Origin: Tropicimonas sediminicola
Lineage (GTDB): Bacteria > Pseudomonadota > Alphaproteobacteria > Rhodobacterales > Rhodobacteraceae
DNA length: 64,000 bases
Assembly: GCF_900188335.1 (NCBI RefSeq)
Contig: NZ_FZOY01000010.1
Location: forward strand, 1-64,000
Reading direction: 5' to 3'
Positions 1 through 64,000 of the stretch are shown here, one piece after another. The notes beneath the pieces were generated by a model. The model had not been told where the DNA came from, searched no databases, and saw only the letters and a program-made list of their open reading frames with translations. The number at the start of each line of letters is the position of its first letter. Positions within the stretch are counted from its first letter, which is position 1. The position numbers were made by a program, and so were the translations under genes.

Positions 1-265
1 TGGAAACGAACGGGAAACCGATGCGTGCGGCAGCTTTCCGCGCGCTGCAGACGTTCGCGATTGTTGTCCACCAGCGCCGCTCGCAGCCGCGGCATTTTTC
101 AAGGAGGGCGGCAAACGGAAGTTCGCTGCGGATAGCATGGAGGTCTCCTTTCCCATCGACTGCTCCCGGCGAAGTGCTCGCCGGTTCATGCATCTCTTCG
201 GCATTACCTTGGGCGACCGAGGTCCCAAGGGATTTCGGTAGTTGAAAAGTCGCAGCGGGGTCAGG

Positions 266-1315
266 CTAATCTGTAGGCGCACCGGCAATTTGGGCCTCTT
301 GTGCCTCCTTCTTGCGCCAGTCTTTCGGGGACATGCCGAAGTTCCGTGTGAAGGCACGGGTCAGGGCCGATGTTTCGGACAGGCCGACCAATTGGGCAAT
401 CTCCTTGATCGAGTGATCAGACCCAGTGAGCAACTCCGAGGCCCGTTCCATCCGGAGCCGGTTGATCACTTTCGACGCCGTTGTCCCGTAGGAGGACAAG
501 CGCTTGTTGAGCACCTTGGTGGTGATGCTGCACATTCGGGCGGCCTCGCTCACCGTCAGCGCCGGATCGGACAGCCTTGACCGCACGAGGATTTCGAAGC
601 CTTCGAGGTAGTCCAGGGGCACATCTACCTGAACCGGTTCTTCGATACCATTGTCGTGGTTCGCGAGGACCTCGGGGTTGATTGGAAGCGACAGCCAGGC
701 CGCCGGAAAACGGATCGAGAATCCCCTGTTGTTGCATTTGATTCCTCGCACGCCATGAAACTGCTCCGGCAGCAGCGTCGGGTCACACAGGCGCAGAACA
801 ATCTGGGCGGGATCCCATCTGAAATCGAGAACACGGTGGAGCAGGGAGATCCAGATCCCGACGAGAAAGGCGTCCGAATGGCCGGGCGACGCCTCGGGTT
901 CGAAGTTGCGGCTGGTGGTGAAGTAGGCGTGTTCCTCCTCGATCACGAGCCGGAAGGACACCGCGTTGCTTTCCTTCGAGACGATCTGGGTGAACCGGGT
1001 GAAGAAATCGCCAAGGGTCACCGACTGGCCGAGGAGCGCGCCACGCGGCAGGAAGTTCAACAGGTCTGTCTGTTGCCCAGCCAATGCGCAGATATCTGGC
1101 CATGTCACATCGGCGATAGTGGTCAGCGCTGCATAGACCGTGTCATGCGGGATGAAGGCGGCCGGGTTCAGGACCTGTTCCTCGCTCAGACCATGCAACC
1201 CAAGCGCGAAGGCGGGGTCCACATCGAGCCGCCGCATCATCGCCACGACCGGACCGAGAACCGTAGCACGCACGAGGGACAATCCGTCCTTTTGTTCTCC
1301 TTGCGGCATCCACAT
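266..1315 (-). CDS. AraC-family transcriptional regulator (OruR/ArgR-like)
   Basis: This is a transcription factor, probably controlling the divergent amidohydrolase operon that starts 185 bases away. The first ~210 residues resemble the ligand-sensing domain of the OruR/ArgR type of AraC protein. The C-terminal ~90 residues carry the double helix-turn-helix, visible as LTVSEAARMCSITTKVL and then the second helix pair IKEIAQLVGLSE followed by the typical FGMSPKDWR ending. The open frame extends upstream to 1510 but would cover the divergent promoter. The start chosen at 1315 (MWMPQGEQ) has a GGAGAG and an AAAGGG upstream; the Met two codons later at 1309 is equally possible. It gives a 349-residue protein, normal for the family. 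The ligand is unknown; from the context, a peptide- or amide-like compound is a guess. Confidence 0.85.
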   Translation of the reverse strand: MWMPQGEQKDGLSLVRATVLGPVVAMMRRLDVDPAFALGLHGLSEEQVLNPAAFIPHDTVYAALTTIADVTWPDICALAGQQTDLLNFLPRGALLGQSVTLGDFFTRFTQIVSKESNAVSFRLVIEEEHAYFTTSRNFEPEASPGHSDAFLVGIWISLLHRVLDFRWDPAQIVLRLCDPTLLPEQFHGVRGIKCNNRGFSIRFPAAWLSLPINPEVLANHDNGIEEPVQVDVPLDYLEGFEILVRSRLSDPALTVSEAARMCSITTKVLNKRLSSYGTTASKVINRLRMERASELLTGSDHSIKEIAQLVGLSETSALTRAFTRNFGMSPKDWRKKEAQEAQIAGAPTD

Positions 1316-1500
1316 CACCCTTTCGCTCTCCACCACGCTACGGGCGCGCGCGCCTGACGGCCAAGCAGAAATTGGCTGAAATTGACCGGATCGGGTCAGA
1401 AAAACGCACCACGGGATCAGCGGGTCAAAAGAATCTCGGGGCACATGTGCATAGTGGGAGGACCGGTCCGCAGGAAGACCGACCCTTGGGAGGACACCGA
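1316..1500. promoter_or_regulatory. Divergent promoter region between AraC gene and amidohydrolase operon
   Basis: This 185-base gap separates two divergent genes. It contains two copies of GGGTCA, each followed by an A-rich run (1393-1398 and 1422-1427, 29 bases apart). An upstream TGACC at 1383 forms an interrupted dyad with the first copy. These are candidate sites for the adjacent AraC protein. No confident -35/-10 pair could be assigned by eye. A strong ribosome-binding site (GGGAGG) lies just before the ATG at 1501. Confidence 0.4.
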
Positions 1501-3018
1501 ATGACAACACTCAACCTGAAGGCGTTGCTGCCGGCCATGTCCATGGCAGTTGTGCTGACGACCACCGCTATCGCGCAGGATATCCCCAACATTCCATCAG
1601 AGGTCACGCTGTTCAAGAACGTGATGGTCTTCGACGGGGTGAATGACGGCTTGAATGATGTCGACGTGCTCGTCGTCAAGAACAAGATTCACAAGATTGC
1701 AGAGGGCATTCCCGAATCCGGGACATGGGAGGTCCAGGTACAGACAGGCGGAAGCAAGCGCCTGCCCGATCCTGTTGGCGGTATCGACGGCTATTCTTTC
1801 ACCATCCAGACCGAACGCGGCATCGAGACCAAAGAGGTCGAGGTCAATGTGATCGACGGCGGCGGACGCACCTTGATGCCGGGACTGATCGACAGCCATG
1901 TGCATGTGAATATGTACAAGGATGGCACGATCCCGGGCCTTCAGGACACGACTTGGGAAGAGATCGGCGCACGTTCTGCGGCCTTTGCGCAGGAAATGCT
2001 GGCGATGGGCTTCACAACCGTGCGCGACATGTGCGGTGCACATGGTGGACTTCGTGCGGTAATCGACGAGGGCTCGCTTCCTGGACCACGGATCTACTCG
2101 TCCGGTGCCTGCCTCAGCCAGACCGGTGGTCACGGCGACTGGGGGATCGCCGGGCAGCGCAAGAACGAAAGCAATCTTGAACGTCTGGAGATCACGCGGC
2201 TTGTCGACGGCCCTGCCGAAGTGCTCCACGGCGCGCGGCGGAACTTTGCGCTTGGGGCCAACTACCTCAAGATCATGGTCAGCGGCGGTGTGACCTCTAT
2301 CAAGGACCCGATCTACCAGTCCGCCTTTACTGACGCGGAGATCGCCGCAGCCGTCGAGGTGGCCGGGGACATGGACTCCTATGTCGCCATGCATGTCTTC
2401 ATGGACAGCGACCTGTCGCGCGCGCTCGATCTCGGGGTCAAGGTGGTGGATCACGGCCTGACCATCACGGAGCCGACCATGCAGAAGCTGGTGGAAAAGG
2501 GGGCATTCTTCTCGCCCAACTTGACCGCGCTGGCGCCCGAGGCGCTGGAGCATCCGATGCATCAGGACCCGACCTTCCCGCCGACGGCGAAGTTCCTGTG
2601 GTTGCGGAAAAACAGCGAGCAGTTGTTTGATCTGGTGCGGAAGTACAAGCCGAAGATGGTGTTCGATTCCGACTATGTGCTGCTGACCGGTGTGCCGTAC
2701 CGGCAGTCGATGGACTTCACCAAGGCTTTCATGGCGCGTGAGTTCGGCAACCTCTGGGCCTTGCAGATGATGACCTCGAATGGCGGCGAGCTGGCCGCGC
2801 TGACGGGACGCGGAAACCCCTATCCCGAAGGCAAGCTCGGCGTAATCGAAGAAGGCGCCTATGCCGATATCCTCATCGTTGACGGAAACCCGCTCGAAGA
2901 CATCACGGCCATCGGCGCTGTCGATACATGGTTTGATGCCGAACCGCGCGGGCAGGACGTGCCGAGCATTCGCGTGATCATGAAGGACGGCAAGTTCTAC
3001 AAGAACACGTTGAACTGA
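1501..3018 (+). CDS. Secreted metal-dependent amidohydrolase (first of three paralogues)
   Basis: A 505-residue amidohydrolase-superfamily enzyme with an N-terminal signal peptide (residues ~1-25, cleavage near AIAQ-D), so it is probably periplasmic. The binuclear-metal ligands are all visible: HVH at 133-135, the lysine in YLKIMVSGG, histidines in AMHVF and VVDHG, and an aspartate in VFDSD. Relatives include Xaa-Pro dipeptidases and imidazolonepropionase-like hydrolases that cleave amide or cyclic-imide bonds. Residues ~72-115 form an insertion of about 40 residues missing from the two downstream paralogues. The ATG at 1501 is preferred over an upstream in-frame start at 1372 because it directly precedes the signal peptide and follows a GGGAGG site. 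The substrate is not predictable from sequence alone. Confidence 0.9.
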   Translation: MTTLNLKALLPAMSMAVVLTTTAIAQDIPNIPSEVTLFKNVMVFDGVNDGLNDVDVLVVKNKIHKIAEGIPESGTWEVQVQTGGSKRLPDPVGGIDGYSFTIQTERGIETKEVEVNVIDGGGRTLMPGLIDSHVHVNMYKDGTIPGLQDTTWEEIGARSAAFAQEMLAMGFTTVRDMCGAHGGLRAVIDEGSLPGPRIYSSGACLSQTGGHGDWGIAGQRKNESNLERLEITRLVDGPAEVLHGARRNFALGANYLKIMVSGGVTSIKDPIYQSAFTDAEIAAAVEVAGDMDSYVAMHVFMDSDLSRALDLGVKVVDHGLTITEPTMQKLVEKGAFFSPNLTALAPEALEHPMHQDPTFPPTAKFLWLRKNSEQLFDLVRKYKPKMVFDSDYVLLTGVPYRQSMDFTKAFMAREFGNLWALQMMTSNGGELAALTGRGNPYPEGKLGVIEEGAYADILIVDGNPLEDITAIGAVDTWFDAEPRGQDVPSIRVIMKDGKFYKNTLN

Positions 3019-3024
3019 ACGTTT

Positions 3025-3046
3025 CGGCGGGGCGCTGGCCCCGCCG
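3025..3046 (+). terminator. GC-rich intergenic hairpin after the first amidohydrolase
   Basis: A 9-base perfect stem (3025-3033 with 3038-3046) with a 4-base loop lies 6 bases after the stop codon. No T-run follows, so it may stabilise upstream mRNA or attenuate rather than terminate. Confidence 0.5.
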
Positions 3047-3070
3047 TCAACCTTCCGGAGGGGCAAACTC

Positions 3071-4456
3071 ATGAAGCATATTTTCAAGTCCACATTGCTG
3101 GCGGGAGTGGTGACGCTCGCCGCAGGCATGTCCTTTGCGCAGGACGAAGCGCTGCCGCAGACCCTGTTCACCAATGTCCATGTTTTTGACGGCGTGAACG
3201 AGGCGCGGATCGAAAACGCCAGCGTTCTGGTCGAAGGCAACCTGATCAAGGAGATTTCGACGGACGGGATCGAAGCGCCCAACGCAACCATGATTGACGG
3301 CGGCGGGCGCACGCTCATGCCGGGGATGCACGACCAGCATGTGCACCTTACGGTTTTCAACCCGCTCAGCGACGGGTTGCGCCAGAACATCACGCCCTTC
3401 CATCTTGGCGGTGTCGCAACGATCCGGTCCGAACGCATCCTGATGAACGGGTTCACGACGGTTCGCGATCTGGGCGGACCGGCAAAGTCCATCGCGCGGA
3501 TCATCGATACCGGCATGTTCCCCGGCCCGAGGATCTATTCTTCCGAGGCTTTCATCACGCAGACATCGGGCCATGCCGATTTCCGTAAGCTGAACGACCG
3601 GCATCCTACCCTGTCGGGGCAAGGTCCATCGCATTGGGTCGACACGGATATGAGCTTCATCGCGGATGGCCCGGAGCAGATCCGCATGGCCGTGCGCGAG
3701 AACCTGCGCCGCGGCGCAACCCAGATCAAGATCATGGTCAGCGGTGGTGTGACCTCGGAATTCGACCCTCTGCATTCACTGCAATATCAAGACGACGAAA
3801 TCCAGATGGCGGTGAAAACGGCCGAGCAATGGGGCACCTACGTGACCTGCCACGTGTTCACCGAACAGGCGATCCGCAACTGTATCGACAACGGGGCAAA
3901 AACCGTCGAGCACATCCCGTTTCTGACTGCCGAAGTGGCCGAAGAGATGGTCGACAAACAAGTCATGTTCGCAACTGCGGTAGCACCGGTCTACTCGGTT
4001 TCAACCGAGCAGGCAGAGGCGTTTTATACGCCAGCCTCGTTCGCCAAATGGAAGAGCGTCCGTGACGCCGCCGCCAACATGATCGAGGTGATCCAGACGA
4101 CACCGGGCATGATCGACCTCTACACGCTAGGCACCGATCTCATCAACAACTGGGACCAGACACTTGAGCAGGACAAGAAAATGAACGACGAGTTCAAATA
4201 CCTGCACGAGGCCAAGTTCAAACCCTTTGACATTCTGCGGATGGCCACATCGAACGGCGCCCGCATGAACCGGCTTACGGGCCTGAACAACCCGTACCAG
4301 GATGGCCCGCTCGGCGTGGTCGAGGAAGGCGCTTACGCGGATCTCCTGCTGGTCGATGGCAACCCGCTCGAAGACATCCTGCTTCTGGCGGAGCCAGATG
4401 CAAATCTGATGGTCATCATGAAGGACGGCGTGATCTACAAGAACACGCTGGACTGA
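3071..4456 (+). CDS. Secreted metal-dependent amidohydrolase (second paralogue)
   Basis: A 461-residue paralogue of the preceding gene with its own signal peptide (cleavage near SFAQ-D). Metal-binding residues are intact: HVH at 90-92, lysine in QIKIMVSGG, histidines in VTCHVF and VEHIPF, and aspartate in LGTDL. The C-terminal phrase LLLVDGNPLED is typical of amidohydrolases whose second beta-sandwich is formed by both chain ends. It is co-directional with its neighbours and separated from them by about 50 and 74 bases, each gap holding a GC hairpin. Start at 3071 is supported by a CCGGAGG site. It probably hydrolyses small amide- or peptide-like substrates in the periplasm; the exact substrate is unknown. 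Confidence 0.9.
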   Translation: MKHIFKSTLLAGVVTLAAGMSFAQDEALPQTLFTNVHVFDGVNEARIENASVLVEGNLIKEISTDGIEAPNATMIDGGGRTLMPGMHDQHVHLTVFNPLSDGLRQNITPFHLGGVATIRSERILMNGFTTVRDLGGPAKSIARIIDTGMFPGPRIYSSEAFITQTSGHADFRKLNDRHPTLSGQGPSHWVDTDMSFIADGPEQIRMAVRENLRRGATQIKIMVSGGVTSEFDPLHSLQYQDDEIQMAVKTAEQWGTYVTCHVFTEQAIRNCIDNGAKTVEHIPFLTAEVAEEMVDKQVMFATAVAPVYSVSTEQAEAFYTPASFAKWKSVRDAAANMIEVIQTTPGMIDLYTLGTDLINNWDQTLEQDKKMNDEFKYLHEAKFKPFDILRMATSNGARMNRLTGLNNPYQDGPLGVVEEGAYADLLLVDGNPLEDILLLAEPDANLMVIMKDGVIYKNTLD

Positions 4457-4494
4457 AGGGAGCGCGGGGCGGTCTCCCTCGTCCGCCCCGCGTT
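4415..4494 (+). repeat. Duplicated 3' gene end plus hairpin (copy 1; copy 2 at 5830-5909)
   Basis: The last 42 bases of the second and third amidohydrolase genes (4415-4456 and 5830-5871) are identical, and the following hairpin block (4463-4494 and 5878-5909) is also identical, with a few differing bases between. Most of the two genes is far more diverged. This local identity points to gene conversion or to a tandem duplication junction. Confidence 0.75.
4463..4492 (+). terminator. Strong intergenic hairpin, repeated after the next gene
   Basis: A perfect 10-base stem (4463-4472 with 4483-4492) with a 10-base loop lies 6 bases after the second amidohydrolase stop codon. Only two T follow. 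The same 32-base block recurs at 5878-5909. It is likely a transcript-processing or partial termination element. Confidence 0.6.
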
Positions 4495-4530
4495 CCGACC
4501 TGGTCCACCACACTCACGAATGGAGCCAAA

Positions 4531-5871
4531 ATGAAACACGCACTCGCAGCCGCCTTGTGGCTGGCCGGCAGCTCTCTCGCGCTTGCCCAGGACGAGAGCT
4601 TCCCGATCCTCTTTACCAATGTGCATATCTTCGACGGCGTGAACGAGCAGCGCATCGAAAACGCGAATGTCCTGGTTCAGGACAACCTGATCGTCGAGGT
4701 CTCAGCCGAGCCCCTCGCGGTGGCCAATGCCCGGATCATCGACGGCGGCGGGCGCACGCTCATGCCCGGGCTGATCGACGCCCATGTTCACATGGCGATC
4801 ACCGAGCCGATTGCGGACCTCAGGGACAATTTCGACTGGATGTACTGGGGCGCAACCTCCACGGTCGAGGCGGAAAAGATGCTGTTGCGCGGCTTTACCA
4901 GCGTGCGCGATGCGGGTGGCCCGGCGATGGGGCTTCAGAAAGCCATCGACCGGGGCAAGGCCGTGGGTCCGCGTATATATCCATCCGGCCCCGTGATCTC
5001 GCAGACCTCGGGCCATGGCGAGCACAGGCACTACACGGAACCGCACCCGAATTTCGAAGGGTCCTCGCCCTCCTTCTTCAACCAGCACCTCGAGTTCCTG
5101 GCCGATGGGGTTCCGGAGGTCCTGCGCGCGACACGCGAAGCGCTACGTCTGGGCGCGTCGCAGATCAAGGTGATGGCCGGCGGTGGCGTGTCTTCAAGCG
5201 TGGATCCGCTCCACACCGTTCAATACCTGCCCGAAGAGCTGGAAGCGGCGGTTAAGGCGGCGGCGGATTATGGCACCTACGTCCTGGTCCATGTCTACAA
5301 TGACGAGAGTATCCTGCGGTCCATCGAAGCCGGCGTCCTGAGCATCGACCATGCGCAATTGATGACCGAGGTGTCCGCGCAGGCGATCAAAGACGCGGAT
5401 GTCTGGGTCGTGCCATACTACTCTCTTCTGGGTCTGGACGAGGAGACCGTCATCAAGGTTCTCGGCCCGCTCTCCGCCCCGAAGTTTCTTGAGGTGCAGG
5501 CCGGCGCCAGAAACCAGATGAAGCTCCTGAAAGAGTTCGGGATCGAAAAGGTCGTCTTTTCAACCGACATCATCGGTGATCCTGCGGCGCTTACGAAGCA
5601 GAACGACGAGTTCAAGTATCGCCTGGAGGAATGGTCCTCCTATGAAGTGCTCTTGCAGGCGACCTCCAAGGCCGGCGAGTTGCTCGCCCTGTCGGGCAAG
5701 CTGAACCCCTATCCCGAAGGACCGCTCGGCGTGATCGCGGAAGGTGCCTATGCCGACATTCTGCTGGTCGATGGCAACCCGGTCGAGGATGCGATGATCA
5801 TGACCGACTACGAGAACAACTTCGATCTGATCATGAAGGACGGCGTGATCTACAAGAACACGCTGGACTGA
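4531..5871 (+). CDS. Secreted metal-dependent amidohydrolase (third paralogue)
   Basis: A 446-residue amidohydrolase with a signal peptide (cleavage near LALAQ-D). HVH at 85-87, lysine in QIKVMAGGG, histidines in VLVHVY and SIDHAQL, and aspartate in FSTDIIGD give a complete binuclear site. It is closest to the second paralogue, sharing its start (MKH), the LFTNVHxFDGVNE opening and an identical 3' end. Its active-site loops differ (for example AGGG in place of VSGG), so the three enzymes may cover related but different substrates. ATG at 4531 follows the short purine-rich stretch GGAGCCAAA. Confidence 0.9.
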   Translation: MKHALAAALWLAGSSLALAQDESFPILFTNVHIFDGVNEQRIENANVLVQDNLIVEVSAEPLAVANARIIDGGGRTLMPGLIDAHVHMAITEPIADLRDNFDWMYWGATSTVEAEKMLLRGFTSVRDAGGPAMGLQKAIDRGKAVGPRIYPSGPVISQTSGHGEHRHYTEPHPNFEGSSPSFFNQHLEFLADGVPEVLRATREALRLGASQIKVMAGGGVSSSVDPLHTVQYLPEELEAAVKAAADYGTYVLVHVYNDESILRSIEAGVLSIDHAQLMTEVSAQAIKDADVWVVPYYSLLGLDEETVIKVLGPLSAPKFLEVQAGARNQMKLLKEFGIEKVVFSTDIIGDPAALTKQNDEFKYRLEEWSSYEVLLQATSKAGELLALSGKLNPYPEGPLGVIAEGAYADILLVDGNPVEDAMIMTDYENNFDLIMKDGVIYKNTLD

Positions 5872-5877
5872 TGAGCG

Positions 5878-5911
5878 CGCGGGGCGGTCTCCCTCGTCCG
5901 CCCCGCGTTTT
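5878..5911 (+). terminator. Rho-independent-like terminator after third amidohydrolase
   Basis: A perfect 10-base GC stem (5878-5887 with 5898-5907) and a 10-base loop are followed directly by TTTT. This looks like a partial intrinsic terminator inside the operon, upstream of the GYD gene. Confidence 0.65.
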
Positions 5912-5944
5912 CATCCGACACAAGTATCCGGGAAAGGACAGACC

Positions 5945-6346
5945 GTGAAACATCTCGCCTTTGGTACTCTCATGGCCCTCTGCGGCTCGATGGCCACCGC
6001 CGAAGACGCTGCAAACATGCGCACCTTTCTGTTCATCGGCACTTCCAACAGCGCCGCCTGGGAGATGCAGATCGCCAATCCCGGGGACCGCGCTGCTTCG
6101 GTGAAAGGTGGGATCGAGGCGCTCGGTGGCGAGCTTCTGAGCTACTACTGGGGGCTTGGGAGCGGGAAAAACTACATCACCGTCGCCCTGCCGGACGACC
6201 CCACCTTCATCCAGGCCTTCTATGTCAGCCGCCTCGGCGATGGGCTGCTGGAGGATTACCAGATGATCGAGTTGATGAGCAGCGCCGACATGGCCGAAGC
6301 CCTCGAGCGGGTGCCGGAGATCAAGGCGCAGGACGATCTCAAGTAA
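5945..6346 (+). CDS. Secreted GYD-domain protein
   Basis: A 133-residue protein with a short signal peptide (cleavage near ATAED). The remainder fits the small alpha/beta GYD fold: MRTFLFIGTSNSAAWEMQI, then a GGELLSYYWGLGSGKNYITVALPD-like strand pair, and a C-terminal IELMSSADM segment. GYD proteins are usually cytoplasmic and of unknown function; a secreted version beside secreted hydrolases is unusual. It sits between the third amidohydrolase and the M19 gene, 73 and 27 bases away, in the same direction. It could be a small binding protein or a dimeric accessory subunit. No catalytic residues can be assigned. Confidence 0.65.
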   Translation: MKHLAFGTLMALCGSMATAEDAANMRTFLFIGTSNSAAWEMQIANPGDRAASVKGGIEALGGELLSYYWGLGSGKNYITVALPDDPTFIQAFYVSRLGDGLLEDYQMIELMSSADMAEALERVPEIKAQDDLK

Positions 6347-6373
6347 CCGAAAGACGACGGAGAGGACGACACA

Positions 6374-7546
6374 ATGAAACGAACAACAGGGCTTGCTCTT
6401 GCAGTGGTGGTTCTGGGTGGCCCGGCAATTGCTCAATCCGCGCCAAGCGACGAGGAGATCGCCGCCCGCATCGAAAAACTGGTCGAGATGGCCGACCCGC
6501 GCGGCGATGAGGCGCGTAGGGGCGATCTGGCATATCGGGAGCGCTATGCCGACGCCTTCATGATCGACGCGTTGGCGGTCGGATCGCCGGGGTTCGAGAG
6601 TATTGCTTTCCTGCTGGAGGATTGGGAGAGCCTTGCGGATCATTACGAGGGGTCCGGGTTCGCGGCCTTCAGCACGACAATTTCGAACGGCTCGGAAGGC
6701 GCGCTCGCGGTGCTGGAACGTATCGACGTGATGCAGAAATGGGTCGAGGAGAACGCTGAGCGCTTCGTGATTGCCACGACCGTTCAGGATCTGCGGGATG
6801 CCAAGGCTGCCGGAAAGGTCGCGATCATGCTCAATTCCCAGAGCATGGACATGCTGGATGAGAACCTCGAAAACGTCCAAAGATACTGGGATCTCGGCAT
6901 CCGGCAGATGAACTTCAGCTACAACCAGACCGGCGCCTATTCCGCCGGCATGGTCGCCAACGATCCGGCTATTCCCGATAACGGCGTGACCGAGTTGGGC
7001 TACAAGGTCGTCGCCGAGATGAACCGTGTTGGCATGATCGTCGATTGCTCGCATTCCTCCTGGCAGACCTGCCTTGACGCCGCCGAGATCACCGCGAAGC
7101 CGATGATGATCTCTCACAGCAACTCTGATGCGCTCTTTGGCAATTTCCGAAACGTCACGGACGCGGCCATCCGCGCGGTTGCGGCAACCGGCGGCGTGGT
7201 GTGTGTCAATTTCCTTGGCGGCTTCCTGAATCCGCAAGGGGACGCCACCCCCAAGGCGATAGCCAAGCATATCGACTATATCGGCCAGATGGTCGGCAAG
7301 CAGGCGACATGTTTCGGTGTTGACTACGTTGAGAACTACGGTGTCGCCCTCGGTCCGATCATCAGCAACCCGGAGAAATACCCGCCGGCGCAGGGCTATG
7401 GCCTGCCGACGCAAATGGCGCCGCCCGCCGATGCCTGGGCTGTCGCGCAGGTTCTGGAAGACGAGCATGGTTGGAGCGAGGCCGAGATCCGCGCGTTGAT
7501 GGGCGAAAACCTCATGCGCGTCTACGAGGCCAACTGGGGCGGGTAG
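6374..7546 (+). CDS. Secreted M19 (renal dipeptidase) family protein with incomplete metal site
   Basis: A 390-residue protein with a signal peptide (cleavage near AIAQS). It follows the M19 dipeptidase pattern through most of its length: GMIVDCSHSSWQT, ISHSNSDAL, the RNVTDAAIRAVAATGGVV segment and FGVDY. Those blocks supply the two histidine ligands of the second metal. The N-terminal HxD motif of active M19 enzymes is replaced by MIDALAVG, and the bridging glutamate position reads IMLNSQS. Three of the five usual ligands therefore seem to be missing. It may bind one metal, have changed chemistry, or be non-catalytic. It lies 27 bases after the GYD gene, in the amidohydrolase operon, which suggests dipeptide-like substrates. 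Confidence 0.8.
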   Translation: MKRTTGLALAVVVLGGPAIAQSAPSDEEIAARIEKLVEMADPRGDEARRGDLAYRERYADAFMIDALAVGSPGFESIAFLLEDWESLADHYEGSGFAAFSTTISNGSEGALAVLERIDVMQKWVEENAERFVIATTVQDLRDAKAAGKVAIMLNSQSMDMLDENLENVQRYWDLGIRQMNFSYNQTGAYSAGMVANDPAIPDNGVTELGYKVVAEMNRVGMIVDCSHSSWQTCLDAAEITAKPMMISHSNSDALFGNFRNVTDAAIRAVAATGGVVCVNFLGGFLNPQGDATPKAIAKHIDYIGQMVGKQATCFGVDYVENYGVALGPIISNPEKYPPAQGYGLPTQMAPPADAWAVAQVLEDEHGWSEAEIRALMGENLMRVYEANWGG

Positions 7547-7667
7547 GTCTTCTCCAAGGCTGCGAAAGTGTTGCGTTGGGCGGTCAATTGATCGCCCGAG
7601 CAGGGGACGAACAGGGAATGGAACACCAGATGATATTCAACCATGTCCGCAGGGGCCGGCGACACTC

Positions 7668-8033
7668 ATGTTGATGATCGCAATTGGCCTGCTGTCCGCG
7701 TTCTTCTTGTTCGCCAGTTCGATCAAGATCCTTGGCTGGCAGAAACTCATCTTCGAAACGCAACTGGCGATGTTCGTCAAATACGGGCTGAATCGTCAGA
7801 TCATGGCGCTTGTCGGGGTCGTCGAGCTGTTTGGGGCGGTGGCGATCTGGTTTCAGGGCAGCCTGCTCGGACCTCTCGGCGCGGCAGCCCTTCTGGGCAC
7901 ATCGCTTGGTGCAATCGGCTGCCACCTGATCTGGGACACATGGAAAGATGGCGTGCCCGCCATCATTACCGCCACCTTGTCGGCCTTGGTTCTCTGGTCA
8001 GGTCGGGATGTGGTTCTGGCGACTTTTGCATGA
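7668..8033 (+). CDS. DoxX-like small membrane protein
   Basis: A 121-residue integral membrane protein with four hydrophobic helices. The DoxX-family pattern is recognisable: an N-terminal helix, a KYGLNRQIMALVGVVEL block and a C-terminal helix ending LVLWSG. DoxX-like proteins have been linked to quinone or thiosulfate redox chemistry, but most members have no defined role. It lies 121 bases after the M19 gene and just upstream of the porin gene, in the same direction, so it is probably in the same operon. A longer overlapping frame starting at 7643 is not needed for the porin and was not chosen. Confidence 0.7.
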   Translation: MLMIAIGLLSAFFLFASSIKILGWQKLIFETQLAMFVKYGLNRQIMALVGVVELFGAVAIWFQGSLLGPLGAAALLGTSLGAIGCHLIWDTWKDGVPAIITATLSALVLWSGRDVVLATFA

Positions 8034-8074
8034 GCAGGCCGAAGAAAAACCAAACGCAAAACGAGAGACCTCAT

Positions 8075-9328
8075 ATGGCACATGCAAGGCTTCTCGGCAC
8101 AGTCATCGTTGCCGGTTTCTCGGTCTCAACTGGAGCCATCGCGCAGGAGAGCCGACCATCCTCTGCCCTGGAGGCCGCCGCCGCAGTCTCGCTGGGTGGC
8201 CCGGCCTCCACGCAGGCCCAACTGGAGCAGGACCGGATCCGACGGTTGCAGGACTCTCGCTGGCCGGGGCTGGATGCCGCATTGGACCCCTTGGAGGCAT
8301 CGCGACAAAGCTTTGCCGAACGCACCGGCCTGAACCTTTCCTTCGATTACCAGGCCTATTATCAGTCCGCGACCGAGAGCCTGACCGATATCGACGAGGC
8401 CGCTTTGGGCCAAGCCCGTATTCTCGGCCAGTGGACGCTGCTCAACCGCGGTGGTGAGAACCCCGGGCAACTTGTCTTCACATTGGAGAACCGCCACCTG
8501 CTTGGCACGGAGATCGCGCCAGGCGGGCTCGCTGGGCAGATCGGCTATGCGGGTGTCACCGCAACGACCTTCAGCGACACCGACACGACCCTCTCCGTCG
8601 CCTACTGGTCCCAGACGCTCGCCGGCGGGCGGGCCGGTTTCGTGGCGGGACGGATCGATCCGGGAGACTATTCGGACATTCTTGGCTACGTGAACCCACG
8701 CACGACCTTCTCCAACTTCTCGATCCTGTTCAGCCCGGTCCTGCCGCTCCCCGATCCCGGCTTCGGATTCGCGGGGGGCGGTTTCCTGACCGATCAGATC
8801 TATGCCCTAGGGGTCTTGTCGGACGCAAACGGCTCGATGACCGATGTCGAGTGGTTCCCCGGCGGACCCGAGTTTTACAAATACGCCGAAATCGGATGGA
8901 CACCCGAACGCTCGAAGCGCTTTCTAACCAACGTTCACCTCGGCGTGTTTCACGTCGACGAGCGCACGGAGGCAGGCGTGCCGGAAAGCTACGGGGCGAT
9001 CCTGTCAGCCAACCACACGATCAACGAGGAATTCATGATCTATGGACGCCTCGGCTGGTCCGACGGTGAGGCACCGATTGCCCGGCGCGCGGCCAATGCC
9101 GGGCTTATGTGGCGGCCGGGCCTCTATGACGACCTCTTTGGCTTCGGTGCAACGGTCGCGGACCCGGTTGATGACACACTCGACACCCAGACCACGATGG
9201 AAGCCTTCTACCGGTTGGACCTGTCGGACAATGTCGCCCTGACAGCGGATGTGCAGCACGTGATCAATCCGGGGTTCAACGATCAGGACCCAACCGTGTT
9301 TGGACTGAGGCTGCGGATCAATCTTTGA
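8075..9328 (+). CDS. OprB-like carbohydrate-selective outer-membrane porin
   Basis: A 417-residue outer-membrane beta-barrel protein. A signal peptide occupies about residues 1-25 (cleavage near AIAQE). Alternating aromatic and hydrophobic strands follow, with the OprB pattern LNLSFDYQAYYQ, then PGQLVFTLENRHLLG and DNVALTADVQHVINPG near the C-terminus. The protein ends VFGLRLRINL, a terminal beta-signal. OprB porins admit small sugars and other solutes; in this context it may let in the substrates of the secreted hydrolases. ATG at 8075 is chosen because it immediately precedes the signal peptide; the frame upstream to 7643 overlaps the DoxX gene. Confidence 0.8.
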   Translation: MAHARLLGTVIVAGFSVSTGAIAQESRPSSALEAAAAVSLGGPASTQAQLEQDRIRRLQDSRWPGLDAALDPLEASRQSFAERTGLNLSFDYQAYYQSATESLTDIDEAALGQARILGQWTLLNRGGENPGQLVFTLENRHLLGTEIAPGGLAGQIGYAGVTATTFSDTDTTLSVAYWSQTLAGGRAGFVAGRIDPGDYSDILGYVNPRTTFSNFSILFSPVLPLPDPGFGFAGGGFLTDQIYALGVLSDANGSMTDVEWFPGGPEFYKYAEIGWTPERSKRFLTNVHLGVFHVDERTEAGVPESYGAILSANHTINEEFMIYGRLGWSDGEAPIARRAANAGLMWRPGLYDDLFGFGATVADPVDDTLDTQTTMEAFYRLDLSDNVALTADVQHVINPGFNDQDPTVFGLRLRINL

Positions 9329-9746
9329 CCGGCAATGACTTCCGACGCGCATTCCCGATGCCCGGTGTCCGTGCCTGTTGTCGAAGCGGTGCCTGGTCAG
9401 GCAGTGATTTGGTCTGCCTGGTTACAGAAGTCTACGGCTTGATGAACAGAAACCTGCGTGTTCAGCGTATGTAGCTCAACTTGCCGGCTTGCTGTGTTCC
9501 CGAAAGCCTCCGTTCCCGGCGTGTGACCCAAGAGTCCGCTAAGGGCCGGTTGCGTCGTTGGCAACGTTGTGTCGTCAGTCAAGTCTCGCACAAACCCACA
9601 CGACGTGAACGGCCCAAACCTGCCGTTCGCCGACGGCTAAGCTTATGCCAGGGTAGGCAAAACCGTACTGAAATGCTTTCGCGGTGCCCTGATGGGAGGA
9701 TTCTTCTTTCCGGCCCGCTGGGCGAGCACTTTCTCCAATTTTTGGC
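9329..9746. other. Intergenic region without recognised gene
   Basis: These 418 bases lie between the convergent porin and dehydrogenase genes. No coding frame with recognisable motifs, RNA gene or repeat was seen. Short reading frames here look like chance or shadow frames. Confidence 0.5.
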
Positions 9747-10778
9747 TCAGTTCGCAACCACCGGTTTCGACCGCATACGACTCGCGGTTTCCCGTTCGGC
9801 GCGCTTGCAGCGCATGGGCGGCAGCCCCTTGTCCATCAGCGCCATATCTTCCAGGACCATGTCGCCCATCTGCTTGAAGGCCACGTCCATCGCACCCGCG
9901 CGATGTGCCGAGTGGACAAGACCGGGAAGCCTGCGGGCCCGGTGGTCGGGCGGCAGCGGCTCCTCGGGCCAGACATCGGACGCGGCAACGATACGGCCCC
10001 GCTCCACCGCATCGAGCAGGGCGTCGAAATCGACCACATCTGCGCGGCTTAGCAGAATGAAGGCGGCGCCGGGACGCATCCTGGCGAACTCCTCAGCCCC
10101 GAGAAACCGGCGGTTCTCAGTTGTGACGGCGGCCATGACGAAGACGAAGTCGGAGTCCGTGAGCACCTCGTCAAGGCTCGCTGGCGCGACTTGGTGGTCC
10201 TGAAGGATCGACGGCGGCAGCCAGGGGTCGTGTACCTTCACGTTGCAGCGAAAGCCGATCAGCAACCTGTTTAACGTCCGCCCCAGATCGCCAAAACCGA
10301 TGATGCCGACGTCGGCGCCGGTCAGCAGGCGTGCCGACAGGTTGCCGTCGCCCCCCCAGAGTTCGCGCCCGGCCCGAAAGTCGGCATCCGACGCGCTGAT
10401 CTGCCGGGCGAGGTCGAGCGCGAACCCGAGGCCGATCTCGGCCACCGGCACTGCGAAGACGGCACCAGTGGTGACGACGTGGATGCCGCGGGCAAACACC
10501 TCGTCGTACGGCATGTTGTCCAGAAGGTTCGATTCGACGTTCAGCACAGCCCGAAGCGACGTCATGTTGGCGAGCGTTTCCGACGGGATCGGAGGCTGGC
10601 CAAGCACGTAGCGCGCCTTTGCGAGAATGACATCGTCGAGCCCGGCGACGGCTTCGGCGTCGGTCTCGAATAGTTCGTACCGGTCCCGCAAGACTGCCAG
10701 TTTGTCCGGCGTGAAGATCAGATCGAGGCTGCGCGGCTCCGGGGCGCAGATCACGAGCGGCTTGGATGTTGCGGGCAT
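9747..10778 (-). CDS. D-isomer-specific 2-hydroxyacid dehydrogenase
   Basis: A 343-residue NAD(P)-dependent dehydrogenase of the D-2-hydroxyacid (phosphoglycerate dehydrogenase-like) family. The Rossmann nucleotide site reads VGIIGFGDLGRTLNRLL, followed by the conserved segment PGAAFILLSRADVVD, with the catalytic histidine probably in LVHSAHRAG. It interconverts a 2-hydroxyacid and a 2-ketoacid. It is transcribed away from the LacI gene, with two LacI-type palindromes in the shared promoter, so it is probably regulated with the sugar transporter. The N-terminal region is a little unusual, and the physiological substrate is not clear. Confidence 0.85.
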   Translation of the reverse strand: MPATSKPLVICAPEPRSLDLIFTPDKLAVLRDRYELFETDAEAVAGLDDVILAKARYVLGQPPIPSETLANMTSLRAVLNVESNLLDNMPYDEVFARGIHVVTTGAVFAVPVAEIGLGFALDLARQISASDADFRAGRELWGGDGNLSARLLTGADVGIIGFGDLGRTLNRLLIGFRCNVKVHDPWLPPSILQDHQVAPASLDEVLTDSDFVFVMAAVTTENRRFLGAEEFARMRPGAAFILLSRADVVDFDALLDAVERGRIVAASDVWPEEPLPPDHRARRLPGLVHSAHRAGAMDVAFKQMGDMVLEDMALMDKGLPPMRCKRAERETASRMRSKPVVAN

Positions 10779-10798
10779 TTCGACTCCTCCAATCGAAA

Positions 10799-10833
10799 AT
10801 GAATCGATTTACTTGTAGAATAAACCGATTTAT
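10799..10833. promoter_or_regulatory. Pair of LacI-type operators
   Basis: Two palindromes with a central CG lie between the divergent dehydrogenase and LacI genes: ATGAATCGATTTAC (10799-10812) and ATAAACCGATTTAT (10820-10833). Their centres are 21 bases apart, two helical turns, which suits cooperative binding by LacI-family dimers. A weaker half-site, AATCGAAA, lies one further turn upstream. Confidence 0.6.
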
Positions 10834-10874
10834 CTTTGGATTCGAGACCCGAAAACGGGACTCCGGGGAGGAAG

Positions 10875-11948
10875 ATGCAGTCAGACGACAAGCACAGACG
10901 CGCGACGATACACGACGTCGCCCGGGCCGCCGGAGTCTCGGCGGCAACGGTGTCGAAGGTGCTGCGCGGCGTGAAGACCGTTCGGGCGGACAACGCCGAG
11001 CGGGTGCACAAGGCGGTGAGCGAGCTGGGCTACCGGATGGACCCCCTCGCCTCGGGCCTGCGCGGCGAACATCGGCGGATCATCGGCGCCGTGGTCCCGG
11101 ATCTGGAAAGCCCCTTCTTCGGCAAGCTCGTGACGGAGCTGGAAAGTCTCGCCGAGGCGGCAGGCTATCACATGATCGTCGCTTCGTCGCGCGAGAGCGA
11201 GGCGCGTGAGGCCGACCTTGCCGCACGGATGAACGATTGGCGCGTCGCCGGCTGCATACTGGTGCCGGTCCGGTCCGAACGCGGCCCCGGGGCGGAGAAA
11301 CTGCTAGACTTCGGCATGACTGCGGTGCTCGTCGACCGGGTCTCGGCCGACGAGCGCTTCGACACGGTGTCCGCCGACAATCATGAAGCGTCGGCGTCCG
11401 TGGCGGATTTGTTGATCGGTCGGCAGGGCCACAAACACATCCTGCTGCACGGCGCGACACGGATCTCCAAAGCCATTCGAAACCGGCTCGCCGGGTTCGG
11501 GGAAAGGGCCCGGGCACTCGATCCGGGCGTCGTGATCGACGAGCTTCTGTCCGACGAGCCGCTGGAGACCCAGCGTGCCGCGATCCGGTCCTATTTCGAT
11601 GGCAAGGTGAACGGCCATCGGCCGACGGCCATCTTTTCCCTGTCGCAACATTCGACCCTGCTCGTTCTCTCCGAGATCCGCAGGATGGGCCTGAGGATTC
11701 CTGAGGATGTGGCGCTCGTCGGCTTCGACGATGCGGACTGGATGCAGACAACCTGGCCCTCGATTACCGCCGTCGCGCAGCCCGTATCGGCCATTGCCAA
11801 GCGCGCGATGACGGCGTTGCTTGCACGCGTCGAGGGAGAGCACACCGGGTTCCCCGTTCAGTACTTGGAACCCTGCACCTTGCTCGTCCGCCAATCGGCC
11901 GGACAGTCGGAGACGGAACGACCGCGCCGGTCAGGCCGGAGCGGATAG
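10875..11948 (+). CDS. LacI-family transcriptional regulator
   Basis: A 357-residue repressor of the LacI/GalR family. The N-terminal helix-turn-helix and hinge are clear (ATIHDVARAAGVSAATVSKVL), followed by a periplasmic-binding-protein-like effector domain with FDTVSADNHEAS and the VALVGFDDADWM motif. The start at 10875 is preceded by GGGGAGGAAG; a start 13 codons earlier would run into the operator region. It probably controls both the downstream ABC sugar operon and the divergent dehydrogenase. The effector is likely the sugar or its phosphate. Confidence 0.92.
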   Translation: MQSDDKHRRATIHDVARAAGVSAATVSKVLRGVKTVRADNAERVHKAVSELGYRMDPLASGLRGEHRRIIGAVVPDLESPFFGKLVTELESLAEAAGYHMIVASSRESEAREADLAARMNDWRVAGCILVPVRSERGPGAEKLLDFGMTAVLVDRVSADERFDTVSADNHEASASVADLLIGRQGHKHILLHGATRISKAIRNRLAGFGERARALDPGVVIDELLSDEPLETQRAAIRSYFDGKVNGHRPTAIFSLSQHSTLLVLSEIRRMGLRIPEDVALVGFDDADWMQTTWPSITAVAQPVSAIAKRAMTALLARVEGEHTGFPVQYLEPCTLLVRQSAGQSETERPRRSGRSG

Positions 11949-11981
11949 CCCAGCGAAATGGTCCAAGAGGAGGAGGAAACC

Positions 11982-12956
11982 ATGTCGAAACTGAAAACCA
12001 CCCTGAAACTCGGCGCCGCGCTCTCGGCATTGCTCGCCGTCACTCCGGCAATGGCCGAGGGGGAATACGGCGTCTTGATGAAAACCCTCGCCAACCCGTT
12101 CTGGGGCGCGATGGGCCAGGGGGTCGAGGACGGCGCAACGGAGGCGGGCGTCGAATATTACATGCAGGCGGTCGAGAGCGACCAGGCGGCCGAAAGCCAG
12201 CTCAACGTCTGCAATACAATGTTGGAACGCCAGCCGGTGGCGATGATCACCGCCGCGATCAACTCGACCAACCTGCTGCCCTGCCTGAAGGCCGCGCAGG
12301 AAGCGGGCATCAAGGTCGTCGACCTGGACGGCAACCTCGATCAGGCGATTCTGGATTCGGAAGGGATCGAGATCACGTTCCGGATCGGGTCCGACAACGT
12401 GCTGGCCGGGGCTCAGGGCGCCGAATACGTGGTCGGCCAGCTTGGCGCCGATGCCACTGGCCCGGTGCTGGTGATCGAGGGGCTCTCGGGGAACATCACG
12501 GGCCAGAAACGCGCCCAGGGTTTCGCCGACAAACTCGCGGAGCTCGCGCCGGGCCTTGAGATCGTCGCCTCGCTGCCGGGCGACTGGGACCGCGGCAAGG
12601 CCGCCAACATCACCAACGACATTCTGACCCGCAACCCGGACCTCGTCGCGATCTTCGCCGCGAACGACGGCATGGCCCTTGGCGCGGTCGAGAGCGTCTT
12701 TGCCGCCGGGAAAGGCGGTGACGTCGTCATCGTCGGCGTCGACGGCAACTCGGACGCCGTGAAGTCGATCAACGAGGGCCGGCTTACGGCATCTGTGGCG
12801 CAGCTGCCCTACCTCGTCGGCAAGCAGGCGGTCGAGAACGTCAAGGTCGCCGTCGAAGGCGGGTCTGTCGAGGGCGAGATCATCGTGCCGACCCTGGTGC
12901 TCACCAAGGAGGTGATGGACGCCGGTACCGAGCCGCTTCTCGAATACGTCAAGTGA
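11982..12956 (+). CDS. Sugar ABC transporter periplasmic substrate-binding protein (ribose/fructose type)
   Basis: A 324-residue RbsB-like binding protein with a cleavable signal peptide (cleavage near AMAEG). Features include the opening YGVLMKTLANPFWGAM, the hinge-region segment VVDLDGNLDQ, and C-terminal VDGNSDAVKSINEGRLTAS, typical of pentose/hexose-binding proteins. It delivers a sugar to the permease and ATPase encoded directly downstream. ATG at 11982 follows a strong GAGGAGGAGG site; an ATG eight codons upstream lacks such a site. It lies 33 bases after the LacI gene. Confidence 0.92.
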   Translation: MSKLKTTLKLGAALSALLAVTPAMAEGEYGVLMKTLANPFWGAMGQGVEDGATEAGVEYYMQAVESDQAAESQLNVCNTMLERQPVAMITAAINSTNLLPCLKAAQEAGIKVVDLDGNLDQAILDSEGIEITFRIGSDNVLAGAQGAEYVVGQLGADATGPVLVIEGLSGNITGQKRAQGFADKLAELAPGLEIVASLPGDWDRGKAANITNDILTRNPDLVAIFAANDGMALGAVESVFAAGKGGDVVIVGVDGNSDAVKSINEGRLTASVAQLPYLVGKQAVENVKVAVEGGSVEGEIIVPTLVLTKEVMDAGTEPLLEYVK

Positions 12957-12969
12957 TCCTCCCGCCGGT

Positions 12970-12985
12970 GGGGCCTTCGGGCCCT
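12970..12985 (+). terminator. UUCG-tetraloop hairpin between binding protein and permease
   Basis: GGGCC-TTCG-GGCCC (12971-12984, extended by a G-T pair) forms a very stable tetraloop hairpin in the 95-base gap. It probably lowers permease expression relative to the binding protein, as often seen in ABC operons. Confidence 0.5.
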
Positions 12986-13051
12986 TCCGGCACTTCAGGC
13001 GGCCCGACGCGCGCCGCGGCCCCTGCCAGCAATCCCGGAGACGACCTCCCA

Positions 13052-14059
13052 ATGACGCAATCCGATTCCGGACCCGCCAAACCCGGCCCGAGCCTCTGGG
13101 CAAGGGTACAATCGAGCGCCATCGAGCAACTTCACATCCGCCTTGAAAGCCTGATCGTGCTGCTCGTGCTCGGCGCCATCATGTCGGTGCTGAGTCCCTA
13201 CTTCCTGTCGGTCAGCAATTTCATGAACATCTTCCTGGCGACCGCCACGATCGGGGTGCTCGCCATCGCCGCGACCTTCATTCTGGGCTCGGGCGGGCTC
13301 GACCTGTCGCTGGGATCGGTCATGGGTTTCGCCGGTGTCGTCGGCGCCTGGGTGGCCGTGACCGCGGGCCTTCCAACAGGGATCGCGGTCATTGCGACCA
13401 TCGGGGCCGGCGCTCTCGCCGGTTTCGTCAACGGCATCATCATCACCCGCGCCTTCGTGCCAGCGTTCATCGTCACGTTGGGAATGCTCGGCATCGCCCG
13501 CGGTCTGGCGCTGGTGATCAACAACGGCGCGGCGATCTACGGTCTGCCGCCTGCGATGGTCTATCTCGGCCAGGGCCGCCCCATGGGCATCCCGATGCCG
13601 GTGATCATCTTCATCGGCACCGCCATCGTGATGCATATCCTTCTCGCCTATACCCGCTACGGCCGCCACACGCTCGCCATCGGCGACAGCGAGAACGCGG
13701 CGCGCACGGCGGGCATCAACGTCTCGCGCCTGCGGCTGTCGCTCTATACGCTCTCGGGCGCGCTCGCCGGCCTCGCCGGGCTGATTTTTGCGACCCGCGT
13801 GAATGCGGGCGATCCGACCGCCGGGCTGACCTACGAACTCACCGCCATCACGGCGGCCATCATCGGCGGCACCAATCTCTTCGGCGGGCGCGCCTCGATC
13901 CTCGGCACGATGATCGGCGCGCTCATCATGGGCGTGCTGCAGAACGGCCTCAACCTGCTCGCGGTGCAGAGCTACTACCAGCAGATGGCCATCGGCGCGG
14001 TGCTAATCCTGGCGGTTTTCATCGACCAGTGGCAGGTCCGGAAGGAGAGCCGGGTATGA
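13052..14059 (+). CDS. Sugar ABC transporter permease (RbsC/FrcC type)
   Basis: A 335-residue inner-membrane permease with 8-10 hydrophobic helices. It shows family phrases such as GGLDLSLGSVMGFAG, VNGIIITRAFVPAFIVTLG and the cytoplasmic loop TRYGRHTLAIGDSENAARTAG that contacts the ATPase. ATG at 13052 is chosen; the frame extends upstream to 12953, but that stretch includes the hairpin and is Pro/Gly-rich. Its stop codon overlaps the start of the ATPase gene (ATGA at 14056). Confidence 0.92.
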   Translation: MTQSDSGPAKPGPSLWARVQSSAIEQLHIRLESLIVLLVLGAIMSVLSPYFLSVSNFMNIFLATATIGVLAIAATFILGSGGLDLSLGSVMGFAGVVGAWVAVTAGLPTGIAVIATIGAGALAGFVNGIIITRAFVPAFIVTLGMLGIARGLALVINNGAAIYGLPPAMVYLGQGRPMGIPMPVIIFIGTAIVMHILLAYTRYGRHTLAIGDSENAARTAGINVSRLRLSLYTLSGALAGLAGLIFATRVNAGDPTAGLTYELTAITAAIIGGTNLFGGRASILGTMIGALIMGVLQNGLNLLAVQSYYQQMAIGAVLILAVFIDQWQVRKESRV

Positions 14060-14826
14060 CCCTTCTCAACATCACCAAAGTCTCCAAGGCCTTCGGTCCG
14101 GTCAGCGTGCTGCACGGCGTCGACATGAGCGTCGACCGCGGCGAAGTCGTCGGCCTCGTGGGCGACAACGGCGCCGGCAAATCGACGCTGATGAAGATCG
14201 TCACCGGCATGTACACGGCCGACGCGGGCGAGATCACGCTCGACGGCCAGGACATTCTCGGCAACACCCCCGGCGAACGGCGCCGGATGGGGATTGAGAT
14301 GATCTACCAGGATCTCGCCCTCGCCCGGCAGCAGGATGTCTCCGCCAACATCTTCCTTGGCCGCGAGCCGCAAAAGAAAGTGCTCGGGATGAATTTCGTG
14401 GACAAGGCCACCATGAGGCGCGAGGCTCAGGCGATGATCGACCGGCTGGGCGCGCGGCTCCCCGCGATCAACCGGCCGGTGGGCTCGTTTTCCGGCGGCC
14501 AGCAGCAATCCGTCGCCATCGCTCGAGCGCTCACCTTCGATCCGAAGCTCGTCATCATGGACGAACCAACGGCGGCCCTCGCCGTTCGGGAGGTGCAGGG
14601 CGTGCTGGACCTGATCCGCCAGCTCAAGTCGGAAGGAATCGGCGTCATCCTGATCTCGCACCGGCTGAACGATGTGCTTTCGGTGACGGACCGGATCGTG
14701 GTGCTGAACCACGGCCGCGCCGCCGCCAACCTCACCACCGCAGAGACCAACATGACCGAGGTCGTCTCCGCCATCGTCGGCGGCGCCGACATGGACCACG
14801 CGGCCGCGCATGAAGCAAGAGGATAG
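14056..14826 (+). CDS. Sugar ABC transporter ATP-binding protein (FrcA-like, single domain)
   Basis: A 256-residue ATPase powering the sugar transporter. Walker A is GDNGAGKSTLMK, the signature FSGGQQQSVAIARAL, Walker B LVIMDEPTAAL, and the switch histidine lies in LISHRLNDV. It has one nucleotide-binding domain, like FrcA, not two as in RbsA. The start overlaps the permease stop by four bases, implying translational coupling. Confidence 0.92.
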   Translation: MTLLNITKVSKAFGPVSVLHGVDMSVDRGEVVGLVGDNGAGKSTLMKIVTGMYTADAGEITLDGQDILGNTPGERRRMGIEMIYQDLALARQQDVSANIFLGREPQKKVLGMNFVDKATMRREAQAMIDRLGARLPAINRPVGSFSGGQQQSVAIARALTFDPKLVIMDEPTAALAVREVQGVLDLIRQLKSEGIGVILISHRLNDVLSVTDRIVVLNHGRAAANLTTAETNMTEVVSAIVGGADMDHAAAHEARG

Positions 14827-14828
14827 AC

Positions 14829-15683
14829 ATGGCTCAGCTTGGCCTTCACACTTTCGCCGCCGCACCCAAATGGGACCTGGCAGAAATGCGCGCCCTTCTG
14901 GGCAAGTTCCAACAGCACAAGATCCGGGTGCTTGAGATTCCGTTGCTCAACCCGGCCGAAATCGACGTGGCCGAGACGCGCGCTTTTTGCGAAGAGACCG
15001 GAATCTCGCCGGTGTGCTCCCTGGGCCTGCCGCCGGAAATCGACGTGATCTCAGATCCGGACTCTGGCCTCGCCTTCCTCGAACCGGCGTTCCAAGTGGC
15101 AAGCGGCGTCGGTGCCTTCGCGCTCGCCGGCGTCACCTACGGCACAATCGGCAAGATATCCGGCGCGCCCCGCTCCACCGAGGAATTCGATGGCACCGCG
15201 AGGTTCATCGAACGCGCGGCGAGAGCGGCGAGGTCGCATGGGCTGAAGCTCGGGCTGGAGCCCTGCAACCGCTACGAGACCCATATCATGAACACCGGCG
15301 CCGATGGCCGCGCTTTCTGCGAGGCGGTGGGGGCCGACAATGTCTTCATCCACATCGACACCTACCACATGAACATCGAGGAGGTGTCCTATGCCCAGGG
15401 TTTCCGCGATTGCGGCCCGTTCCTCGGCTACGTTCATCTGTCGGAGAGCAACCGTGGCGCGCCGGGAGCCGGGACAATCGACTGGGAGCAGGTCTACGGG
15501 GCTCTTGTCGAGGTCGATTTCGACGGCATCACTACGCTGGAGAGCATGAATCACGTTCATCCCGCCATCGCCTCCGCTCTGGCGATCTGGCACCCAGTGG
15601 CGGCGAACCCGGGCGACGTGATCGACGTCGGCCTGCCTTTCCTGCACCAGGTGGCGGCGGCGTCCGGCTTTCACTACGCCTAA
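14829..15683 (+). CDS. Sugar phosphate isomerase/epimerase (xylose isomerase-like TIM barrel)
   Basis: A 284-residue TIM-barrel protein of the AP-endonuclease-2/sugar epimerase family. Likely metal ligands are in LGLEPCNRYETH (Glu), FIHIDTYHMN (Asp/His), GYVHLSESN (His) and TTLESMNH (Glu). Relatives include tagatose/allulose 3-epimerases and L-ribulose 3-epimerases. It begins two bases after the ATPase stop, so it is the catabolic enzyme of the same operon. The operon is therefore likely to import and epimerise a ketose or polyol-derived sugar; which one cannot be read from sequence. Confidence 0.88.
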   Translation: MAQLGLHTFAAAPKWDLAEMRALLGKFQQHKIRVLEIPLLNPAEIDVAETRAFCEETGISPVCSLGLPPEIDVISDPDSGLAFLEPAFQVASGVGAFALAGVTYGTIGKISGAPRSTEEFDGTARFIERAARAARSHGLKLGLEPCNRYETHIMNTGADGRAFCEAVGADNVFIHIDTYHMNIEEVSYAQGFRDCGPFLGYVHLSESNRGAPGAGTIDWEQVYGALVEVDFDGITTLESMNHVHPAIASALAIWHPVAANPGDVIDVGLPFLHQVAAASGFHYA

Positions 15684-16073
15684 CCGGGATTGAGGAGTAA
15701 GCGTGCCGCTCAAATTCGAGCAGCAACTCATTCTTCGGCCCACATGCTGCGCTCTTACGGTAATGGACGGGGTCGGCAAACCGCGCTCCCTGATTGTCTC
15801 CGCTCCAAAGCTCCGAGGGCGCGGCGCCTCAACCACCGATCAGCGTGATCGGCTCAACCTCAACCGCCCCGAAAGGGCGCATGACCGCCGGACCGCAAAT
15901 GGAGTGAGGCCGCGGCCGCCTGTTCCCGACAGATTGGCGGCCGGTTTGTGAGGACAAGACATCCGGCCAATAGCCAGGATGCTCCAACACGCCGTCTCGG
16001 AGAGGCTTTCCATACGCCGATGACGGAACACTGGGGGTGTTGCGCCGTCAAAAAGGCGGCGCAACGCCAAACA
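15684..16073. other. Intergenic region with a terminator-like hairpin
   Basis: This lies between two convergent genes. The only structure seen is a 9-base perfect stem (16039-16047 with 16057-16065) with a 9-base loop, just beyond the FadL-like gene's stop codon. It probably ends that transcript. The rest shows no recognisable gene. Confidence 0.5.
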
Positions 16074-17363
16074 TTACCAATCGTAGCTTGCGCCGAAGAC
16101 GATCTCGTTCTGGGACATGCGAAGATCGATATCCTGGAGGTCGAGGCCGAATGCAGAGGTCTCGTTCCTGCCAGAGACCTTGCTTTCAAAGGCGTGGGTA
16201 TAGGCTCCGTGAAGGCTCCAGTTCTCGTTCAGCTTGTAGGTAGCGCCGACCGACGCGTGCCATTGGATCGTACCCGGTGCCAGTGTGTTCAGAAGAACCT
16301 CGTCGTTGTCTATGAATTGCGTGGCATAGCTGACGCCGCCACGGAACGTCCATTGATCGTTTTGGCGGTAGACTGCGCCGACGCGAAAGACGTCCATGTC
16401 CTCCCACCCGAAGCCGGGTCCGTCGCTGGCTCCGAACTGAGTGTCAATGACAGCACTGCTGTTTGCGATAGCGGGAATCTGACTGTAGTAGATCCGCTGA
16501 TACTCCGCGGTGATCGTGAAGCGCGGATCGGCTGCGGGAGTGTATCCGGCGCCAATCGAGAATGTCGGGGGTACGTCAAAATCGCCCTGCTCGGCGAAAA
16601 GCCCCGAATAGCGATCGAACTCGCTCATCCAGATCCGCGAGCGATAGGATATCCCGATATCCCACTCTGCGTTCGGCTCGTAGAGCAGTCCAAGATGGTA
16701 GCCCCACCCGCGCGACCAGGAATCGCCATTGTTGGTCACATTGCCCGGGTTGGTGGAAAACATGGCATTGTCGAATGGTTCGAGACCGGTAGCGGAGAAA
16801 CGCTGGAGGGCATAGATCGGCGCAAAGCCGAGCGTGATTTGGTCATTCAACTCGTATGAGTAGTTCAGCCCGATGAAGACCTGTTCGAGGTTTACGCCGA
16901 GCGGCGTTGTCGCGACTCCCGGAGGGGCGAAATTCGAGAAGATGTTGGTGTCATACTCGGTGTTCATGCCACCGTTGCCGTAGATAACGAAGCCAAGAGA
17001 ACTTCGGTCGTTCAGGCTCCAGTTGGCGCCGCCACACGGGATGTAGAAGTAGTCGTTGGAACTCGTCTCTTTGCCCGCGACGAGAGGGCCTCCTGGCTCG
17101 ATGTCGAACCCACGATCCGGAGAAAAGACGGTCACGCAAAACCCGGCCGAGTTGCCGACCTTGTTCCCGAAGGCAGGGTTCTGCGCCAGGCTGAGAACGC
17201 CGGATGGTACGGCGACGCCGGCACCAGCCATCCCTTTCGAACCAGCTCCATAACCGTTGGCGAAGTAGCCGTTGGTTGCCAGCGCCGGGTCCGCCGCGGC
17301 CCCCACCATGGCAAGAATGGCCGTGCCTGCGAAGACGCGGTGTGTTCGAATTGAGGTCCTCAT
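16074..17363 (-). CDS. FadL/OmpP1/TodX-type outer-membrane channel
   Basis: A 429-residue outer-membrane beta-barrel of the FadL family, which takes up long-chain fatty acids and other hydrophobic compounds. A signal peptide (residues ~1-29, cleavage near PALAT) is followed by the family's N-terminal plug: NGYFANGYGAGSKGMAGAGV, then SLAQNPA. The alternating strands end in FGASYDW, a terminal aromatic beta-signal. Start at 17363 is supported by GAGGAG upstream. It is flanked by long non-coding stretches and appears to be monocistronic. Its cargo could be a hydrophobic substrate for one of the neighbouring catabolic sets. Confidence 0.88.
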   Translation of the reverse strand: MRTSIRTHRVFAGTAILAMVGAAADPALATNGYFANGYGAGSKGMAGAGVAVPSGVLSLAQNPAFGNKVGNSAGFCVTVFSPDRGFDIEPGGPLVAGKETSSNDYFYIPCGGANWSLNDRSSLGFVIYGNGGMNTEYDTNIFSNFAPPGVATTPLGVNLEQVFIGLNYSYELNDQITLGFAPIYALQRFSATGLEPFDNAMFSTNPGNVTNNGDSWSRGWGYHLGLLYEPNAEWDIGISYRSRIWMSEFDRYSGLFAEQGDFDVPPTFSIGAGYTPAADPRFTITAEYQRIYYSQIPAIANSSAVIDTQFGASDGPGFGWEDMDVFRVGAVYRQNDQWTFRGGVSYATQFIDNDEVLLNTLAPGTIQWHASVGATYKLNENWSLHGAYTHAFESKVSGRNETSAFGLDLQDIDLRMSQNEIVFGASYDW

Positions 17364-18283
17364 GATTGGTCTCCTCGCACATCATGACACGGTGATGCCC
17401 GATCTCGCTGATGCAGACGCGTGGCCATTGTCGGACTCACCCGCTATAGATATTCGAATGTCAGCATGTTCTTGGTTGCGCGTCACAGGAAATGTGATCC
17501 GGCGGCGAAATTGATTCCAGATTGGGTCCGATTTGCTCCACTCTCGTCCGGTGCGCCGACGAAACAACGGCACTCACTTCTTAAGTGACCTGAGCAAGCT
17601 GCAAGCGGCCTCCTTCCCTGTTTCGGGACTCCCTCTCATCTCCATTCGCTGATGACTTCGATGAACCGGACGCCTCTGTAGTCGGACATATCGACGAAAG
17701 GAAATCGGTGCTTGGAGGTGTTTGCTGATGTCCGTGACTCGCGCGTGGCATTCACATGATGCGGTCAGTTAGGTTTGGGAGAGACCATCGAGGAGTGAGG
17801 CTGACGCAGGCACCGACGAAGGTCGAAGCATAAATGCGGGTGGGATCATCCATGGCATCGCGACCGGTCAGCGCACTCGTAGCCCCGAGATCCGGCAGTG
17901 TCATCGATCCGCGGCAGACATCATCATGTCGGAAGGGTTCCTCAGGAACCATCCCTGCACGCCGCCTGGCACCCGAAGGCCAAAGCCAAAAAGAAGCCCC
18001 CAGACAGAGTTTTTGAGTTGCCCGCCCCTTCGGCCCTGCGGTTCCCGTCTCCCTTTGAACAGCTCCCAGGAAACCCGGTGCCCGTCTGATGGACGCCCCG
18101 GACGCAGCAGCAAAAAAAATGTCCGGGTTTGTCTGAGATCAAATCGAAATTTTTGAATGTGTGATTGAAAGCGACCATGATGACTCGCGCCCCTATCGTT
18201 CGCTTACTGCATCCGCATGAAAAATCGAGCGTCCGCAGCGAGGGCAGAGCCGTTCCGGTTATCACCAGGCCGCGGAGGCACAC
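17364..18283. other. Long intergenic region upstream of the Mbx-like operon
   Basis: About 920 bases without a recognisable gene. Small frames on both strands lack family motifs or convincing start sites. It must contain the promoters for the divergent FadL-like gene and for the Mrp/Mbx-like operon; the GGAGG just before 18284 is the ribosome-binding site of the first subunit. No tRNA, riboswitch or repeat was recognised. Confidence 0.45.
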
Positions 18284-18781
18284 ATGAGCGACACGTTCGC
18301 GCCCGTTAAGATCTTCTCCGTAACTCTATTGTTCTGGATTCTGCTCAACGGCGCTCTTGAGGTCGATGTGCTTCTGGTCGGGGCGGTCGTTGCCGGTGCG
18401 ATCACCTTCCTCCTCGCCGGCAGCCTTTCATTCCTCTCAGGATATCGGCTCACCTGGGAATCTGCCCGGGCGACCCTCGGGTATCTAGGATATTTCCTGC
18501 GAGAACTTCTGAAGGCGAACCTTTCGCTCGCGCGGGTCGTAATGGACCCGGCGCTGCCGGTGGAGCCAGCAATCGTCAAGGTGCGCACGCGACTCAAGAA
18601 CCCTGTTGCGCGGCTGCTGCTCGCCAATTCGATCACCCTGACCCCCGGGACTCTCACGGTCGAGATGAAAGGCGAGTGGCTCTATGTCCATTGGGTCTTC
18701 GCCAAAACAACAGATCCCAATGTCGCAACGGCCGAAATCGTCGCGGACTTCGAGAAATTCCTGGAGAAGATGTATGACTGA
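18284..18781 (+). CDS. Mrp/Mnh antiporter subunit E-like protein (MbxA position)
   Basis: A 165-residue membrane protein matching the MnhE/MrpE family: hydrophobic N-terminal helices, then the cytoplasmic segment VKVRTRLKNPVARLLLANS, ITLTPGTLTVE and the C-terminal WLYVHWV motif. It is a small subunit of the Na+/H+ antiporter module. It is the first gene of a 12-gene operon that joins this module to NuoH/B/C/D/I-like subunits. Start at 18284 is preceded by GGAGG. Its stop codon overlaps the next start. Confidence 0.9.
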   Translation: MSDTFAPVKIFSVTLLFWILLNGALEVDVLLVGAVVAGAITFLLAGSLSFLSGYRLTWESARATLGYLGYFLRELLKANLSLARVVMDPALPVEPAIVKVRTRLKNPVARLLLANSITLTPGTLTVEMKGEWLYVHWVFAKTTDPNVATAEIVADFEKFLEKMYD

Positions 18782-19034
18782 CACCCTCCTGCTTCCCGCC
18801 GCCATCGCGGCGCTCGCGCTTGCAGCTGCCTTCTGGCGGTTCCTCGTCGGGCCGCGCCCGGTCGACCGCGTCGTCGCCTTCGACGGGCTCACCATCATCG
18901 CCATAACCGGGCTTGTCCTGTCAGCGCTTGCCTCGGGGCGAAGCATCTATCTCGACGTGGCCTTGGTCTACGCTCTGCTGTCCTTCCTGGGTGTCATCGT
19001 CGCGGCCCGCTACCTTGAAGGAGGCGAGCAATGA
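18774..19034 (+). CDS. Mrp/Mnh antiporter subunit F-like protein
   Basis: An 86-residue protein with three transmembrane helices, typical of MrpF/MnhF: FLVGPRPVDRVVAFDGL followed by IYLDVALVYALLSFLG. The start at 18774 lies inside the end of subunit E (8-base overlap), implying coupled translation. The order E-F-G is the normal Mrp order. Its role is structural within the cation-translocating membrane arm. Confidence 0.9.
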   Translation: MTDTLLLPAAIAALALAAAFWRFLVGPRPVDRVVAFDGLTIIAITGLVLSALASGRSIYLDVALVYALLSFLGVIVAARYLEGGEQ

Positions 19035-19366
19035 ACGCCTTGGCCATTCTCGGTGTCATGGTGATGACCGCGGGCGCCGTGTTTCTCGCATTCGCGGGCC
19101 TGGGGCTCTATCGCATGCCCGACACCTACACGCGCATTCAGGCAGGGACCAAGGCGACCACTCTCGGCACGATCCTCACCTTGGTGGGCGCTGCGCTGAT
19201 CATGCCTGACTGGGGTGTCAAACTGCTTCTGATCGCTCTCTTCCTGATGTTCACCAACCCACTTTCGTCACAGGTGCTGGCACGGGCCGCGCATCGCGCC
19301 GGCGTTCCCGCAACGAAAGAATCCAAGGCAGATGCGCTGGCCGAAGATCGGGAGGAACTGGCATGA
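19031..19366 (+). CDS. Mrp/Mnh antiporter subunit G-like protein
   Basis: A 111-residue membrane protein of the MrpG/MnhG family. Diagnostic segments are FLAFAGLGLYRMPDTYTRIQAGTK (read in parts) and LFLMFTNPLSSQVLARAAHR. It overlaps subunit F and the following MbhD-like gene by four bases on each side. Part of the antiporter-like membrane module. Confidence 0.9.
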   Translation: MNALAILGVMVMTAGAVFLAFAGLGLYRMPDTYTRIQAGTKATTLGTILTLVGAALIMPDWGVKLLLIALFLMFTNPLSSQVLARAAHRAGVPATKESKADALAEDREELA

Positions 19367-19617
19367 GCACGCTGATGCAGGGTCTCGGGCTCGTGATCGC
19401 CCTTGCCACAATCGGTGCCGCAACCTTGGCAATTCTCACGAGATCGACCGTGACAGCGGTGCTTGCGGCTGGCCTCGTGAGCCTTCTCGCCTCGGTTCTC
19501 TTCGTGGTTCTCGCCGCGCCCGACGTGGCGATGACCGAGGCGGCTATCGGCTCCGGCCTGACCACCTTCCTCTTCTTCTTTGTGATGGGCCGGATCCGTC
19601 GGGAGAGTGAAAAATGA
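19363..19617 (+). CDS. MbhD-like subunit (DUF4040)
   Basis: An 84-residue, three-helix membrane protein matching the MbhD domain that forms the C-terminal part of MrpA in conventional antiporters. Conserved phrase: VLAAPDVAMTEAAIGSGL. In Mbh/Mbx-type complexes this domain is a separate gene, as here. Four-base overlaps on both sides support an operon. Confidence 0.85.
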   Translation: MSTLMQGLGLVIALATIGAATLAILTRSTVTAVLAAGLVSLLASVLFVVLAAPDVAMTEAAIGSGLTTFLFFFVMGRIRRESEK

Positions 19618-20315
19618 TCCCCAAAGTCCTGATTTCCGTTTTGTTGCTGCTATTGGGCTATGCGTTCTGGACCCTGTCTGTCGGTTATGCTCCGGATACG
19701 GAACTCAACCGCACGGCAGCCTACTACGCGGCAAACGCAGAGAGCGAGGTCGGCGCACCGAACATCGTCACCGGTATCATTGTCACCTGGCGTGGTCTCG
19801 ATACGCTGGGCGAAGTTACGGTGCTCTTCCTGACCTCCGCGATCATTGCGCTTGTGCTCTCGCAGTCCGGGGGGCCTTCGGGCGTCTCCGGCGCGGACTT
19901 CCTGCCCTCCGGCGAACTGTTGACCACCGGCGCACGGATGTTGGTGCCTCTGATCGTCCTGTTCGGCGCCTATGTCATCATGAACGGGCATTTGACACCG
20001 GGAGGCGGTTTCCAGGGCGGCGCGATACTCGCCTCGGGCGTGCTGATGGCTCTGCTCGCCGAGCCGACGCGCCGTTTCGGTCACACGGCCATCTTGCGCA
20101 TCGAGAGCCTCTCGGGGAGCTTCTACGTGCTGATCGGACTCGCTGGAATGGCGATCGCGGGAGGCTTTCTGGACAACGGAATTCTTCCACTGGGGCAGTT
20201 TGGCACCATGCTCTCTGCCGGAGCGATCCCGCTCATTTCGGTCTTGATCGGGCTGAAGGTCGGCGCTGAATTCTCTTCGATCCTCCAAAGCCTGCATGAA
20301 ACGGAGGACGCGTGA
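19614..20315 (+). CDS. MbhE-MnhB fused antiporter subunit
   Basis: A 233-residue membrane protein with two parts. Residues ~1-90 resemble MbhE, including GAPNIVTGIIVTWRGLDTLGE. Residues ~100-230 are MnhB/MrpB, including LFGAYVIMNGHLTPGGGFQGG. In Bacillus-type Mrp the MbhE part lies at the end of MrpA and MnhB is separate; in archaeal Mbh/Mbx both are separate small genes. This arrangement therefore links the two into one chain. It overlaps both neighbouring genes by four bases. Confidence 0.85.
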   Translation: MIPKVLISVLLLLLGYAFWTLSVGYAPDTELNRTAAYYAANAESEVGAPNIVTGIIVTWRGLDTLGEVTVLFLTSAIIALVLSQSGGPSGVSGADFLPSGELLTTGARMLVPLIVLFGAYVIMNGHLTPGGGFQGGAILASGVLMALLAEPTRRFGHTAILRIESLSGSFYVLIGLAGMAIAGGFLDNGILPLGQFGTMLSAGAIPLISVLIGLKVGAEFSSILQSLHETEDA

Positions 20316-20671
20316 TGTCCCAGATTGCCCTCACATGCGGCTTCATACTCATCCTAGCGGGACTGTACGGCGCACTGACGAACCGTGACATCCTGCGGAT
20401 GATCGTTGCCTTCACCGTGGCAAACACGGGCGTCAACATCGTCCTCGTCGCGGTAGGCTACTTGCCCGGCCGAACCGCGCCGATCCTGGATTCCGCCGTC
20501 CCGGTGGCAGAGGCCGCCCAGCGTATCATCGACCCGGTGCCACAGGCGCTGGTTCTCACTGCCATTGTCATCGGCCTGGGCATCACCGCGTTGATGCTCG
20601 CCTACGCCTACCGTCTGTTCCGGCTGCGTCACAGCCTTGATATCTCGAACTTCACGGAGCTGAAATGGTAA
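20312..20671 (+). CDS. Mrp/Mnh subunit C-like protein (NuoK homologue)
   Basis: A 119-residue, three-helix membrane protein of the MnhC/MrpC/NuoK family: LAGLYGALTNRDILRMIVA, then VANTGVNIVLVAVG and PVPQALVLTAIVIG, which matches the PLPQALVLTAIVI hallmark of MnhC. It links the antiporter module with the NuoH side in complexes of this family. The start overlaps the preceding gene and its end overlaps the next. Confidence 0.92.
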   Translation: MMSQIALTCGFILILAGLYGALTNRDILRMIVAFTVANTGVNIVLVAVGYLPGRTAPILDSAVPVAEAAQRIIDPVPQALVLTAIVIGLGITALMLAYAYRLFRLRHSLDISNFTELKW

Positions 20672-23600
20672 GCCCTGTCCTCATCATTGCCATCGGCCTC
20701 GGCACGGCATTCGCACTGGGACTGCTGGGATCCTCCCGCAAGACCCTTCAATTTGGCGCAACGCTCACGGCGCTGGCCGCAATGTCCGCAATCAGTGTCA
20801 TCTGGCTCGTGGCCCTCGTCACTGGTGCCGCACAGACGGCCGAAATCCATACCGCCGGCGCGGTGCCGCCCTTCGCGATCAACTTGCGGGTGGGCATCGC
20901 CGAAGCGGCTCTGCTCGCGACCGTCACCCTCACCGGCCTGTTCGCGGCGCTGTCGCTGCGCGCTCAGCTTCTCAAGCTCGGGCGCGGCGGCATGGCCGTG
21001 CTGCTCGTGCTGATCATGGCCATCTCCGGCCTCGTGATGACGCGGGACCTGTTCAACGTCTTCGTGTTCATCGAGTTGATCGCCATCGCGACCGCCGGTC
21101 TCGTGCTTCTTTCCGAAGACCCGCGCGCCGTGTGTGCCGGTTTCAAATTCCTTGTGGTTGGCCAGATCATTGCGATCCTGCTGCTGGTTGGCATCATCTT
21201 CACCTATCACGCGAATGGCTCGCTCAATATCGACGATATCGCGGCCACGCCGGTTGGTGTTCAAGGCGCTGCCCTGGCGATGTTCCTGCTGTTGATTGCG
21301 CTGGTCATCGAACTCAAGACCTTCCCGGCAAACGGCTGGGCGCTTGATATCTACACCAGCGCGCATCCGGGCTTCTCGGCGGTCTTTTCGGCGGCAACCG
21401 GCAGCGCGGCGCTGTTCATCGTCGACAAGGTCGTGGCGCCTGCCGGTGCCGAATGGCTTCCGCTTCTGACAGGCATCGGAGTGCTCAGCTTTGTTGCCTC
21501 CAACGTCGTGGCGCTGCGCCAGGACAATGACCGCCGCCTGCTCGGCTATTCCTCGGTTGGCCAACTCGGCCTCGTGCTTGCCGTGATCGGCCAGCGCGAC
21601 GTGCTGGGCGAGGCCTATCTGTACGTCGCGGGTGGTCTGATCCTGTCCCATGCTGTGGCCAAGGCGGGCCTGTTCTGGATGTCCGCCATGGTGCGTGGCC
21701 GCAATCTCGACGACTGGGCCGCCATCCGCGCGCGAGCGCCGATGGTTCTGGCCTTCGCGACCTTCATCGCCATGCTCGTCGGCCTGCCTCCCTTCCCCGG
21801 TTTCTATGCCAAGTGGGACCTCGCGCAGGCGCTGGTCGCCGCGGGACGGCTGCCGGTACTGGCGCTGATCCTGCTCGGCGTGCTGATCGAAGCGGCCTAT
21901 CTCTTCCGCTGGTTCGGCTTCGCCATCAAGCGTGAGGCGCCGGAGAAAGGCCTTTCCGCCAACATGGTGGATTGCGGCATCACCTTCGCAGCCGTGATCG
22001 CCGGTTGGGCGCTTGGCTGGATCTGGGGCGCGATCCCCGGACAGCACAACGTTCTGGCCACATTGCCGATGCTGGCGGTTCTGGCCTTCTTCGCCCTCGA
22101 ACCGCTCCCCGCGAAAATCAAGAACGTGGCCGCAATCGGGGCGCTGCTAGGCTGGTTCACGCTGGTCTTTGGCGACTATGATCCGATGCGCCTGATCTTC
22201 GCTGTCGTGATGATCCCCGGCGGGGCCGTCATCCTGCTCGCGTCCTTCACGGAAACAGGACGGCGGATCGGTTTCTACCCTTCGGCCATGGCGATGTATG
22301 CCGGCCTTGCGCTGCTGCTCGAAGCGACCACTTTCTTCGAGTTCTTCGCTGCGTGGGAAATCATGACCATCGGTTCCTACTTCCTGATCCTGCGCGGCAA
22401 GATGTCGGAACCGCATGCGCTGAGTTACATGCTCTTCTCGCTCGGTGGCGCCTTTGCGCTGCTCGCGGGTTTCGCGCTTGCTTCGGGTGGTATCCAGCCC
22501 TTCGCGCTCAACCAGCTTGGAACGGTAGGGGCCGAACTGGCACCGTGGGTCTTCGTCCTTCTGTCCATCGGCTTCATGACGAAAACAGCGGCCATGGGGC
22601 TCCATATCTGGCTGCCCGGCGCACATGCCGAAGCCGAGACGGATGTCTCGCCCATGGTCTCGGGCATCCTGCTCAAGGCCGGGCTCTTCGGTCTTTTCCT
22701 GATGCTGATGGAACTCGGGCGACAGAGCCTCTGGGGTGTCGACCTGACGGTCGTGCTCGCCTGGATCGGCGCGATCTCCGCCTTCCTGGGCGCGGTGCTC
22801 TCGATCTTCCAGGAGGACGCAAAGCGGCTGCTGGCTTACAGTTCGATCAGCCAGATGGGTTATGCGCTCTTCGGTATCGCGCTGATGAACCACCTCGGCT
22901 GGCTGCTGGCGATGATGTTCGTCATCAACCACTACGTCTACAAGTCGATGCTCTTCCTGGCCGTGGGCGGCGTCTACAAGCGCACCCACACCAAGCTCAT
23001 GTACCAGATGGGCGGGCTGATCACGCTGATGCCGTTCACCTTCGTCTCGGTGCTGGTGGGGATCATCGCGATGTCGGGCGTGCCGCCGCTTTCGGGCTTT
23101 GGCGGGCGCTGGATCTTCTACAACGCGATCATGGATGCGGGGTTGCGCTTGCCGCTGATCCTGATCTTCATGGCCGGCCCCGTTGGCTTCCTCTACCTCT
23201 TCCGGCTGATCCACACGATCTTCCTCGGCCAACTGAAGGATCCGCACAGGCAGTTGAAGGAGGCGCCCGTCTGGCTGCTGGTGCCGCAGATGATCTTCGT
23301 GGCCTTCCTCATCGGCTTCGCGGTTCTTCCAGGCATGGCGCTTCAGAAGGTCGACGGTTACATCGGCTCGATCTTCGGCGATCAGCCTCTGGTCTGGTCC
23401 GGCCGTGCCATCGCTTCCGAGTTCGGCTATTGGAACCCGGTTGCGATCATGGTGGTGATCGCAGTGATCTTCGTATCTGTCTTCCTGATCCTGATCGCCA
23501 AGAACCACGACGCCCAGAAGGTGAAGCAGTTCAACATCGTCTTCTCCGCCGAGCGCCCCTATCGCCCCGAGACGACGCATTTCGCATGGAACTTCTTCGC

Positions 23601-23793
23601 CCCCTACCGGAAGGCGCTGGGCTTCCTTGAAGCGCCGGTGGTCACCTCTTTCTGGGGCGGCGTTACCGACGGCTTGAACGGCACCGCGGAGTTCACCCGC
23701 CGCTTCTACAACGGCAATGGACAATCCTATGCAGCGCATGTGCTGCTCTTCGTGGTCGCCGTCTATCTGATCGCAATGGGAGGCGTCGCATGA
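20665..23793 (+). CDS. Fused double antiporter-like subunit (two MrpD/NuoM-type modules, MbxH-H' equivalent)
   Basis: A 1042-residue membrane protein containing two complete proton-antiporter modules in one chain. Module 1 (about 1-480) has the key glutamate E137 (FVFIELI) and lysines K218 (IELKTFP) and K333 (AVAKAGLF). Module 2 (about 500-1000) has E565 (AAWEIM), K640 (FMTKTA) and K671 (LLKAGLFG). These are the broken-helix and channel residues of NuoL/M/N and MrpA/D. The second module is followed by a ~100-residue tail with a final helix. Archaeal Mbx complexes use two separate genes here (H and H'). The reading frame is uninterrupted, and both modules keep their charged residues, so this is probably a functional fusion that could pump two ions per cycle. 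It overlaps its neighbours at both ends. Confidence 0.9.
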   Translation: MVSPVLIIAIGLGTAFALGLLGSSRKTLQFGATLTALAAMSAISVIWLVALVTGAAQTAEIHTAGAVPPFAINLRVGIAEAALLATVTLTGLFAALSLRAQLLKLGRGGMAVLLVLIMAISGLVMTRDLFNVFVFIELIAIATAGLVLLSEDPRAVCAGFKFLVVGQIIAILLLVGIIFTYHANGSLNIDDIAATPVGVQGAALAMFLLLIALVIELKTFPANGWALDIYTSAHPGFSAVFSAATGSAALFIVDKVVAPAGAEWLPLLTGIGVLSFVASNVVALRQDNDRRLLGYSSVGQLGLVLAVIGQRDVLGEAYLYVAGGLILSHAVAKAGLFWMSAMVRGRNLDDWAAIRARAPMVLAFATFIAMLVGLPPFPGFYAKWDLAQALVAAGRLPVLALILLGVLIEAAYLFRWFGFAIKREAPEKGLSANMVDCGITFAAVIAGWALGWIWGAIPGQHNVLATLPMLAVLAFFALEPLPAKIKNVAAIGALLGWFTLVFGDYDPMRLIFAVVMIPGGAVILLASFTETGRRIGFYPSAMAMYAGLALLLEATTFFEFFAAWEIMTIGSYFLILRGKMSEPHALSYMLFSLGGAFALLAGFALASGGIQPFALNQLGTVGAELAPWVFVLLSIGFMTKTAAMGLHIWLPGAHAEAETDVSPMVSGILLKAGLFGLFLMLMELGRQSLWGVDLTVVLAWIGAISAFLGAVLSIFQEDAKRLLAYSSISQMGYALFGIALMNHLGWLLAMMFVINHYVYKSMLFLAVGGVYKRTHTKLMYQMGGLITLMPFTFVSVLVGIIAMSGVPPLSGFGGRWIFYNAIMDAGLRLPLILIFMAGPVGFLYLFRLIHTIFLGQLKDPHRQLKEAPVWLLVPQMIFVAFLIGFAVLPGMALQKVDGYIGSIFGDQPLVWSGRAIASEFGYWNPVAIMVVIAVIFVSVFLILIAKNHDAQKVKQFNIVFSAERPYRPETTHFAWNFFAPYRKALGFLEAPVVTSFWGGVTDGLNGTAEFTRRFYNGNGQSYAAHVLLFVVAVYLIAMGGVA

Positions 23794-24695
23794 CCTTCGA
23801 GTGGATCCAAGTTCCCTACGCGCTCGCCACGCTTTTCATCATCCTGAACTACGGGCTGCTGATGACGGCGGTGGTGCGAAAGCTCGCCGCAAGGGTCGGC
23901 GGTCGGCCGGGCATCCCGGTCTGGCAGAACTACATCGACCTGGTGAAGAACTTTGCCCTGCGGTCAAAGATCAATCATGGCGTCATGTACTATCTCGGCC
24001 CGGTCTTTCGGCTGTCGGGCGGCATCGGCCTCATCCTCTTCGTTCCGACGATCTATGGCAGCTCCTGGGCGCAGAACTTCTCCTTCGCCGGGGATCTCGT
24101 GCTTGCACTGTATTTCATTTTCTTCGGCACGCTGGGGATGGCACTTGGCGCAGGCGAGAGCGGGCATCCGCACTCGGCCATCGGTGTTTCGCGCGGGCTC
24201 GCGCAGGTGACGACGGCAGAACTGCCGATGGCGCTCGCGGTCTATTCCCTCGCCATCCAGTACCAGACGCTTTCGATCACCGAGATCGTCGCGGCGCAGC
24301 AAGGGGGACTGTTCAACTGGACGCTCTTCACCAACCCGCTCGCCGTGGTGGCCGCGATGTTTGCCTTCGTCGGTACCATGATGCGCTCGCCATTCGACGT
24401 GGTTCTCGCGCCGCAGGAGATCCCGATCGGCCCGCCGACGGAATATCACTCGGCCTACCTGGCGCTGATGCAGACCAACCGCGCGATTTTCCCGATCGCC
24501 AAGACGATCATCTACATGAACCTCTTCTTCGGCGGAGCGGCCAACTGGGCGGAATTCGCGATCAAGGTCTTCCTGCTCTACATGATCCCGGCCGTGATCG
24601 GCGTGGTCCACCCGCGCTTCCGGGTCGAACAATCCATCCGCTTTTTCCTGAAATGGGGGCTGCCCGTGGGCATCCTCGCCATCCTGACGGTGTGA
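23790..24695 (+). CDS. NuoH-like membrane subunit (MbxM/MbhM equivalent)
   Basis: A 301-residue protein with about eight transmembrane helices, homologous to complex I subunit NuoH and hydrogenase subunits HycD/MbhM. Visible features are the quinone-site-like loop GGRPGIPVWQNYIDLVKNFALRSK, here with GRPG and WQNY, and the charged segment MMRSPFDVVLAPQEIPIGPPTEYHS. It anchors the peripheral iron-sulfur arm to the membrane. The sequence is closer in layout to the hydrogenase-type subunit (short, ~300 residues) than to classical NuoH (~325-345). It begins four bases inside the fused antiporter gene. Confidence 0.9.
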   Translation: MTFEWIQVPYALATLFIILNYGLLMTAVVRKLAARVGGRPGIPVWQNYIDLVKNFALRSKINHGVMYYLGPVFRLSGGIGLILFVPTIYGSSWAQNFSFAGDLVLALYFIFFGTLGMALGAGESGHPHSAIGVSRGLAQVTTAELPMALAVYSLAIQYQTLSITEIVAAQQGGLFNWTLFTNPLAVVAAMFAFVGTMMRSPFDVVLAPQEIPIGPPTEYHSAYLALMQTNRAIFPIAKTIIYMNLFFGGAANWAEFAIKVFLLYMIPAVIGVVHPRFRVEQSIRFFLKWGLPVGILAILTV

Positions 24696-24698
24696 ACC

Positions 24699-25391
24699 AT
24701 GAAAGACGTTGACGACAAGTTCCTCAAGAACCTGGACAGGACGGTTCCGCTGCGGGAAGAGCTCCGCCCCCGCAAGGTCACCACGCCCGACGGGCAGGAG
24801 ATCGAGATCGAGCCGCTGAAGGACTACTTCTGCGAGGCGGCGCCCAAGGTGCACGCGAAGTCCTACTTCCCGATCGTCGAGGATTTCTACAACTGGGCGC
24901 GCGCCAACTCGCTCTGGATTCTCGGCTTCGGCACCGGCTGCGGCGCCATCGAGATGCGCCCGCTGATGACGCCGCGCTTCGATGCCTACCGCTACGGCAT
25001 TCAGTGGCGGCCCACCCCGCGGCAGTCGAACCTGCTGATGATCTCGGGCTATCTCTCGGTAAAGACGCTGAAGCGCGCGATCCGCGCCTATGAGCAGATG
25101 CAGGGCCCCAAATACGTCGTCGGCCTCGGCTCCTGCACGATCAACGGCGGAATGTACTGGGACAGCTACAACACCATCAAGCGGCTCGACCAGTACCTGC
25201 CGGTGGACCTCTACATCGCCGGCTGCATGCCCCGCCCCGAGGCGCTGCTCGCGGGCTTCATGGAACTGAAGAAGCTGATCAAGGCAGGCAAGTGCGAAGG
25301 CGCCAACAAATATGCGGAGAACTTCGCGACCTACAAGGCAAACCAGAAGTCCGTGATCAAGGACTGGGACATGCCGGATTACAACTGGTGA
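24699..25391 (+). CDS. NuoB-like small subunit (MbxJ/MbhJ equivalent) with altered N2 cysteine pair
   Basis: A 230-residue peripheral subunit of the NuoB/hydrogenase-small-subunit family, expected to hold one [4Fe-4S] cluster next to the NuoD-like subunit. Visible ligands are C81, C146 (GLGSCTINGG) and C176 (YIAGCMPRPE). NuoB normally has two adjacent cysteines before AIEM, but here the sequence is C81-G82-A-I-E-M, so one is lost. The residues GSCTINGGMYWDSY and GCMPRPE are otherwise conserved. An N-terminal extension of ~60 residues is longer than in NuoB. It starts three bases after the NuoH-like gene and overlaps the NuoC-like start. Confidence 0.88.
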   Translation: MKDVDDKFLKNLDRTVPLREELRPRKVTTPDGQEIEIEPLKDYFCEAAPKVHAKSYFPIVEDFYNWARANSLWILGFGTGCGAIEMRPLMTPRFDAYRYGIQWRPTPRQSNLLMISGYLSVKTLKRAIRAYEQMQGPKYVVGLGSCTINGGMYWDSYNTIKRLDQYLPVDLYIAGCMPRPEALLAGFMELKKLIKAGKCEGANKYAENFATYKANQKSVIKDWDMPDYNW

Positions 25392-25396
25392 GCGAC

Positions 25397-25927
25397 ATGC
25401 GCGACATTCATGCCCTTCTCAAGCAACGCCATCGCCTCGGGCCCCTCGAGCCCCGCAAGGGTGGCCTGGCCTTCGTCACCGTGCCCCGCGAGAACCTGCG
25501 CGGGCTGCTGCTGGAACTTCGCGACACGCATGGCTTCACCCACCTCGTGCTGCTGACGGCGGTGGACTGGATGGAGGACGGCCTCTTCCAGCTCACCTAC
25601 ATGCTCAACAACCGCGGCAGGGACCTGACCCTCGGCATCCGCGTGATGATCGACAGGGAAGAGGCGCAGGGCGACACCATCCACGACATGTGGCCGACCG
25701 CCGCCACCTACCAGCGCGAACTGAAGGAAATGTTCGGCATCGACTTCCCAGGGTCGCCGCGGCTCGACGAGGAGTTCATCCTCGAGGGCTGGACCGACCT
25801 TCCGCCCTACCGGCGCGACTTCGACAGCCTCGCCTACTCGCAGCAGACCTATGCCGAGCGCCCGGGCCGGGTCACCCACGACCCGCGCGAATACATGAAA
25901 TCGAAACTTTATCCGGACGGGGTGTAA
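25397..25927 (+). CDS. NuoC-like subunit (30 kDa subunit, MbxK equivalent)
   Basis: A 176-residue soluble subunit of the complex I 30-kDa family. The conserved C-terminal block is present: ATYQRELKEMFGIDFPGSP, then LEGWTDLPPYRRDF. It helps hold the NuoB- and NuoD-like subunits together. The ATG at 25397 is chosen; a GTG at 25388 that overlaps the preceding stop codon (GTGA) is equally plausible and would add three residues. It ends two bases before the NuoD-like gene. Confidence 0.9.
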   Translation: MRDIHALLKQRHRLGPLEPRKGGLAFVTVPRENLRGLLLELRDTHGFTHLVLLTAVDWMEDGLFQLTYMLNNRGRDLTLGIRVMIDREEAQGDTIHDMWPTAATYQRELKEMFGIDFPGSPRLDEEFILEGWTDLPPYRRDFDSLAYSQQTYAERPGRVTHDPREYMKSKLYPDGV

Positions 25928-25928
25928 C

Positions 25929-27107
25929 ATGTTCAGCTTCAAGCCCGACCGCAGCCAGTATCCGGCGCCCGGCCCCGACGGGAAACTGCAGATCGACCTC
26001 GAGACCGGCAAGTATCTCAAGCTCTGGCAAGGCCCGAACCACCCCGGAATCACCGGCAACATGTCGGTTGAGTTGACGGTCTGCGGCGACGAGGTGGTCG
26101 AGGGAAAGACCCACGTCGGCTACCTGCACCGCGGCTTCGAAAAGCTGATGGAGCGGCGAACCTTCATCCAGGTGTTCCCCATCGTCTGCCGGGTCTGCGT
26201 GCCCGAGCCCGACTTCAACGAATATTGCTATGCCGCCGCGGTCGAGGATCTCGCCGGCATCGAGGCGCCGGAATACGCCCAGTGGATGCGGACGCTTATC
26301 CTCGAGATGGGCCGTTTCAACAGCTACATGATGTTCCTCGGCGGCATCGGCGGAGCGCTCGGCCTCGGGATCACCGGCCAGTGGATGACCTACGTGCGTG
26401 ACCTCATGCTCGACCGGTTCGAGGAGCTGACCGGCGCCCGCATCTACCACATGTTCATCCTGCCCGGCGGCGTGCGCGGGCATCTGCCCGAGGGCTTCGA
26501 AGGGCGCATGGAGGAGGTGCTCGACACCGCCGAGCGTTACCTTGCCGATATCGACAGGGTGATGTTCTCCAACTCGGTCTTCAAGACCCGCACCAAGGGG
26601 GTCGGCGTGATCGACCCTGCCCTCTTCGAGCCCTATGGCGTGACCGGCCCGAACGCGCGCGCCGGCGGCGTGGCAAAGGACCTCCGCAAGGACAGCCCCT
26701 ACCTCGTCTACGACCAGCTCGATTTCGAAGTGGCCACCGCGACCGACAGCGACATATTCGCCCGCGCCACAGTGCGCCGCGCAGATGTTCAGACCTCGAT
26801 CGACCTGATCCGCCAGATCCTGAAGAAGATGCCGAAGACCGGCCCGGCGATGGCCAAGATCCCCAATGTACTTCACTGGAAGATCCCGCGCGGCGAGACC
26901 TACATCAAGGGCGAGTGCTCGCGCGGCGAATATGGCTACTACCTCGTCACCGACGGCACCGGCTACCCGCGCCGGATCAACGTGCGCGGGCCGAGCTACA
27001 CCCACGCGATGGCGCTGCTGGAACACCTGATTCCGGGCACGAACATCTCAGACGTTGCGGCACTGATGGTGTCGCTGCACACCTATCCCCCCGAGATCGA
27101 GAGGTAA
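25929..27107 (+). CDS. NuoD-like large subunit (MbxL equivalent) keeping a hydrogenase-type N-terminal CxxC
   Basis: A 392-residue protein of the NuoD/[NiFe]-hydrogenase large-subunit family. It carries the family core, including HVGYLHRGFEKLME, ILEMGRFNSYMMFLGG and the C-terminal HALLEHLIPG-like region (here MALLEHLIPGTNISD). In true hydrogenases four cysteines in two CxxC pairs bind nickel; in NuoD all are gone. Here the N-terminal pair is kept (C87-R-V-C90) with C100 nearby, but the C-terminus ends SLHTYPPEIER and has no CxxC. It is therefore unlikely to be a hydrogenase, but the two cysteines could bind a metal or sulfur species. This intermediate state is reminiscent of archaeal MbxL. 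It lies two bases after the NuoC-like gene. Confidence 0.88.
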   Translation: MFSFKPDRSQYPAPGPDGKLQIDLETGKYLKLWQGPNHPGITGNMSVELTVCGDEVVEGKTHVGYLHRGFEKLMERRTFIQVFPIVCRVCVPEPDFNEYCYAAAVEDLAGIEAPEYAQWMRTLILEMGRFNSYMMFLGGIGGALGLGITGQWMTYVRDLMLDRFEELTGARIYHMFILPGGVRGHLPEGFEGRMEEVLDTAERYLADIDRVMFSNSVFKTRTKGVGVIDPALFEPYGVTGPNARAGGVAKDLRKDSPYLVYDQLDFEVATATDSDIFARATVRRADVQTSIDLIRQILKKMPKTGPAMAKIPNVLHWKIPRGETYIKGECSRGEYGYYLVTDGTGYPRRINVRGPSYTHAMALLEHLIPGTNISDVAALMVSLHTYPPEIER

Positions 27108-27110
27108 GCC

Positions 27111-28907
27111 ATGGGCCTGCGCGAGGTTCTCACCCCCTTCACCGTGTGGAAGCATGTCTTCGACGATCCGGTCACCATCAAGCAGCCAATCGGCCGCCCC
27201 GCCGCGGAACGCTACCGCGGCTTCCACCAGAACGATCTCGACACCTGCATCGGTTGCGGCACCTGCGAGGCGATCTGCCAGAACGGCGCGATCGACATGG
27301 TGGCGGTCGCCGGATACGACCCCGAGAAGGGCAACTCCGGGTTGAAGCCACAGATCGACTACGGCCGCTGCTGCTGGTGCGCGCTCTGCGTCGACGTCTG
27401 CATGACCGGCTCGCTCACCATGTCCAACGAGTACACCTGGGTGGACACCGACCCCGACGCCTTCCGCTTCGTGCCGGGCCTCGAGGAGCCATGGAAAGAC
27501 GACGAGGAAGGCTACGAGCGCGAGGGCAAGCGGGTGCTCTCGGGCATCGAGCGGATTCACATGGAAGAGATGGAGCCCGAAGCGCGCATCGGCAATTTCG
27601 ACGAGATCGTCGCGGGCTACAGCCGCGCCGAGGCGATCCTCGAGGCGGATCGCTGCGTCGAATGCGGCCTCTGCGTCGCAACTTGCCCGGCTCACATGTC
27701 GATCCCCGACTACATCGCTGCAGTGCGGGACCAGGACTACGACCGCGGGCTGCAGCTGCTCTACGAGACCAACCCGTTCTCGGAGGTCTGCGGCCGCGTC
27801 TGCACCCACAAATGCGAAGGGTCCTGCGCCGCGCTGCACGAGGGCGACCCGATCGCCATCCGCTGGCTCAAGCGCCACATCATCGACGAGGTGCCGTTCG
27901 ACCGGCGCATCGAGCTGATCGGCCAACCGGCAGAGCCGACCGGCCGCAAGGTCGCGATCATCGGCGCCGGTCCAGCCGGGCTGACGGCGGCCTTCGACCT
28001 GGCCCGCGCCGGCCACGGCGTGGTGGTCTACGAGGCGCTCGCGCACGCCGGCGGGATGATGCGTTACGGCATCCCCGAATACCGTCTGCCATACGACGCG
28101 CTCGACCGCGACATCGGCGTGATCGAGGCGATGGGCGTGGAGATCCGCACCAATTGCCGTGTCGGGCGCGACGTGACGATGGACGAGCTTCGCCGCGACC
28201 ACGACGCCGTCGTCCTCACCATCGGCCTGCACATGGGCCGCTCGACCCGCGTGCCCGGAACCGAGGGTGCCGGCGTCGAAAAGGCGGTGGACCTGCTGCG
28301 GCGGATCACCGACGGCGAGAAAGTGCCGCTGGCCGAGCAGATCGTGGTGATCGGCGGCGGCAACGTGGCGATGGACATCGCCCGCTCGATGGCGCGGCTG
28401 CAGAAGGCGGAATTCGGCAAGGTCGGCATCACCCTGACCGCCCTCGAAGACATCGACCATTTCCTCGCCGACCCCGAGGAGGTCGTGGAAAGCCGCGAGG
28501 AGGGTGTGAAGATCTTCGACGCCCGCGGGCCACAGGAAGTGATGCGCGATGCCGAGGGCAAGGTCACCGGGCTGCGCACCTGGCGGGTCAAGTCGATCTT
28601 CGACGCCGAGGGCCGCTTCGCCCCCGCCTACGACCAGAGCGACGAGCGCGTCCACGCGGGCAGCATGGTGATCGAGGCGATCGGTCAGGCGGCGGACACG
28701 TCGCTGCTCGGCGCAGCGTTGACCGAGGCGCTGGAGTGGAACCGTGGACGGATCAAGATCGACACAGCATTCCGGACCTCGGAGCCGTGGCTCTTCGCTG
28801 CAGGCGATGCGGTCAAGGGCCCGGATGTCATCAGTGCCGTTGCCGACGGTCACCGGGTGGCGCGGACGGTGATGGAGAAACTCGCAGCACGGGAGGTTGC
28901 ACAATGA
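27111..28907 (+). CDS. NuoI-GltD fusion: iron-sulfur/flavin NAD(P)H oxidoreductase subunit
   Basis: A 598-residue fusion. Residues ~1-125 are a NuoI/MbxN-like domain with two [4Fe-4S] motifs (C46/C49/C52/C56 and C87/C90/C93/C97). Residues ~165-275 are the N-terminal iron-sulfur domain of GltD/NfnL-type enzymes, with C182/C185/C188/C192 and C227/C231/C235/C239. Residues ~278-598 form the flavoprotein: FAD site GAGPAG at 285-290, then GGMMRYGIPEYRLP, and an NAD(P) site GGGNVA at 415-420. Electrons could pass between NAD(P)H and the NuoB/D-like core through up to four clusters, giving the complex its own pyridine-nucleotide input or output. It lies three bases after the NuoD-like gene and overlaps the ferritin-like gene by four. 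The fusion is continuous, with no sign of a frameshift. Confidence 0.9.
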   Translation: MGLREVLTPFTVWKHVFDDPVTIKQPIGRPAAERYRGFHQNDLDTCIGCGTCEAICQNGAIDMVAVAGYDPEKGNSGLKPQIDYGRCCWCALCVDVCMTGSLTMSNEYTWVDTDPDAFRFVPGLEEPWKDDEEGYEREGKRVLSGIERIHMEEMEPEARIGNFDEIVAGYSRAEAILEADRCVECGLCVATCPAHMSIPDYIAAVRDQDYDRGLQLLYETNPFSEVCGRVCTHKCEGSCAALHEGDPIAIRWLKRHIIDEVPFDRRIELIGQPAEPTGRKVAIIGAGPAGLTAAFDLARAGHGVVVYEALAHAGGMMRYGIPEYRLPYDALDRDIGVIEAMGVEIRTNCRVGRDVTMDELRRDHDAVVLTIGLHMGRSTRVPGTEGAGVEKAVDLLRRITDGEKVPLAEQIVVIGGGNVAMDIARSMARLQKAEFGKVGITLTALEDIDHFLADPEEVVESREEGVKIFDARGPQEVMRDAEGKVTGLRTWRVKSIFDAEGRFAPAYDQSDERVHAGSMVIEAIGQAADTSLLGAALTEALEWNRGRIKIDTAFRTSEPWLFAAGDAVKGPDVISAVADGHRVARTVMEKLAAREVAQ

Positions 28908-29398
28908 GCGAGACGAACAAGGCGAAACTGACTGGAAAGGCGACAGTTCGAGAGATATTCGAAACGGCGACGGAATTCGAGAAGGTCGCACATCGCTTCT
29001 ATACCGAGTTGATCCCGAACGTTTCCAAGGACATCCGCTGGCTGGTCGAAGAACTGGCCGAGGAAGAGTTGGAGCATGTGGAGCTGTTCACCAACCTGTC
29101 GAAGAACCCGGAAGTTGACGCCATCATGGCGGCGGAGATCGCCCGCCCGGTGGCCGATGGCAAGTTCTCCGATTGCGTGCACACGCCGGATCTTGGACCC
29201 AATCCCGATGACCAGGCGGTCCTGCAATATGCACTCATGCGCGAAAGCGCCGCGATGGACCAGTACACCGAACTGGCCCAAAGCACCCCTGCCGGTCCGC
29301 TGAAGGATGCATTCGTCTTCCTCGCGAACGAGGAAACCAAGCACAAGGCGGAACTGGAAAAGATCTACTACGAAACAGTTCATTCCGGAGGTGTTTGA
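28904..29398 (+). CDS. Ferritin-like diiron protein (rubrerythrin-type four-helix bundle)
   Basis: A 164-residue ferritin-like protein. Two helix-borne ExxH motifs (E55-L-E-H58 and E144-T-K-H147) plus E24 and E114 give a plausible diiron site. There is no C-terminal rubredoxin domain with CxxC pairs, so it is an erythrin-like rather than a full rubrerythrin. Such proteins often act as peroxidases or oxygen scavengers and need an electron donor. Its start overlaps the NuoI-GltD stop by four bases, so it is the last gene of the operon and may protect the complex or use electrons from the flavoprotein. Confidence 0.85.
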   Translation: MSETNKAKLTGKATVREIFETATEFEKVAHRFYTELIPNVSKDIRWLVEELAEEELEHVELFTNLSKNPEVDAIMAAEIARPVADGKFSDCVHTPDLGPNPDDQAVLQYALMRESAAMDQYTELAQSTPAGPLKDAFVFLANEETKHKAELEKIYYETVHSGGV

Positions 29399-30605
29399 TC
29401 GGTCCCGTGGCAGCAAGCATATGCGAAGGTCGGCGGTGAACGTGGGCGCGACCCGGCACCTCCGGACACGGACCCTCGTGGCGTTGATCTCCCTGCCGCA
29501 CTCGTGCAACTGACCCGTAACGTTTGGCGGCGAGAGTAGGCGGTGGAGGTCGGTGAAGACCGGCAAGTGGACGATGCCCCTGCTGATTGACAGCACCGCC
29601 ATCAAGGTCGAGGGCGAAGGCGCGCGGCACGCCCGCAAGCATGGTGGCCCCAAACGACGCGTCTGGCGCAGGATCCACCTTGGGATCGAAGAGGAAACGC
29701 TGGAGGTTCGGACGGTGGAGATCACCGGGAGCCACATCGGCGACGCACCGGTGTTACCAGACCCGCTCGGCGAGATCCCGAACGACCGGTAGATCGGCCG
29801 TTACGGCAGATTGCGCCTGCGATACCCACAAATGCCACCATTTCATCGCTGACCGCAGCGCCCATGCCGTCATCCCGAACGGCTACACCGCGCCTGGCAA
29901 CTCGATCACGGAGGCGGTGGGATATGTCTGTTCGAAGAAGGGGGAGCCACGGACATCAGCCGATTTGTGCAACAGAGCCCGTTGCCGACAATCTTAAAAC
30001 TATCGCAAAGCTGCCAACGGAATGCTGCATCTTAGATGAATGGCGGGTCTGGTGATGCCCCAAAGCGGCGCGGTCAATTCAAAGGGGTTTGCTCGGGGCC
30101 GGTCGCGTGGTTGAAGCGCTGTTGGCGACGGTTCGGAAAACTTCAACATCGGATCTCGCCGAATGAACCCTGATTTCTCCTTGGAATTGATGTCGCCACT
30201 CCGAGCGCAACCTCAGCCAACGCGTTCTATGTAGTTTTGGATTCACGAAGCTCGGCGGAATTGCCGGCGTTCGCGCTTTTCAGCGGGTTGAAGTCAGCCG
30301 CTACACGATGATCGTGGCCTTCGACGAGACACGACGTGCGTCGAGGCCGAGTTCGCATTCCAAGCGTCCACGCTGGCCACGACTTCGCCGGCTGCAAGCG
30401 CCGGAATTTCCAGCTTCGGGTGGTCCAACGTTCAGGGCAGCTGCAGCCCATCATGCACTATGACTGAAACCGGACCACCGATGGGGGCAGGCCAGCGTGG
30501 CCGGCCTGAAGCAGCTCATTTACGCCATACCGTTCAATCGGCGGCCTTTCGCCTTGAGCCCGCCTGGTTGGCGTTTCCGAAATTGCCCTTACGAGTAACC
30601 GCCGG
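29399..30605. other. Decayed non-coding stretch holding an insertion-sequence remnant
   Basis: About 1.2 kb between the end of the Mbx-like operon and the aldehyde dehydrogenase gene. Apart from the transposase fragment listed separately, no intact gene is recognisable. The second half (about 30000-30600) contains only short frames with no family signature. Its texture suggests degraded mobile DNA. Confidence 0.55.
29553..29979 (+). pseudogene. IS5-family (IS903-like) transposase remnant with right inverted repeat
   Basis: The frame from 29553 encodes a transposase DDE segment (LLIDSTAIKVEGEG, then ARKHGGPKRRVWRRIHLG and GDAPVLPD). It matches the IS5/IS903 family, whose usual text is IDSTGLKVxGEGEWxxRKHG. 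Near 29785 the match moves to the next frame (VTADCACDTHKCHHFIADR followed by HAVIP), so a frameshift has occurred. The normal C-terminal third is absent. The sequence GATTTGTGCAACAGAGCC (29962-29979) resembles the terminal inverted repeat of IS903-group elements. The 5' third and the left end were not found. The element is dead. Confidence 0.75.
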
Positions 30606-32054
30606 TCAAATCGGGTAATGGAGTTCGCCATCCTGCAGCGTAATCCACCGCAATTCGGTGAACTCGGCGATCCCCCAGGTGCCGCCGAACCGGCCATAGC
30701 CTGAAGCCTTGACCCCGCCGAAGGGCATTTGCGCCTCGTCATGGACGGTCGGGCCGTTGACATGGCAAATGCCGCTTTCGATCCGCCGTGCCACCTCGAG
30801 CGCCCGCATGATGTCACGGCCAAAGACAGCCGAGGACAGGCCGAACTCGCTTTCATTGGCGATCCGAACGGCTTCGTCCACCGAGGCGGCGCGGATGATC
30901 GCGACAACCGGGCCGAAGCTTTCCTCGGAATATATGCGCATCTCGGGTGTCACGTTGTCGAGCGCGGCGGCATTCAGGATCGTGCCGTCGCCGCCGCCCG
31001 CGATCAGCGTGGCCCCCTTGTCCACGGCGTCCTGGATGAGGCCGCGCACCCGGTTCGCGGCCCCGGCTGACACAAGCGAGCCAAGCGGCTGGTCGCCCTC
31101 GCGCGGATCGCCGGCGGTCAGGTCTGCCACTTTGGCCTGAAAGGCCTCGACAAATGCGTCGCCGGCGGCGCCCACCGCGATGATCCGTTCGGTCGACATG
31201 CAGATCTGGCCCTGGTTCATGTAGGCGCCGAAACCCGCGGCGGCGACCGCGGCCTTGATATCGGCATCTTCGAGAACAATCATCGGCGCTTTGCCACCGA
31301 GCTCCAATAGCGCCGGCTTCAGATGACGCCCGGCCAATTCCCCGATCACCTTGCCAACACGCGTCGAGCCGGTGAAGTTGACTCGCCGCACCGCCGGATT
31401 GGCGATCAGCGCCTCGACGATCTCCGGCGCATCGTTTGGGTCGTTGGAAATGGCGTTGAGCACACCCTCGGGAAAGCCGGCCTCCGCCACGGACTGGACC
31501 ACCAGCGCATGCACGCGCGGGCAAAGTTCGGAGGATTTCATTACAACCGTATTGCCGCAGGCCAGCGGCGTGGCGATGGCGCGAACGCCAAGGATCACCG
31601 GCGCGTTCCAGGGCGCCATTGCCAACACCACGCCCGCAGGTTGCCGGATCGCGAAGGCCGTGGAACCGGGGCGGTTCGAGGGAAGAATCTCGCCGGTGAT
31701 CCGGGTCGTCAGGCTCGCGGCCTCGACCAACATGTCGGCGGCGAGCATCACGTTGAACCGCGCCCAGCCTTCGGTCGCACCAACCTCGTCTTTCATCGCG
31801 GCCACGATGTCGTCGGCGCGCGCCTTGAGGTTCTCCGCAGCGGCAAGCAACAGGGCCCTGCGATCCCCTGGCCCGGTTGCCGCCCAGGCTGGAAAGGCGC
31901 GCGCGGCGGCGTCCACCGCCCGCTCCGCATCGGCCAGACTCGCTGCAGCGGCTTCGGTCACGGTTTCACCACTGACAGGGTTGCTCCGGGTGAACCGCCG
32001 ATCCCCTTCGGCTGGCTGGTGTTGTCCGTTGATATAGAGGTTCAGGCTTTCCAC
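30606..32054 (-). CDS. NAD(P)-dependent aldehyde dehydrogenase (vanillin/benzaldehyde dehydrogenase-like)
   Basis: A roughly 482-residue aldehyde dehydrogenase: VVLAMAPWNAPVILGVRAIA, FTGSTRVGK for the cofactor, ELGGKAPMIV with the general-base glutamate, and catalytic cysteine in NQGQICMSTE. The C-terminal MPFGGVKASGYGRFGG motif is typical of the vanillin/salicylaldehyde group. The frame is open and continuous with the upstream ABC ATPase (see the LivF entry), so this could be the C-terminal part of a 731-residue fusion. A GTG at 32054 preceded by AGAAAGGA would give a normal-length, independent enzyme, and that start is used here. The neighbours suggest an imported aromatic or branched substrate is oxidised. 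Confidence 0.85.
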   Translation of the reverse strand: MESLNLYINGQHQPAEGDRRFTRSNPVSGETVTEAAAASLADAERAVDAAARAFPAWAATGPGDRRALLLAAAENLKARADDIVAAMKDEVGATEGWARFNVMLAADMLVEAASLTTRITGEILPSNRPGSTAFAIRQPAGVVLAMAPWNAPVILGVRAIATPLACGNTVVMKSSELCPRVHALVVQSVAEAGFPEGVLNAISNDPNDAPEIVEALIANPAVRRVNFTGSTRVGKVIGELAGRHLKPALLELGGKAPMIVLEDADIKAAVAAAGFGAYMNQGQICMSTERIIAVGAAGDAFVEAFQAKVADLTAGDPREGDQPLGSLVSAGAANRVRGLIQDAVDKGATLIAGGGDGTILNAAALDNVTPEMRIYSEESFGPVVAIIRAASVDEAVRIANESEFGLSSAVFGRDIMRALEVARRIESGICHVNGPTVHDEAQMPFGGVKASGYGRFGGTWGIAEFTELRWITLQDGELHYPI

Positions 32055-32786
32055 GGGACGGGTCCTTTCTTCAGGCTCCGCCGTGCCGCCGAGGAAGGCG
32101 CGCACGACTGCAGGGTCGGTTCGAAGGGTCTCAGCGGGGCCGGAGCCGGTGATCCGCCCGGCTTCGATCAGGTAGGCGCGGTCGGCAAGCGCGAGGGTCG
32201 CGCGGGCATTCTGCTCGACGATCACGATGGTGAGGCCGGTTTCCCGGATCCGCGCCAACGCGGCGAAGACCTCCTGGACCACGATAGGCGCGAGTCCGAG
32301 CGATGGCTCGTCGAGAAGCAGCAGGTCGGGTGCCGACATGAGGGCTCGGCCGATGGCTACCATCTGCTGTTCGCCGCCAGACATCGTGCCGGCGACCTGT
32401 CCGAGCCGCTCGGCAAGCTTGGGGAAGAGTGCGAAGATCTGCTCGCGGGTGGCGGCCGCCTTGTCACGCGCGCGTGACGGTCGGGCACCGAGCGCGAGGT
32501 TCTCCGCCACGCTCAGGCCGGGGAAGATGCCCCGCCCCTCGGGCACAAGCGCGATACCTTCCTCTACAAGCGCATGTTGCGGCAGGGCGAGAAGGTCGGC
32601 ACCTCGGTACCTGATCGCCCCCGCAGACGGCCGCACCCGACCGCCGACGGCGCCGAGGAGCGAGGATTTGCCCGCCCCGTTGGCGCCGAGGATGGCGACC
32701 ATCTCGCCGGGTTCCACCCGGATCGAAACGCCATCGAGCGCGACGTGCTTGCCGAAGGCGACGGTCAGGGCCTCGACCTCAAGCAT
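32055..32786 (-). CDS. LivF-type ABC transporter ATP-binding domain (in frame with aldehyde dehydrogenase)
   Basis: About 244 residues forming a LivF ATPase of a branched-chain amino acid/amide-type importer. Walker A is LGANGAGKSS, the signature MSGGEQQMVAIGRAL, and Walker B LLLLDEPSLGL. Start at 32786 (MLEVEALTV) overlaps the LivG-like stop region. LivF proteins normally stop soon after the VRAFLGG motif; here no stop occurs and the frame continues through AEPEERTRPVESLNLY into the aldehyde dehydrogenase. In another frame a TGA lies right after this point. Either a stop was lost, giving a real fusion, or a one-base sequencing error hides two separate genes. The end coordinate given is the domain boundary, not a stop codon. 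Confidence 0.8.
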
Positions 32787-33507
32787 CTTCGCCCTCCCCG
32801 AGATAGGCCGCGATGACATGCGGGTCGGTCAGCGCAACTTCCGTCGCCTCATCGGCGATGAGCCTGCCGGAATTCATGACCGCCACCCGCGGGCAGAGCG
32901 CGCGCACCGCCTCCATGATATGTTCGACCATCAGGATCGTTATCCCGCTATCGGCAAGCGAGCGGATCAGAGCAACCCCTTCGCCAAGTTCGGTCGGGTT
33001 CAGCCCGGCGAGCCATTCGTCCAGCAAGAGCAGCTTCGGCTCGGCGGCGAGCGCGCGGGCGAGTTCCAACCGCTTCTGGTCGATATAGGTCAGTTCTCCG
33101 GCGTTAGAGGAGGCACGCCTGGCGAGGCCAACCTGTTCCAGAGCGGCCTGCGCGACCTCGTGCGCTGCCGCTCCCCAATGGGACTTGGCGCCGAAGACGG
33201 CGGGGACCATCACGTTCTCGGTCAGCGTCAGCGAGGGCAGGATTCGCACCAGCTGGAAGGTGCGTGCCACGCCGACGCGGGCTATCTGATCCGGCCTCCG
33301 GCCGGTCAGGGTCGTGCCGGCAAGCGTAATCCTTCCGCCATCTGCAGAAAGGTCGCCTGAGACCAGATTCACCAGCGTCGTCTTTCCCGAGCCGTTCGGG
33401 CCGAGCAGCCCCATGATCTCGCCTTCGGCGATGTCAAAAGAGACCGCGTCCACAGCGGTCAAGCCACCGAAACGCTTGGTAACATTGTCGATGGAAAGCA
33501 ACGTCAT
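32779..33507 (-). CDS. LivG-type ABC transporter ATP-binding protein
   Basis: A 242-residue ATPase of the branched-chain amino acid importer class: Walker A LGPNGSGKTTLVN, then VARTFQLVRILPSLTLTENV typical of LivG, signature region LTYIDQKRLELARAL, and Walker B LLLLDEWLAGL. The signature LSGGQ is replaced by LTYIDQKR, a variation seen in this subfamily, and the usual DEP reads DEW. Start at 33507 overlaps the LivM-like stop. The complex imports hydrophobic amino acids, amides or aromatic acids. Confidence 0.88.
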   Translation of the reverse strand: MTLLSIDNVTKRFGGLTAVDAVSFDIAEGEIMGLLGPNGSGKTTLVNLVSGDLSADGGRITLAGTTLTGRRPDQIARVGVARTFQLVRILPSLTLTENVMVPAVFGAKSHWGAAAHEVAQAALEQVGLARRASSNAGELTYIDQKRLELARALAAEPKLLLLDEWLAGLNPTELGEGVALIRSLADSGITILMVEHIMEAVRALCPRVAVMNSGRLIADEATEVALTDPHVIAAYLGEGEDA

Positions 33508-34412
33508 CCTGCTCCCTCTCTGCGCTGGCGCAGCCGCTCGATCCCGGCCAGCACGCCATCTGGCAGCGCGAAGACAACGCCGATGAACAGAAAGCCAAGG
33601 AAGATCGGGTAGGTGTCGGGAAGCTTCACCGACAGCCATTCGAAAGCCAGGAACAGCGGCACCGCGCCAAGCGCCGGTCCCCAGAGCCGGTTGGCCCCGC
33701 CCAGGAGCGCCATAATGACGGTCAGGAAACTCACCGTTGGATTGAAGACGATCGCGGGCTCCACATAGACCCAACGCGGACTCGCGATTGCGCCTGCAAG
33801 CGTCAGGATCGTGGCCGAGAGCACGAAAGCTACAAGCTTCGTGCGCGCGAGGGGGATGCCGGAATGCGCCGCCACCACCTCGTCATCGCCGATCACGCGA
33901 AGCGCGAGGCCGAGCCGGGAACGGTGGATGAGCGCCGTCAGGCCGATGGTTACGGCACCGAGCGCCAGCATCTGCCAGTAGATCCCACGCGCGGTCACAT
34001 CGAGGAAGATATAGCGCCCGAGCGTGCCGGTGACGTTGACCTCGTACCAGGTGATAAGCTGGCGGACGAGTTCGGCCAGCCCGAAGGTGAAGATCACAAA
34101 GTAGACCCCCGCGAGGCGAAGCGTCGAAAGCCCGACAACCAGTGCCATCGTGGCGCCGACCAGCGCTGCGGCGAGCAGAACGAGCGGATAGGGCAACGCC
34201 TCATTCAGCACTGCAACCGTGTAGGCCCCGGTTCCGTAAAAGGCGACGGTTGCGAGCGAAATGTAGCCCGTATGCCCGGAAAACAGCGCCCAGCTGCTGG
34301 CCAAAGTGGTGTAGGTCACAGCGCCGATCAGCAAACCCAACCCGTAGTCGGACAGGGCGAACGGAGCAGCAGCGAGCAGCGCGAGGGCGAGAACGGGCAA
34401 GATCAGCTTCAT
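33504..34412 (-). CDS. LivM-type ABC transporter permease
   Basis: A 302-residue inner-membrane permease with 8-10 helices, showing LivM family text: SWALFSGHTGYISLATVAFYGTGAY and RLAGVYFVIFTFGLAELVR (in parts), plus the ATPase-contact loop LGLALRVIGDDEVVAAHSGI. It overlaps the LivG-like gene by four bases and follows the LivH-like gene by one. Second permease of the Liv-type importer. Confidence 0.9.
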   Translation of the reverse strand: MKLILPVLALALLAAAPFALSDYGLGLLIGAVTYTTLASSWALFSGHTGYISLATVAFYGTGAYTVAVLNEALPYPLVLLAAALVGATMALVVGLSTLRLAGVYFVIFTFGLAELVRQLITWYEVNVTGTLGRYIFLDVTARGIYWQMLALGAVTIGLTALIHRSRLGLALRVIGDDEVVAAHSGIPLARTKLVAFVLSATILTLAGAIASPRWVYVEPAIVFNPTVSFLTVIMALLGGANRLWGPALGAVPLFLAFEWLSVKLPDTYPIFLGFLFIGVVFALPDGVLAGIERLRQRREGAG

Positions 34413-34413
34413 C

Positions 34414-35301
34414 TCACCCCCTCCCGAACAGACCCTGCGGCCGCCACAGAAGAACAGCGAGGAAGATCGCGAATGTCGCGGCGAGTGTCAGTCCGGGATC
34501 TATCGCGGTGGCGACGAACGTCTCCACGAGGCCAAGCGCGAAACCGGCCGCAAGCGCACCCGCGACATTGCCAACACCGCCCATGATGACGATCACCAGC
34601 GCCTTCATTGTGAAGATGACGCCGTCATTGGCGGAGAAGGTCTGGTACATGGCGATGGTGGCGCCACCCGTTGCGGCCAGCGCGGTGCCCAGCGCAAAGC
34701 CCTGCCGGGCCACCCGGTTCACGTCGATGCCGACGAGCGGAGCAGAGCCTGGCGTCTGCGCGACCGCACGCAGGGTAAGCCCCCAGCGTGTTCGCGCCAG
34801 CGCGACTACAAGCGCGCCACCCGCGGTCACGCAGATTGCGAAGGCGATGAGGCGATTGAGGGCGACCGGCACGCCGAAGACAGACACGCCGCGGTCGAGG
34901 TAGGAGATCGATGTGAAGTTCGAGCCGAAGGCTACGAGCAGGACACCCTGGATCAGGAACAGGAGGCCGAAAGTGGCGAGGATAGAATCGACTTCCAGCC
35001 TCCCGCCTGCGCCAGAGCGCGCGACGAGCGGGCGCATCATTACTGCGTAAAGAAACCAGCCCACCACGTAACCCGCCGGAGCGATCATCACGATCGCGGC
35101 GATGGGCGACAGGCCGGTTGCACGGAACAGCGCGACGAGGACGAAAGCAGCCGCCAAGGTCAACTCGCCATAGGCAAGATTCATGATCCGGCTGATGCCG
35201 TACTGAAGGGTCAGGCCCAGGGCCAGGAGCGCATAGGTGCCGCCCAGCACCAGGCCGAGAATAAGTATCGTCACAAGTGTTTTTTCCTGTCGCCGGAACA
35301 T
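34414..35301 (-). CDS. LivH-type ABC transporter permease
   Basis: A 295-residue permease of the LivH family: ALLALGLTLQYGISRIMNLAYGEL near the N-terminus, TRWGLTLRAVAQTPGSAPLVGID as the ATPase-contact loop and MKALVIVIMGGVGNVAGALAAGFALG in the C-terminal half (each read in parts). Start at 35301 is used; translation could also begin slightly downstream. It lies ~40 bases after the binding-protein gene. Confidence 0.9.
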   Translation of the reverse strand: MFRRQEKTLVTILILGLVLGGTYALLALGLTLQYGISRIMNLAYGELTLAAAFVLVALFRATGLSPIAAIVMIAPAGYVVGWFLYAVMMRPLVARSGAGGRLEVDSILATFGLLFLIQGVLLVAFGSNFTSISYLDRGVSVFGVPVALNRLIAFAICVTAGGALVVALARTRWGLTLRAVAQTPGSAPLVGIDVNRVARQGFALGTALAATGGATIAMYQTFSANDGVIFTMKALVIVIMGGVGNVAGALAAGFALGLVETFVATAIDPGLTLAATFAIFLAVLLWRPQGLFGRG

Positions 35302-35344
35302 GATGCGGGCCGGCTCCGGCCCGCATCGGAATGGATCGCCGGTC

Positions 35345-36562
35345 CTACCAGTCGGGTTTCGGGATCATCGGTTCGGAGGCCCCTGCCCGATCGGCCGGGT
35401 TGATTGCGCGGAAAGAGCCACCCTGCCACTGGCCAACCCACCACAGGTCGCGCAACTGGTTGTCCTCTAGCTTGACCTCGCCGACGACCGTGTCGAAACT
35501 GCCGGTCGAGATTTCCGCGGCGAGCGCCTCGTGATCCAGGCCAACGCGCGCGACAGCCTGTTCGAGTATCTGAAGTGACGCATAGGTGATCGCGCTGGCC
35601 CAGCTGTCGGGCGGGTTGCCGACAATCTCGGTATGGCGCGCGAAATAGTCCTGAACCGCAAGGCTGTCGGCGTCGACGCCACCAATTGCCATCACGCCTT
35701 CGGCCTTTCCGTCGGCGATGCCGGGATAGATCGGGAAGGCCCCACCTACGGAGATGTAGAATACTTTTGGGTTGTAGCCCATCGACTGCGCCGTCTTGGT
35801 CATGCCGAAGCTGCCCGGCGGGTAGGAAAAGGCAACGAAACTGTCGGCACCCGAGGCCTGCGCCTCGCTCAGGATCGCGGCGAAGTCCGAAGTGCCGAGC
35901 GGGTAGCTCTCGTCGTAGACGAGCTCGAACCCGGCTTCCTCGAAGGCTGGCCGCGCCCCGTTGATCAGGTCGATCCCGAAACCGTCCGCGACCGAGACAG
36001 CCGCGATCTTGTCATTGATCGTTCCAGCGTCCCGCGCCGCGGCAAGGACATCGACAAGGCCCTTGGCATAGTCGTGCCCACCGCCAAGGAGCCAGAAACT
36101 CCTGTCCCAGCGTTTCACGAACTCGGGCGCCTTGTCGGTCACGGCCGTCACCGCAAGCTGCGGATAGCCGAACCGTGCGAAGAGCGGGGCGACCGCGAGG
36201 TTAGAGCCTGTGCCCCAGGGTGGCAGGATAAGGTCAACCTCGTCCTGGCTCGCCAACCGTTCGATGGCACGCACAAGATCCTCGTTGGAGGAGCGATTGT
36301 CGTATTCGACGACCTCGATCATCTTTCTCGATCCGTCGGGCATCGCCAGACCACCGGCTTCGTTGACGGTCTTCACCCAAAGCTCGTAATTCGGGATCGT
36401 AGTGATGCCCGCGCCGGTCGCGTTTGGCCCGGTCCGGGCCACTGCATAGCCGATCGTGACCTTGTCGTCCTGAGCTCCCGAGGGGCCAGCCAGAAGGGCG
36501 GCCGCAGCCGTCGAACAAATGGCAATGGCGCGCAGCGTCACGCGCCGCGAAATATCGGTCAT
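35345..36562 (-). CDS. Periplasmic substrate-binding protein of Liv-type ABC transporter
   Basis: A 405-residue LivK-like (Peripla_BP_6) binding protein. The signal sequence contains a twin-arginine-like stretch (SRRVTLRAI) followed by a hydrophobic core and cleavage near PSGAQD. The mature protein begins VTIGYAVARTGPNATG and carries VEVVEYDNRSSNEDLV. Length fits the aromatic/amide-binding subgroup. ATG at 36562 is chosen because of GGGAGGACACC directly before it. It heads the liv-like operon that ends in the aldehyde dehydrogenase. Confidence 0.9.
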   Translation of the reverse strand: MTDISRRVTLRAIAICSTAAAALLAGPSGAQDDKVTIGYAVARTGPNATGAGITTIPNYELWVKTVNEAGGLAMPDGSRKMIEVVEYDNRSSNEDLVRAIERLASQDEVDLILPPWGTGSNLAVAPLFARFGYPQLAVTAVTDKAPEFVKRWDRSFWLLGGGHDYAKGLVDVLAAARDAGTINDKIAAVSVADGFGIDLINGARPAFEEAGFELVYDESYPLGTSDFAAILSEAQASGADSFVAFSYPPGSFGMTKTAQSMGYNPKVFYISVGGAFPIYPGIADGKAEGVMAIGGVDADSLAVQDYFARHTEIVGNPPDSWASAITYASLQILEQAVARVGLDHEALAAEISTGSFDTVVGEVKLEDNQLRDLWWVGQWQGGSFRAINPADRAGASEPMIPKPDW

Positions 36563-36675
36563 GGTGTCCTCCCTTGCGGCCCATCCCGCGGGCCTGTTCT
36601 TTCGCGCCGTCCCCGCTTTCCTCCCCGCGAAGCCGACCGCTGTAATAGCGTAGACTGAAGCGAGACTTGCAGAAA

Positions 36676-36707
36676 TGCACTCATGCGGCCAAGAATTGCA
36701 CCTATGC
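36676..36707 (+). promoter_or_regulatory. Direct-repeat operator candidate for the AraC regulator
   Basis: TGCACTCATGC (36676-36686) and TGCACCTATGC (36697-36707) form an imperfect 11-base direct repeat with a 21-base period, two helical turns. It sits between the divergent binding-protein and AraC genes. Tandem sites of this spacing are typical for AraC-family activators. Confidence 0.55.
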
Positions 36708-36744
36708 TGTGCCGGACCTCTCTTCTGTCGCGTGGAAATCGGAC

Positions 36745-37620
36745 ATGCCCCAATCCCTGACAGGCGCATCGTCTCGACAGTCGACAGCGCGCATACATCA
36801 CATACGGAGCCCGCTGACCCGTGTAGGACTGTCCCTGCCGGAAGGCTCGGCTTACCTGCTACGGATCGCCGCCGGGCAGGTTCACCTGCGAGACACGGCC
36901 GGAGGGGATCGTGGCACCTTCGACGGCCCGCGCCTCATATTGCGCCCTGAGGCAGCGGACCGGGAACTGGTCGCCGAAGGCGGCACGCGGGCGAGTATCG
37001 TTGCGATGCCTGCCCTCGCGCTCGCCGCGGCGCTTCCGACGACACCGCTTGGCGAGCAAATCCGCCGGACGCTTGGGCAGGATCAGTCATTTCCCTACGC
37101 TGCCGGAGGGCAGATCGATACCCTGATCCAGGGATTGGAGATGGAACGCGCCGAGGCCGAACCCGCGGCGTATGTGGCCGCCGGGCACTACCTGTCGCTG
37201 TTGCTGGTTCAGCTATGGCGATTGGCGCGGGCCGATCTTGCCGCGCATGGGCGGGCACCGCAGGGCCTCGCGGAGCGGTTCGTCCTGCTGGCCGGCCAGA
37301 GGCTGCGCGAACATATGGCGGTTGGCGACTATGCGCAGGCACTGGGAGTAAGCCGAGACCGCTTGGGGACGGCGGTGCGTCGAGCTACCGGGCATTCGCC
37401 GCAATCCTACTTGCATCTGCTTCTGATCCGGGAGGCATCGGAACTTCTGACCAATACCGGCATGCCAGTCGGCCAGATCGCATTTCGGCTTGGTTTCTCG
37501 GATCCCGCCTATTTCACCCGGTTCTTCACCCGACACCGAGGCGAGAGCCCCGCCCGGTTCCGCCGCACAGCAAAGGCACGCCGGGAGAAGGGTGAGTTGT
37601 CATATGCGGCCTGGCCATGA
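36745..37620 (+). CDS. AraC-family transcriptional regulator
   Basis: A 291-residue regulator with the AraC helix-turn-helix pair at its C-terminus (ALGVSRDRLGTAVRRATG, then GFSDPAYFTRFFTRHRGESP). The N-terminal ~170 residues resemble the AraC-binding-like cupin domain of the AraC/XylS aromatic-compound regulators. It diverges from the liv-like operon and probably activates it in response to the imported compound. The start at 36745 is tentative: the ribosome-binding site is weak, and an in-frame Met 26 codons earlier overlaps the operator repeats. Confidence 0.85.
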   Translation: MPQSLTGASSRQSTARIHHIRSPLTRVGLSLPEGSAYLLRIAAGQVHLRDTAGGDRGTFDGPRLILRPEAADRELVAEGGTRASIVAMPALALAAALPTTPLGEQIRRTLGQDQSFPYAAGGQIDTLIQGLEMERAEAEPAAYVAAGHYLSLLLVQLWRLARADLAAHGRAPQGLAERFVLLAGQRLREHMAVGDYAQALGVSRDRLGTAVRRATGHSPQSYLHLLLIREASELLTNTGMPVGQIAFRLGFSDPAYFTRFFTRHRGESPARFRRTAKARREKGELSYAAWP

Positions 37621-38197
37621 CACAGCGCGATCGAAGTGACCAATGAACCGTCATACGATCGGAACTCACCCAAAGGACAATGGCATCTCCGCATGGCGAA
37701 GAAGGCGTTGGACGCGATTGAAACGAACGGCTGTTCACCAGCCAATTTGTACCTTGCCGCGGCTACGACGGATGCACGCTTTGGAAGAAGTATGCACCCG
37801 GGTTGTCCATCGGCACCGATTGAGGACGTCGTCCCCTCAGTTGCCAGAACTCCCGTTAAACACCAGGAGCTTGCCTCGAAACCGACTGGAAAGGCCGCGG
37901 ACAATTTGCGGGATAGCGAATGTGCCAGCGTCCCCCTGTGTAGTGTGCAAACGGCCACAATGCGCGCGTTTACGTTGTCGCAACATAAACGACAGTCCTA
38001 ACTCAAGGGTGATCACCAGCAGGCGAAACGCCTCCCGCATCCCGGCCTAAGATGGATTGAAAATCCTCGTGCCGGTGGTTCGACTCCGCCCCCCCTCACC
38101 ACTTACATCAACAATGTCTGCGACGTTCATGATGATCCAGGCCGGCCGCATTGGGATCGTTGACCGGCCGACGGAGTGGCCGCCCTTTCGCAGCTGC
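37621..38197. other. Intergenic region containing a tRNA fragment
   Basis: About 580 bases between the AraC gene and the convergent dehydratase gene. Two overlapping plus-strand frames of 121 and 135 codons occur, but neither shows a recognised domain or clear ribosome-binding site, and they contradict each other. The one recognisable element is the tRNA-Phe 3' half at 38053-38101. The base composition is somewhat less GC-rich than that of the flanking genes. Confidence 0.5.
38053..38101 (+). pseudogene. 3' half of a tRNA-Phe (GAA), possible attachment-site remnant
   Basis: The sequence reads as a tRNA 3' half: a partial anticodon arm GGA-TTGAAAA-TCC with anticodon GAA, variable GTGCC, T-arm GGTGG-TTCGACT-CCGCC (38074-38090), acceptor strand CCCCCTC (38091-38097), discriminator A and encoded CCA (38099-38101). 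It closely follows alphaproteobacterial tRNA-Phe. Upstream there is no D-arm and no GAGGGGG 5' acceptor strand, and only three base pairs of the anticodon stem remain. It is thus a fragment, like those left by integrases that target tRNA 3' ends. Confidence 0.65.
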
Positions 38198-40093
38198 CTA
38201 GCGGCGGGGCATACCCGCTGGCCTGGAAAGCCGCTTCAGCGCCGCTGTGCGATAGGGCGCGTTCGGCGCGCCGTAGCCGTCATAGCCGCCTCGTCGCTCG
38301 ATGATCTCGAAGAAGAACCCGTCGCCGTAAGGGCGCGAGTAGAGTTGGAAATACGACCCGCCAGCGCCGTCCTCGTCGTAGAGGATGTTGGCGGCCCTGA
38401 GCGCAGCCACGAAATCGCTCGTCAGCCCGAACCGCGACTCGATCTCTCCATAGTAGTTGGTCGGAATCGGCAGGCTCTCGAAGCCGTTCGCGGCAAGCTT
38501 TTCGGCGGTCGCGAAGATGTCCGAGGTCGCGAAGGCAAGGTGCTGCACCGAGGATCCGAAGCTGTCGGACACGAACCGTCCGGCGAAGGTGCGGTGGGTG
38601 TCTACCCCGTTCAGTGTGATGCGGATCGCCCCGTCGGCGCTTTGCAGCGCCCGCGAATGCACGATCCCGCCCGGGTCGGCCACGTCCACCTCGGGCGCCT
38701 TCTCGATCTCGAAGATCGAGGTGTAGAACAGCGCCCAGGTCAGCATTTCCTCGTGCTTCATCACCTGCGCCACGTGGTCGATACGGGTCAATCCGGTCGG
38801 GCTGGCGGCGACATCCGCGTCCACCGGCTTGAATTCCGCCTCCCAGACACGGCCGAGTTCCGAGGACGTGTCGAGGAAATGCAGGACCGAGCCGCCGACG
38901 CCGCGCACCGCCGGAATATCCAGTTCCCCGGCGCCGAGCGGCTGGGCGAAGAGGTTTGCGCCAAGGGCGCGGGCACGCTCTACCGTGGCGCCGGCGTCCT
39001 CGACCATAAGGCCGATATCACAGACGCTGGTGCCATGCATGACATAGGAGGAATGGGCAAAGCCCTCCTGCTCGGTGTTGATCACGATGTTGATGCTGCC
39101 CTGCCGCCAGAGCGACACGGATTTCGCGATATGCCGGGCGACGCGCTCGAAGCCGAGGGTGTGCAGCATCTGCCCCAGCGTCTCGGCCTCCGCGTCGCTG
39201 GCGGAAAACTCGACGAACTCGACGCCATTGACCCGCCCTTTCGGCGGCATGTCCGGCAGCGTGATCTGCCTCGCCGGCTCGGCGCGCTTCAGCTGGTCGG
39301 CGAGGTAGATCAGCGAGCGGTGTCCGTCGAGCGCCGCGATCCGGGCACTGCTGCCGCGTAGCTGGTCGTTGAGGATCTCGAGGCTGAACGGTCCGTCGTA
39401 GCCGGTCACGGAGACGGCGCGGAGGAAATCGAGCAACGGCAGATCGCCCTCGCCCGGCATCACGCGGAAGTGCCGGGACATATATTCCAGGTCCATCGCG
39501 ATCATCGGTGCGTCGGAGAGCTGGACGTGGAAGATGCGGTCGCCCGGGATCGCGCGGATGCCGCCCGGATCGACCTTCTTGGCCAGCGTGTGGAAGGAAT
39601 CGAGGATCAGCCCGACCGCGGGATGGTCCGCCCGGCGCACCACCTCCCAGGCATCGCGGTAGTCGGAGACGAAACGCCCCCAGGAGCGCGCCTCGTAGCC
39701 GATCCGCATGCCGCGCGCCGCGGCACGCTCGCCAAGCTCGCCAAAATCCGCCGCGAAGCGGTCGACACCGCCCAGGCTTTCGGAATGGGTGGTGGAGCTG
39801 ACCAGCAGCAGGTCGGTGCCCAGCTCTTCCATCAAGTCGAAACGGCGCTCGATCCGGTCGAAGGCCTTGGCGCGAAGCGGCTCAGGCAGGCCCTCGAAAT
39901 CGCGCACCGGCTGGAACAGGTCGATCTTCAACCCGTGGTCGCGGACCATCTCGCCGATCTCGGTGGGCGAGCCGCTGTAGGCGATGAAATCCTGCTCGAA
40001 AATCTCGATGCCGTCGAAACCGGCCCCCGCGATGGCAGTCAGCTTGTCGCGCAGGTCGCCGGCAATCGAAACGGTGGCAATGGAGGTCTTCAT
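38198..40093 (-). CDS. quiC: 3-Dehydroshikimate dehydratase (QuiC-type, TIM barrel plus HPPD-like domain)
   Basis: A 631-residue two-domain protein. The N-terminal ~280 residues form a sugar-epimerase-like TIM barrel (FDGIEIFEQDFIAYSG near the start; metal ligands likely in LGLILDSFHTL, FHVQLSDAP and FSLEILND). The C-terminal ~330 residues resemble 4-hydroxyphenylpyruvate dioxygenase with the His-His-Glu triad visible in RIDHVAQVMKH, VQHLAFATSD and FFEIIERRGG. This architecture is that of bacterial 3-dehydroshikimate dehydratases (QuiC1 group), which make protocatechuate from 3-dehydroshikimate. The product would feed the beta-ketoadipate pathway. It lies downstream of the ThDP enzyme in a minus-strand cluster; a shikimate/quinate dehydrogenase-like gene lies 13 kb away. 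Confidence 0.85.
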   Translation of the reverse strand: MKTSIATVSIAGDLRDKLTAIAGAGFDGIEIFEQDFIAYSGSPTEIGEMVRDHGLKIDLFQPVRDFEGLPEPLRAKAFDRIERRFDLMEELGTDLLLVSSTTHSESLGGVDRFAADFGELGERAAARGMRIGYEARSWGRFVSDYRDAWEVVRRADHPAVGLILDSFHTLAKKVDPGGIRAIPGDRIFHVQLSDAPMIAMDLEYMSRHFRVMPGEGDLPLLDFLRAVSVTGYDGPFSLEILNDQLRGSSARIAALDGHRSLIYLADQLKRAEPARQITLPDMPPKGRVNGVEFVEFSASDAEAETLGQMLHTLGFERVARHIAKSVSLWRQGSINIVINTEQEGFAHSSYVMHGTSVCDIGLMVEDAGATVERARALGANLFAQPLGAGELDIPAVRGVGGSVLHFLDTSSELGRVWEAEFKPVDADVAASPTGLTRIDHVAQVMKHEEMLTWALFYTSIFEIEKAPEVDVADPGGIVHSRALQSADGAIRITLNGVDTHRTFAGRFVSDSFGSSVQHLAFATSDIFATAEKLAANGFESLPIPTNYYGEIESRFGLTSDFVAALRAANILYDEDGAGGSYFQLYSRPYGDGFFFEIIERRGGYDGYGAPNAPYRTAALKRLSRPAGMPRR

Positions 40094-40149
40094 CGCTTCT
40101 CCCTTTCAGAGCGCGGGCGGCGGCGGACACCCGCGCCGCCCGTCATGTG

Positions 40150-41946
40150 TCAATCGGTCGACACGTGGCCAGCATTGCCGTCCGGTGAGTAGATGTCGAG
40201 GATGTTCCAGTGGCCAGACGTGGGTGTCGGGTTGTTGATCATCGCGACGTCGATCACCGTTGGCCGGCCGCTGGCGATCGCCGCCTCCAAGGCCGGCCTG
40301 AAGCCCGCCGCCGAGGTCACGCGCACGCCGTCGCAGCCGTAGGCCCGGGCGATCATCGCATAGTCCGGCGTCTGCTCCTCGGGTTCCGCAGCCCGTGGGA
40401 AGGTCGTGCCGTGGGTGAGGCCGTAGTTCGCCTTCTGCAGCCCGGCGATGGTGCCGTAGGCATTGTTGTTCATGATGATCCAGACAACCGGCGCGTTTTC
40501 CGCCGCCGCCGTGGCCAGCATCGCCGGATTCTGCCCGAAGCCGCCGTCGCCGACGAGGCTGATCACCACCCGCTCGGGCGCCGCGATCTTGGCGCCGATG
40601 GCCGCCGGCGGGCCGAAGCCCATGGTGGCGAAGCCGCCGGGGATCAGGATCGTGCCGGGCTCGTAGATGTCGAACTGCTGCGCGACGCCGTTCTTGTTCC
40701 AGCCCACATCCGAGGTGAGGATCGCGTCGCGCGGCATCGCCGCCCGCAGGTCGGCCAGGATGCGCTCCGGCATCATCGGGAAAGCGTCGGAGCGTTGCAT
40801 CTCGGCGTTCGTCTCGGCGAAAGCCGTACGCTCTGCTGCGATCCGCTCCGCCAGCCCCGGTACCTTGCGGCCTTCGGGCAGCATCTCGCGCGCCACCCGG
40901 TTCAGGACCTTGAGCGCGGCTTTCAGATCCGCCACCACGCCGATCTCGGTCGGGTAGTTGCGGCCGATCTCCTGCGGCTCGATGTCGATGTGGATGAGCT
41001 TCGAGCCGTCCTCGCCTATGTTGAAGGTGTACTCGGGATACCACGACGAGCAGTCGGCCTCCTTGAAGCGGGTGCCGAGGCCAAGGATCCAGTCAGCGGC
41101 CAGCGTCTGCGCGTTGGTGAACTTCATGCCCCAGAAACCTGTCATGCCGAGAACCAGCGGGTGATCGTCCGGCAGGACGCCCTTGCCCATGAGCGAATGG
41201 GCCACCGGGATCTGCATGTGGTCGACAAAGTCCCGCAGCTCGCCGTAGGCCCGCGCGAGGGCCACGCCTCCGCCGACGTAGAGCAGCGGCGACGTGGCGG
41301 CGGCCAGCCGGGCGACGATCTCGCGCGCGGTCTCGTCGTCGATCGACGGCTTGGCAAGCGCCTTGGTGTTTCCGTTCAGCCTGTCCCAGAGCGCCACGTC
41401 GATCTCGGCTGAAAAGATGTCCATCGGCACGTTCACCAGCACCGGGCCGGGCTGACCGCTCTCGGCCAGCAGGAACGCCTTTTCGAGGATCTCAGGCAGC
41501 AATTCCGGCGTATCGACCCGCCACGCCCGCTTCACGAACGGCCGGTAGATCTCGTACTGGCTGGCATCGGCATGCAGGTTCACCTCCTGGTGGGGGTGCT
41601 TGCCGTAGTAGTAGCTCGGGATGTCGCCTGCGATCACCACCATCGGGATGCAGTCGAGCGCGGCGTTGGCCACGCCGGTCGCGGCATTCGTCAGGCCGGG
41701 CGAGAGGTGCGAGAGCAGCACCGAGGCCTTGCCCGTCACCCGCGCGTAGCCGTCGGCGGCGTGGGCCGCGATCTGCTCGTGGCGGACGTTGATGAAGCGG
41801 ATCTTCGAATTGGCCAGCGACGAGAGCACCGCGATGTTGGTGTGCCCGCAGAGGCCGAAGATATGCTCGACGCCGCGCCGCTCGAGGTAGCGCACGATCT
41901 GGTTGGACATCAGGTCCTTGCCGGGGGCGATGTTGTCCTTCGCCAT
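40150..41946 (-). CDS. Thiamine diphosphate-dependent enzyme (acetolactate synthase-like family)
   Basis: A 598-residue ThDP enzyme with the usual three domains. The activating glutamate is in VRHEQIAAHAADGYAR, the central domain has LYVGGGVALA, and the Mg/ThDP motif is GDGGFGQNPAML...NNN. The sequence has no clear match to known decarboxylases or carboligases. It is not a typical acetolactate synthase (no regulatory subunit), and its N-terminus (VEHIFGLCGHTNIAVL) differs from sulfoacetaldehyde acetyltransferase. The ATG at 41946 overlaps the stop of the acylating aldehyde dehydrogenase, so the two enzymes probably act in sequence: the ThDP enzyme may generate or condense an aldehyde. Substrate unknown. 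Confidence 0.85.
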   Translation of the reverse strand: MAKDNIAPGKDLMSNQIVRYLERRGVEHIFGLCGHTNIAVLSSLANSKIRFINVRHEQIAAHAADGYARVTGKASVLLSHLSPGLTNAATGVANAALDCIPMVVIAGDIPSYYYGKHPHQEVNLHADASQYEIYRPFVKRAWRVDTPELLPEILEKAFLLAESGQPGPVLVNVPMDIFSAEIDVALWDRLNGNTKALAKPSIDDETAREIVARLAAATSPLLYVGGGVALARAYGELRDFVDHMQIPVAHSLMGKGVLPDDHPLVLGMTGFWGMKFTNAQTLAADWILGLGTRFKEADCSSWYPEYTFNIGEDGSKLIHIDIEPQEIGRNYPTEIGVVADLKAALKVLNRVAREMLPEGRKVPGLAERIAAERTAFAETNAEMQRSDAFPMMPERILADLRAAMPRDAILTSDVGWNKNGVAQQFDIYEPGTILIPGGFATMGFGPPAAIGAKIAAPERVVISLVGDGGFGQNPAMLATAAAENAPVVWIIMNNNAYGTIAGLQKANYGLTHGTTFPRAAEPEEQTPDYAMIARAYGCDGVRVTSAAGFRPALEAAIASGRPTVIDVAMINNPTPTSGHWNILDIYSPDGNAGHVSTD

Positions 41947-43352
41947 CACATGACCTCCGTGTTGTAGAACTCGCCGAAGAGTTCCTCGTCCGAAGGGCGA
42001 TCCATCGGGATCGGACGCGCCACCCATGTGACGTTCATGTAGTGCTTGAGCGACACGTTCTCGTTGGTGATGTTGCCGCCCCAGATGCCGCAGCCGAGCG
42101 ACGAGGTCATCGGCATACCGTTTTCGAAGCTGCCGGCATTGGCCTTGGACTGCGGCTGGCGAACCATCACGCGGGAGACCGGCGCGTTGGCGGCATGGCG
42201 CAGGATGCGATCCTCGTCGAAGGAATAGATGCCGCAGGAATGGCCCTTGCCGCCGACGTCGAAGATCGCCCGCACCTTGGCGAGCGCCTCGTCGAAGTCC
42301 CTGAACCGGTAGAGCGCCATGACCACGCAGAGCTTCTCGGAGGAGAACCGGTGCTCCGGGCCGATCTCGTCCTGCTCGACCATGATGAACTTGCGGTCTT
42401 GCGGGATCTCGAAGCCGGCGATCGCGGCGATGGTCTGGGCGGAGACGGCAACGGTGTTGATCGTCCGCCGGCCTTCGTCGTCCCAGAGCGCCTTCTCGAG
42501 CAGCGCCTTTTCCCCCGCGTCGCAGAGGTAGCCGCCCTCGGCCACCAGCGCGTCGCGCATCTGGTCGTAGACCTGGTCGGCGATCAGCAGGTTGCCGTCG
42601 GCCGAGCAGCCGGAGCCGAAATCCGAGGTCTTGGAGATCCGCGAGTTCATCGCCGCCTCGGCGATGTCGGCGGTCTCGTCAATCACCATGGTCGAGTTGC
42701 CCGCGCCGACGCCGTAGGCGGGCTTGCCGGAGCTGTAGGCGGCCCTGACCATCGGCTTGCCGCCGGTGGCCAACGTCAGGTCGCACTGCTCCATCAGATA
42801 TTGCGTCATCGGGATCGAGGGCTTCTCGACGCATTGGAACATGTCCGCGGGCGCGCCAAGCTTCTTCAGCGTCTCGCGCATCACCCGCACCATCTCGAAG
42901 GTGGTCGCCTTGGCGCGCGGGTGCGGCGAGAAGATCACCGCGTCCTTGCACTTTATCGCTAAGATCCCGGTCACCGGCGGCGTGAGCTCGGGGTTGGTCG
43001 TCGGGATCAGCGAGGCGATGACGCCGGCGGGCTTGGCGATCTTGGTCAGGCCCTTCTCCGGGTCCTCCTCGATCACCCCGACCGATTTCTGCCGAAGCGC
43101 GTCGCGCAGCACGCCGAGCACCTTGAAGCGCTTGCCGGCCCGCCCGGCGCGGTCTCCGATGCCGCTCTCGTCCACCCCCATCTGGGCGATGCGCACGAAG
43201 GTCGTCTCGTTGCCGCAGTTCCAGCCGAGCGCCCGGGCGAGCCGGTCCACCTGCTCCTGGTCGTAGTCCTTCATCTCCTCCATCGCCTTTCGGGCGCGGG
43301 CCAGCATCGCGTCGACCGTCGCGATTTCCTCGGGGGTGATGTCTCGTGCCAT
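41946..43352 (-). CDS. CoA-acylating aldehyde dehydrogenase (SauS/AdhE/EutE-like)
   Basis: A 468-residue enzyme of the acylating aldehyde dehydrogenase group, converting an aldehyde, CoA and NAD(P)+ to an acyl-CoA. Typical text includes VIASLIPTTNPELTPPV, FSPHPRAKATT, LATGGKPMVRAAYSSGKPA and YGVGAGNSTMVIDETADI. The catalytic cysteine is probably in KTSDFGSGCSADGN, where other members have ICASEQ. Sulfoacetaldehyde dehydrogenase is one relative, but assignment to that substrate would need more evidence. Start at 43352 follows AGGAGGAAACG. Its end overlaps the ThDP-enzyme start. Confidence 0.88.
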   Translation of the reverse strand: MARDITPEEIATVDAMLARARKAMEEMKDYDQEQVDRLARALGWNCGNETTFVRIAQMGVDESGIGDRAGRAGKRFKVLGVLRDALRQKSVGVIEEDPEKGLTKIAKPAGVIASLIPTTNPELTPPVTGILAIKCKDAVIFSPHPRAKATTFEMVRVMRETLKKLGAPADMFQCVEKPSIPMTQYLMEQCDLTLATGGKPMVRAAYSSGKPAYGVGAGNSTMVIDETADIAEAAMNSRISKTSDFGSGCSADGNLLIADQVYDQMRDALVAEGGYLCDAGEKALLEKALWDDEGRRTINTVAVSAQTIAAIAGFEIPQDRKFIMVEQDEIGPEHRFSSEKLCVVMALYRFRDFDEALAKVRAIFDVGGKGHSCGIYSFDEDRILRHAANAPVSRVMVRQPQSKANAGSFENGMPMTSSLGCGIWGGNITNENVSLKHYMNVTWVARPIPMDRPSDEELFGEFYNTEVM

Positions 43353-43384
43353 GTCGTTTCCTCCTGGTGTCCTGTGTGACGGCC

Positions 43385-44224
43385 TCAGGCCGGCTGACGC
43401 TTGCTGCGCCGCTGCCCGGCCTCGAAGACGGCATGCGCCGCCTCGAGGCAGTTGCGGGCGTGTTGTTCGGGGCCGAATTCCGCCATCCGCGCCGCATGCG
43501 GCAACTCGATGGAGAGCGGCAGGTCGGGGAAGAGGTAGTTGACCGACCAGAAGTCGATGGCCCCCTCGCCCGGGTAGAGCCGGGCGTCGCGGGCGATGTG
43601 GATCATCTCCTCCTTGGTGAAGGCGAGGTCCTCGGCATCGCAGATGTGCAGGAAGTTGATCCATTCCGACGGCACCCGCTCGAGGGCGAGCAGCGGCGCC
43701 TTGTTGAAATGCATGTAGAGCGTGTCGACCAGCACGCCCTGGTTGCGCCGCCCGGTCCGCTCGAGGATCTCGACCACCTCCTCCAGCGTCGTCAGCCGGG
43801 AGAAGGCCGGGAATTCGAGGTTGACCGTCAGGCCGAAGGGCGCGGCGAGGTCGCAGATCTCCGCGAAGGTATCGACGATGTAGCGCTGGTCGTTGCGCAC
43901 GTCGGTCCAGGCCGAACAGATCACGTGGCGTGCGCCAAGCTCGCCGCCCGCCTCGAAGGCCGGCAGGAACTGCTTCGGGTCGAGCCCGCGCACGATCTTC
44001 ATCAGCTCGATGTCGAAGCACCGGAGCCCCGTCTCCGCCAGCGCCCGTTTCGTCTCGCGCAGGATCTGCGGCGAGGTCGGGTCGATGTCCGGTTCGCCGG
44101 CCACGCCGAGATGGAAGAGGCGGTAACTCACGCAATCGTAGCCTGCCCTCGCGGCGATGTAGGTCTGCTCCGGCGGGGTCACGCCGGGCACCGTCAGGTA
44201 GGAGAGGGAATATTCGTGGCTCAT
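43385..44224 (-). CDS. Sugar phosphate isomerase/epimerase-like TIM-barrel protein
   Basis: A 279-residue xylose-isomerase-like TIM barrel. Candidate metal ligands lie in VNLEFPAFS (Glu), GVLVDTLYMHFN (Asp/His), INFLHICDAED (His) and LSIELPHA (Glu). The family includes hydroxypyruvate isomerases, inosose and 3-dehydroshikimate-type dehydratases, and ketose epimerases. It overlaps the upstream HMGL-like gene by four bases and lies 32 bases before the acylating dehydrogenase. Its substrate is unknown, but it is likely a step in the same pathway. Confidence 0.82.
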   Translation of the reverse strand: MSHEYSLSYLTVPGVTPPEQTYIAARAGYDCVSYRLFHLGVAGEPDIDPTSPQILRETKRALAETGLRCFDIELMKIVRGLDPKQFLPAFEAGGELGARHVICSAWTDVRNDQRYIVDTFAEICDLAAPFGLTVNLEFPAFSRLTTLEEVVEILERTGRRNQGVLVDTLYMHFNKAPLLALERVPSEWINFLHICDAEDLAFTKEEMIHIARDARLYPGEGAIDFWSVNYLFPDLPLSIELPHAARMAEFGPEQHARNCLEAAHAVFEAGQRRSKRQPA

Positions 44225-45153
44225 GACATTTCCTTTTCCGTCCGCTCCCAGGGCGGCGGCGGCACGTGGCTGATGCGGGCCGGCAGGGCGCGCTCGAGCA
44301 GCGCCTCCGCCTTCGCCACCGGCGCGCACAGCGCCGTCCAGTCGATCCCGGTCGCAAGTCCCATCTGTTCGCAGGCAAAGGCGGCGTCCTCGGTTGCGAT
44401 GTTGCCGGTCGCCTTGGGGATGAAGGGGCAACCGCCCAGCCCGCCGAGCGCAGCATCGAAAATCCGCACCCCCGCCTGCAGTCCGGCCACCATGTTGGCG
44501 ATGCCGAGGCCGCGGGTGTCGTGCAGGTGCAGCGACAGCCGGATATCCGGGCCGATCTCGTCCTGCAGGCGGGTGCAAAGTCCGAACACCTGCCGCGGGT
44601 TGGCGAGGCCCGCAGTGTCCGCGATATTGATCTCCTGTACGCCGAGCGCCGCGAAATCGCAGGCGATTTCGAGCACCCGGGCCGGGTCAACCCTGCCCTC
44701 GAAGCCGCAGCCGAGTGCCGACTGGATGCCCGCGCGGACCGCGACGCCTTCGGCCAGCGCCTTCTCGATCGTCGGGACGATCGCCGCGCGCGCTTCGTCG
44801 ACCCCGCGGTTGGTGTTCTTCCGCGAATGGGTCTCGGAGGCGGAGACGGAGATCGAAAGGTGCCGCACCCCCACCGCCAGCGCCCGATCCAGCCCCGCCT
44901 TGTTGAGCACCAGCGCGGTGTAGACGACGCCCGGCTTCGGCACGATCCGCCCGAACAGTTCGTCGGTGTCGGCCATCTGCGGCACCCACTTGGGGTGCAC
45001 GAAGGAGCCGACCTGGATCCGCCGCACGCCCGCGGCCTCCAGCATGGCAAGGAACCGCAGCTTTTCCTCGATCGAGAAGACGCGTTTCTCGTTCTGCAGC
45101 CCGTCGCGCAGGAACTCGTCCTCGATCAGCACATCTCCGGAAAAGCCGTACAC
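44221..45153 (-). CDS. HMG-CoA lyase-like aldol lyase (HMGL family)
   Basis: A 310-residue DRE-TIM metallolyase. The catalytic opening is EDEFLRDGLQNEKRVF, the metal histidines lie in LSLHLHDTRGLG, and the active-site cysteine is in GGLGGCPFIPKATGNIATED, matching HMG-CoA lyase. Such enzymes cleave a 3-hydroxy-3-methyl acyl-CoA or a related hydroxyacid to acetyl-CoA or pyruvate plus a product. No ATG fits well; GTG at 45153 has GGGAGG five bases upstream and is used. It is the first gene of the five-gene minus-strand cluster and diverges from the LysR gene. Confidence 0.85.
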   Translation of the reverse strand: MYGFSGDVLIEDEFLRDGLQNEKRVFSIEEKLRFLAMLEAAGVRRIQVGSFVHPKWVPQMADTDELFGRIVPKPGVVYTALVLNKAGLDRALAVGVRHLSISVSASETHSRKNTNRGVDEARAAIVPTIEKALAEGVAVRAGIQSALGCGFEGRVDPARVLEIACDFAALGVQEINIADTAGLANPRQVFGLCTRLQDEIGPDIRLSLHLHDTRGLGIANMVAGLQAGVRIFDAALGGLGGCPFIPKATGNIATEDAAFACEQMGLATGIDWTALCAPVAKAEALLERALPARISHVPPPPWERTEKEMS

Positions 45154-45224
45154 GTCATCCTCCCTCGGCGCGCAGCACGCCGTGCCTGCTCCCGACACGA
45201 GGTTAAGGGCGGCAGAACGGAATA

Positions 45225-45249
45225 CCGAATACCGATATTTGCGCTTCGG
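45225..45249. promoter_or_regulatory. LysR-type dyad in divergent promoter
   Basis: CCGAA (45225-45229) and TTCGG (45245-45249) form an interrupted dyad with a 15-base spacer between the HMGL-like and LysR genes. A small repeat ATACCGA also occurs here. This is the likely binding region of the adjacent LysR protein. Confidence 0.4.
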
Positions 45250-45284
45250 CAAACATGATGTTAATTTTATCGAAGCGAGGGCCC

Positions 45285-46196
45285 ATGCTCACACTCAGGC
45301 AGATCGAAGTGATCCGTGCGATCACCGTGGCGGGAACGGTGAAGGGTGCGGCCGAACTTCTCGGCGTGTCGGCCCCCGGCATCAGCCGGATCATGAAACA
45401 CACAGAAAGCCAGCTCGGCCTCCGCCTATTCTCGCGGACCCACGGCCGCTACGTGCCGACCGACGAGGCGCGGGATATCTTCGCGCAGGTCTCGGCGGTG
45501 TTCCATTCGGTCGAGAACCTGCAATACTCCATTGAATCGCTGAAGGCCGGAGCCGGGCGTGTCGCTGCCTTCGCGGCCGTCCCCTCGATCGCGCATCACG
45601 CCTTTCCGGCGGCGGTCGGCCGGCTGCGGCGACGCTTCCCGGACCTTCGGCTGAGCCTCAACACCATCAAGATCGAGGAGGCGATCGACTACCTGCTCCT
45701 GCGCCGCGGCGAGGTGGCGGCGCTGAGCTACAAGCTCGACCACCCGGGCCTGCTCATGCAGCCGCTCTACAGTGGCCGGCTCATGGCGATCGTTCCCAAG
45801 GGGCACCGGCTGGCCGAGCAGCGCGTCGTGTCGCTGCAGTCGATGGTGTCGGAGCCGCTGCTCGGCGTCGACCCCGAGGACCCCTATGGCCGCATCCTCT
45901 ACGAGCCGTTCCGTCAGAATGGCCTCGACGTCGAATACACGGTGATGGCGCGCACCGGCCAGATGATCGCCACGCTGGTTGCGCAAGGGTTGGGCGTTGC
46001 TCTGCTGGACGAGCTGTCACTCGCAGGACCGTCACGCCACCCCGGTATCGAGATCCGCCCCGTCGCGGAGCCGACGGCCTACCGGGCCTACGCCGCGCTC
46101 AACGCCGACGAACCGCGCTCGATCTTTGCCGACGCGCTGATCGAGTTCCTGCGACTGGAGATGAGCCTCGTCGCGTCCCGGCGGGACCCCACCTGA
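45285..46196 (+). CDS. LysR-family transcriptional regulator
   Basis: A 303-residue LysR regulator: helix-turn-helix LTLRQIEVIRAITVAGTVKGAAELLGVSAPGISR, read as successive parts, followed by a two-lobed effector domain. The start at 45285 (MLTLRQ) is preceded by GCGAGGG; ten more residues upstream in frame are unlikely. It diverges from the HMGL/isomerase/ALDH/ThDP/dehydratase cluster and probably controls it. Effector unknown. Confidence 0.9.
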   Translation: MLTLRQIEVIRAITVAGTVKGAAELLGVSAPGISRIMKHTESQLGLRLFSRTHGRYVPTDEARDIFAQVSAVFHSVENLQYSIESLKAGAGRVAAFAAVPSIAHHAFPAAVGRLRRRFPDLRLSLNTIKIEEAIDYLLLRRGEVAALSYKLDHPGLLMQPLYSGRLMAIVPKGHRLAEQRVVSLQSMVSEPLLGVDPEDPYGRILYEPFRQNGLDVEYTVMARTGQMIATLVAQGLGVALLDELSLAGPSRHPGIEIRPVAEPTAYRAYAALNADEPRSIFADALIEFLRLEMSLVASRRDPT

Positions 46197-46467
46197 CCCG
46201 CGCAAGGCAATCGCGTGACCCTCGTGCGCCAGCCCCTCCTCCAGCCGCAGGCCGGCAACTGGCTGCCTGATCTCCCGAAACGAAGACATGGTCCCGGCGC
46301 TCCCATGGCATGGTCACCGCTACCCGGATCGACCCGGACGGTCAAAAGTTCGAACGCCCTTGTTCAAAGTCACCGAAAGCCGGATATGATCGCCTTCCAT
46401 CGCACATGAGTCCCACCTGCCGGTCGGAGGGCCATGCTGCGGCATTTTCAGGAAGGACACAGCGGGA

Positions 46468-47412
46468 ATGACTGCCACTCTTGATGGAATCGTTCCGGTC
46501 ATGATCACCCCGATGACGGATGACGACCGGATCGACTGGGACGGATACGCCGCGCTCGTCGAATGGTATCTCGCGCATGGTTCGGAGGCGCTCTTCGCTG
46601 TCTGCCAGTCCTCGGAAATGTATTTCCTGTCGCTCGAGGAGCGGGTGGAGCTGGCGCGTTTTACCGTCGAGCTGGTCGATGGCCGCGTTCCGGTGATTGC
46701 CTCCGGCCACATCGCCGGGGACCTTGACGGCCAGAAGGAGGAGCTGTCGGCGATCGCTGCCACCGGCATCGACGGGCTGGTGCTTGTGACCAACCGGCTC
46801 GCGGCACAGGACGAGGACGCCGCCGCGCTGCGCAGCCACCTCGACGCGCTGCTCGGCCACCTGCCGGGCGATCTGACCCTCGGCCTCTACGAATGCCCCG
46901 CCCCCTACCGCCGCCTGCTCACCGACGACGAGATCAAGTATTGCGCCGATACCGGACGTTTCGGCATTCTCAAGGACGTCTCCTGCGATCTCGACGTGAT
47001 CAAACGCCGTGTGTCGCTCACGAAGGGAACGCCGCTTCGGATCAACAACGCCAATGCCGCGATCGCCTGGCCTGCGATGCAGGCCGGCGGCGGTGGGTTT
47101 TGTGGCGTGTTCAACAACTTCCACCCCGACCTCTACAGGTGGCTACAGGACCACGGCGCCGCGCATCCGGCGTTGGCCGAGGAGTTGAGCGTGTTCCTGG
47201 CGCTGGCCGCGCTCACCGAACCAATGGGACACCCGAAGATCACCAAGCTCTATCACCAGCGGCTCGGCACCTTCGCGAGCACCCATTCCCGTGCCGTAAC
47301 CTATGACATCCGCGAACGGTTCTGGGCGCTCGAGGCGAACCTCGAACGCATCGAGGAAGGTATCTCGCTCTATCGCAACAAGATCGCCGCGCTCAAACCG
47401 CCCGCGACCTAG
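46468..47412 (+). CDS. Dihydrodipicolinate synthase-family lyase (DapA/NanA-like)
   Basis: A 314-residue Schiff-base aldolase of the DapA family. The conserved tyrosine is in GLYECPAPYRRLL and the catalytic lysine in GRFGILKDVSCDL. The start MTATLDGIVPVMITPM is typical. The usual GTTGE substrate motif is replaced by CQSSEMY, so it does not appear to be a standard DapA; related enzymes cleave or form 2-keto-3-deoxy sugar acids. It is convergent with the Gfo/Idh gene and follows the LysR gene by ~270 bases. Its pathway partner is probably the Gfo/Idh oxidoreductase nearby. Confidence 0.85.
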   Translation: MTATLDGIVPVMITPMTDDDRIDWDGYAALVEWYLAHGSEALFAVCQSSEMYFLSLEERVELARFTVELVDGRVPVIASGHIAGDLDGQKEELSAIAATGIDGLVLVTNRLAAQDEDAAALRSHLDALLGHLPGDLTLGLYECPAPYRRLLTDDEIKYCADTGRFGILKDVSCDLDVIKRRVSLTKGTPLRINNANAAIAWPAMQAGGGGFCGVFNNFHPDLYRWLQDHGAAHPALAEELSVFLALAALTEPMGHPKITKLYHQRLGTFASTHSRAVTYDIRERFWALEANLERIEEGISLYRNKIAALKPPAT

Positions 47413-47477
47413 CGCCGAGCCGGATAGCCACAGGAGAGCGACGACGCGCCCCTCCCCGAACGGCCCCCAGATGGCCG

Positions 47478-48527
47478 TCAGCTATGGGGGCGTGCCACGT
47501 CGACGCTCTGGCCGCTTGCCGCCGAGAGCTTGACCGCTTCGATGACCCGCAAAGCGGAAAGCCCGTCCTCACCGCTGACCAGCGGCGCCTCGTCGCCGCG
47601 GATTACGGCCGCGAACTGCTCCACCTGGAGCACGAGCGGATCCTCGAACGAGAAGATCGGCTTGGTGAAGCCGATCGGCCCCCACCATCCGTTGTCGTCC
47701 TGATGCCGCCAGACGGCGAGGTTCGGGAGCGCGAGCGAGCCGCGCGTTCCGCCGAGCCAATAGCAATTCTCGGCCGTCGCCGGGTAATGGGCGTTCTCCC
47801 GCGCAGTCAGTTCCCAGCTCCAAGGCGCGGCCGCGGCATCCGACACGTTGACCGTGCCAAGCAGTCCACTCGCGAAGCGCAGCAGGATGACGGCGGTCTC
47901 CTCGACCTCATAGCCGCGAACGGCGTTCGACTCCATCGCGTGGACGGTTGCAACCGGACCGCAAAAGGCCTGCAGCAGGTCTATATCGTGGATCAGGTTC
48001 AGATAGACCGGCCCCGCCCCCTTCTTCCGACGCCAGCCGACATCGAAGTACCGATCCGGCTTCAGAAACCAGGTCTGTGCCTGCACCGTCGACAGCTCAC
48101 CGAGCTCGCCGCCTTGCACGATCTCCAGCGCCTTGCGGATCAGGGGATTGTGCCGCCGATGATGCCCGGTCAGGACCGGAATGCCTGCCACGCGCGCCTT
48201 GCGCAGAAGCCTTTCGCCGGACGCGATATCGTCCGTGAGCGGCTTCTCGACCAGCACCGGAAGCCCGGCATCGACGCATTCCGAGGCGACGACCTCGTGG
48301 AGCTGGTTGGGCACGGCCACGATCACACCGTCCGCTCCACCGGATGCAAGCAGCCCCCCCAACGTCTCGAACCCCGGCGCGCCCGTTGCCTCGCCCCGCG
48401 ACCGGGTCGCCTCATCCGGCTCGACGAAGCCCGCAAGCTCCACCCCCTTCGCATGGCGAACCGCAGCAATATGCCGATGCCCGATCAGCCCGGCGCCGAT
48501 CACCGCTATCCGGACGCCGCCGCTCAT
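47478..48527 (-). CDS. Gfo/Idh/MocA-family oxidoreductase
   Basis: A 349-residue NAD(P)-dependent sugar/inositol-type dehydrogenase. The Rossmann site is VIGAGLIGHRHIAAV; the conserved EKPLTDD follows with its catalytic lysine, and the substrate-side YLNLIHDIDLLQAFCG is visible. The start at 48527 (MSGGVRIAVIG) is chosen as directly preceding the nucleotide-binding fold. It lies 55 bases after a GntR gene on the same strand and may be co-transcribed with it. Substrate not identifiable. Confidence 0.88.
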   Translation of the reverse strand: MSGGVRIAVIGAGLIGHRHIAAVRHAKGVELAGFVEPDEATRSRGEATGAPGFETLGGLLASGGADGVIVAVPNQLHEVVASECVDAGLPVLVEKPLTDDIASGERLLRKARVAGIPVLTGHHRRHNPLIRKALEIVQGGELGELSTVQAQTWFLKPDRYFDVGWRRKKGAGPVYLNLIHDIDLLQAFCGPVATVHAMESNAVRGYEVEETAVILLRFASGLLGTVNVSDAAAAPWSWELTARENAHYPATAENCYWLGGTRGSLALPNLAVWRHQDDNGWWGPIGFTKPIFSFEDPLVLQVEQFAAVIRGDEAPLVSGEDGLSALRVIEAVKLSAASGQSVDVARPHS

Positions 48528-48582
48528 GGCGCAAGCCCCTCGATCCGCGGGAAACTGCCTTTCAACGTGCTCATTCGTTTCG

Positions 48583-49278
48583 TCAGTCCTCTCCCCTCGT
48601 GCGGCCCCCCTCCGCACCTTGCCTCTTCGACGTCGCAGGCAGCCGCGCAGCCAGAGCGGCGCCGTGCCGCTCGATGTGCCGGCGCAACATTGCGGGCGCC
48701 AGCTCGGCATCGCGCGCAACCGCCGAGGTCGCAACCGCTCCAAGGGCCTCCCGTTCGGCGTCAGCCGGCACATGACCGAGGATCGCGCCGTAGCGGCGAT
48801 GCAGATCGGCGAGCCGCGCGCTGACCTCCTGCAACATCGGCATGCCGCAGCCCTCGATCAGCGTGGAATGCAGACGCATGGCGGCCTGCGCGCTGTCGTC
48901 ATCCGATGCGCGGGACAGGCGGTGCTGGTCGGCCATGACCCGGCTTTCCCATTCCAGATCCGCGACAGCGATGGCCCGGCCCAGTGCGAGCGCCTCCATG
49001 TCCGCGCGCATCCGCGTCACCTCCGCGAGGTTCTCGGCCGAGATCGGGGCGATGCGGTATCCGCGCTGGTCCTCGAAAACCACGAGCCAGTCGGCGACAA
49101 GGCGGGAGATCGCCTCGCGCATGGGTGAGAGCGAAACGCCATGTTCCGAGCGCAGCCGGTCGAGGTTCACCTTCTCTCCCGGCTCCAGGCGCCCCTCGAG
49201 AATCGCCCGCTTCAGCGCGGTCGAGACGTTGCTGGCGCGTGTCGGTTTGGAGCCCGACCGGGAAACCTCGGAATTCAT
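48583..49278 (-). CDS. GntR-family regulator (FCD domain)
   Basis: A 231-residue GntR/FadR-type regulator: N-terminal winged helix (ALKRAILEGRLEPGEKVNLD, GVSLSPMREAISRL) and an alpha-helical FCD effector domain with metal-ligand-like residues in RLHSTLIEGCG and the C-terminal LRRHIERHG. It diverges from a second GntR gene 138 bases away. It likely regulates the Gfo/Idh gene on its own strand. Ligand unknown. Confidence 0.88.
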   Translation of the reverse strand: MNSEVSRSGSKPTRASNVSTALKRAILEGRLEPGEKVNLDRLRSEHGVSLSPMREAISRLVADWLVVFEDQRGYRIAPISAENLAEVTRMRADMEALALGRAIAVADLEWESRVMADQHRLSRASDDDSAQAAMRLHSTLIEGCGMPMLQEVSARLADLHRRYGAILGHVPADAEREALGAVATSAVARDAELAPAMLRRHIERHGAALAARLPATSKRQGAEGGRTRGED

Positions 49279-49321
49279 GCTTGCGCTTCCACCTTTGCCT
49301 GTTACGTCAACTACTGCGGCA

Positions 49322-49331
49322 AAAATCGATT
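49322..49331. promoter_or_regulatory. AAAATCGATT motif (copy 2 at 50130-50139)
   Basis: The 10-mer AAAATCGATT, with a palindromic AATCGATT core, occurs between the two divergent GntR genes and again about 145 bases before the TRAP binding-protein gene. It is a candidate shared operator for one of the GntR proteins. Short AT-rich palindromes can recur by chance, so support is modest. Confidence 0.3.
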
Positions 49332-49416
49332 TCGATCAAGGCTTCGGTCTCCTTTTGGGTTGTGGCACCGCTGCAAAGCCGTCAACCTGCGCACAAAGGA
49401 CAATCGACCCGCCCCC

Positions 49417-50073
49417 ATGGAACAGCAACGCGCATCCGGCCAGTCCCTCTACGGCGAAATCCGAAGCGATATCGTGTTCGGTCGCCTGGAGCCCGGCGAG
49501 AAACTGAAGACCACGGACCTGCGGAGCCGCTATGGCACCTCGGTCTCGACCCTGCGCGAGGTGCTTAATCGCCTGGCCTCCGAGGGCTTCGTGGAAGCCC
49601 GCGAGCAGCGGGGCTTCTTCGTGGCGCCGATGTCGGAAGCCGGGCTGCGCGAGATCGCCGATCTGCGGATCCTTCTGGAAAATCATGCCCTCGAGCAATC
49701 CCTCGCAGCGGGCGACACCAACTGGGAAGCCGGTGTCATATCGGCATATCACAAGCTGGAGCGCATGGAAAAACGCCGTGCGGAGGGGGATGCCTCCGTC
49801 ATCGAGGCCTGGAAGCGCTATGACTGGGAATTCCACCAGTCCCTGATCGCAGCCTGCGGGTCGGCAGAGCTGCGTGCCCTGCACGGAACGGTCTTCGACA
49901 AGTACCTCCGCTACCAGATGCAGTTCCTCAGCTACCGAGGAGAAGTCGCGGCGAGCGAGCATCGGGGGCTGCTCGACGCCGCCCTGGCGCACGACGCCGC
50001 AGCAGCCCAGAAAATGCTCAGGGCTCACATCAGCGGCGGCGTCGAACACGCACTCTCGCTTATGCGTCTTTGA
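49417..50073 (+). CDS. GntR-family regulator (FCD domain)
   Basis: A 218-residue GntR/FadR-type regulator: LYGEIRSDIVFGRLEPGEKL, then YGTSVSTLREVLNRLASEGF and an FCD domain with DWEFHQSLIAACGS and SEHRGLLDAALAHD. Histidine and acidic residues in these motifs usually bind a metal and a carboxylate ligand. It lies upstream of the TRAP transporter and shikimate dehydrogenase-like gene, in the same direction, and probably controls them. Start at 49417 (MEQQRASG) is used. Confidence 0.88.
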   Translation: MEQQRASGQSLYGEIRSDIVFGRLEPGEKLKTTDLRSRYGTSVSTLREVLNRLASEGFVEAREQRGFFVAPMSEAGLREIADLRILLENHALEQSLAAGDTNWEAGVISAYHKLERMEKRRAEGDASVIEAWKRYDWEFHQSLIAACGSAELRALHGTVFDKYLRYQMQFLSYRGEVAASEHRGLLDAALAHDAAAAQKMLRAHISGGVEHALSLMRL

Positions 50074-50274
50074 CCGCCGCGAAGCAGCTTCCCGCGAAGA
50101 ACTCTGCGCCCCCGCCACGCCCGCGCATCAAAATCGATTATCCTCCATCAGTTCGCAATTCGATGAATTTCTCACAAATGCGGGATGAGTCGGTTGATTT
50201 TTTCGGCGCATGTGCAAGGGTTGACGATGTGTCACCTCTCAACGAGGGGCCCAGGGAGGATTTGGAGGAGAACA

Positions 50275-51285
50275 ATGCCCATGAAACTTGCACGCCGCGG
50301 ATTCCTGGCGACTGCTGCTGCCGTCGCCGTCGCAACGTCGTTCGGAACCGGAGCTCTTGCCCAGGACAAGGTCAAGCTGCGCCTTTCGGCGGTCCAGTCG
50401 GAGACCGACCAGCGCTCGGTCGCCATGCTCGAGAAGTTCGGCCCGATGGTCGCCGACTTCGCCGAGTTCGAACCGCATTGGAACGGAACCCTCTATGCCC
50501 AGGGAACCGAGCTCGAGGCGATCGCGTCCGGCGATCTCGAGATGTCGATCACCTCGGCGCAGGAACTGGCGACGTTCTTCCCGGAGTTTTCCATCTTCAC
50601 CGCCGGGTACGTGCACCAGGACGCCGCGCACCAGGTCGCCGTGTTCAACGATCCGCTGATGGACCCGTTCAAGAAGAAGGTCGAGGACGAGTTGGGCGTC
50701 AAGCTGCTGTCCGTGATGTACCTCGGCCGCCGGCAGGTAAACCTGCGGCAGCCCAAGGAAGAGCGGACCGTCATGACCCCGGCCGATCTCGCCGGTGTGA
50801 ACCTGCGGATGCCCGGTACGGACGCCTGGCAATTCCTCGGCAAGGCGCTCGGCGCCAACCCGACACCGATGGCGTTCACCGAGGTCTATACCGCGCTCTC
50901 GACCGGCTCGGTCGATGGCCAGGACAACCCGCTGCCGACGGTCGTCGACGCGAAGTTCTATGAGGTGACCAAGCAGATCGTGCTGACGTCGCACCTTGTC
51001 GACCTCAACTACATCGCGCTCTCCAAGGCCGCCTGGGACGCCATGACGCCCGAGCAGCAGGAAAAGGTGCAGGCCGCCGCTGACGCAGCCGCCGATTTCG
51101 GCCGCGAGAACCAGCTCAAGAAGGAAGAGGAACTCGTCGCCTTCCTCGAAGAGCAGGGCCTTGAAGTCTACGAGCCCGACGTAGCCGCTTTCCGCGAGCA
51201 GGTGCAGAAGATGTACCTCGAGAGCGATTATGCCGCGACCTGGCCGGAAGGCGTTCTGGACAAGATCAACGCGCTCGGCAACTGA
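50275..51285 (+). CDS. TRAP transporter solute-binding protein (DctP type)
   Basis: A 336-residue periplasmic binding protein of the DctP/TRAP family. The leader includes a twin-arginine-like motif (ARRGFLAT) and cleavage near ALAQD. Family features are a leading LRLSAVQSETDQRS, the substrate-arginine region VNLRMPGTDAWQFLGKALGANP and VDGQDNPLPTVV. The arginine in GVNLRMPG usually binds the carboxylate of the ligand, so the substrate is an organic acid. TTGGAGGAGA precedes the ATG at 50275. It forms an operon with the two permease subunits and the dehydrogenase. Confidence 0.92.
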   Translation: MPMKLARRGFLATAAAVAVATSFGTGALAQDKVKLRLSAVQSETDQRSVAMLEKFGPMVADFAEFEPHWNGTLYAQGTELEAIASGDLEMSITSAQELATFFPEFSIFTAGYVHQDAAHQVAVFNDPLMDPFKKKVEDELGVKLLSVMYLGRRQVNLRQPKEERTVMTPADLAGVNLRMPGTDAWQFLGKALGANPTPMAFTEVYTALSTGSVDGQDNPLPTVVDAKFYEVTKQIVLTSHLVDLNYIALSKAAWDAMTPEQQEKVQAAADAAADFGRENQLKKEEELVAFLEEQGLEVYEPDVAAFREQVQKMYLESDYAATWPEGVLDKINALGN

Positions 51286-51315
51286 CGCCAGACATCTGCA
51301 CGGGAGGAGAGAGAC

Positions 51316-51912
51316 ATGGGCACCATAACCCGTTGGTTCTCCCGTGCGACCGAATTCGTGGCGGCCATCCTGATGGCCGCTATGTTCGCCACTTTCATCA
51401 TCCAGATCACCATCCGTTACACCGCACGCCTCTCGTGGATCGGTGAAGCCGTGCCCTTCCTCGCTCCGGACCGGTATGGCTGGACGCTGGAATTCTGCCT
51501 GCTGATGTGGGTCTGGATCGTGTTCTGGGGCAATGCCTTCATCGTTCGCCAGCGGGATCACGTGACCTTCGATATCCTCTACACCCACGTCGCGCCGAAT
51601 GTGCGGAAGTGGTTCGCCATCATCTCGGGCGTGGCCGTCTGCGTGGCGTTGCTCGCGTCGATCGAGCCGACGTGGAGCCGCTTCGCAATCCTGAGACTGA
51701 AGAGCACGGCCACGCTCGACCAGCTCTTCGGCCCTGACCTGAAGATGCGCGGCATCTACTCGATCTACATCGCCTTCCTCGTGATCGTGGCGCTTCGGTA
51801 TGGCTGGCGCGCGATCAACGCGTACCGAAACGGCGCCGAGGCGGACCTGCATCACTACGCCGAGATTGCTGAGGAAACCGACGAAGAATTCCAGACGGCG
51901 GATCCCAAATGA
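51316..51912 (+). CDS. TRAP transporter small permease (DctQ type)
   Basis: A 198-residue membrane protein with four helices, matching DctQ: AAMFATFIIQITIRYT, then LLMWVWIVFWGNAFIVRQRDHVTFD. It begins 30 bases after the binding protein with GGGAGGAGAG upstream and overlaps the large permease by four bases. It couples to DctM to drive ion-linked uptake. Confidence 0.9.
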   Translation: MGTITRWFSRATEFVAAILMAAMFATFIIQITIRYTARLSWIGEAVPFLAPDRYGWTLEFCLLMWVWIVFWGNAFIVRQRDHVTFDILYTHVAPNVRKWFAIISGVAVCVALLASIEPTWSRFAILRLKSTATLDQLFGPDLKMRGIYSIYIAFLVIVALRYGWRAINAYRNGAEADLHHYAEIAEETDEEFQTADPK

Positions 51913-53204
51913 GCTTCGAATTCGCCGCCTGCATTCTCACGCTCTTCTTCCTCGCGGGGATCGGAACGCCCGTTGCCTACTCGATCCTCGTGGCGTCCAT
52001 CGTCTACCTGTTCGCCTCGGGCCAGAGCATCGGGATCGCCGGCAAACAGCTGATGGACGGCCTCTACCAGAGCTTCATCCTGCTCGCGGTGCCGCTCTTC
52101 ATCGTTGCCGCCAACATCATGAACGCGGGCACGATCAGCGACCGCCTGCTGCGGTTCTGCATCGGCCTCGTGGGGCGCTTCCGGGGCGGGCTCGGGCATG
52201 TGAACGTCGTCGCCTCGCTGATCTTCTCCGGCATGTCCGGATCCGCGGTGGCCGACGCCGCGGGCATCGGAAAGATCATCATCGATATGATGACCAAGTC
52301 CGGCCACTACACGCGCGGCTACGCCGCCGCGATCACCGCGGCCTCCGCGACGATCGGTCCGATCATCCCGCCGTCCATCCCGATGGTGCTCTACGCGCTC
52401 GTTTCCAACACGTCGATCGGCTACCTGTTCCTCGGCGGCATCCTTCCCGGTCTGCTGATGGGCGTGGTGCTCATGGGGATGAACTACTTCATCGCCAGCC
52501 GGCGGCAGTTCGGAATGGAGGACCCCGTTCCGCTGAAGGATCTGCCCGCACTCACGGTCAACGCCTTCCCGGCGCTGCTTATGCCTGCGATCTTGCTCTA
52601 CGGGATCTATGGCGGCGTCACCACGCCGACGGAAGCCGCGGCCGTCGCGGCCTTCTATGCTCTCCTGCTGGCGGCCTTCTTCTACCGCGCCCTGTCGCTC
52701 AAGGCCTTCTACCGGATCCTTGTCGAAAGCGCCCGCTCCTCGGCCGCGGTCGGCCTGGTGATCGGCGGCGCGCTGATCCTGAACTTTATCGTCGCCTCGG
52801 AAAACATCCCCAACATGATGGCCGGTGCGCTGCTGGATCTCGACGTTTCGCCGATCGTGTTCCTCATCGGCGTCAACATCCTGATCCTGCTCCTCGGCTG
52901 CGTCCTCGACGCCACCACGATCATCCTTGTCATCATCCCGCTGTTTCTGCCCACCTGCCGGGAGCTCGGGATCGACCTTGTGCACTTCGGCGTGGTGGCG
53001 GTCGTCAACTGCATGATTGGCCTGATCACGCCGCCCTACGGCATCCTTCTGTTCGTGATCAACGCGGTCACCCACATCCCGCTGGGCGAGATCATTCGCG
53101 AGGTCATTCCCTTCCTCCTGTTGCTGATCGTTGCCCTGCTGATCCTCATCCTGGTGCCGGAAGTGGTGCTCTTCCTGCCGCGACAACTCGGATACCAGGG
53201 CTAG
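51909..53204 (+). CDS. TRAP transporter large permease (DctM type)
   Basis: A 431-residue permease with about 12 helices and the hallmark pattern: GTPVAYSILVASIVYL, IFSGMSGSAVADAAGIG, SATIGPIIPPSIPMVLYAL and TPPYGILLFVINAV. These lines form the substrate and sodium-binding regions of DctM. It ends 14 bases before the dehydrogenase-like gene, in the same operon. Confidence 0.93.
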   Translation: MSFEFAACILTLFFLAGIGTPVAYSILVASIVYLFASGQSIGIAGKQLMDGLYQSFILLAVPLFIVAANIMNAGTISDRLLRFCIGLVGRFRGGLGHVNVVASLIFSGMSGSAVADAAGIGKIIIDMMTKSGHYTRGYAAAITAASATIGPIIPPSIPMVLYALVSNTSIGYLFLGGILPGLLMGVVLMGMNYFIASRRQFGMEDPVPLKDLPALTVNAFPALLMPAILLYGIYGGVTTPTEAAAVAAFYALLLAAFFYRALSLKAFYRILVESARSSAAVGLVIGGALILNFIVASENIPNMMAGALLDLDVSPIVFLIGVNILILLLGCVLDATTIILVIIPLFLPTCRELGIDLVHFGVVAVVNCMIGLITPPYGILLFVINAVTHIPLGEIIREVIPFLLLLIVALLILILVPEVVLFLPRQLGYQG

Positions 53205-53218
53205 CCGGACCAGAGATC

Positions 53219-54070
53219 ATGAAACGCATCCGCCTCGGACTGATCGGCGACAACATCAAGGCCTCGCGCGCGCCCGCCCTCCACCGCCACTGCGGAGAGA
53301 TGACGGGGCTGGACGTCAGCTACGACCTGTTCATCCCGAAGGAGATGGGGATGGAGTTCGACGAGGTGTTCGATCACCTCCGCCGGAACGGGCTCGATGG
53401 CATCAACGTCACCCTGCCCTACAAGGAGCGCGTCGTAGCCAAGGTGAGCATCGAGGATCCGGACATCGCGCGCATCGGCTCGGTCAACACCGTCCTCTTC
53501 ACGCAGGAGGGTGCCAAGGGCCAGAACACCGATTTCACCGGATTCATGAGCGCCTGGCGTAACAGCTTCGACACGGCAGAGCCGGGAAGGGTCGCGATGT
53601 TCGGGGCTGGCGGCGTCGGCAAGGCGATCGCCTTCGCGCTCAAGCGGCTCGGTGCACGCGAGATCATCCTGATCGAAACTGACCGGCAGAAGGCGGAAAC
53701 GCTGGCCCGGAACGTCAATTCGGGCGGCGAAGCTGTGGCGCGGGCCGGGGCGCTCGCAGACCTTGCGGGGGTCGATGGCGTCGTCAACTCGACGCCGCTC
53801 GGAATGGTCGGCTATGGCGGCACGCCCGTTCCCGAAGGTGCTTTTCCTGCCGCGCGATGGGCGTTCGACGCCGTCTACACGCCGGTCGATACGCCGTTCA
53901 AGGCACAGGCCGAAGCGGCCGGCGCCGCGTTCCTCTCTGGCTACGAACTCTACTACTACCAGGGCGTGGATGCCTTCGAGATCTTCACCGGGGTTGCGGT
54001 TCCGGACCACGCCGCCTTGCGCAAGCGCCTCGCCGAAGACCAGCACCGCCAGATCAACGCGCAAACATGA
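53219..54070 (+). CDS. Shikimate/quinate dehydrogenase-like enzyme (AroE/YdiB family)
   Basis: A 283-residue dehydrogenase of the AroE family. The catalytic lysine lies in NVTLPYKERVV, the partner aspartate in GQNTDFTGF, and the nucleotide site is FGAGGVGKAIAFALK. Shikimate-binding serine positions (usually SxS) read KASRAPALH, i.e. S-R-A, so substrate preference may differ from classical AroE. Following a TRAP operon, it is probably catabolic, for example oxidising quinate or shikimate. The 3-dehydroshikimate dehydratase 13 kb away would then continue the path. ATG at 53219 is used. Confidence 0.88.
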   Translation: MKRIRLGLIGDNIKASRAPALHRHCGEMTGLDVSYDLFIPKEMGMEFDEVFDHLRRNGLDGINVTLPYKERVVAKVSIEDPDIARIGSVNTVLFTQEGAKGQNTDFTGFMSAWRNSFDTAEPGRVAMFGAGGVGKAIAFALKRLGAREIILIETDRQKAETLARNVNSGGEAVARAGALADLAGVDGVVNSTPLGMVGYGGTPVPEGAFPAARWAFDAVYTPVDTPFKAQAEAAGAAFLSGYELYYYQGVDAFEIFTGVAVPDHAALRKRLAEDQHRQINAQT

Positions 54071-54382
54071 CCCACGACCTCTCTGCGTCCCGGCAAGCCG
54101 CAGCGTTCTGCGGAATGCCAACTGCCGAGAGACACCGGACCTTGTTGCTACTCACAGCAGAACTGAACGGGTGTGGCGCTGCTATGGCGGACGGCCGCCC
54201 GCCGTTGGCTACCCCACCCAGATCTCGGCCGACCGGAAAGGACAGACCAATCCTTCGCACCATCCGCCCAAGGACGAGGGAGTAGCTCAACGATGTGCTG
54301 CCTTCGGCAGGCGGCACTTCGATGCGAGACGGGCACTCTTCCAATCCCCCACCCCGCGCTCCGCAGTGGTCATTTGCCCCGG
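54071..54382. other. Intergenic region without recognised gene
   Basis: These 312 bases separate the dehydrogenase-like gene from the convergent ABC ATPase gene. No coding frame, repeat or RNA gene was recognised, although GC-rich short palindromes occur. The two transcripts presumably terminate here. Confidence 0.4.
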
Positions 54383-55450
54383 TCAGATTGCGAGTTCTGT
54401 CGTGGTGTCGAAGAGGTGGTACTTCGCCGGGTTTGCCTCGAGGTGGACGATCTCGCCCGGGCGGACATCGATCCGGTCGCGGAAACTGGCGATGATCTGG
54501 TCCTTGCCCTTGCGGAGGAACAGCTCCGTCTCCGACCCGGTCGGCTCGATCACCGCAACCTCCGCCGAGATCGTCCCGTCGCCGGCCTCCGAGACCAGCT
54601 CCAGAGATTCCGGCCGAACCCCGACCGTCACCGACGATCTTCCCCCGAGCTCCCGCGGGAGCTGCAACGAGTCGCCATCCGCGAACCTCGCCCGGTCGGG
54701 CGTTCCGTCCGGAATGGACAGCTCGAAGAAATTCATCGCCGGGGAGCCGAGGAAGGAGCCGACAAACCGGTTCGCCGGGTTGTCGTAGAGCTCCAGCGGC
54801 GCGCCGACCTGCTCGATCACGCCGTCGCGCAGAACGACGATCCGGTCGGCCAGCGTCATCGCCTCGATCTGGTCGTGGGTGACGTAGACCGTGGTGGTCT
54901 TGAGCTTCTGGTGCAGTTCCTTCAGCTCGGCCCTCATGCGCACGCGCAGCTTGGCGTCGAGATTGGAGAGCGGTTCGTCGAACAGGAACACTTCCGGCTC
55001 GCGCACGATGGCCCGTCCCATGGCGACCCGCTGCCGCTGACCGCCCGAGAGTTCCCGCGGGAACCGGTCCAGATAATCGCCCAGCCCCAGCACGCCCGCG
55101 GCCGGCTTGATGCGCTCGGCCTGCTCATCCGGGCTCTTTCCGGCGAGCTTCAGGGCAAAGCTCATGTTCTGCGCGGAGGTCATGTGCGGGTAGAGCGCGT
55201 AGGACTGGAACACCATCGAGATGCCGCGATCCCGCGCGGGCACGTCGTTCACCCGCTTCCCGCCGATGAAGAGGTCCCCGGAAGAGATCGTCTCCAGGCC
55301 GGAAATCATCCGCAGCAAGGTTGACTTGCCACAGCCCGAGGGGCCGACGAGCACCAGGAACTCGCCTTCGCGGATCGACAGGTCGACCGAATGGATGACC
55401 TCGACTGCGCCAAACCGCTTGGAAACGCCTTTCAGTTCAACCGTTGCCAT
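54383..55450 (-). CDS. Sugar ABC transporter ATP-binding protein (UgpC/MalK type)
   Basis: A 355-residue ATPase: Walker A VGPSGCGKSTLLRM, signature LSGGQRQRVAMGRAI, Walker B FLFDEPLSNLDAKLR, switch His in YVTHDQIEAMTLADR, then a C-terminal TOBE-like regulatory region (from ~240). UgpC/MalK-type ATPases power uptake of glycerol phosphates or di- and oligosaccharides. It is the last gene of the minus-strand operon and overlaps the DUF4432 gene by 14 bases. Confidence 0.93.
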   Translation of the reverse strand: MATVELKGVSKRFGAVEVIHSVDLSIREGEFLVLVGPSGCGKSTLLRMISGLETISSGDLFIGGKRVNDVPARDRGISMVFQSYALYPHMTSAQNMSFALKLAGKSPDEQAERIKPAAGVLGLGDYLDRFPRELSGGQRQRVAMGRAIVREPEVFLFDEPLSNLDAKLRVRMRAELKELHQKLKTTTVYVTHDQIEAMTLADRIVVLRDGVIEQVGAPLELYDNPANRFVGSFLGSPAMNFFELSIPDGTPDRARFADGDSLQLPRELGGRSSVTVGVRPESLELVSEAGDGTISAEVAVIEPTGSETELFLRKGKDQIIASFRDRIDVRPGEIVHLEANPAKYHLFDTTTELAI

Positions 55451-56453
55451 GTGTGGCTCCTTTTCTGCCCGCGTCTGGCGACGCGAAGCCGTAGCTGAGG
55501 GTGGAGGTCCAGCTCTCGCCCGGTTCGAGCGTCATGCCGGGGGCGCTTGTCCCATCGGGGTTGCGGTCGCAATTCACCGGCTCGATGGCGACGATGTTGC
55601 GGCGAGGACGAGGGTCGGACCAGAACTGGACAAAAGGCAGCGCTGTGCTGTCACCTTCGACGGAGATCGTGAGGCCGGACCACTGGCCGGCAGCCGGGCG
55701 TTCGAGCGTGGCGCGAAACCGGTCGTGTCGCGCGGGAAAGCTCCGCGCCGGAGCCAGCCCTGCGTGGCGCCCTTCGCACGGGGGCTCGTGCAACAGCACG
55801 TCCTCCCCGTCCAGCGTGAGTTTCGTGCCGGCGCCGACGGCAGGGAAGCCGAAATTGGTATGGTAGAGGATGCGGAAGGCCGCGGGTTCCGGGCCGATGT
55901 TCTCCACGCAATCGGTCAGACGCAGGGACGTTCCACCGATCGGCGCCTCGATCCTGCGGGTGAGCGAAAAAGACGGCCCGCTCAGATGCGCGGTGACCGC
56001 CTCGCCTTCGGCAAAGAGCAGCGGCGAGGGGGCGTTCCAGTCCTCGCCATGACAGGTGACGCGGGCCGGCGTCAGCGGCAGGGTGCCATGCAGCGGCATC
56101 CCGTCCCGCGGCTGGCGGACGTTGTCCAGACCGCCGGTCAGCAGGAAGCCGGTCAGGGCGCGTTCGACGCCGGTTCCGCCATCGCGGCGCGAGTCGTGGA
56201 ACTGCGGCGCGAGAGTTCCCGCAGGGTGCTGCCAGGCCACCGGCATCCCGTGGAACCAGAGCGGGCCGATATCCATCGTCCGGTCTGCCAGCACCCAGAA
56301 ATCCAGCCCGCCGCCGGTTGAGAAGGCCAGCACGCGCTGTCCGCGCGCCGGGCCGTCATCGAGCGTCATGCGGCGCACGGCGGCGAGTTGCCGGCGGTCC
56401 CCGGTCAGCTCGGCCAGGCGCGCGCGTACATTGGGCGCAGGACCCGGGATCAT
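55437..56453 (-). CDS. DUF4432 / aldose 1-epimerase-like protein
   Basis: A 338-residue protein with the galactose-mutarotase-like fold of the DUF4432 group: LDFWVLADRTMDIGPLWFHGMP near the N-terminus, MPLHGTLPLTPAR, ILYHTNFGFPAV and a C-terminal NRNPDGTSAPGMTLEPGESW. It probably acts on the anomeric carbon of a sugar taken up by the surrounding ABC system. It overlaps both neighbours, 14 bases into the ATPase gene and four into the sulfatase. Confidence 0.8.
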   Translation of the reverse strand: MIPGPAPNVRARLAELTGDRRQLAAVRRMTLDDGPARGQRVLAFSTGGGLDFWVLADRTMDIGPLWFHGMPVAWQHPAGTLAPQFHDSRRDGGTGVERALTGFLLTGGLDNVRQPRDGMPLHGTLPLTPARVTCHGEDWNAPSPLLFAEGEAVTAHLSGPSFSLTRRIEAPIGGTSLRLTDCVENIGPEPAAFRILYHTNFGFPAVGAGTKLTLDGEDVLLHEPPCEGRHAGLAPARSFPARHDRFRATLERPAAGQWSGLTISVEGDSTALPFVQFWSDPRPRRNIVAIEPVNCDRNPDGTSAPGMTLEPGESWTSTLSYGFASPDAGRKGATHGNG

Positions 56454-57979
56454 GCCGCGTGCTCCGGGCGCGCCAGCCGCAGCCGCCGGAAGGCTTCGGG
56501 CGGGGCGTCGACTTCGGCCATCAACCCGGCAAGCAACCCGCTCAACCGCCGTTCCGCCTCCGGATCGGCGAGCGGCGTCGCCTGGTCCGGATCGGTGGCG
56601 AGATCATAAAGAACCGTCCGCGTCTCCTGCATGCTGCCCGGCCCGTAGGCGCCATGCATCACCGCGCTTTCATGCACCGGCACGCGAAGGACGGGCATGT
56701 TGCGGGTAAACGACAGCGGCGGCGACAGCTCGGCCTGCTCCAGTTCCGCATCGGCAAAGAAATCGAAGATGTGGGTGGGCATCAGCGTGTACTGGTAGAG
56801 TTCCTGTGTCCGCAGGTCCTCCGGGTAGCGGAAATAGGTGTAGCGCCCGTCCGTCACGTTGGCTGCGCCGCCGTAGAAGCCGAAGAGCACGGCCTCGTGG
56901 CCCGGCGCGCCGCTGAGCATCGGGAGTAGCGACAGGCCTTGCATCTGCGCCGCCGGCTCCGCGTCGAACAGGTCCATGAAGGTGCGGCAGAGATCCGGCG
57001 TCTGGGTCAGCGCGTCGATGCGCGCGCCGGGGCGCGGATTGCGCGGGTCGTGCAGGAAGAGCGGGATATGCGCGAGTTCCTCGTAGAGGTTCATCCGGTT
57101 CTTTGCCCACCAGTCATGCTCGCCCAGAAGGAAGCCGTGATCGGTGGTGACGACCAGCGCCGTGTCGGCCCAGAGGTCGTCGGCGTCGAAGGCGTCGAGC
57201 ACCTGCCCGAGCAGGGCGTCGCAATGCGCGAGGCTCGCGACGTAGTTCGCCCGCAGCTCCGCGGCCTCTTCCGGGTCCGTCGCGCCCAACCGGTCGTAGG
57301 GCGGCCAGTCGCGGACGGGTCCGTTCCAGCCGGTGCGGAATGGCTCCTTGAAACGGTCGGGCGCCTGGAACGGCTCGTGCGGATCGAAGCACTCGATCTG
57401 CAGGAACCAGTTGTCGCCCCCCTTGTTGCGTTCGATGAATTCAAGCCCGGCCTGCACTGTCCTGTGCGAGGGGAAATCCTCCTCCGCGCGGATACGCGTG
57501 CGGTTCATCATGTTCATGCGCGCATAGGAGCGTGGGCGCTCCGAATACTGCTTTTCGTGGAAGGCGGCCCGCAGCCCCGCCCAGTCCGGATTGGCCACGC
57601 CCACCCAGCCATCACCCTCCTGCCCACGGATCAGGTCGCAGCTGTCGTACCGGGTGTGATAGGTCGCTCCGCCGTCTTCCCAGTAGTGGAAATGGTCGGT
57701 GGCCAGGTGGCTGTAGGTGCCTTTCTGCTCCAGCAGTTCCTCGGTGAAACAGGTGTCGAAGGGCTCCACCGGCCCCCAGCTCCGATGCAGGAAACCGAGC
57801 CGTCCGGTCAGGATGTCCCGCCGCGCCGGCATGCAGGGCATGGAACCGACGTAGTGCTTTTCGAAGGTCGCGCTGCGGGCGGCCAGCCGCTCGAAATTCG
57901 GCGTCGGGAGTGCGCTACCGCCATAGGGCGAGAGCATGTGACGGTTGAGGCTGTCGAACAGGAGAAAGACGGTACGCAT
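56450..57979 (-). CDS. Sulfatase (formylglycine type)
   Basis: A 509-residue alkaline-phosphatase-superfamily sulfatase. The formylglycine motif C-M-P-A-R (in SMPCMPARRD) fits the C-x-P-x-R consensus for conversion of the cysteine, followed by GRLGFLHRSW. Metal sites include FLLFDSLNRHML at the start and VVTTDHGFLLGEHDWWAKN, typical for sulfatases. No signal peptide is visible, so it is cytoplasmic, acting on an imported sulfated compound. It lies inside a sugar ABC operon, 9 bases after the permease gene. This suggests the imported solute is a sulfated sugar or glycoside. Confidence 0.9.
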   Translation of the reverse strand: MRTVFLLFDSLNRHMLSPYGGSALPTPNFERLAARSATFEKHYVGSMPCMPARRDILTGRLGFLHRSWGPVEPFDTCFTEELLEQKGTYSHLATDHFHYWEDGGATYHTRYDSCDLIRGQEGDGWVGVANPDWAGLRAAFHEKQYSERPRSYARMNMMNRTRIRAEEDFPSHRTVQAGLEFIERNKGGDNWFLQIECFDPHEPFQAPDRFKEPFRTGWNGPVRDWPPYDRLGATDPEEAAELRANYVASLAHCDALLGQVLDAFDADDLWADTALVVTTDHGFLLGEHDWWAKNRMNLYEELAHIPLFLHDPRNPRPGARIDALTQTPDLCRTFMDLFDAEPAAQMQGLSLLPMLSGAPGHEAVLFGFYGGAANVTDGRYTYFRYPEDLRTQELYQYTLMPTHIFDFFADAELEQAELSPPLSFTRNMPVLRVPVHESAVMHGAYGPGSMQETRTVLYDLATDPDQATPLADPEAERRLSGLLAGLMAEVDAPPEAFRRLRLARPEHAA

Positions 57980-57988
57980 GAACGGCTC

Positions 57989-58819
57989 CTACTTGACCGC
58001 ACCCGAGGTCAGCCCGCGGACGATGAAGCGTTGGGCGACGATCAGGAGGATAAAGGCGGGGATGATCGAGAGGGTCGAGGCGGCGGCCATCTCGGTATAG
58101 GCGATGGTGTTTTCCTGGGCGTATTTGCCGATGCCGAGCGGTACGGTGGCAGTGGCGCGCTGGCTCAGCGTGAGGGCCACGGGGAACTCGTTCCAAGAAA
58201 AGATGAAGCAGAGGATGCCGGTGGCGGCGAGGCCGGGGCGGACGATGGGAATGACCACGTAGCGCAGCACCTTGGGCGTCCGCGCGCCATCGATCTGGGC
58301 AGCCTCGACCAGTTCCTTGGGCACGTCGCGGATGAAGACCCCCATCATCCACAGAGCCATCGGCAGGTTGATGGTCGTATGGGCGAGGATGATACCGGCA
58401 TAGGTGTTGTCGAGCCCGACGGAGCGGAACATCGTGTACCATGCCCCCGCGAGCGTGATCGGCGGCACCATGTGAAAGATCACCGACCAGGCGAGCAGCA
58501 CCCGCAGCACCCAGTCCGCCCATTGCAACCGATAGAGCGAGAAGGCCGCGAGCGTGGCGACGGAGAGCACGATGGTGGTCGAGGCGATCGCGATGATGCT
58601 GGAGTTCTTGAAATTGGTGACGAAGTCCGAGGTCTTGCCGTTGATCACGGAGTCGTAGCTGAAGAGCGTCGGGGCAAAGCGCCACTGCCCCATGAGCAGC
58701 GCGATCTGCGTCTTGAAGCTCGCCATGACGATCCAGACGAAGGGGAAGAGCACGATCAGCGCGAAACCGATCAGCACGGCATGGCGCAGGACGGGGCCGG
58801 TGCGGGAATGTTCGATCAT
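57989..58819 (-). CDS. Sugar ABC transporter permease (MalG/UgpE type)
   Basis: A 276-residue six-helix permease with the ATPase-contact EAA loop ELVEAAQIDGARTPKVLRYVVIPIVRPGLAAT (in parts), typical of MalG. It overlaps the upstream MalF-type gene by four bases and lies 9 bases before the sulfatase. Start at 58819 (MIEHSRTG) was chosen over an upstream extension that overlaps the other permease. Confidence 0.92.
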   Translation of the reverse strand: MIEHSRTGPVLRHAVLIGFALIVLFPFVWIVMASFKTQIALLMGQWRFAPTLFSYDSVINGKTSDFVTNFKNSSIIAIASTTIVLSVATLAAFSLYRLQWADWVLRVLLAWSVIFHMVPPITLAGAWYTMFRSVGLDNTYAGIILAHTTINLPMALWMMGVFIRDVPKELVEAAQIDGARTPKVLRYVVIPIVRPGLAATGILCFIFSWNEFPVALTLSQRATATVPLGIGKYAQENTIAYTEMAAASTLSIIPAFILLIVAQRFIVRGLTSGAVK

Positions 58820-59691
58820 GCGTCCGGTCCTTTCTTCGTGGCAAAGCGCGAGGCGAGGATGATCATCGTGGCGATCACCGCGATGGTGGCGAGCGACATG
58901 GCGGAGCCGTAGCCGGACTGGTCCTCGGTGAAGAAACGCCGGTAGATGGTGAAGGAGATCACCTCGGTCGAGGTGCCCGGTCCGCCGCCTGTCAGCAGGT
59001 AGATCTCGTCGAAGACCTTGAAGGCGAGGATCATGCGGAAGATGAACGTCACGATGATCGCGGGCATCATCAGCGGCAGGATGATGTAGCGCAGCACCTG
59101 CCCCTTGGAGGCGCCGTCGATCTCCGCGGCCTCGAAAATGTCCTGCGGCAGGCTCTCGAGCGAGGCGAGCATCAGCAGGAAGCAGAACGGCGTCCAGTGC
59201 CAGACATCGACGATGATGACGCTCATCAGCGCGAGCCTGGGGTTTCCGAGCCAATCGACCGGATTGCCGCCGAAGAGCACCACAGCCTGGTTGATGACGC
59301 CGAAATCATAGGAATACATCAGCTTCCAGATCGCGCCGATGATGATGCCCGGCACAAGGATCGGCAGGATGAAGACGGCTCGGTAGAAAACGCGCAGGCG
59401 GGTGACACGGGTGGTCATCAGCGCCAGCCAGAAGCCGAGCACCATCTGGAAGGCCACCGCGAGCACGGCGAAGATGATGGTGTTCAGGATGCCGGCGTTG
59501 AAGAGCGTATCCTCGGGCAGTTTCGCGTAGTTGCGGCCCCCCACCCATTCCCAGACGGCCTCCCGGTTCAGCCATTCGACATCGTGGAAGCTGAGAGCGA
59601 GCAGGTTGAACAGCGGCAGTATCGTCAGCAGGACGAAGAGGATCACGGCGGGTGCCAGGGTGGCATAACGCCAGAAGGTATCCGATTTCAT
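58816..59691 (-). CDS. Sugar ABC transporter permease (MalF/UgpA type)
   Basis: A 291-residue permease: an N-terminal helix LFVLLTILPLFNLLALSFHD, a periplasmic loop, and the EAA loop DIFEAAEIDGASKGQVLRYIILPLMMPA (in parts). It pairs with the MalG-type permease. It is separated by ~63 bases from the binding-protein gene upstream and overlaps the following gene by four bases. Confidence 0.92.
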   Translation of the reverse strand: MKSDTFWRYATLAPAVILFVLLTILPLFNLLALSFHDVEWLNREAVWEWVGGRNYAKLPEDTLFNAGILNTIIFAVLAVAFQMVLGFWLALMTTRVTRLRVFYRAVFILPILVPGIIIGAIWKLMYSYDFGVINQAVVLFGGNPVDWLGNPRLALMSVIIVDVWHWTPFCFLLMLASLESLPQDIFEAAEIDGASKGQVLRYIILPLMMPAIIVTFIFRMILAFKVFDEIYLLTGGGPGTSTEVISFTIYRRFFTEDQSGYGSAMSLATIAVIATMIILASRFATKKGPDA

Positions 59692-59754
59692 GGGAAGGGT
59701 TCCTGCGGCTGGGTGACCGCCCCGCGCAAGGCGCGCGAGGCGGTCGGGGGAGGA

Positions 59755-61104
59755 TCACTTCAGCTCTTCGAGCATCGGTGCATCATAGCCTGCGTCGGCC
59801 ATGATCCTGGCGATTTCCTTTGCCGCGGTGTTGAGCGCGTCCTTCAATTCCATCTGGCCGCCGATGGCTTCGTTGAAGCGCAGTTCGGTGACGGCGAGGA
59901 CCTGGGAAGCCTCCGGGATCAGGAAGGTCGCGCGGGCGGTCGGGATGGCGTCGGCCATCGCCTTCATCCAGCGGAATTCCTGCGTCTCCGACATCGGCCC
60001 TTCGAGCACGGCGCGGCTGACCGGGGCGGAACCGGCGCGGGCATAGGCCTCCTGTGCTTCCTCGGTCTGGAACCAGGTCAGGAAGGCCAGCGCAGCCGCC
60101 TTTCGGTCGTCGGGCACGTTCCTGGGAACGCCCGCGAGCCAATGGCCGAGCGGGGTCGCGCCGGGAAAGTCCTTGGAGGCGGGCGTCGCGGCATAGTTGA
60201 CCTTGTTCACCACCGCGGACTGGTTCGGATCGTCGAAGAGCCCCGGCGCCAGCACCGACTGGATGTGCACCGCCTTGCCGGTGGCCATGTTCTGAATCAC
60301 GTTGGTCTGGGTCTGGCCGGCGGTCGAGGGATGGCCGACCTCGTTGGCGAGCTTCAGATAGGTCTCCATACCCGCGAGCGTCTCGGGGCTGTTGATCGTG
60401 ATGGTGTAGTCGCCGGCCTTCTGATCGGCGAAGATCCCCCCGCCATGGCTCCAGATATAGGGAAAGACGTCATAGGTGACGTCGAACGCCCCGCGATGAC
60501 CGCGCTGCGAGATGCCGTACATCTTCGGCGGGTCGTTGAACATCTGGGCATTGGCAAACAGCTCGTCCCAGGTCTTCGGCACCTCCAGCCCCTTCTCCTC
60601 GTAGAGATCGGCGCGGTAGTGCAGGATCAGGATGTTGGGGTTGACCGGAACGGCCATCAGCTTGCCATCGCCTTCGCAGGTGACGGTTCCGGCGGTCGCG
60701 TCATAGCAGACGGATTCGTCGAAATCGTAGATGTCTTCGGACAGCTCGAACGCGGGATCGATTTCCTGCAGCGGCTGCATGAAGCCGCCCTTGTAGAACT
60801 CCACGTAGAAGCCGGCATTCATGATCAGCAGGTCGAAGGGGCTCTCGTCGGTCCGCACGGCGGTGCGCTGTTTCTCGAGCGAGCCGGCAAAGGGGTTTAC
60901 GTCAAGCTCGACCGCGTTTCCCGTCGTCTCCTCGTATAGCTCCACCACGGCCTGGAAGCCGGGGAACCAGGGCGACTGGTTGATGACAATGGTGATGGGA
61001 GCTTCTTCGGCCAGGGCCGGGGCCGCAAGCGCCGCCGCCATTGCCGTCCCGGCCAGCAGGCCGGCAAAACGAAGCCGTTCACCCAGAAGGTGTGTCTTGA
61101 TCAT
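59755..61104 (-). CDS. Extracellular sugar-binding protein of ABC transporter
   Basis: A 449-residue binding protein of the MalE/UgpB-type group 1 family. A signal peptide occupies about residues 1-32 (cleavage near ALAEE). The protein carries VPVNPNILILHYRADLYEEKGLEVPKTWDELFANA (in parts) and GVPRNVPDDRKAAALAFLTWFQTEEAQ, both typical. It is the first gene of the operon that includes two permeases, a sulfatase, a DUF4432 protein and the ATPase. LysR-type dyads lie upstream. The ligand is probably a sulfated oligosaccharide or glycoside, an inference from the neighbours. Confidence 0.92.
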   Translation of the reverse strand: MIKTHLLGERLRFAGLLAGTAMAAALAAPALAEEAPITIVINQSPWFPGFQAVVELYEETTGNAVELDVNPFAGSLEKQRTAVRTDESPFDLLIMNAGFYVEFYKGGFMQPLQEIDPAFELSEDIYDFDESVCYDATAGTVTCEGDGKLMAVPVNPNILILHYRADLYEEKGLEVPKTWDELFANAQMFNDPPKMYGISQRGHRGAFDVTYDVFPYIWSHGGGIFADQKAGDYTITINSPETLAGMETYLKLANEVGHPSTAGQTQTNVIQNMATGKAVHIQSVLAPGLFDDPNQSAVVNKVNYAATPASKDFPGATPLGHWLAGVPRNVPDDRKAAALAFLTWFQTEEAQEAYARAGSAPVSRAVLEGPMSETQEFRWMKAMADAIPTARATFLIPEASQVLAVTELRFNEAIGGQMELKDALNTAAKEIARIMADAGYDAPMLEELK

Positions 61105-61169
61105 GGATTTCCTCCCACAGAGTGCCGGTGTGGCGCTCCTCCGCGCCTTGAACGTGATCTCAGACTGTC

Positions 61170-61227
61170 ATGGCCGAAGCCATTCGTGAAATGATAATAC
61201 TTTGGAACTCCATAGCCATTGGCTATG
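61170..61227. promoter_or_regulatory. Two LysR-type palindromes upstream of binding-protein gene
   Basis: A 17-base element CATAGCC-ATT-GGCTATG (61211-61227), containing T-N11-A (61213 to 61225), abuts the LysR stop codon about 107 bases upstream of the binding-protein start. A second dyad, ATGGC-CGAA-GCCAT (61170-61183), lies closer to the gene. Two adjacent dyads in this position are typical of LysR activation sites. Confidence 0.6.
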
Positions 61228-61229
61228 CC

Positions 61230-62183
61230 TCAGTTGACCGGCTCGGCAGCACAGACAGCCTTCAGGGTCTCCGCCACGAAAGCTGCAGCCGGCGTCAACA
61301 GCTTCGGACGGCGGTAGATCAGTCCGGCCGCGCGTGAGGAGGCGAGTTCGGGCACATCGACCTCGACAAGCTCGCAGGCTTCCGGGATCTGCAGTACGGA
61401 CCGCGTGGTGTAGAGAAGTACGTCGTGAAAATGCGCAAAGGTCAGCAGGAAGGTCTGCGAATTGGAGGTGATCAGCGGCGTGGGCGGGGCCTCGCCAAGA
61501 CTGATGACCCGCCCGTCCAGCTTGCGCCGTGCCAGCGTGTGTTGCGGCGGCAGCGCCCAGTCCGCTGCCAGAGCCTCCTCCGGCGGAATGCCCTTGCGCC
61601 CTGCCAGCGGGTGTTGCGGGCGACCGATGACGATCAGCGCGTCGTCCGTCAGCGGGTCGTAGTCGTAGATCTGCCCGCCGCCGGAAAGCGGCTTCTCGGC
61701 GACGACGAAATCCAGAGCCCCGTCCTCGAGCCCCTGAAGCAGCCTTTCGTCGAAACCGCCTGACACCGAAACCTGCAGGCCCGGCCGTTCCGCGAGGGCG
61801 ACCGCGACGGCTTCCGGCAGTTTCCGGCGCACCCAGGAAGGGCCCGCGCCGACGCGCACCTGGCCGGCCGAGCCGTCGCGCATCGCCTCGACCTCCTCGA
61901 CGGCGTCGGACACCTGCGCCGAGACGAGCTTCGCATGGCGCAGCAGGCGCTCACCGATTGGCGTCACCTCGACGCCATGCGCCGTGCGCAGAAAGACCCG
62001 GGCCTGGAGCTGGTGCTCGAGCTGCTGGATCGCCTTGGACAACGTGGGCTGGGCCACGTTCAGCGCTTCGGCGGCCTTGGAGATGTTCCTCAACTCCGCC
62101 GTGCGCAGGAAGTAGTTCAGCAGTCTGAGATCGATGGTCGAATTCGGCACAAGCACGGTCCAGCAATAGCGTCTCGTCCACAT
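61230..62183 (-). CDS. LysR-family transcriptional regulator
   Basis: A 317-residue LysR protein with the helix-turn-helix DLRLLNYFLRTAELRNISKAAEALNVAQPTLSKAIQQLE (read in parts) and a periplasmic-binding-like effector domain. It lies directly upstream of, and on the same strand as, the sugar ABC/sulfatase operon and probably regulates it through the palindrome at 61211. The ATG at 62183 leaves an ~18-residue leader; an in-frame GTG about 17-18 codons downstream (VPNSTIDLRLL) would give a more usual N-terminus. The frame is open further upstream without a good start. Confidence 0.88.
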   Translation of the reverse strand: MWTRRYCWTVLVPNSTIDLRLLNYFLRTAELRNISKAAEALNVAQPTLSKAIQQLEHQLQARVFLRTAHGVEVTPIGERLLRHAKLVSAQVSDAVEEVEAMRDGSAGQVRVGAGPSWVRRKLPEAVAVALAERPGLQVSVSGGFDERLLQGLEDGALDFVVAEKPLSGGGQIYDYDPLTDDALIVIGRPQHPLAGRKGIPPEEALAADWALPPQHTLARRKLDGRVISLGEAPPTPLITSNSQTFLLTFAHFHDVLLYTTRSVLQIPEACELVEVDVPELASSRAAGLIYRRPKLLTPAAAFVAETLKAVCAAEPVN

Positions 62184-62440
62184 GAAACCCGACCGGGCGG
62201 CTTTCGCAAGCTCAGGCCACCGGCGTTGCCCTGGTAAAGACCGATGCGGCTCCTCGACGATGCCACGCCCTGCGATCGGCCACTGGCCAACGCGTCTCCT
62301 GTCAAGAGGGCCTGACCCGCCCACGGATATGGCCAATCGCGCCAAAATCATGTCGAATGGCGCCAAACGCCCGCCGGCCACTGGATCTGCCCGCCGCCGC
62401 GACCGATTGAAGTGGAGAGCGAACGGACGAGGGCCCCCAG

Positions 62441-63439
62441 ATGAGAACACGCGAGAGATACCTCATTGCGGACTCGATCCGTCAGGTGACGCAACTCCTC
62501 AAGATCTCGCCGGAGCGGGTTCTGCGTCGCGCGGGGCTTCCGGAGGACCATCTCGCGGCGGAAACACGCGGCGTGTCAGCCCGGGACTGGTTCGCGCTCT
62601 GGGAGGCCGTTGCGGCCGAATATGGTCGGGAGGATATTGCCCTGCGCCTTGGCCAGGCCTTTGCCCGCGGCCCCTTCGTGCCGCCGATCTTCGCCTTCTC
62701 CTGCTCTCCCAACATCGAGCTGGGGCTGGCGCGCCTGGCGCTCTTCAAGCCGCTGATGGGACCGATCCACCTCGACGTACAGCGGCAGGAGGATGCCCTG
62801 GTCGTCACATACACGTCGGTCGATCCGACCGTGGCCATGCCGGCGGCCTGCGCACGGTTCGAGGCCGCCTATTTCGTCGAATGTTGCCGGATATTCACCG
62901 GCGAACAGATCGTGCCGCTCGAAGTCGGCATGATTGGCGAACCCCACGACTGGGCACCCCTGGTGCCGATGCTGGGGGTGACGCCGACACCCTCCGACCA
63001 CTTCCACCTGACCTTCTCGCTCCACGATGCAACCCTGCCGCTCATCACCCGGAACGAGGAGATGTGGGCCGGGTTCGAGGACAAGCTTCGCAAGAAGATG
63101 CTCAACCGCAATGCCAGTGTCGAAATGACCGAACGGGTGCGCAATGCGCTGCTGGAGGCCTTGCCGAGCGGTCACAACACGATCGACGACATCTGCAAAC
63201 GGCTGCACCTGTCCAAACGCACCTTGCAGCGCAAGCTGAAGGAAGAAGGTCGAACGTTTCAGAACGTGCTGGACGAGACCCGCTCCGACCTGTCGCTCCA
63301 CTACCTGAAGCAGCGGGACCTGAGCGTGGTGGAGATCTCCTATCTCCTCGGCTTCCGGGATCCCGGCTCATTCTACCGCGCCTTTCAGAGCTGGACGGGC
63401 CAGACCCCGGCCGACATGCGCAAGCAATTGTCGAACTGA
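62441..63439 (+). CDS. AraC-family transcriptional regulator (OruR/ArgR-like)
   Basis: A 332-residue AraC protein with the same two-domain layout as the regulator at 266-1315: an N-terminal sensing domain (YLIADSIRQVTQLLKISPERVLRRAGLPEDHLA, in parts) and a C-terminal helix-turn-helix (IDDICKRLHLSKRTLQRKL, then YLLGFRDPGSFYRAFQSWTG). It diverges from the LysR gene and precedes a short-chain dehydrogenase, which it may control. The ribosome-binding site before 62441 is weak, so the start is tentative. Confidence 0.88.
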   Translation: MRTRERYLIADSIRQVTQLLKISPERVLRRAGLPEDHLAAETRGVSARDWFALWEAVAAEYGREDIALRLGQAFARGPFVPPIFAFSCSPNIELGLARLALFKPLMGPIHLDVQRQEDALVVTYTSVDPTVAMPAACARFEAAYFVECCRIFTGEQIVPLEVGMIGEPHDWAPLVPMLGVTPTPSDHFHLTFSLHDATLPLITRNEEMWAGFEDKLRKKMLNRNASVEMTERVRNALLEALPSGHNTIDDICKRLHLSKRTLQRKLKEEGRTFQNVLDETRSDLSLHYLKQRDLSVVEISYLLGFRDPGSFYRAFQSWTGQTPADMRKQLSN

Positions 63440-63634
63440 CCTCTGGCGGGATCCGGCAGCGTGCCGAAGTGGCCCGGTGGCCGCTAGGAGGCCATCGGCA
63501 TCGCTCGTTCGATCCTGAACGCCAGCCAGATTGGCGCAATGCCCCATAACAATGGCACCATCGGTCAATGTGCCGAAAGTCGCGCGGACCTATGTTGATT
63601 TCAACGAAGCGACAGACGTGAAGGACCACAGACC

Positions 63635-64000
63635 ATGACCCAGACCATCCTCATCACCGGCGCCTCCTCCGGCATCGGCAGGGAAACCGCGAAGCTCTTC
63701 GCCTCCCGCGGCTGGAACGTCGTCGCCACCATGCGCACGCCCGAAGCCGAAGAGGAGCTGAACCGGCTCGAGGACGTCCTCGTCACCCGACTCGACGTGA
63801 CCGACCCGGCCTCGATAGAGGCCGCCGTGGCGGCCGGCATCGAGCGCTTCGGCCAGATCGACACGCTGCTCAACAACGCCGGCTACGGCGCCTATGGCCC
63901 GCTGGAAGCCTTTCCGATGGATCGCATCCGCCGCCAGTTCAACACCAACGTGATCGGCCTGCTGGAGACCACCAAGGCCGTTCTGCCCCACATGCGCAGG
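63635..64000 (+). CDS. Short-chain dehydrogenase/reductase (3' end beyond window)
   Basis: The first 122 codons of an SDR-family oxidoreductase. The nucleotide-binding motif TGASSGIGR, the VTRLDVTDP block and LLNNAGYG are visible. The rest, including the YxxxK catalytic motif, lies past the window edge. It starts ~195 bases after the AraC regulator, in the same direction. Substrate cannot be inferred from this part. Confidence 0.9.
   Translation, partial: MTQTILITGASSGIGRETAKLFASRGWNVVATMRTPEAEEELNRLEDVLVTRLDVTDPASIEAAVAAGIERFGQIDTLLNNAGYGAYGPLEAFPMDRIRRQFNTNVIGLLETTKAVLPHMRR

Follow-up and report, generated by a model that had tools for sequence, protein, structure and literature searches.

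The membrane-bound sulfane reductase (MBS) is seen as connecting hydrogenases and Mrp antiporters with complex I; the form for which a structure and assays exist is archaeal and ferredoxin-driven (PMC7684303). In the available part of that source, the Pyrococcus furiosus enzyme (structure 6u8y) has ferredoxin as its donor, and neither a flavoprotein nor a diiron subunit is listed. A bacterial MBS homologue, the 13-subunit MBX of Thermotoga maritima, is discussed as a ferredoxin-dependent sulfur reductase, with mbxA up 4.36-fold with S0 (PMC9431562, available in part). For the proteobacterial, sulfur-oxidising symbiont Endoriftia, a 'putative Mrp-Mbx complex' is listed with complexes whose function or direction is unknown (PMC11636981, also in part).

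Analysis of a 64,000-nucleotide contig stretch of the marine bacterium Tropicimonas sediminicola (the window) revealed an operon of 13 genes at 18284-29398 on the + strand, all intact open reading frames, preceded by a candidate regulatory site:

18129-18142, + strand: FNR/CRP-like palindrome, 9/10 consensus positions, 155 bases 5' of the first start codon
18284-18781, + strand: MrpE/MbsA-like subunit (MNHE, PF01899 1.1e-34)
18771-19034, + strand: MrpF/MbsB-like subunit (MrpF_PhaF, PF04066 4e-17)
19031-19366, + strand: MrpG/MbsC-like subunit (PhaG_MnhG, PF03334 2.8e-24; TIGR01300 over cut-off)
19363-19617, + strand: MbhD/MbsD-like subunit (MbhD, PF13244 2.2e-17)
19614-20315, + strand: MbhE and MnhB fusion, MbsE-like (PF20501 and PF04039)
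20312-20671, + strand: MnhC/MbsG-like subunit of the Oxidored_q2 family (PF00420 5e-22)
20665-23793, + strand: double antiporter of 1042 aa, MbsH-like N half fused to MbsH'-like M half (two PF00361, Proton_antipo_M, stretches)
23790-24695, + strand: NuoH/MbsM-like membrane anchor, NADHdh (6u8y_M 128.8 bits vs 46.8 for MBH)
24699-25391, + strand: NuoB/MbsJ-like subunit, Oxidored_q6 (6u8y_J 208 vs 137 bits; C81, C146 and C176 are the proximal [4Fe-4S] cysteines)
25388-25927, + strand: NuoC/MbsK-like subunit, Complex1_30kDa (PF00329 1.6e-23)
25929-27107, + strand: NuoD/MbsL-like subunit, Complex1_49kDa, with an HTYPPEIER end (6u8y_L 314 vs 212 bits)
27111-28907, + strand: NuoI (MbsN-like) fused to a GltD/NfnB-type FAD protein, predicted NAD(H)-specific (NF010590 848 bits; 6u8y_N and NfnL matches)
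28904-29398, + strand: rubrerythrin-like diiron protein (Rubrerythrin, PF02915 2.7e-11; two EExxH motifs)

In a profile search of the 13 proteins, all named genes match families over the Pfam cut-offs, and they run from MrpE to NuoI in the order given by the preliminary description, which had likened the locus to archaeal Mbx operons. The NuoI and GltD-type flavoprotein that it reported are both present as domains, but not as separate proteins: they form a single chain of 598 aa with a 2x[4Fe-4S] domain, Fer4_20 and Pyr_redox_2. As it had also stated, NuoA, NuoE, NuoF and NuoG are missing, no such Pfam family occurring among the 13 proteins. The core subunits B, C, D, H and I, like the antiporters, are homologous to those of complex I; unlike complex I, the operon has neither the NuoE, F, G NADH module nor the quinone residues, and it carries an Mrp-type Na+ module. 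Besides the NuoD of the operon, the host encodes a canonical one on a different contig (C25).

Kinship with MBS was assessed by similarity to solved structures for six parts and by a tree for NuoD only. The closest solved relative of NuoB, NuoD, NuoH, both antiporter halves and the NuoI half is in each case P. furiosus MBS, the antiporter matching 6u8y_X (residues 441-1039) and 6u8y_H (residues 5-306) best. In the NuoD tree of 27 rows, the operon proteins, MBS and a divergent protein (G344) group together with support of 100/100 and are separate from both complex I and MBH/HycE of formate hydrogenlyase, although the reference branches are long and the program warned that long-branch joins may be false. 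The core groups with neither complex I nor a hydrogenase, an outcome that would have spoken against the preliminary description. The MBS-type modules are complete, with two antiporter units and the MrpEFG/MbhDE/MnhBC set, so that the subunit set, the two antiporter modules and the Na+ module are those of P. furiosus MBS, whose antiporters are two separate chains where Tropicimonas has one fused chain. Both fused halves retain invariant Lys/His/Glu residues (60 sequences).

The active-site residues also support this kinship. The three MBS cluster cysteines of NuoB are kept in 64/64 sequences, while the position of the fourth, MbsJ C25, is occupied by Gly (63/64) or Ala (1/64), and the adjacent Cys pair of Nqo6, as in complex I (PMC7684303, available part), is not present in NuoB. 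The Tropicimonas NuoB has an N-terminal extension beyond the MBS alignment; an extra Cys45, found in 63/64 sequences, might conceivably serve as a ligand to the open iron of the proximal cluster, and the AlphaFold model of NuoB, built on 50 aligned sequences with a mean pLDDT of 66.9, gave no usable geometry for it. In NuoD, the quinone-site His and Tyr of Nqo4 have no counterpart at the aligned positions, H38 being Thr42 and Y87 being Val91 in 75/75 sequences each, and the full set of four Ni-Fe cysteines of group 4 [NiFe] hydrogenases (MBH, formate hydrogenlyase) is missing. The three-cysteine proximal cluster and the loss of the quinone and Ni-Fe residues are shared with P. furiosus MBS. 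Cys is kept at MbsL C85 in 66/75 sequences, whereas MbsL C385 is replaced by Tyr in 74/75; the residues H384, T385 and Y386 (each 74/75) align with this region near the proximal cluster. Owing to this replacement and the new HTY motif, the substrate may differ from polysulfide. Taken together, nearest structures, NuoD tree and active-site residues support the assignment of the predicted complex as a close relative of archaeal MBS.

The nearest named family of the NuoI-GltD fusion is NF010590, which it matches with 848 bits, below the cut-off of 946. This family is over its cut-off in the T. maritima genome, where the gene presumably sits inside the mbx operon, a second likeness beside the bacterial 13-subunit MBS homologue described above. 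In the GltD half, the phosphate-binding YRR of NfnB is replaced by A-L-E (A 68/81, L 71/81, E 78/81), which by the rule given for DsrL-1 to tell NAD(H)- from NADP(H)-type motifs (PMC7596348, in its available part) is unsuited to NADP(H). The flavoprotein is therefore predicted to be NAD(H)-specific, so that among the earlier suggestions of NAD(P)H, ferredoxin or a sulfur compound NADH is favoured and NADPH disfavoured; the presence of this flavoprotein also suggests that the donor may be another than the ferredoxin of MBS. DsrL-1 and NfnB are likewise FAD proteins with a Fer4_20-type cluster domain, and DsrL-1 of sulfur oxidisers has the NAD(H)-type motif, but the Tropicimonas flavoprotein is fused to NuoI, as part of a putative ion pump, and has Cys and Lys in place of the Glu cluster-ligand arrangement of NfnB (PMC7596348, same part): the Glu ligand is Lys in 81/81 sequences, and Cys227 is an added invariant residue. 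Electron bifurcation by the GltD half appears unlikely, given the lost Glu ligand and the missing partner, no NfnS-type Pfam family occurring among the 13 proteins.

A search for the same operon elsewhere retrieved 80 loci, in which the gene order is kept as far as the contigs reach. In 55/80, all 12 core genes lie collinear on a single strand; the remaining 25/80 show a contiguous run starting at or near a contig end, and the order is broken in none, which excludes chance. Holders belong to Proteobacteria, Bacteroidota, Neomarinimicrobiota and Chlorobiota. Among 72,556 plasmid records, three matched at 1e-60, none spanning 80% of the fusion.

To characterise the holders, we compared 43 of them (the host, G389, G392, G404, G462 and 38 of the 80 loci, hand-picked non-randomly for long contigs, full operons or named strains, many being MAGs) with 37 chosen controls (18 of 20 same-family non-holders and 19 genomes, every fifth of G390-G480, taken as non-holders as they were not among the genomes matched). 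soxB was found in 36/43 holders versus 12/37 controls, and RuBisCO in 31/43, including one partial match (G770), versus 8/37; counting two weak or partial control matches (G430, G475) gives 10/37 (p 0.0001). Neither gene was found in the four non-proteobacterial holders tested, and soxB is missing from 7/43 holders and RuBisCO from 12/43, indicating an association with a guild that is not strict. rnfC is enriched as well (32/43 versus 12/37), so that taxonomy may explain some of the associations; the presence of rnfC in so many holders led us to reject the operon as an Rnf substitute. nifH over cut-off, scored without a control set, occurs in 23/43 holders but not in the host, and N2 fixation was set aside as the function.

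Within the host family, 13 holders (G000, G784 and 11 loci that we place there by organism name; G1011 was counted once, being the same genome as L022 by identical match coordinates) were set against 292 sampled non-holders, three family samples being taken as the same 295 genomes. soxB is weakly enriched, in 12/13 holders versus 183/292 non-holders by E-value limit (180 of these over the family cut-off; p 0.036), and RuBisCO is found in 10/13 versus 47/292 sampled non-holders. Since 5/13 family holders are Celeribacter, values by genus, with the host counted as Tropicimonas by inference, are also given: p 0.43 for soxB and 6/7 for RuBisCO. The enrichment of soxB and RuBisCO favours a role in sulfur lithoautotrophs.

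On balance we favour, with moderate confidence, a reversible, ion-pumping (Na+/H+) NADH:sulfane-sulfur (polysulfide) oxidoreductase, an NADH-linked bacterial relative of MBS; we infer its substrate, cofactor, coupling and direction, and the role of the diiron protein, as follows. The GltD half would exchange electrons with NAD(H) through its FAD, and two [4Fe-4S] clusters in that half, followed by two in the NuoI half, would link the FAD with the proximal cluster of NuoB. There, one iron without a cysteine ligand would cut or form S-S bonds in a chamber between NuoB, NuoD and NuoH, a reaction to which both proton channels of the double antiporter and the Mrp-like Na+ module would be coupled. 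NADH and S0 would thus drive ions out, and sulfide with an energised membrane would yield NADH; under assumed conditions the step from NADH to S0 amounts to -12 to -35 kJ/mol. The diiron protein would probably guard the oxygen-sensitive clusters. More tentatively, the complex may run in reverse in sulfur lithoautotrophs and purple bacteria, using the open [4Fe-4S] cluster to oxidise sulfide or persulfide and reducing NAD+ directly at the expense of the Na+/H+ gradient, a possibility that fits the RuBisCO enrichment in host-family holders and the NAD(H)-type motif. If so, it would provide quinone-free reverse electron transport giving NADH to the Calvin cycle. No measured activity for any clade member was found in the literature searched.

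The NADH-type flavoprotein would also suit an alternative complex I, an NADH:quinone oxidoreductase with a Na+ module in which the new Tyr/His pair of NuoD replaces the usual His/Tyr, and the conserved H384, T385 and Y386 lie near the proximal cluster by alignment. This appears unlikely, as Nqo4 H38 and Y87 and the adjacent Cys pair are gone, the tree places the operon outside complex I and the host already has a canonical NuoD. Quite unlikely, too, is an Rnf-like NADH:ferredoxin oxidoreductase, in which ferredoxin would dock on the NuoI clusters and be reduced at the expense of the ion gradient, to feed nitrogenase or a reductive pathway of carbon fixation. Ferredoxin does donate to MBS at the corresponding arm (PMC7684303), a ferredoxin:NADP+ oxidoreductase activity is ascribed to Mbx in a citation (PMC6349859), and Endoriftia Mrp-Mbx and rTCA have co-expression neighbours in common (PMC11636981), each according to the available part of the source; the nifH count in holders and the host's lack of an rnfC match at the threshold used point the same way. 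Against it stand the absence of nifH over cut-off from the host, the frequent rnfC of other holders and the open-cluster chamber, which would be left without evident use.

An NADH-driven oxygen or peroxide sink acting via the diiron protein, with ion pumping used to regulate pH or Na+, would account for a diiron gene in 65/80 loci, which adjoins the operon even in the two where it lies upstream; its EExxH residues are each conserved in at least 61/62 sequences, except E54 (56/62). The gene was not detected, however, in 11 Bacteroidota, Neomarinimicrobiota or Chlorobiota loci keeping the remaining genes, where a divergent copy could escape and where two (L087, L088) retain fewer than 900 bases 3' of the fusion, and the Pfam search detected no rubredoxin domain as electron acceptor, making this reading highly improbable.

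Compared to the NADH:sulfane-sulfur oxidoreductase that we favour, the characterised P. furiosus MBS, as far as PMC7684303 lists its subunits and donor, is not identical, in line with the preliminary description. Its statement that no system with these fusions had been described was nevertheless too strong, because NF010590 is over cut-off in T. maritima and the literature already mentions a proteobacterial 'Mrp-Mbx' (PMC11636981, available part), which we suspect to be the same operon type. A literature search covering few subscription papers found no account of a proteobacterial Mbx with an NADH-linked NuoI-GltD protein, a result that falls short of proving absence. An apparently NADH-linked MBS form kept as a unit of 12-13 genes offers culturable strains for study and bears on NADH supply in sulfur-oxidising autotrophs and on how sulfur-storing bacteria can live on sulfur under anoxic conditions. 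A further prediction is that NADH, and not ferredoxin alone, serves the MBX complexes of bacteria, perhaps including that of Thermotoga.

The flanks, surveyed for ORFs of at least 90 aa and with about 1 kb upstream for many loci, are not conserved, the top cluster (a GGDEF-type protein, by eye) occurring in only 10/80 loci, and neighbours were discarded as a clue to function. In Bacteroidota, a dihydroorotate-dehydrogenase-like gene lies 3' in six loci and a Crp/Fnr-type regulator 5' in four, each identified from one representative, from L089. Scored against the FNR/CRP consensus, sites of at least 9/10 occur in 20/59 upstream regions (a count that includes 13 related Rhodobacterales; starts were estimated for three regions, and two of the 59 rows, G462/L059 and G404/L062, repeat the same contigs, none of these being among the 20), compared to a mean of 2.66 and a maximum of 8 in 200 resampled sets.

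The 13-gene operon lies on contig C13 of the 5.17-Mb host genome and has the following setting.

16074-17363, - strand: FadL/TodX-type outer-membrane transporter, pointing away from the operon
18284-29398, + strand: operon, 13 genes, neighbours overlapping or set apart by a few bases
29553-29792, + strand: DDE transposase fragment (PF01609), directly past the operon, possibly a scar of movement
30606-32819, - strand: single ORF of 737 aa combining a LivF-like ABC ATPase with a full aldehyde dehydrogenase, either an uncommon fusion or the result of a lost stop codon

Pfam assigns the first six products to MrpE, MrpF, MrpG, MbhD, MbhE+MnhB, and an Oxidored_q2 protein. Next come a protein of 1042 aa carrying a pair of antiporter domains, NuoH, NuoB, NuoC, NuoD, a 598-aa product carrying a NuoI-like 2x[4Fe-4S] domain and then Fer4_20 and Pyr_redox_2 (GltD/NfnB type), and finally a rubrerythrin-like diiron protein. 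The genes are thus those listed in the preliminary description, except that NuoI and the GltD-type flavoprotein, taken there as two proteins, are a single polypeptide.

The proposed relationship to the membrane-bound sulfane reductase (MBS) was borne out by sequence searches of PDB entries, in which Pyrococcus furiosus MBS is the top match of the compared subunits by a wide margin over the next match: 208 against 137 bits for NuoB, 314 against 212 for NuoD, 129 against 47 for NuoH, 178 and 146 (the two MBS antiporters) against 118 for the double antiporter, and 77 (MbsN) against 46 for the NuoI half of the fusion protein. In a NuoD tree of 27 rows, with long reference branches that drew a program warning, the 20 operon proteins cluster together (support 100/99) and are joined at 100/100 with MBS and a divergent protein from genome G344. 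This group stands apart from complex I (Thermus, mouse, and the host's own) and from MBH/HycE, the clades with which the core subunits might have grouped instead. The residues agree with the tree, despite the long reference branches. By the sequence criteria examined, the operon is assigned to the MBS/Mbx kind, as a variant that differs in how electrons enter, in its diiron companion, and in the wall of the chamber.

In MBS, S-S cleavage has been attributed to a proximal [4Fe-4S] cluster with three cysteine ligands (MbsJ C28, C93, and C123), C25 being too distant to bind it (PMC7684303). All 64 NuoB sequences compared keep the three cluster cysteines; where MbsJ has C25 they have Gly (63) or Ala (1). 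In NuoD, the quinone-site residues Nqo4 His38 and Tyr87 are replaced by Thr42 and Val91, each in 75/75; as for the two relict Ni-Fe cysteines of MbsL, Cys is retained at the C85 position in 66/75, and the C385 position is Tyr in 74/75, within a near-invariant HTYPPEIER end. By this residue pattern, the catalytic design is that of MBS with an altered chamber wall. The divergent second lineage of the operon type (locus L009 of G344) differs in retaining Cys at the 385 position. An N-terminal extension of NuoB outside the MBS alignment carries a further conserved cysteine (Cys45, 24831-24833; 63/64) that might approach the cluster.

Electrons enter MBS from ferredoxin via MbsN (PMC7684303), whereas the MbsN-like domain is here fused to a flavoprotein. 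Sixteen cysteines of the fusion protein are invariant in 81/81 sequences, as is one more, Cys88; the sixteen would fit four [4Fe-4S] clusters. NfnB and the NADP(H)-type DsrL-2 bind the 2'-phosphate through a YRR motif that the NAD(H)-type DsrL-1 lacks (PMC7596348). Since Ala-Leu-Glu stands at this place in an alignment with 5vj7 (A 68, L 71, and E 78 of 81), specificity for NAD(H) is predicted. Where NfnB has the Glu ligand of its proximal cluster, 81/81 have Lys, and an extra cysteine, Cys227, is invariant, so that the bifurcating arrangement of NfnB is lost; bifurcation by the GltD half is considered unlikely.

Among known systems, P. furiosus MBS is characterised (PMC7684303), T. maritima MBX is described as a proposed sulfur reductase (PMC9431562), and the Endoriftia 'Mrp-Mbx' is grouped with complexes whose function or direction is unknown (PMC11636981). 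The NuoI-GltD family scores over the cut-off in T. maritima. In the literature searched, no description was found of how widely the operon is spread, of its intact gene order, or of its NAD(H) signature.

The fusion protein occurs at E<=1e-100 in 2/385 genomes of the class and 6/398 of the phylum, and at E<=1e-150 in 3/295 genomes of the family (host included in each); in the family search it was not found in G788, from the host's own genus. The class and phylum matches include genome G344, which carries a divergent relative; its fusion gene is divided over different reading frames, and a diiron sequence comes directly after the flavoprotein without a change of frame. A scan of genome contigs gave at least 281 relatives, of which the best 80 were retained as loci: in 55/80 the 12 core genes are complete and in order, and 25/80 have a contiguous run beginning at or near a contig end. 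Of the named relatives of the operon among these 80, Tropicimonas isoalkanivorans is the closest, at 96% for NuoD and 88% for the fusion protein. By record title, holders include Rhodobacterales, Thiothrix, Chromatiaceae, Magnetococcales, Magnetovibrio, Rhodocyclaceae, Gallionellaceae, and Prolixibacter. This patchy but coherent distribution points to a working unit gained or lost repeatedly. The diiron gene is present in 65/80 loci, adjoining the operon upstream of mrpE rather than at its end in two Chromatiaceae (L070, L072), and was not found in 15/80 (11 Neomarinimicrobiota/Bacteroidota/Chlorobiota, L077, L080, L082, and L035, at a contig end). At six Bacteroidota loci (L086 and L089-L093), where no diiron gene was found, the operon has a dihydroorotate-dehydrogenase-like gene behind it and, at four loci, a Crp/Fnr-type regulator ahead of it.

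When 43 holders were compared with 37 controls (18 same family, 19 others), both sets being partly hand-picked, soxB was over the cut-off in 36/43 holders (36/39 Proteobacteria, 0/4 others) against 12/37 controls (same family 10/18, others 2/19; p 3e-6), and RuBisCO in 31/43 against 8/37 (p 7e-6), or 10/37 with two weak control matches counted (p 1e-4). In the family sample of 295 genomes, 50 have RuBisCO and 186 soxB; all three holders, the host among them, have both, and the non-holder G788 has soxB and no RuBisCO. A within-family test of 13 distinct holders against 292 non-holders gave 10/13 against 47/292 for RuBisCO (p 5e-6; by genus 6/7, p 1.5e-4) and 12/13 against 183/292 for soxB (p 0.036; by genus 6/7, p 0.43). 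Since rnfC is likewise enriched (32/43 against 12/37), these associations are, as a reminder, guild and taxonomy signals. Neither a nifH over the cut-off nor an rnfC match at 1e-80 was found in the host genome itself.

We propose that NADH would reduce the GltD flavin and that electrons would travel over the clusters of the fusion protein to the open cluster of NuoB, there cleaving polysulfide, the energy released driving protons via the two antiporter modules, both with invariant Lys, His, and Glu in 60 sequences, and Na+ via the Mrp-type module. We lean, with modest confidence, towards this core mechanism as correct. The potentials assumed for the energetics are -270 mV for S0/HS- and -320 mV for NAD+/NADH. 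With these and an NAD+/NADH ratio of 3.74-31.3 (PMC7596348), the computed yield from NADH to S0 is 12-35 kJ/mol at 10 mM to 10 uM sulfide, which suffices for one or two ions pumped and is small enough for gradient-driven reversal. Holders that lack soxB fit the forward mode, as does the induction of Thermotoga mbxA by S0 (PMC9431562). Operation in reverse fits the enrichment of RuBisCO and the NAD(H)-type motif, a motif linked in DsrL to sulfur oxidation (PMC7596348); that the complex serves chiefly in this role seems to us rather unlikely.

A putative FNR/CRP-like palindrome, 155 bases upstream of the first operon gene, hints that the operon may be used under low oxygen. Sites matching at least 9/10 positions of the FNR/CRP consensus occur in 20/59 upstream regions; 200 sets of first-order resampled sequence gave a mean of 2.66 and a maximum of 8. 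The 20 regions are not independent, because 13 are from Rhodobacterales and 11 of these share the form TTGTYNRANRTCAA.
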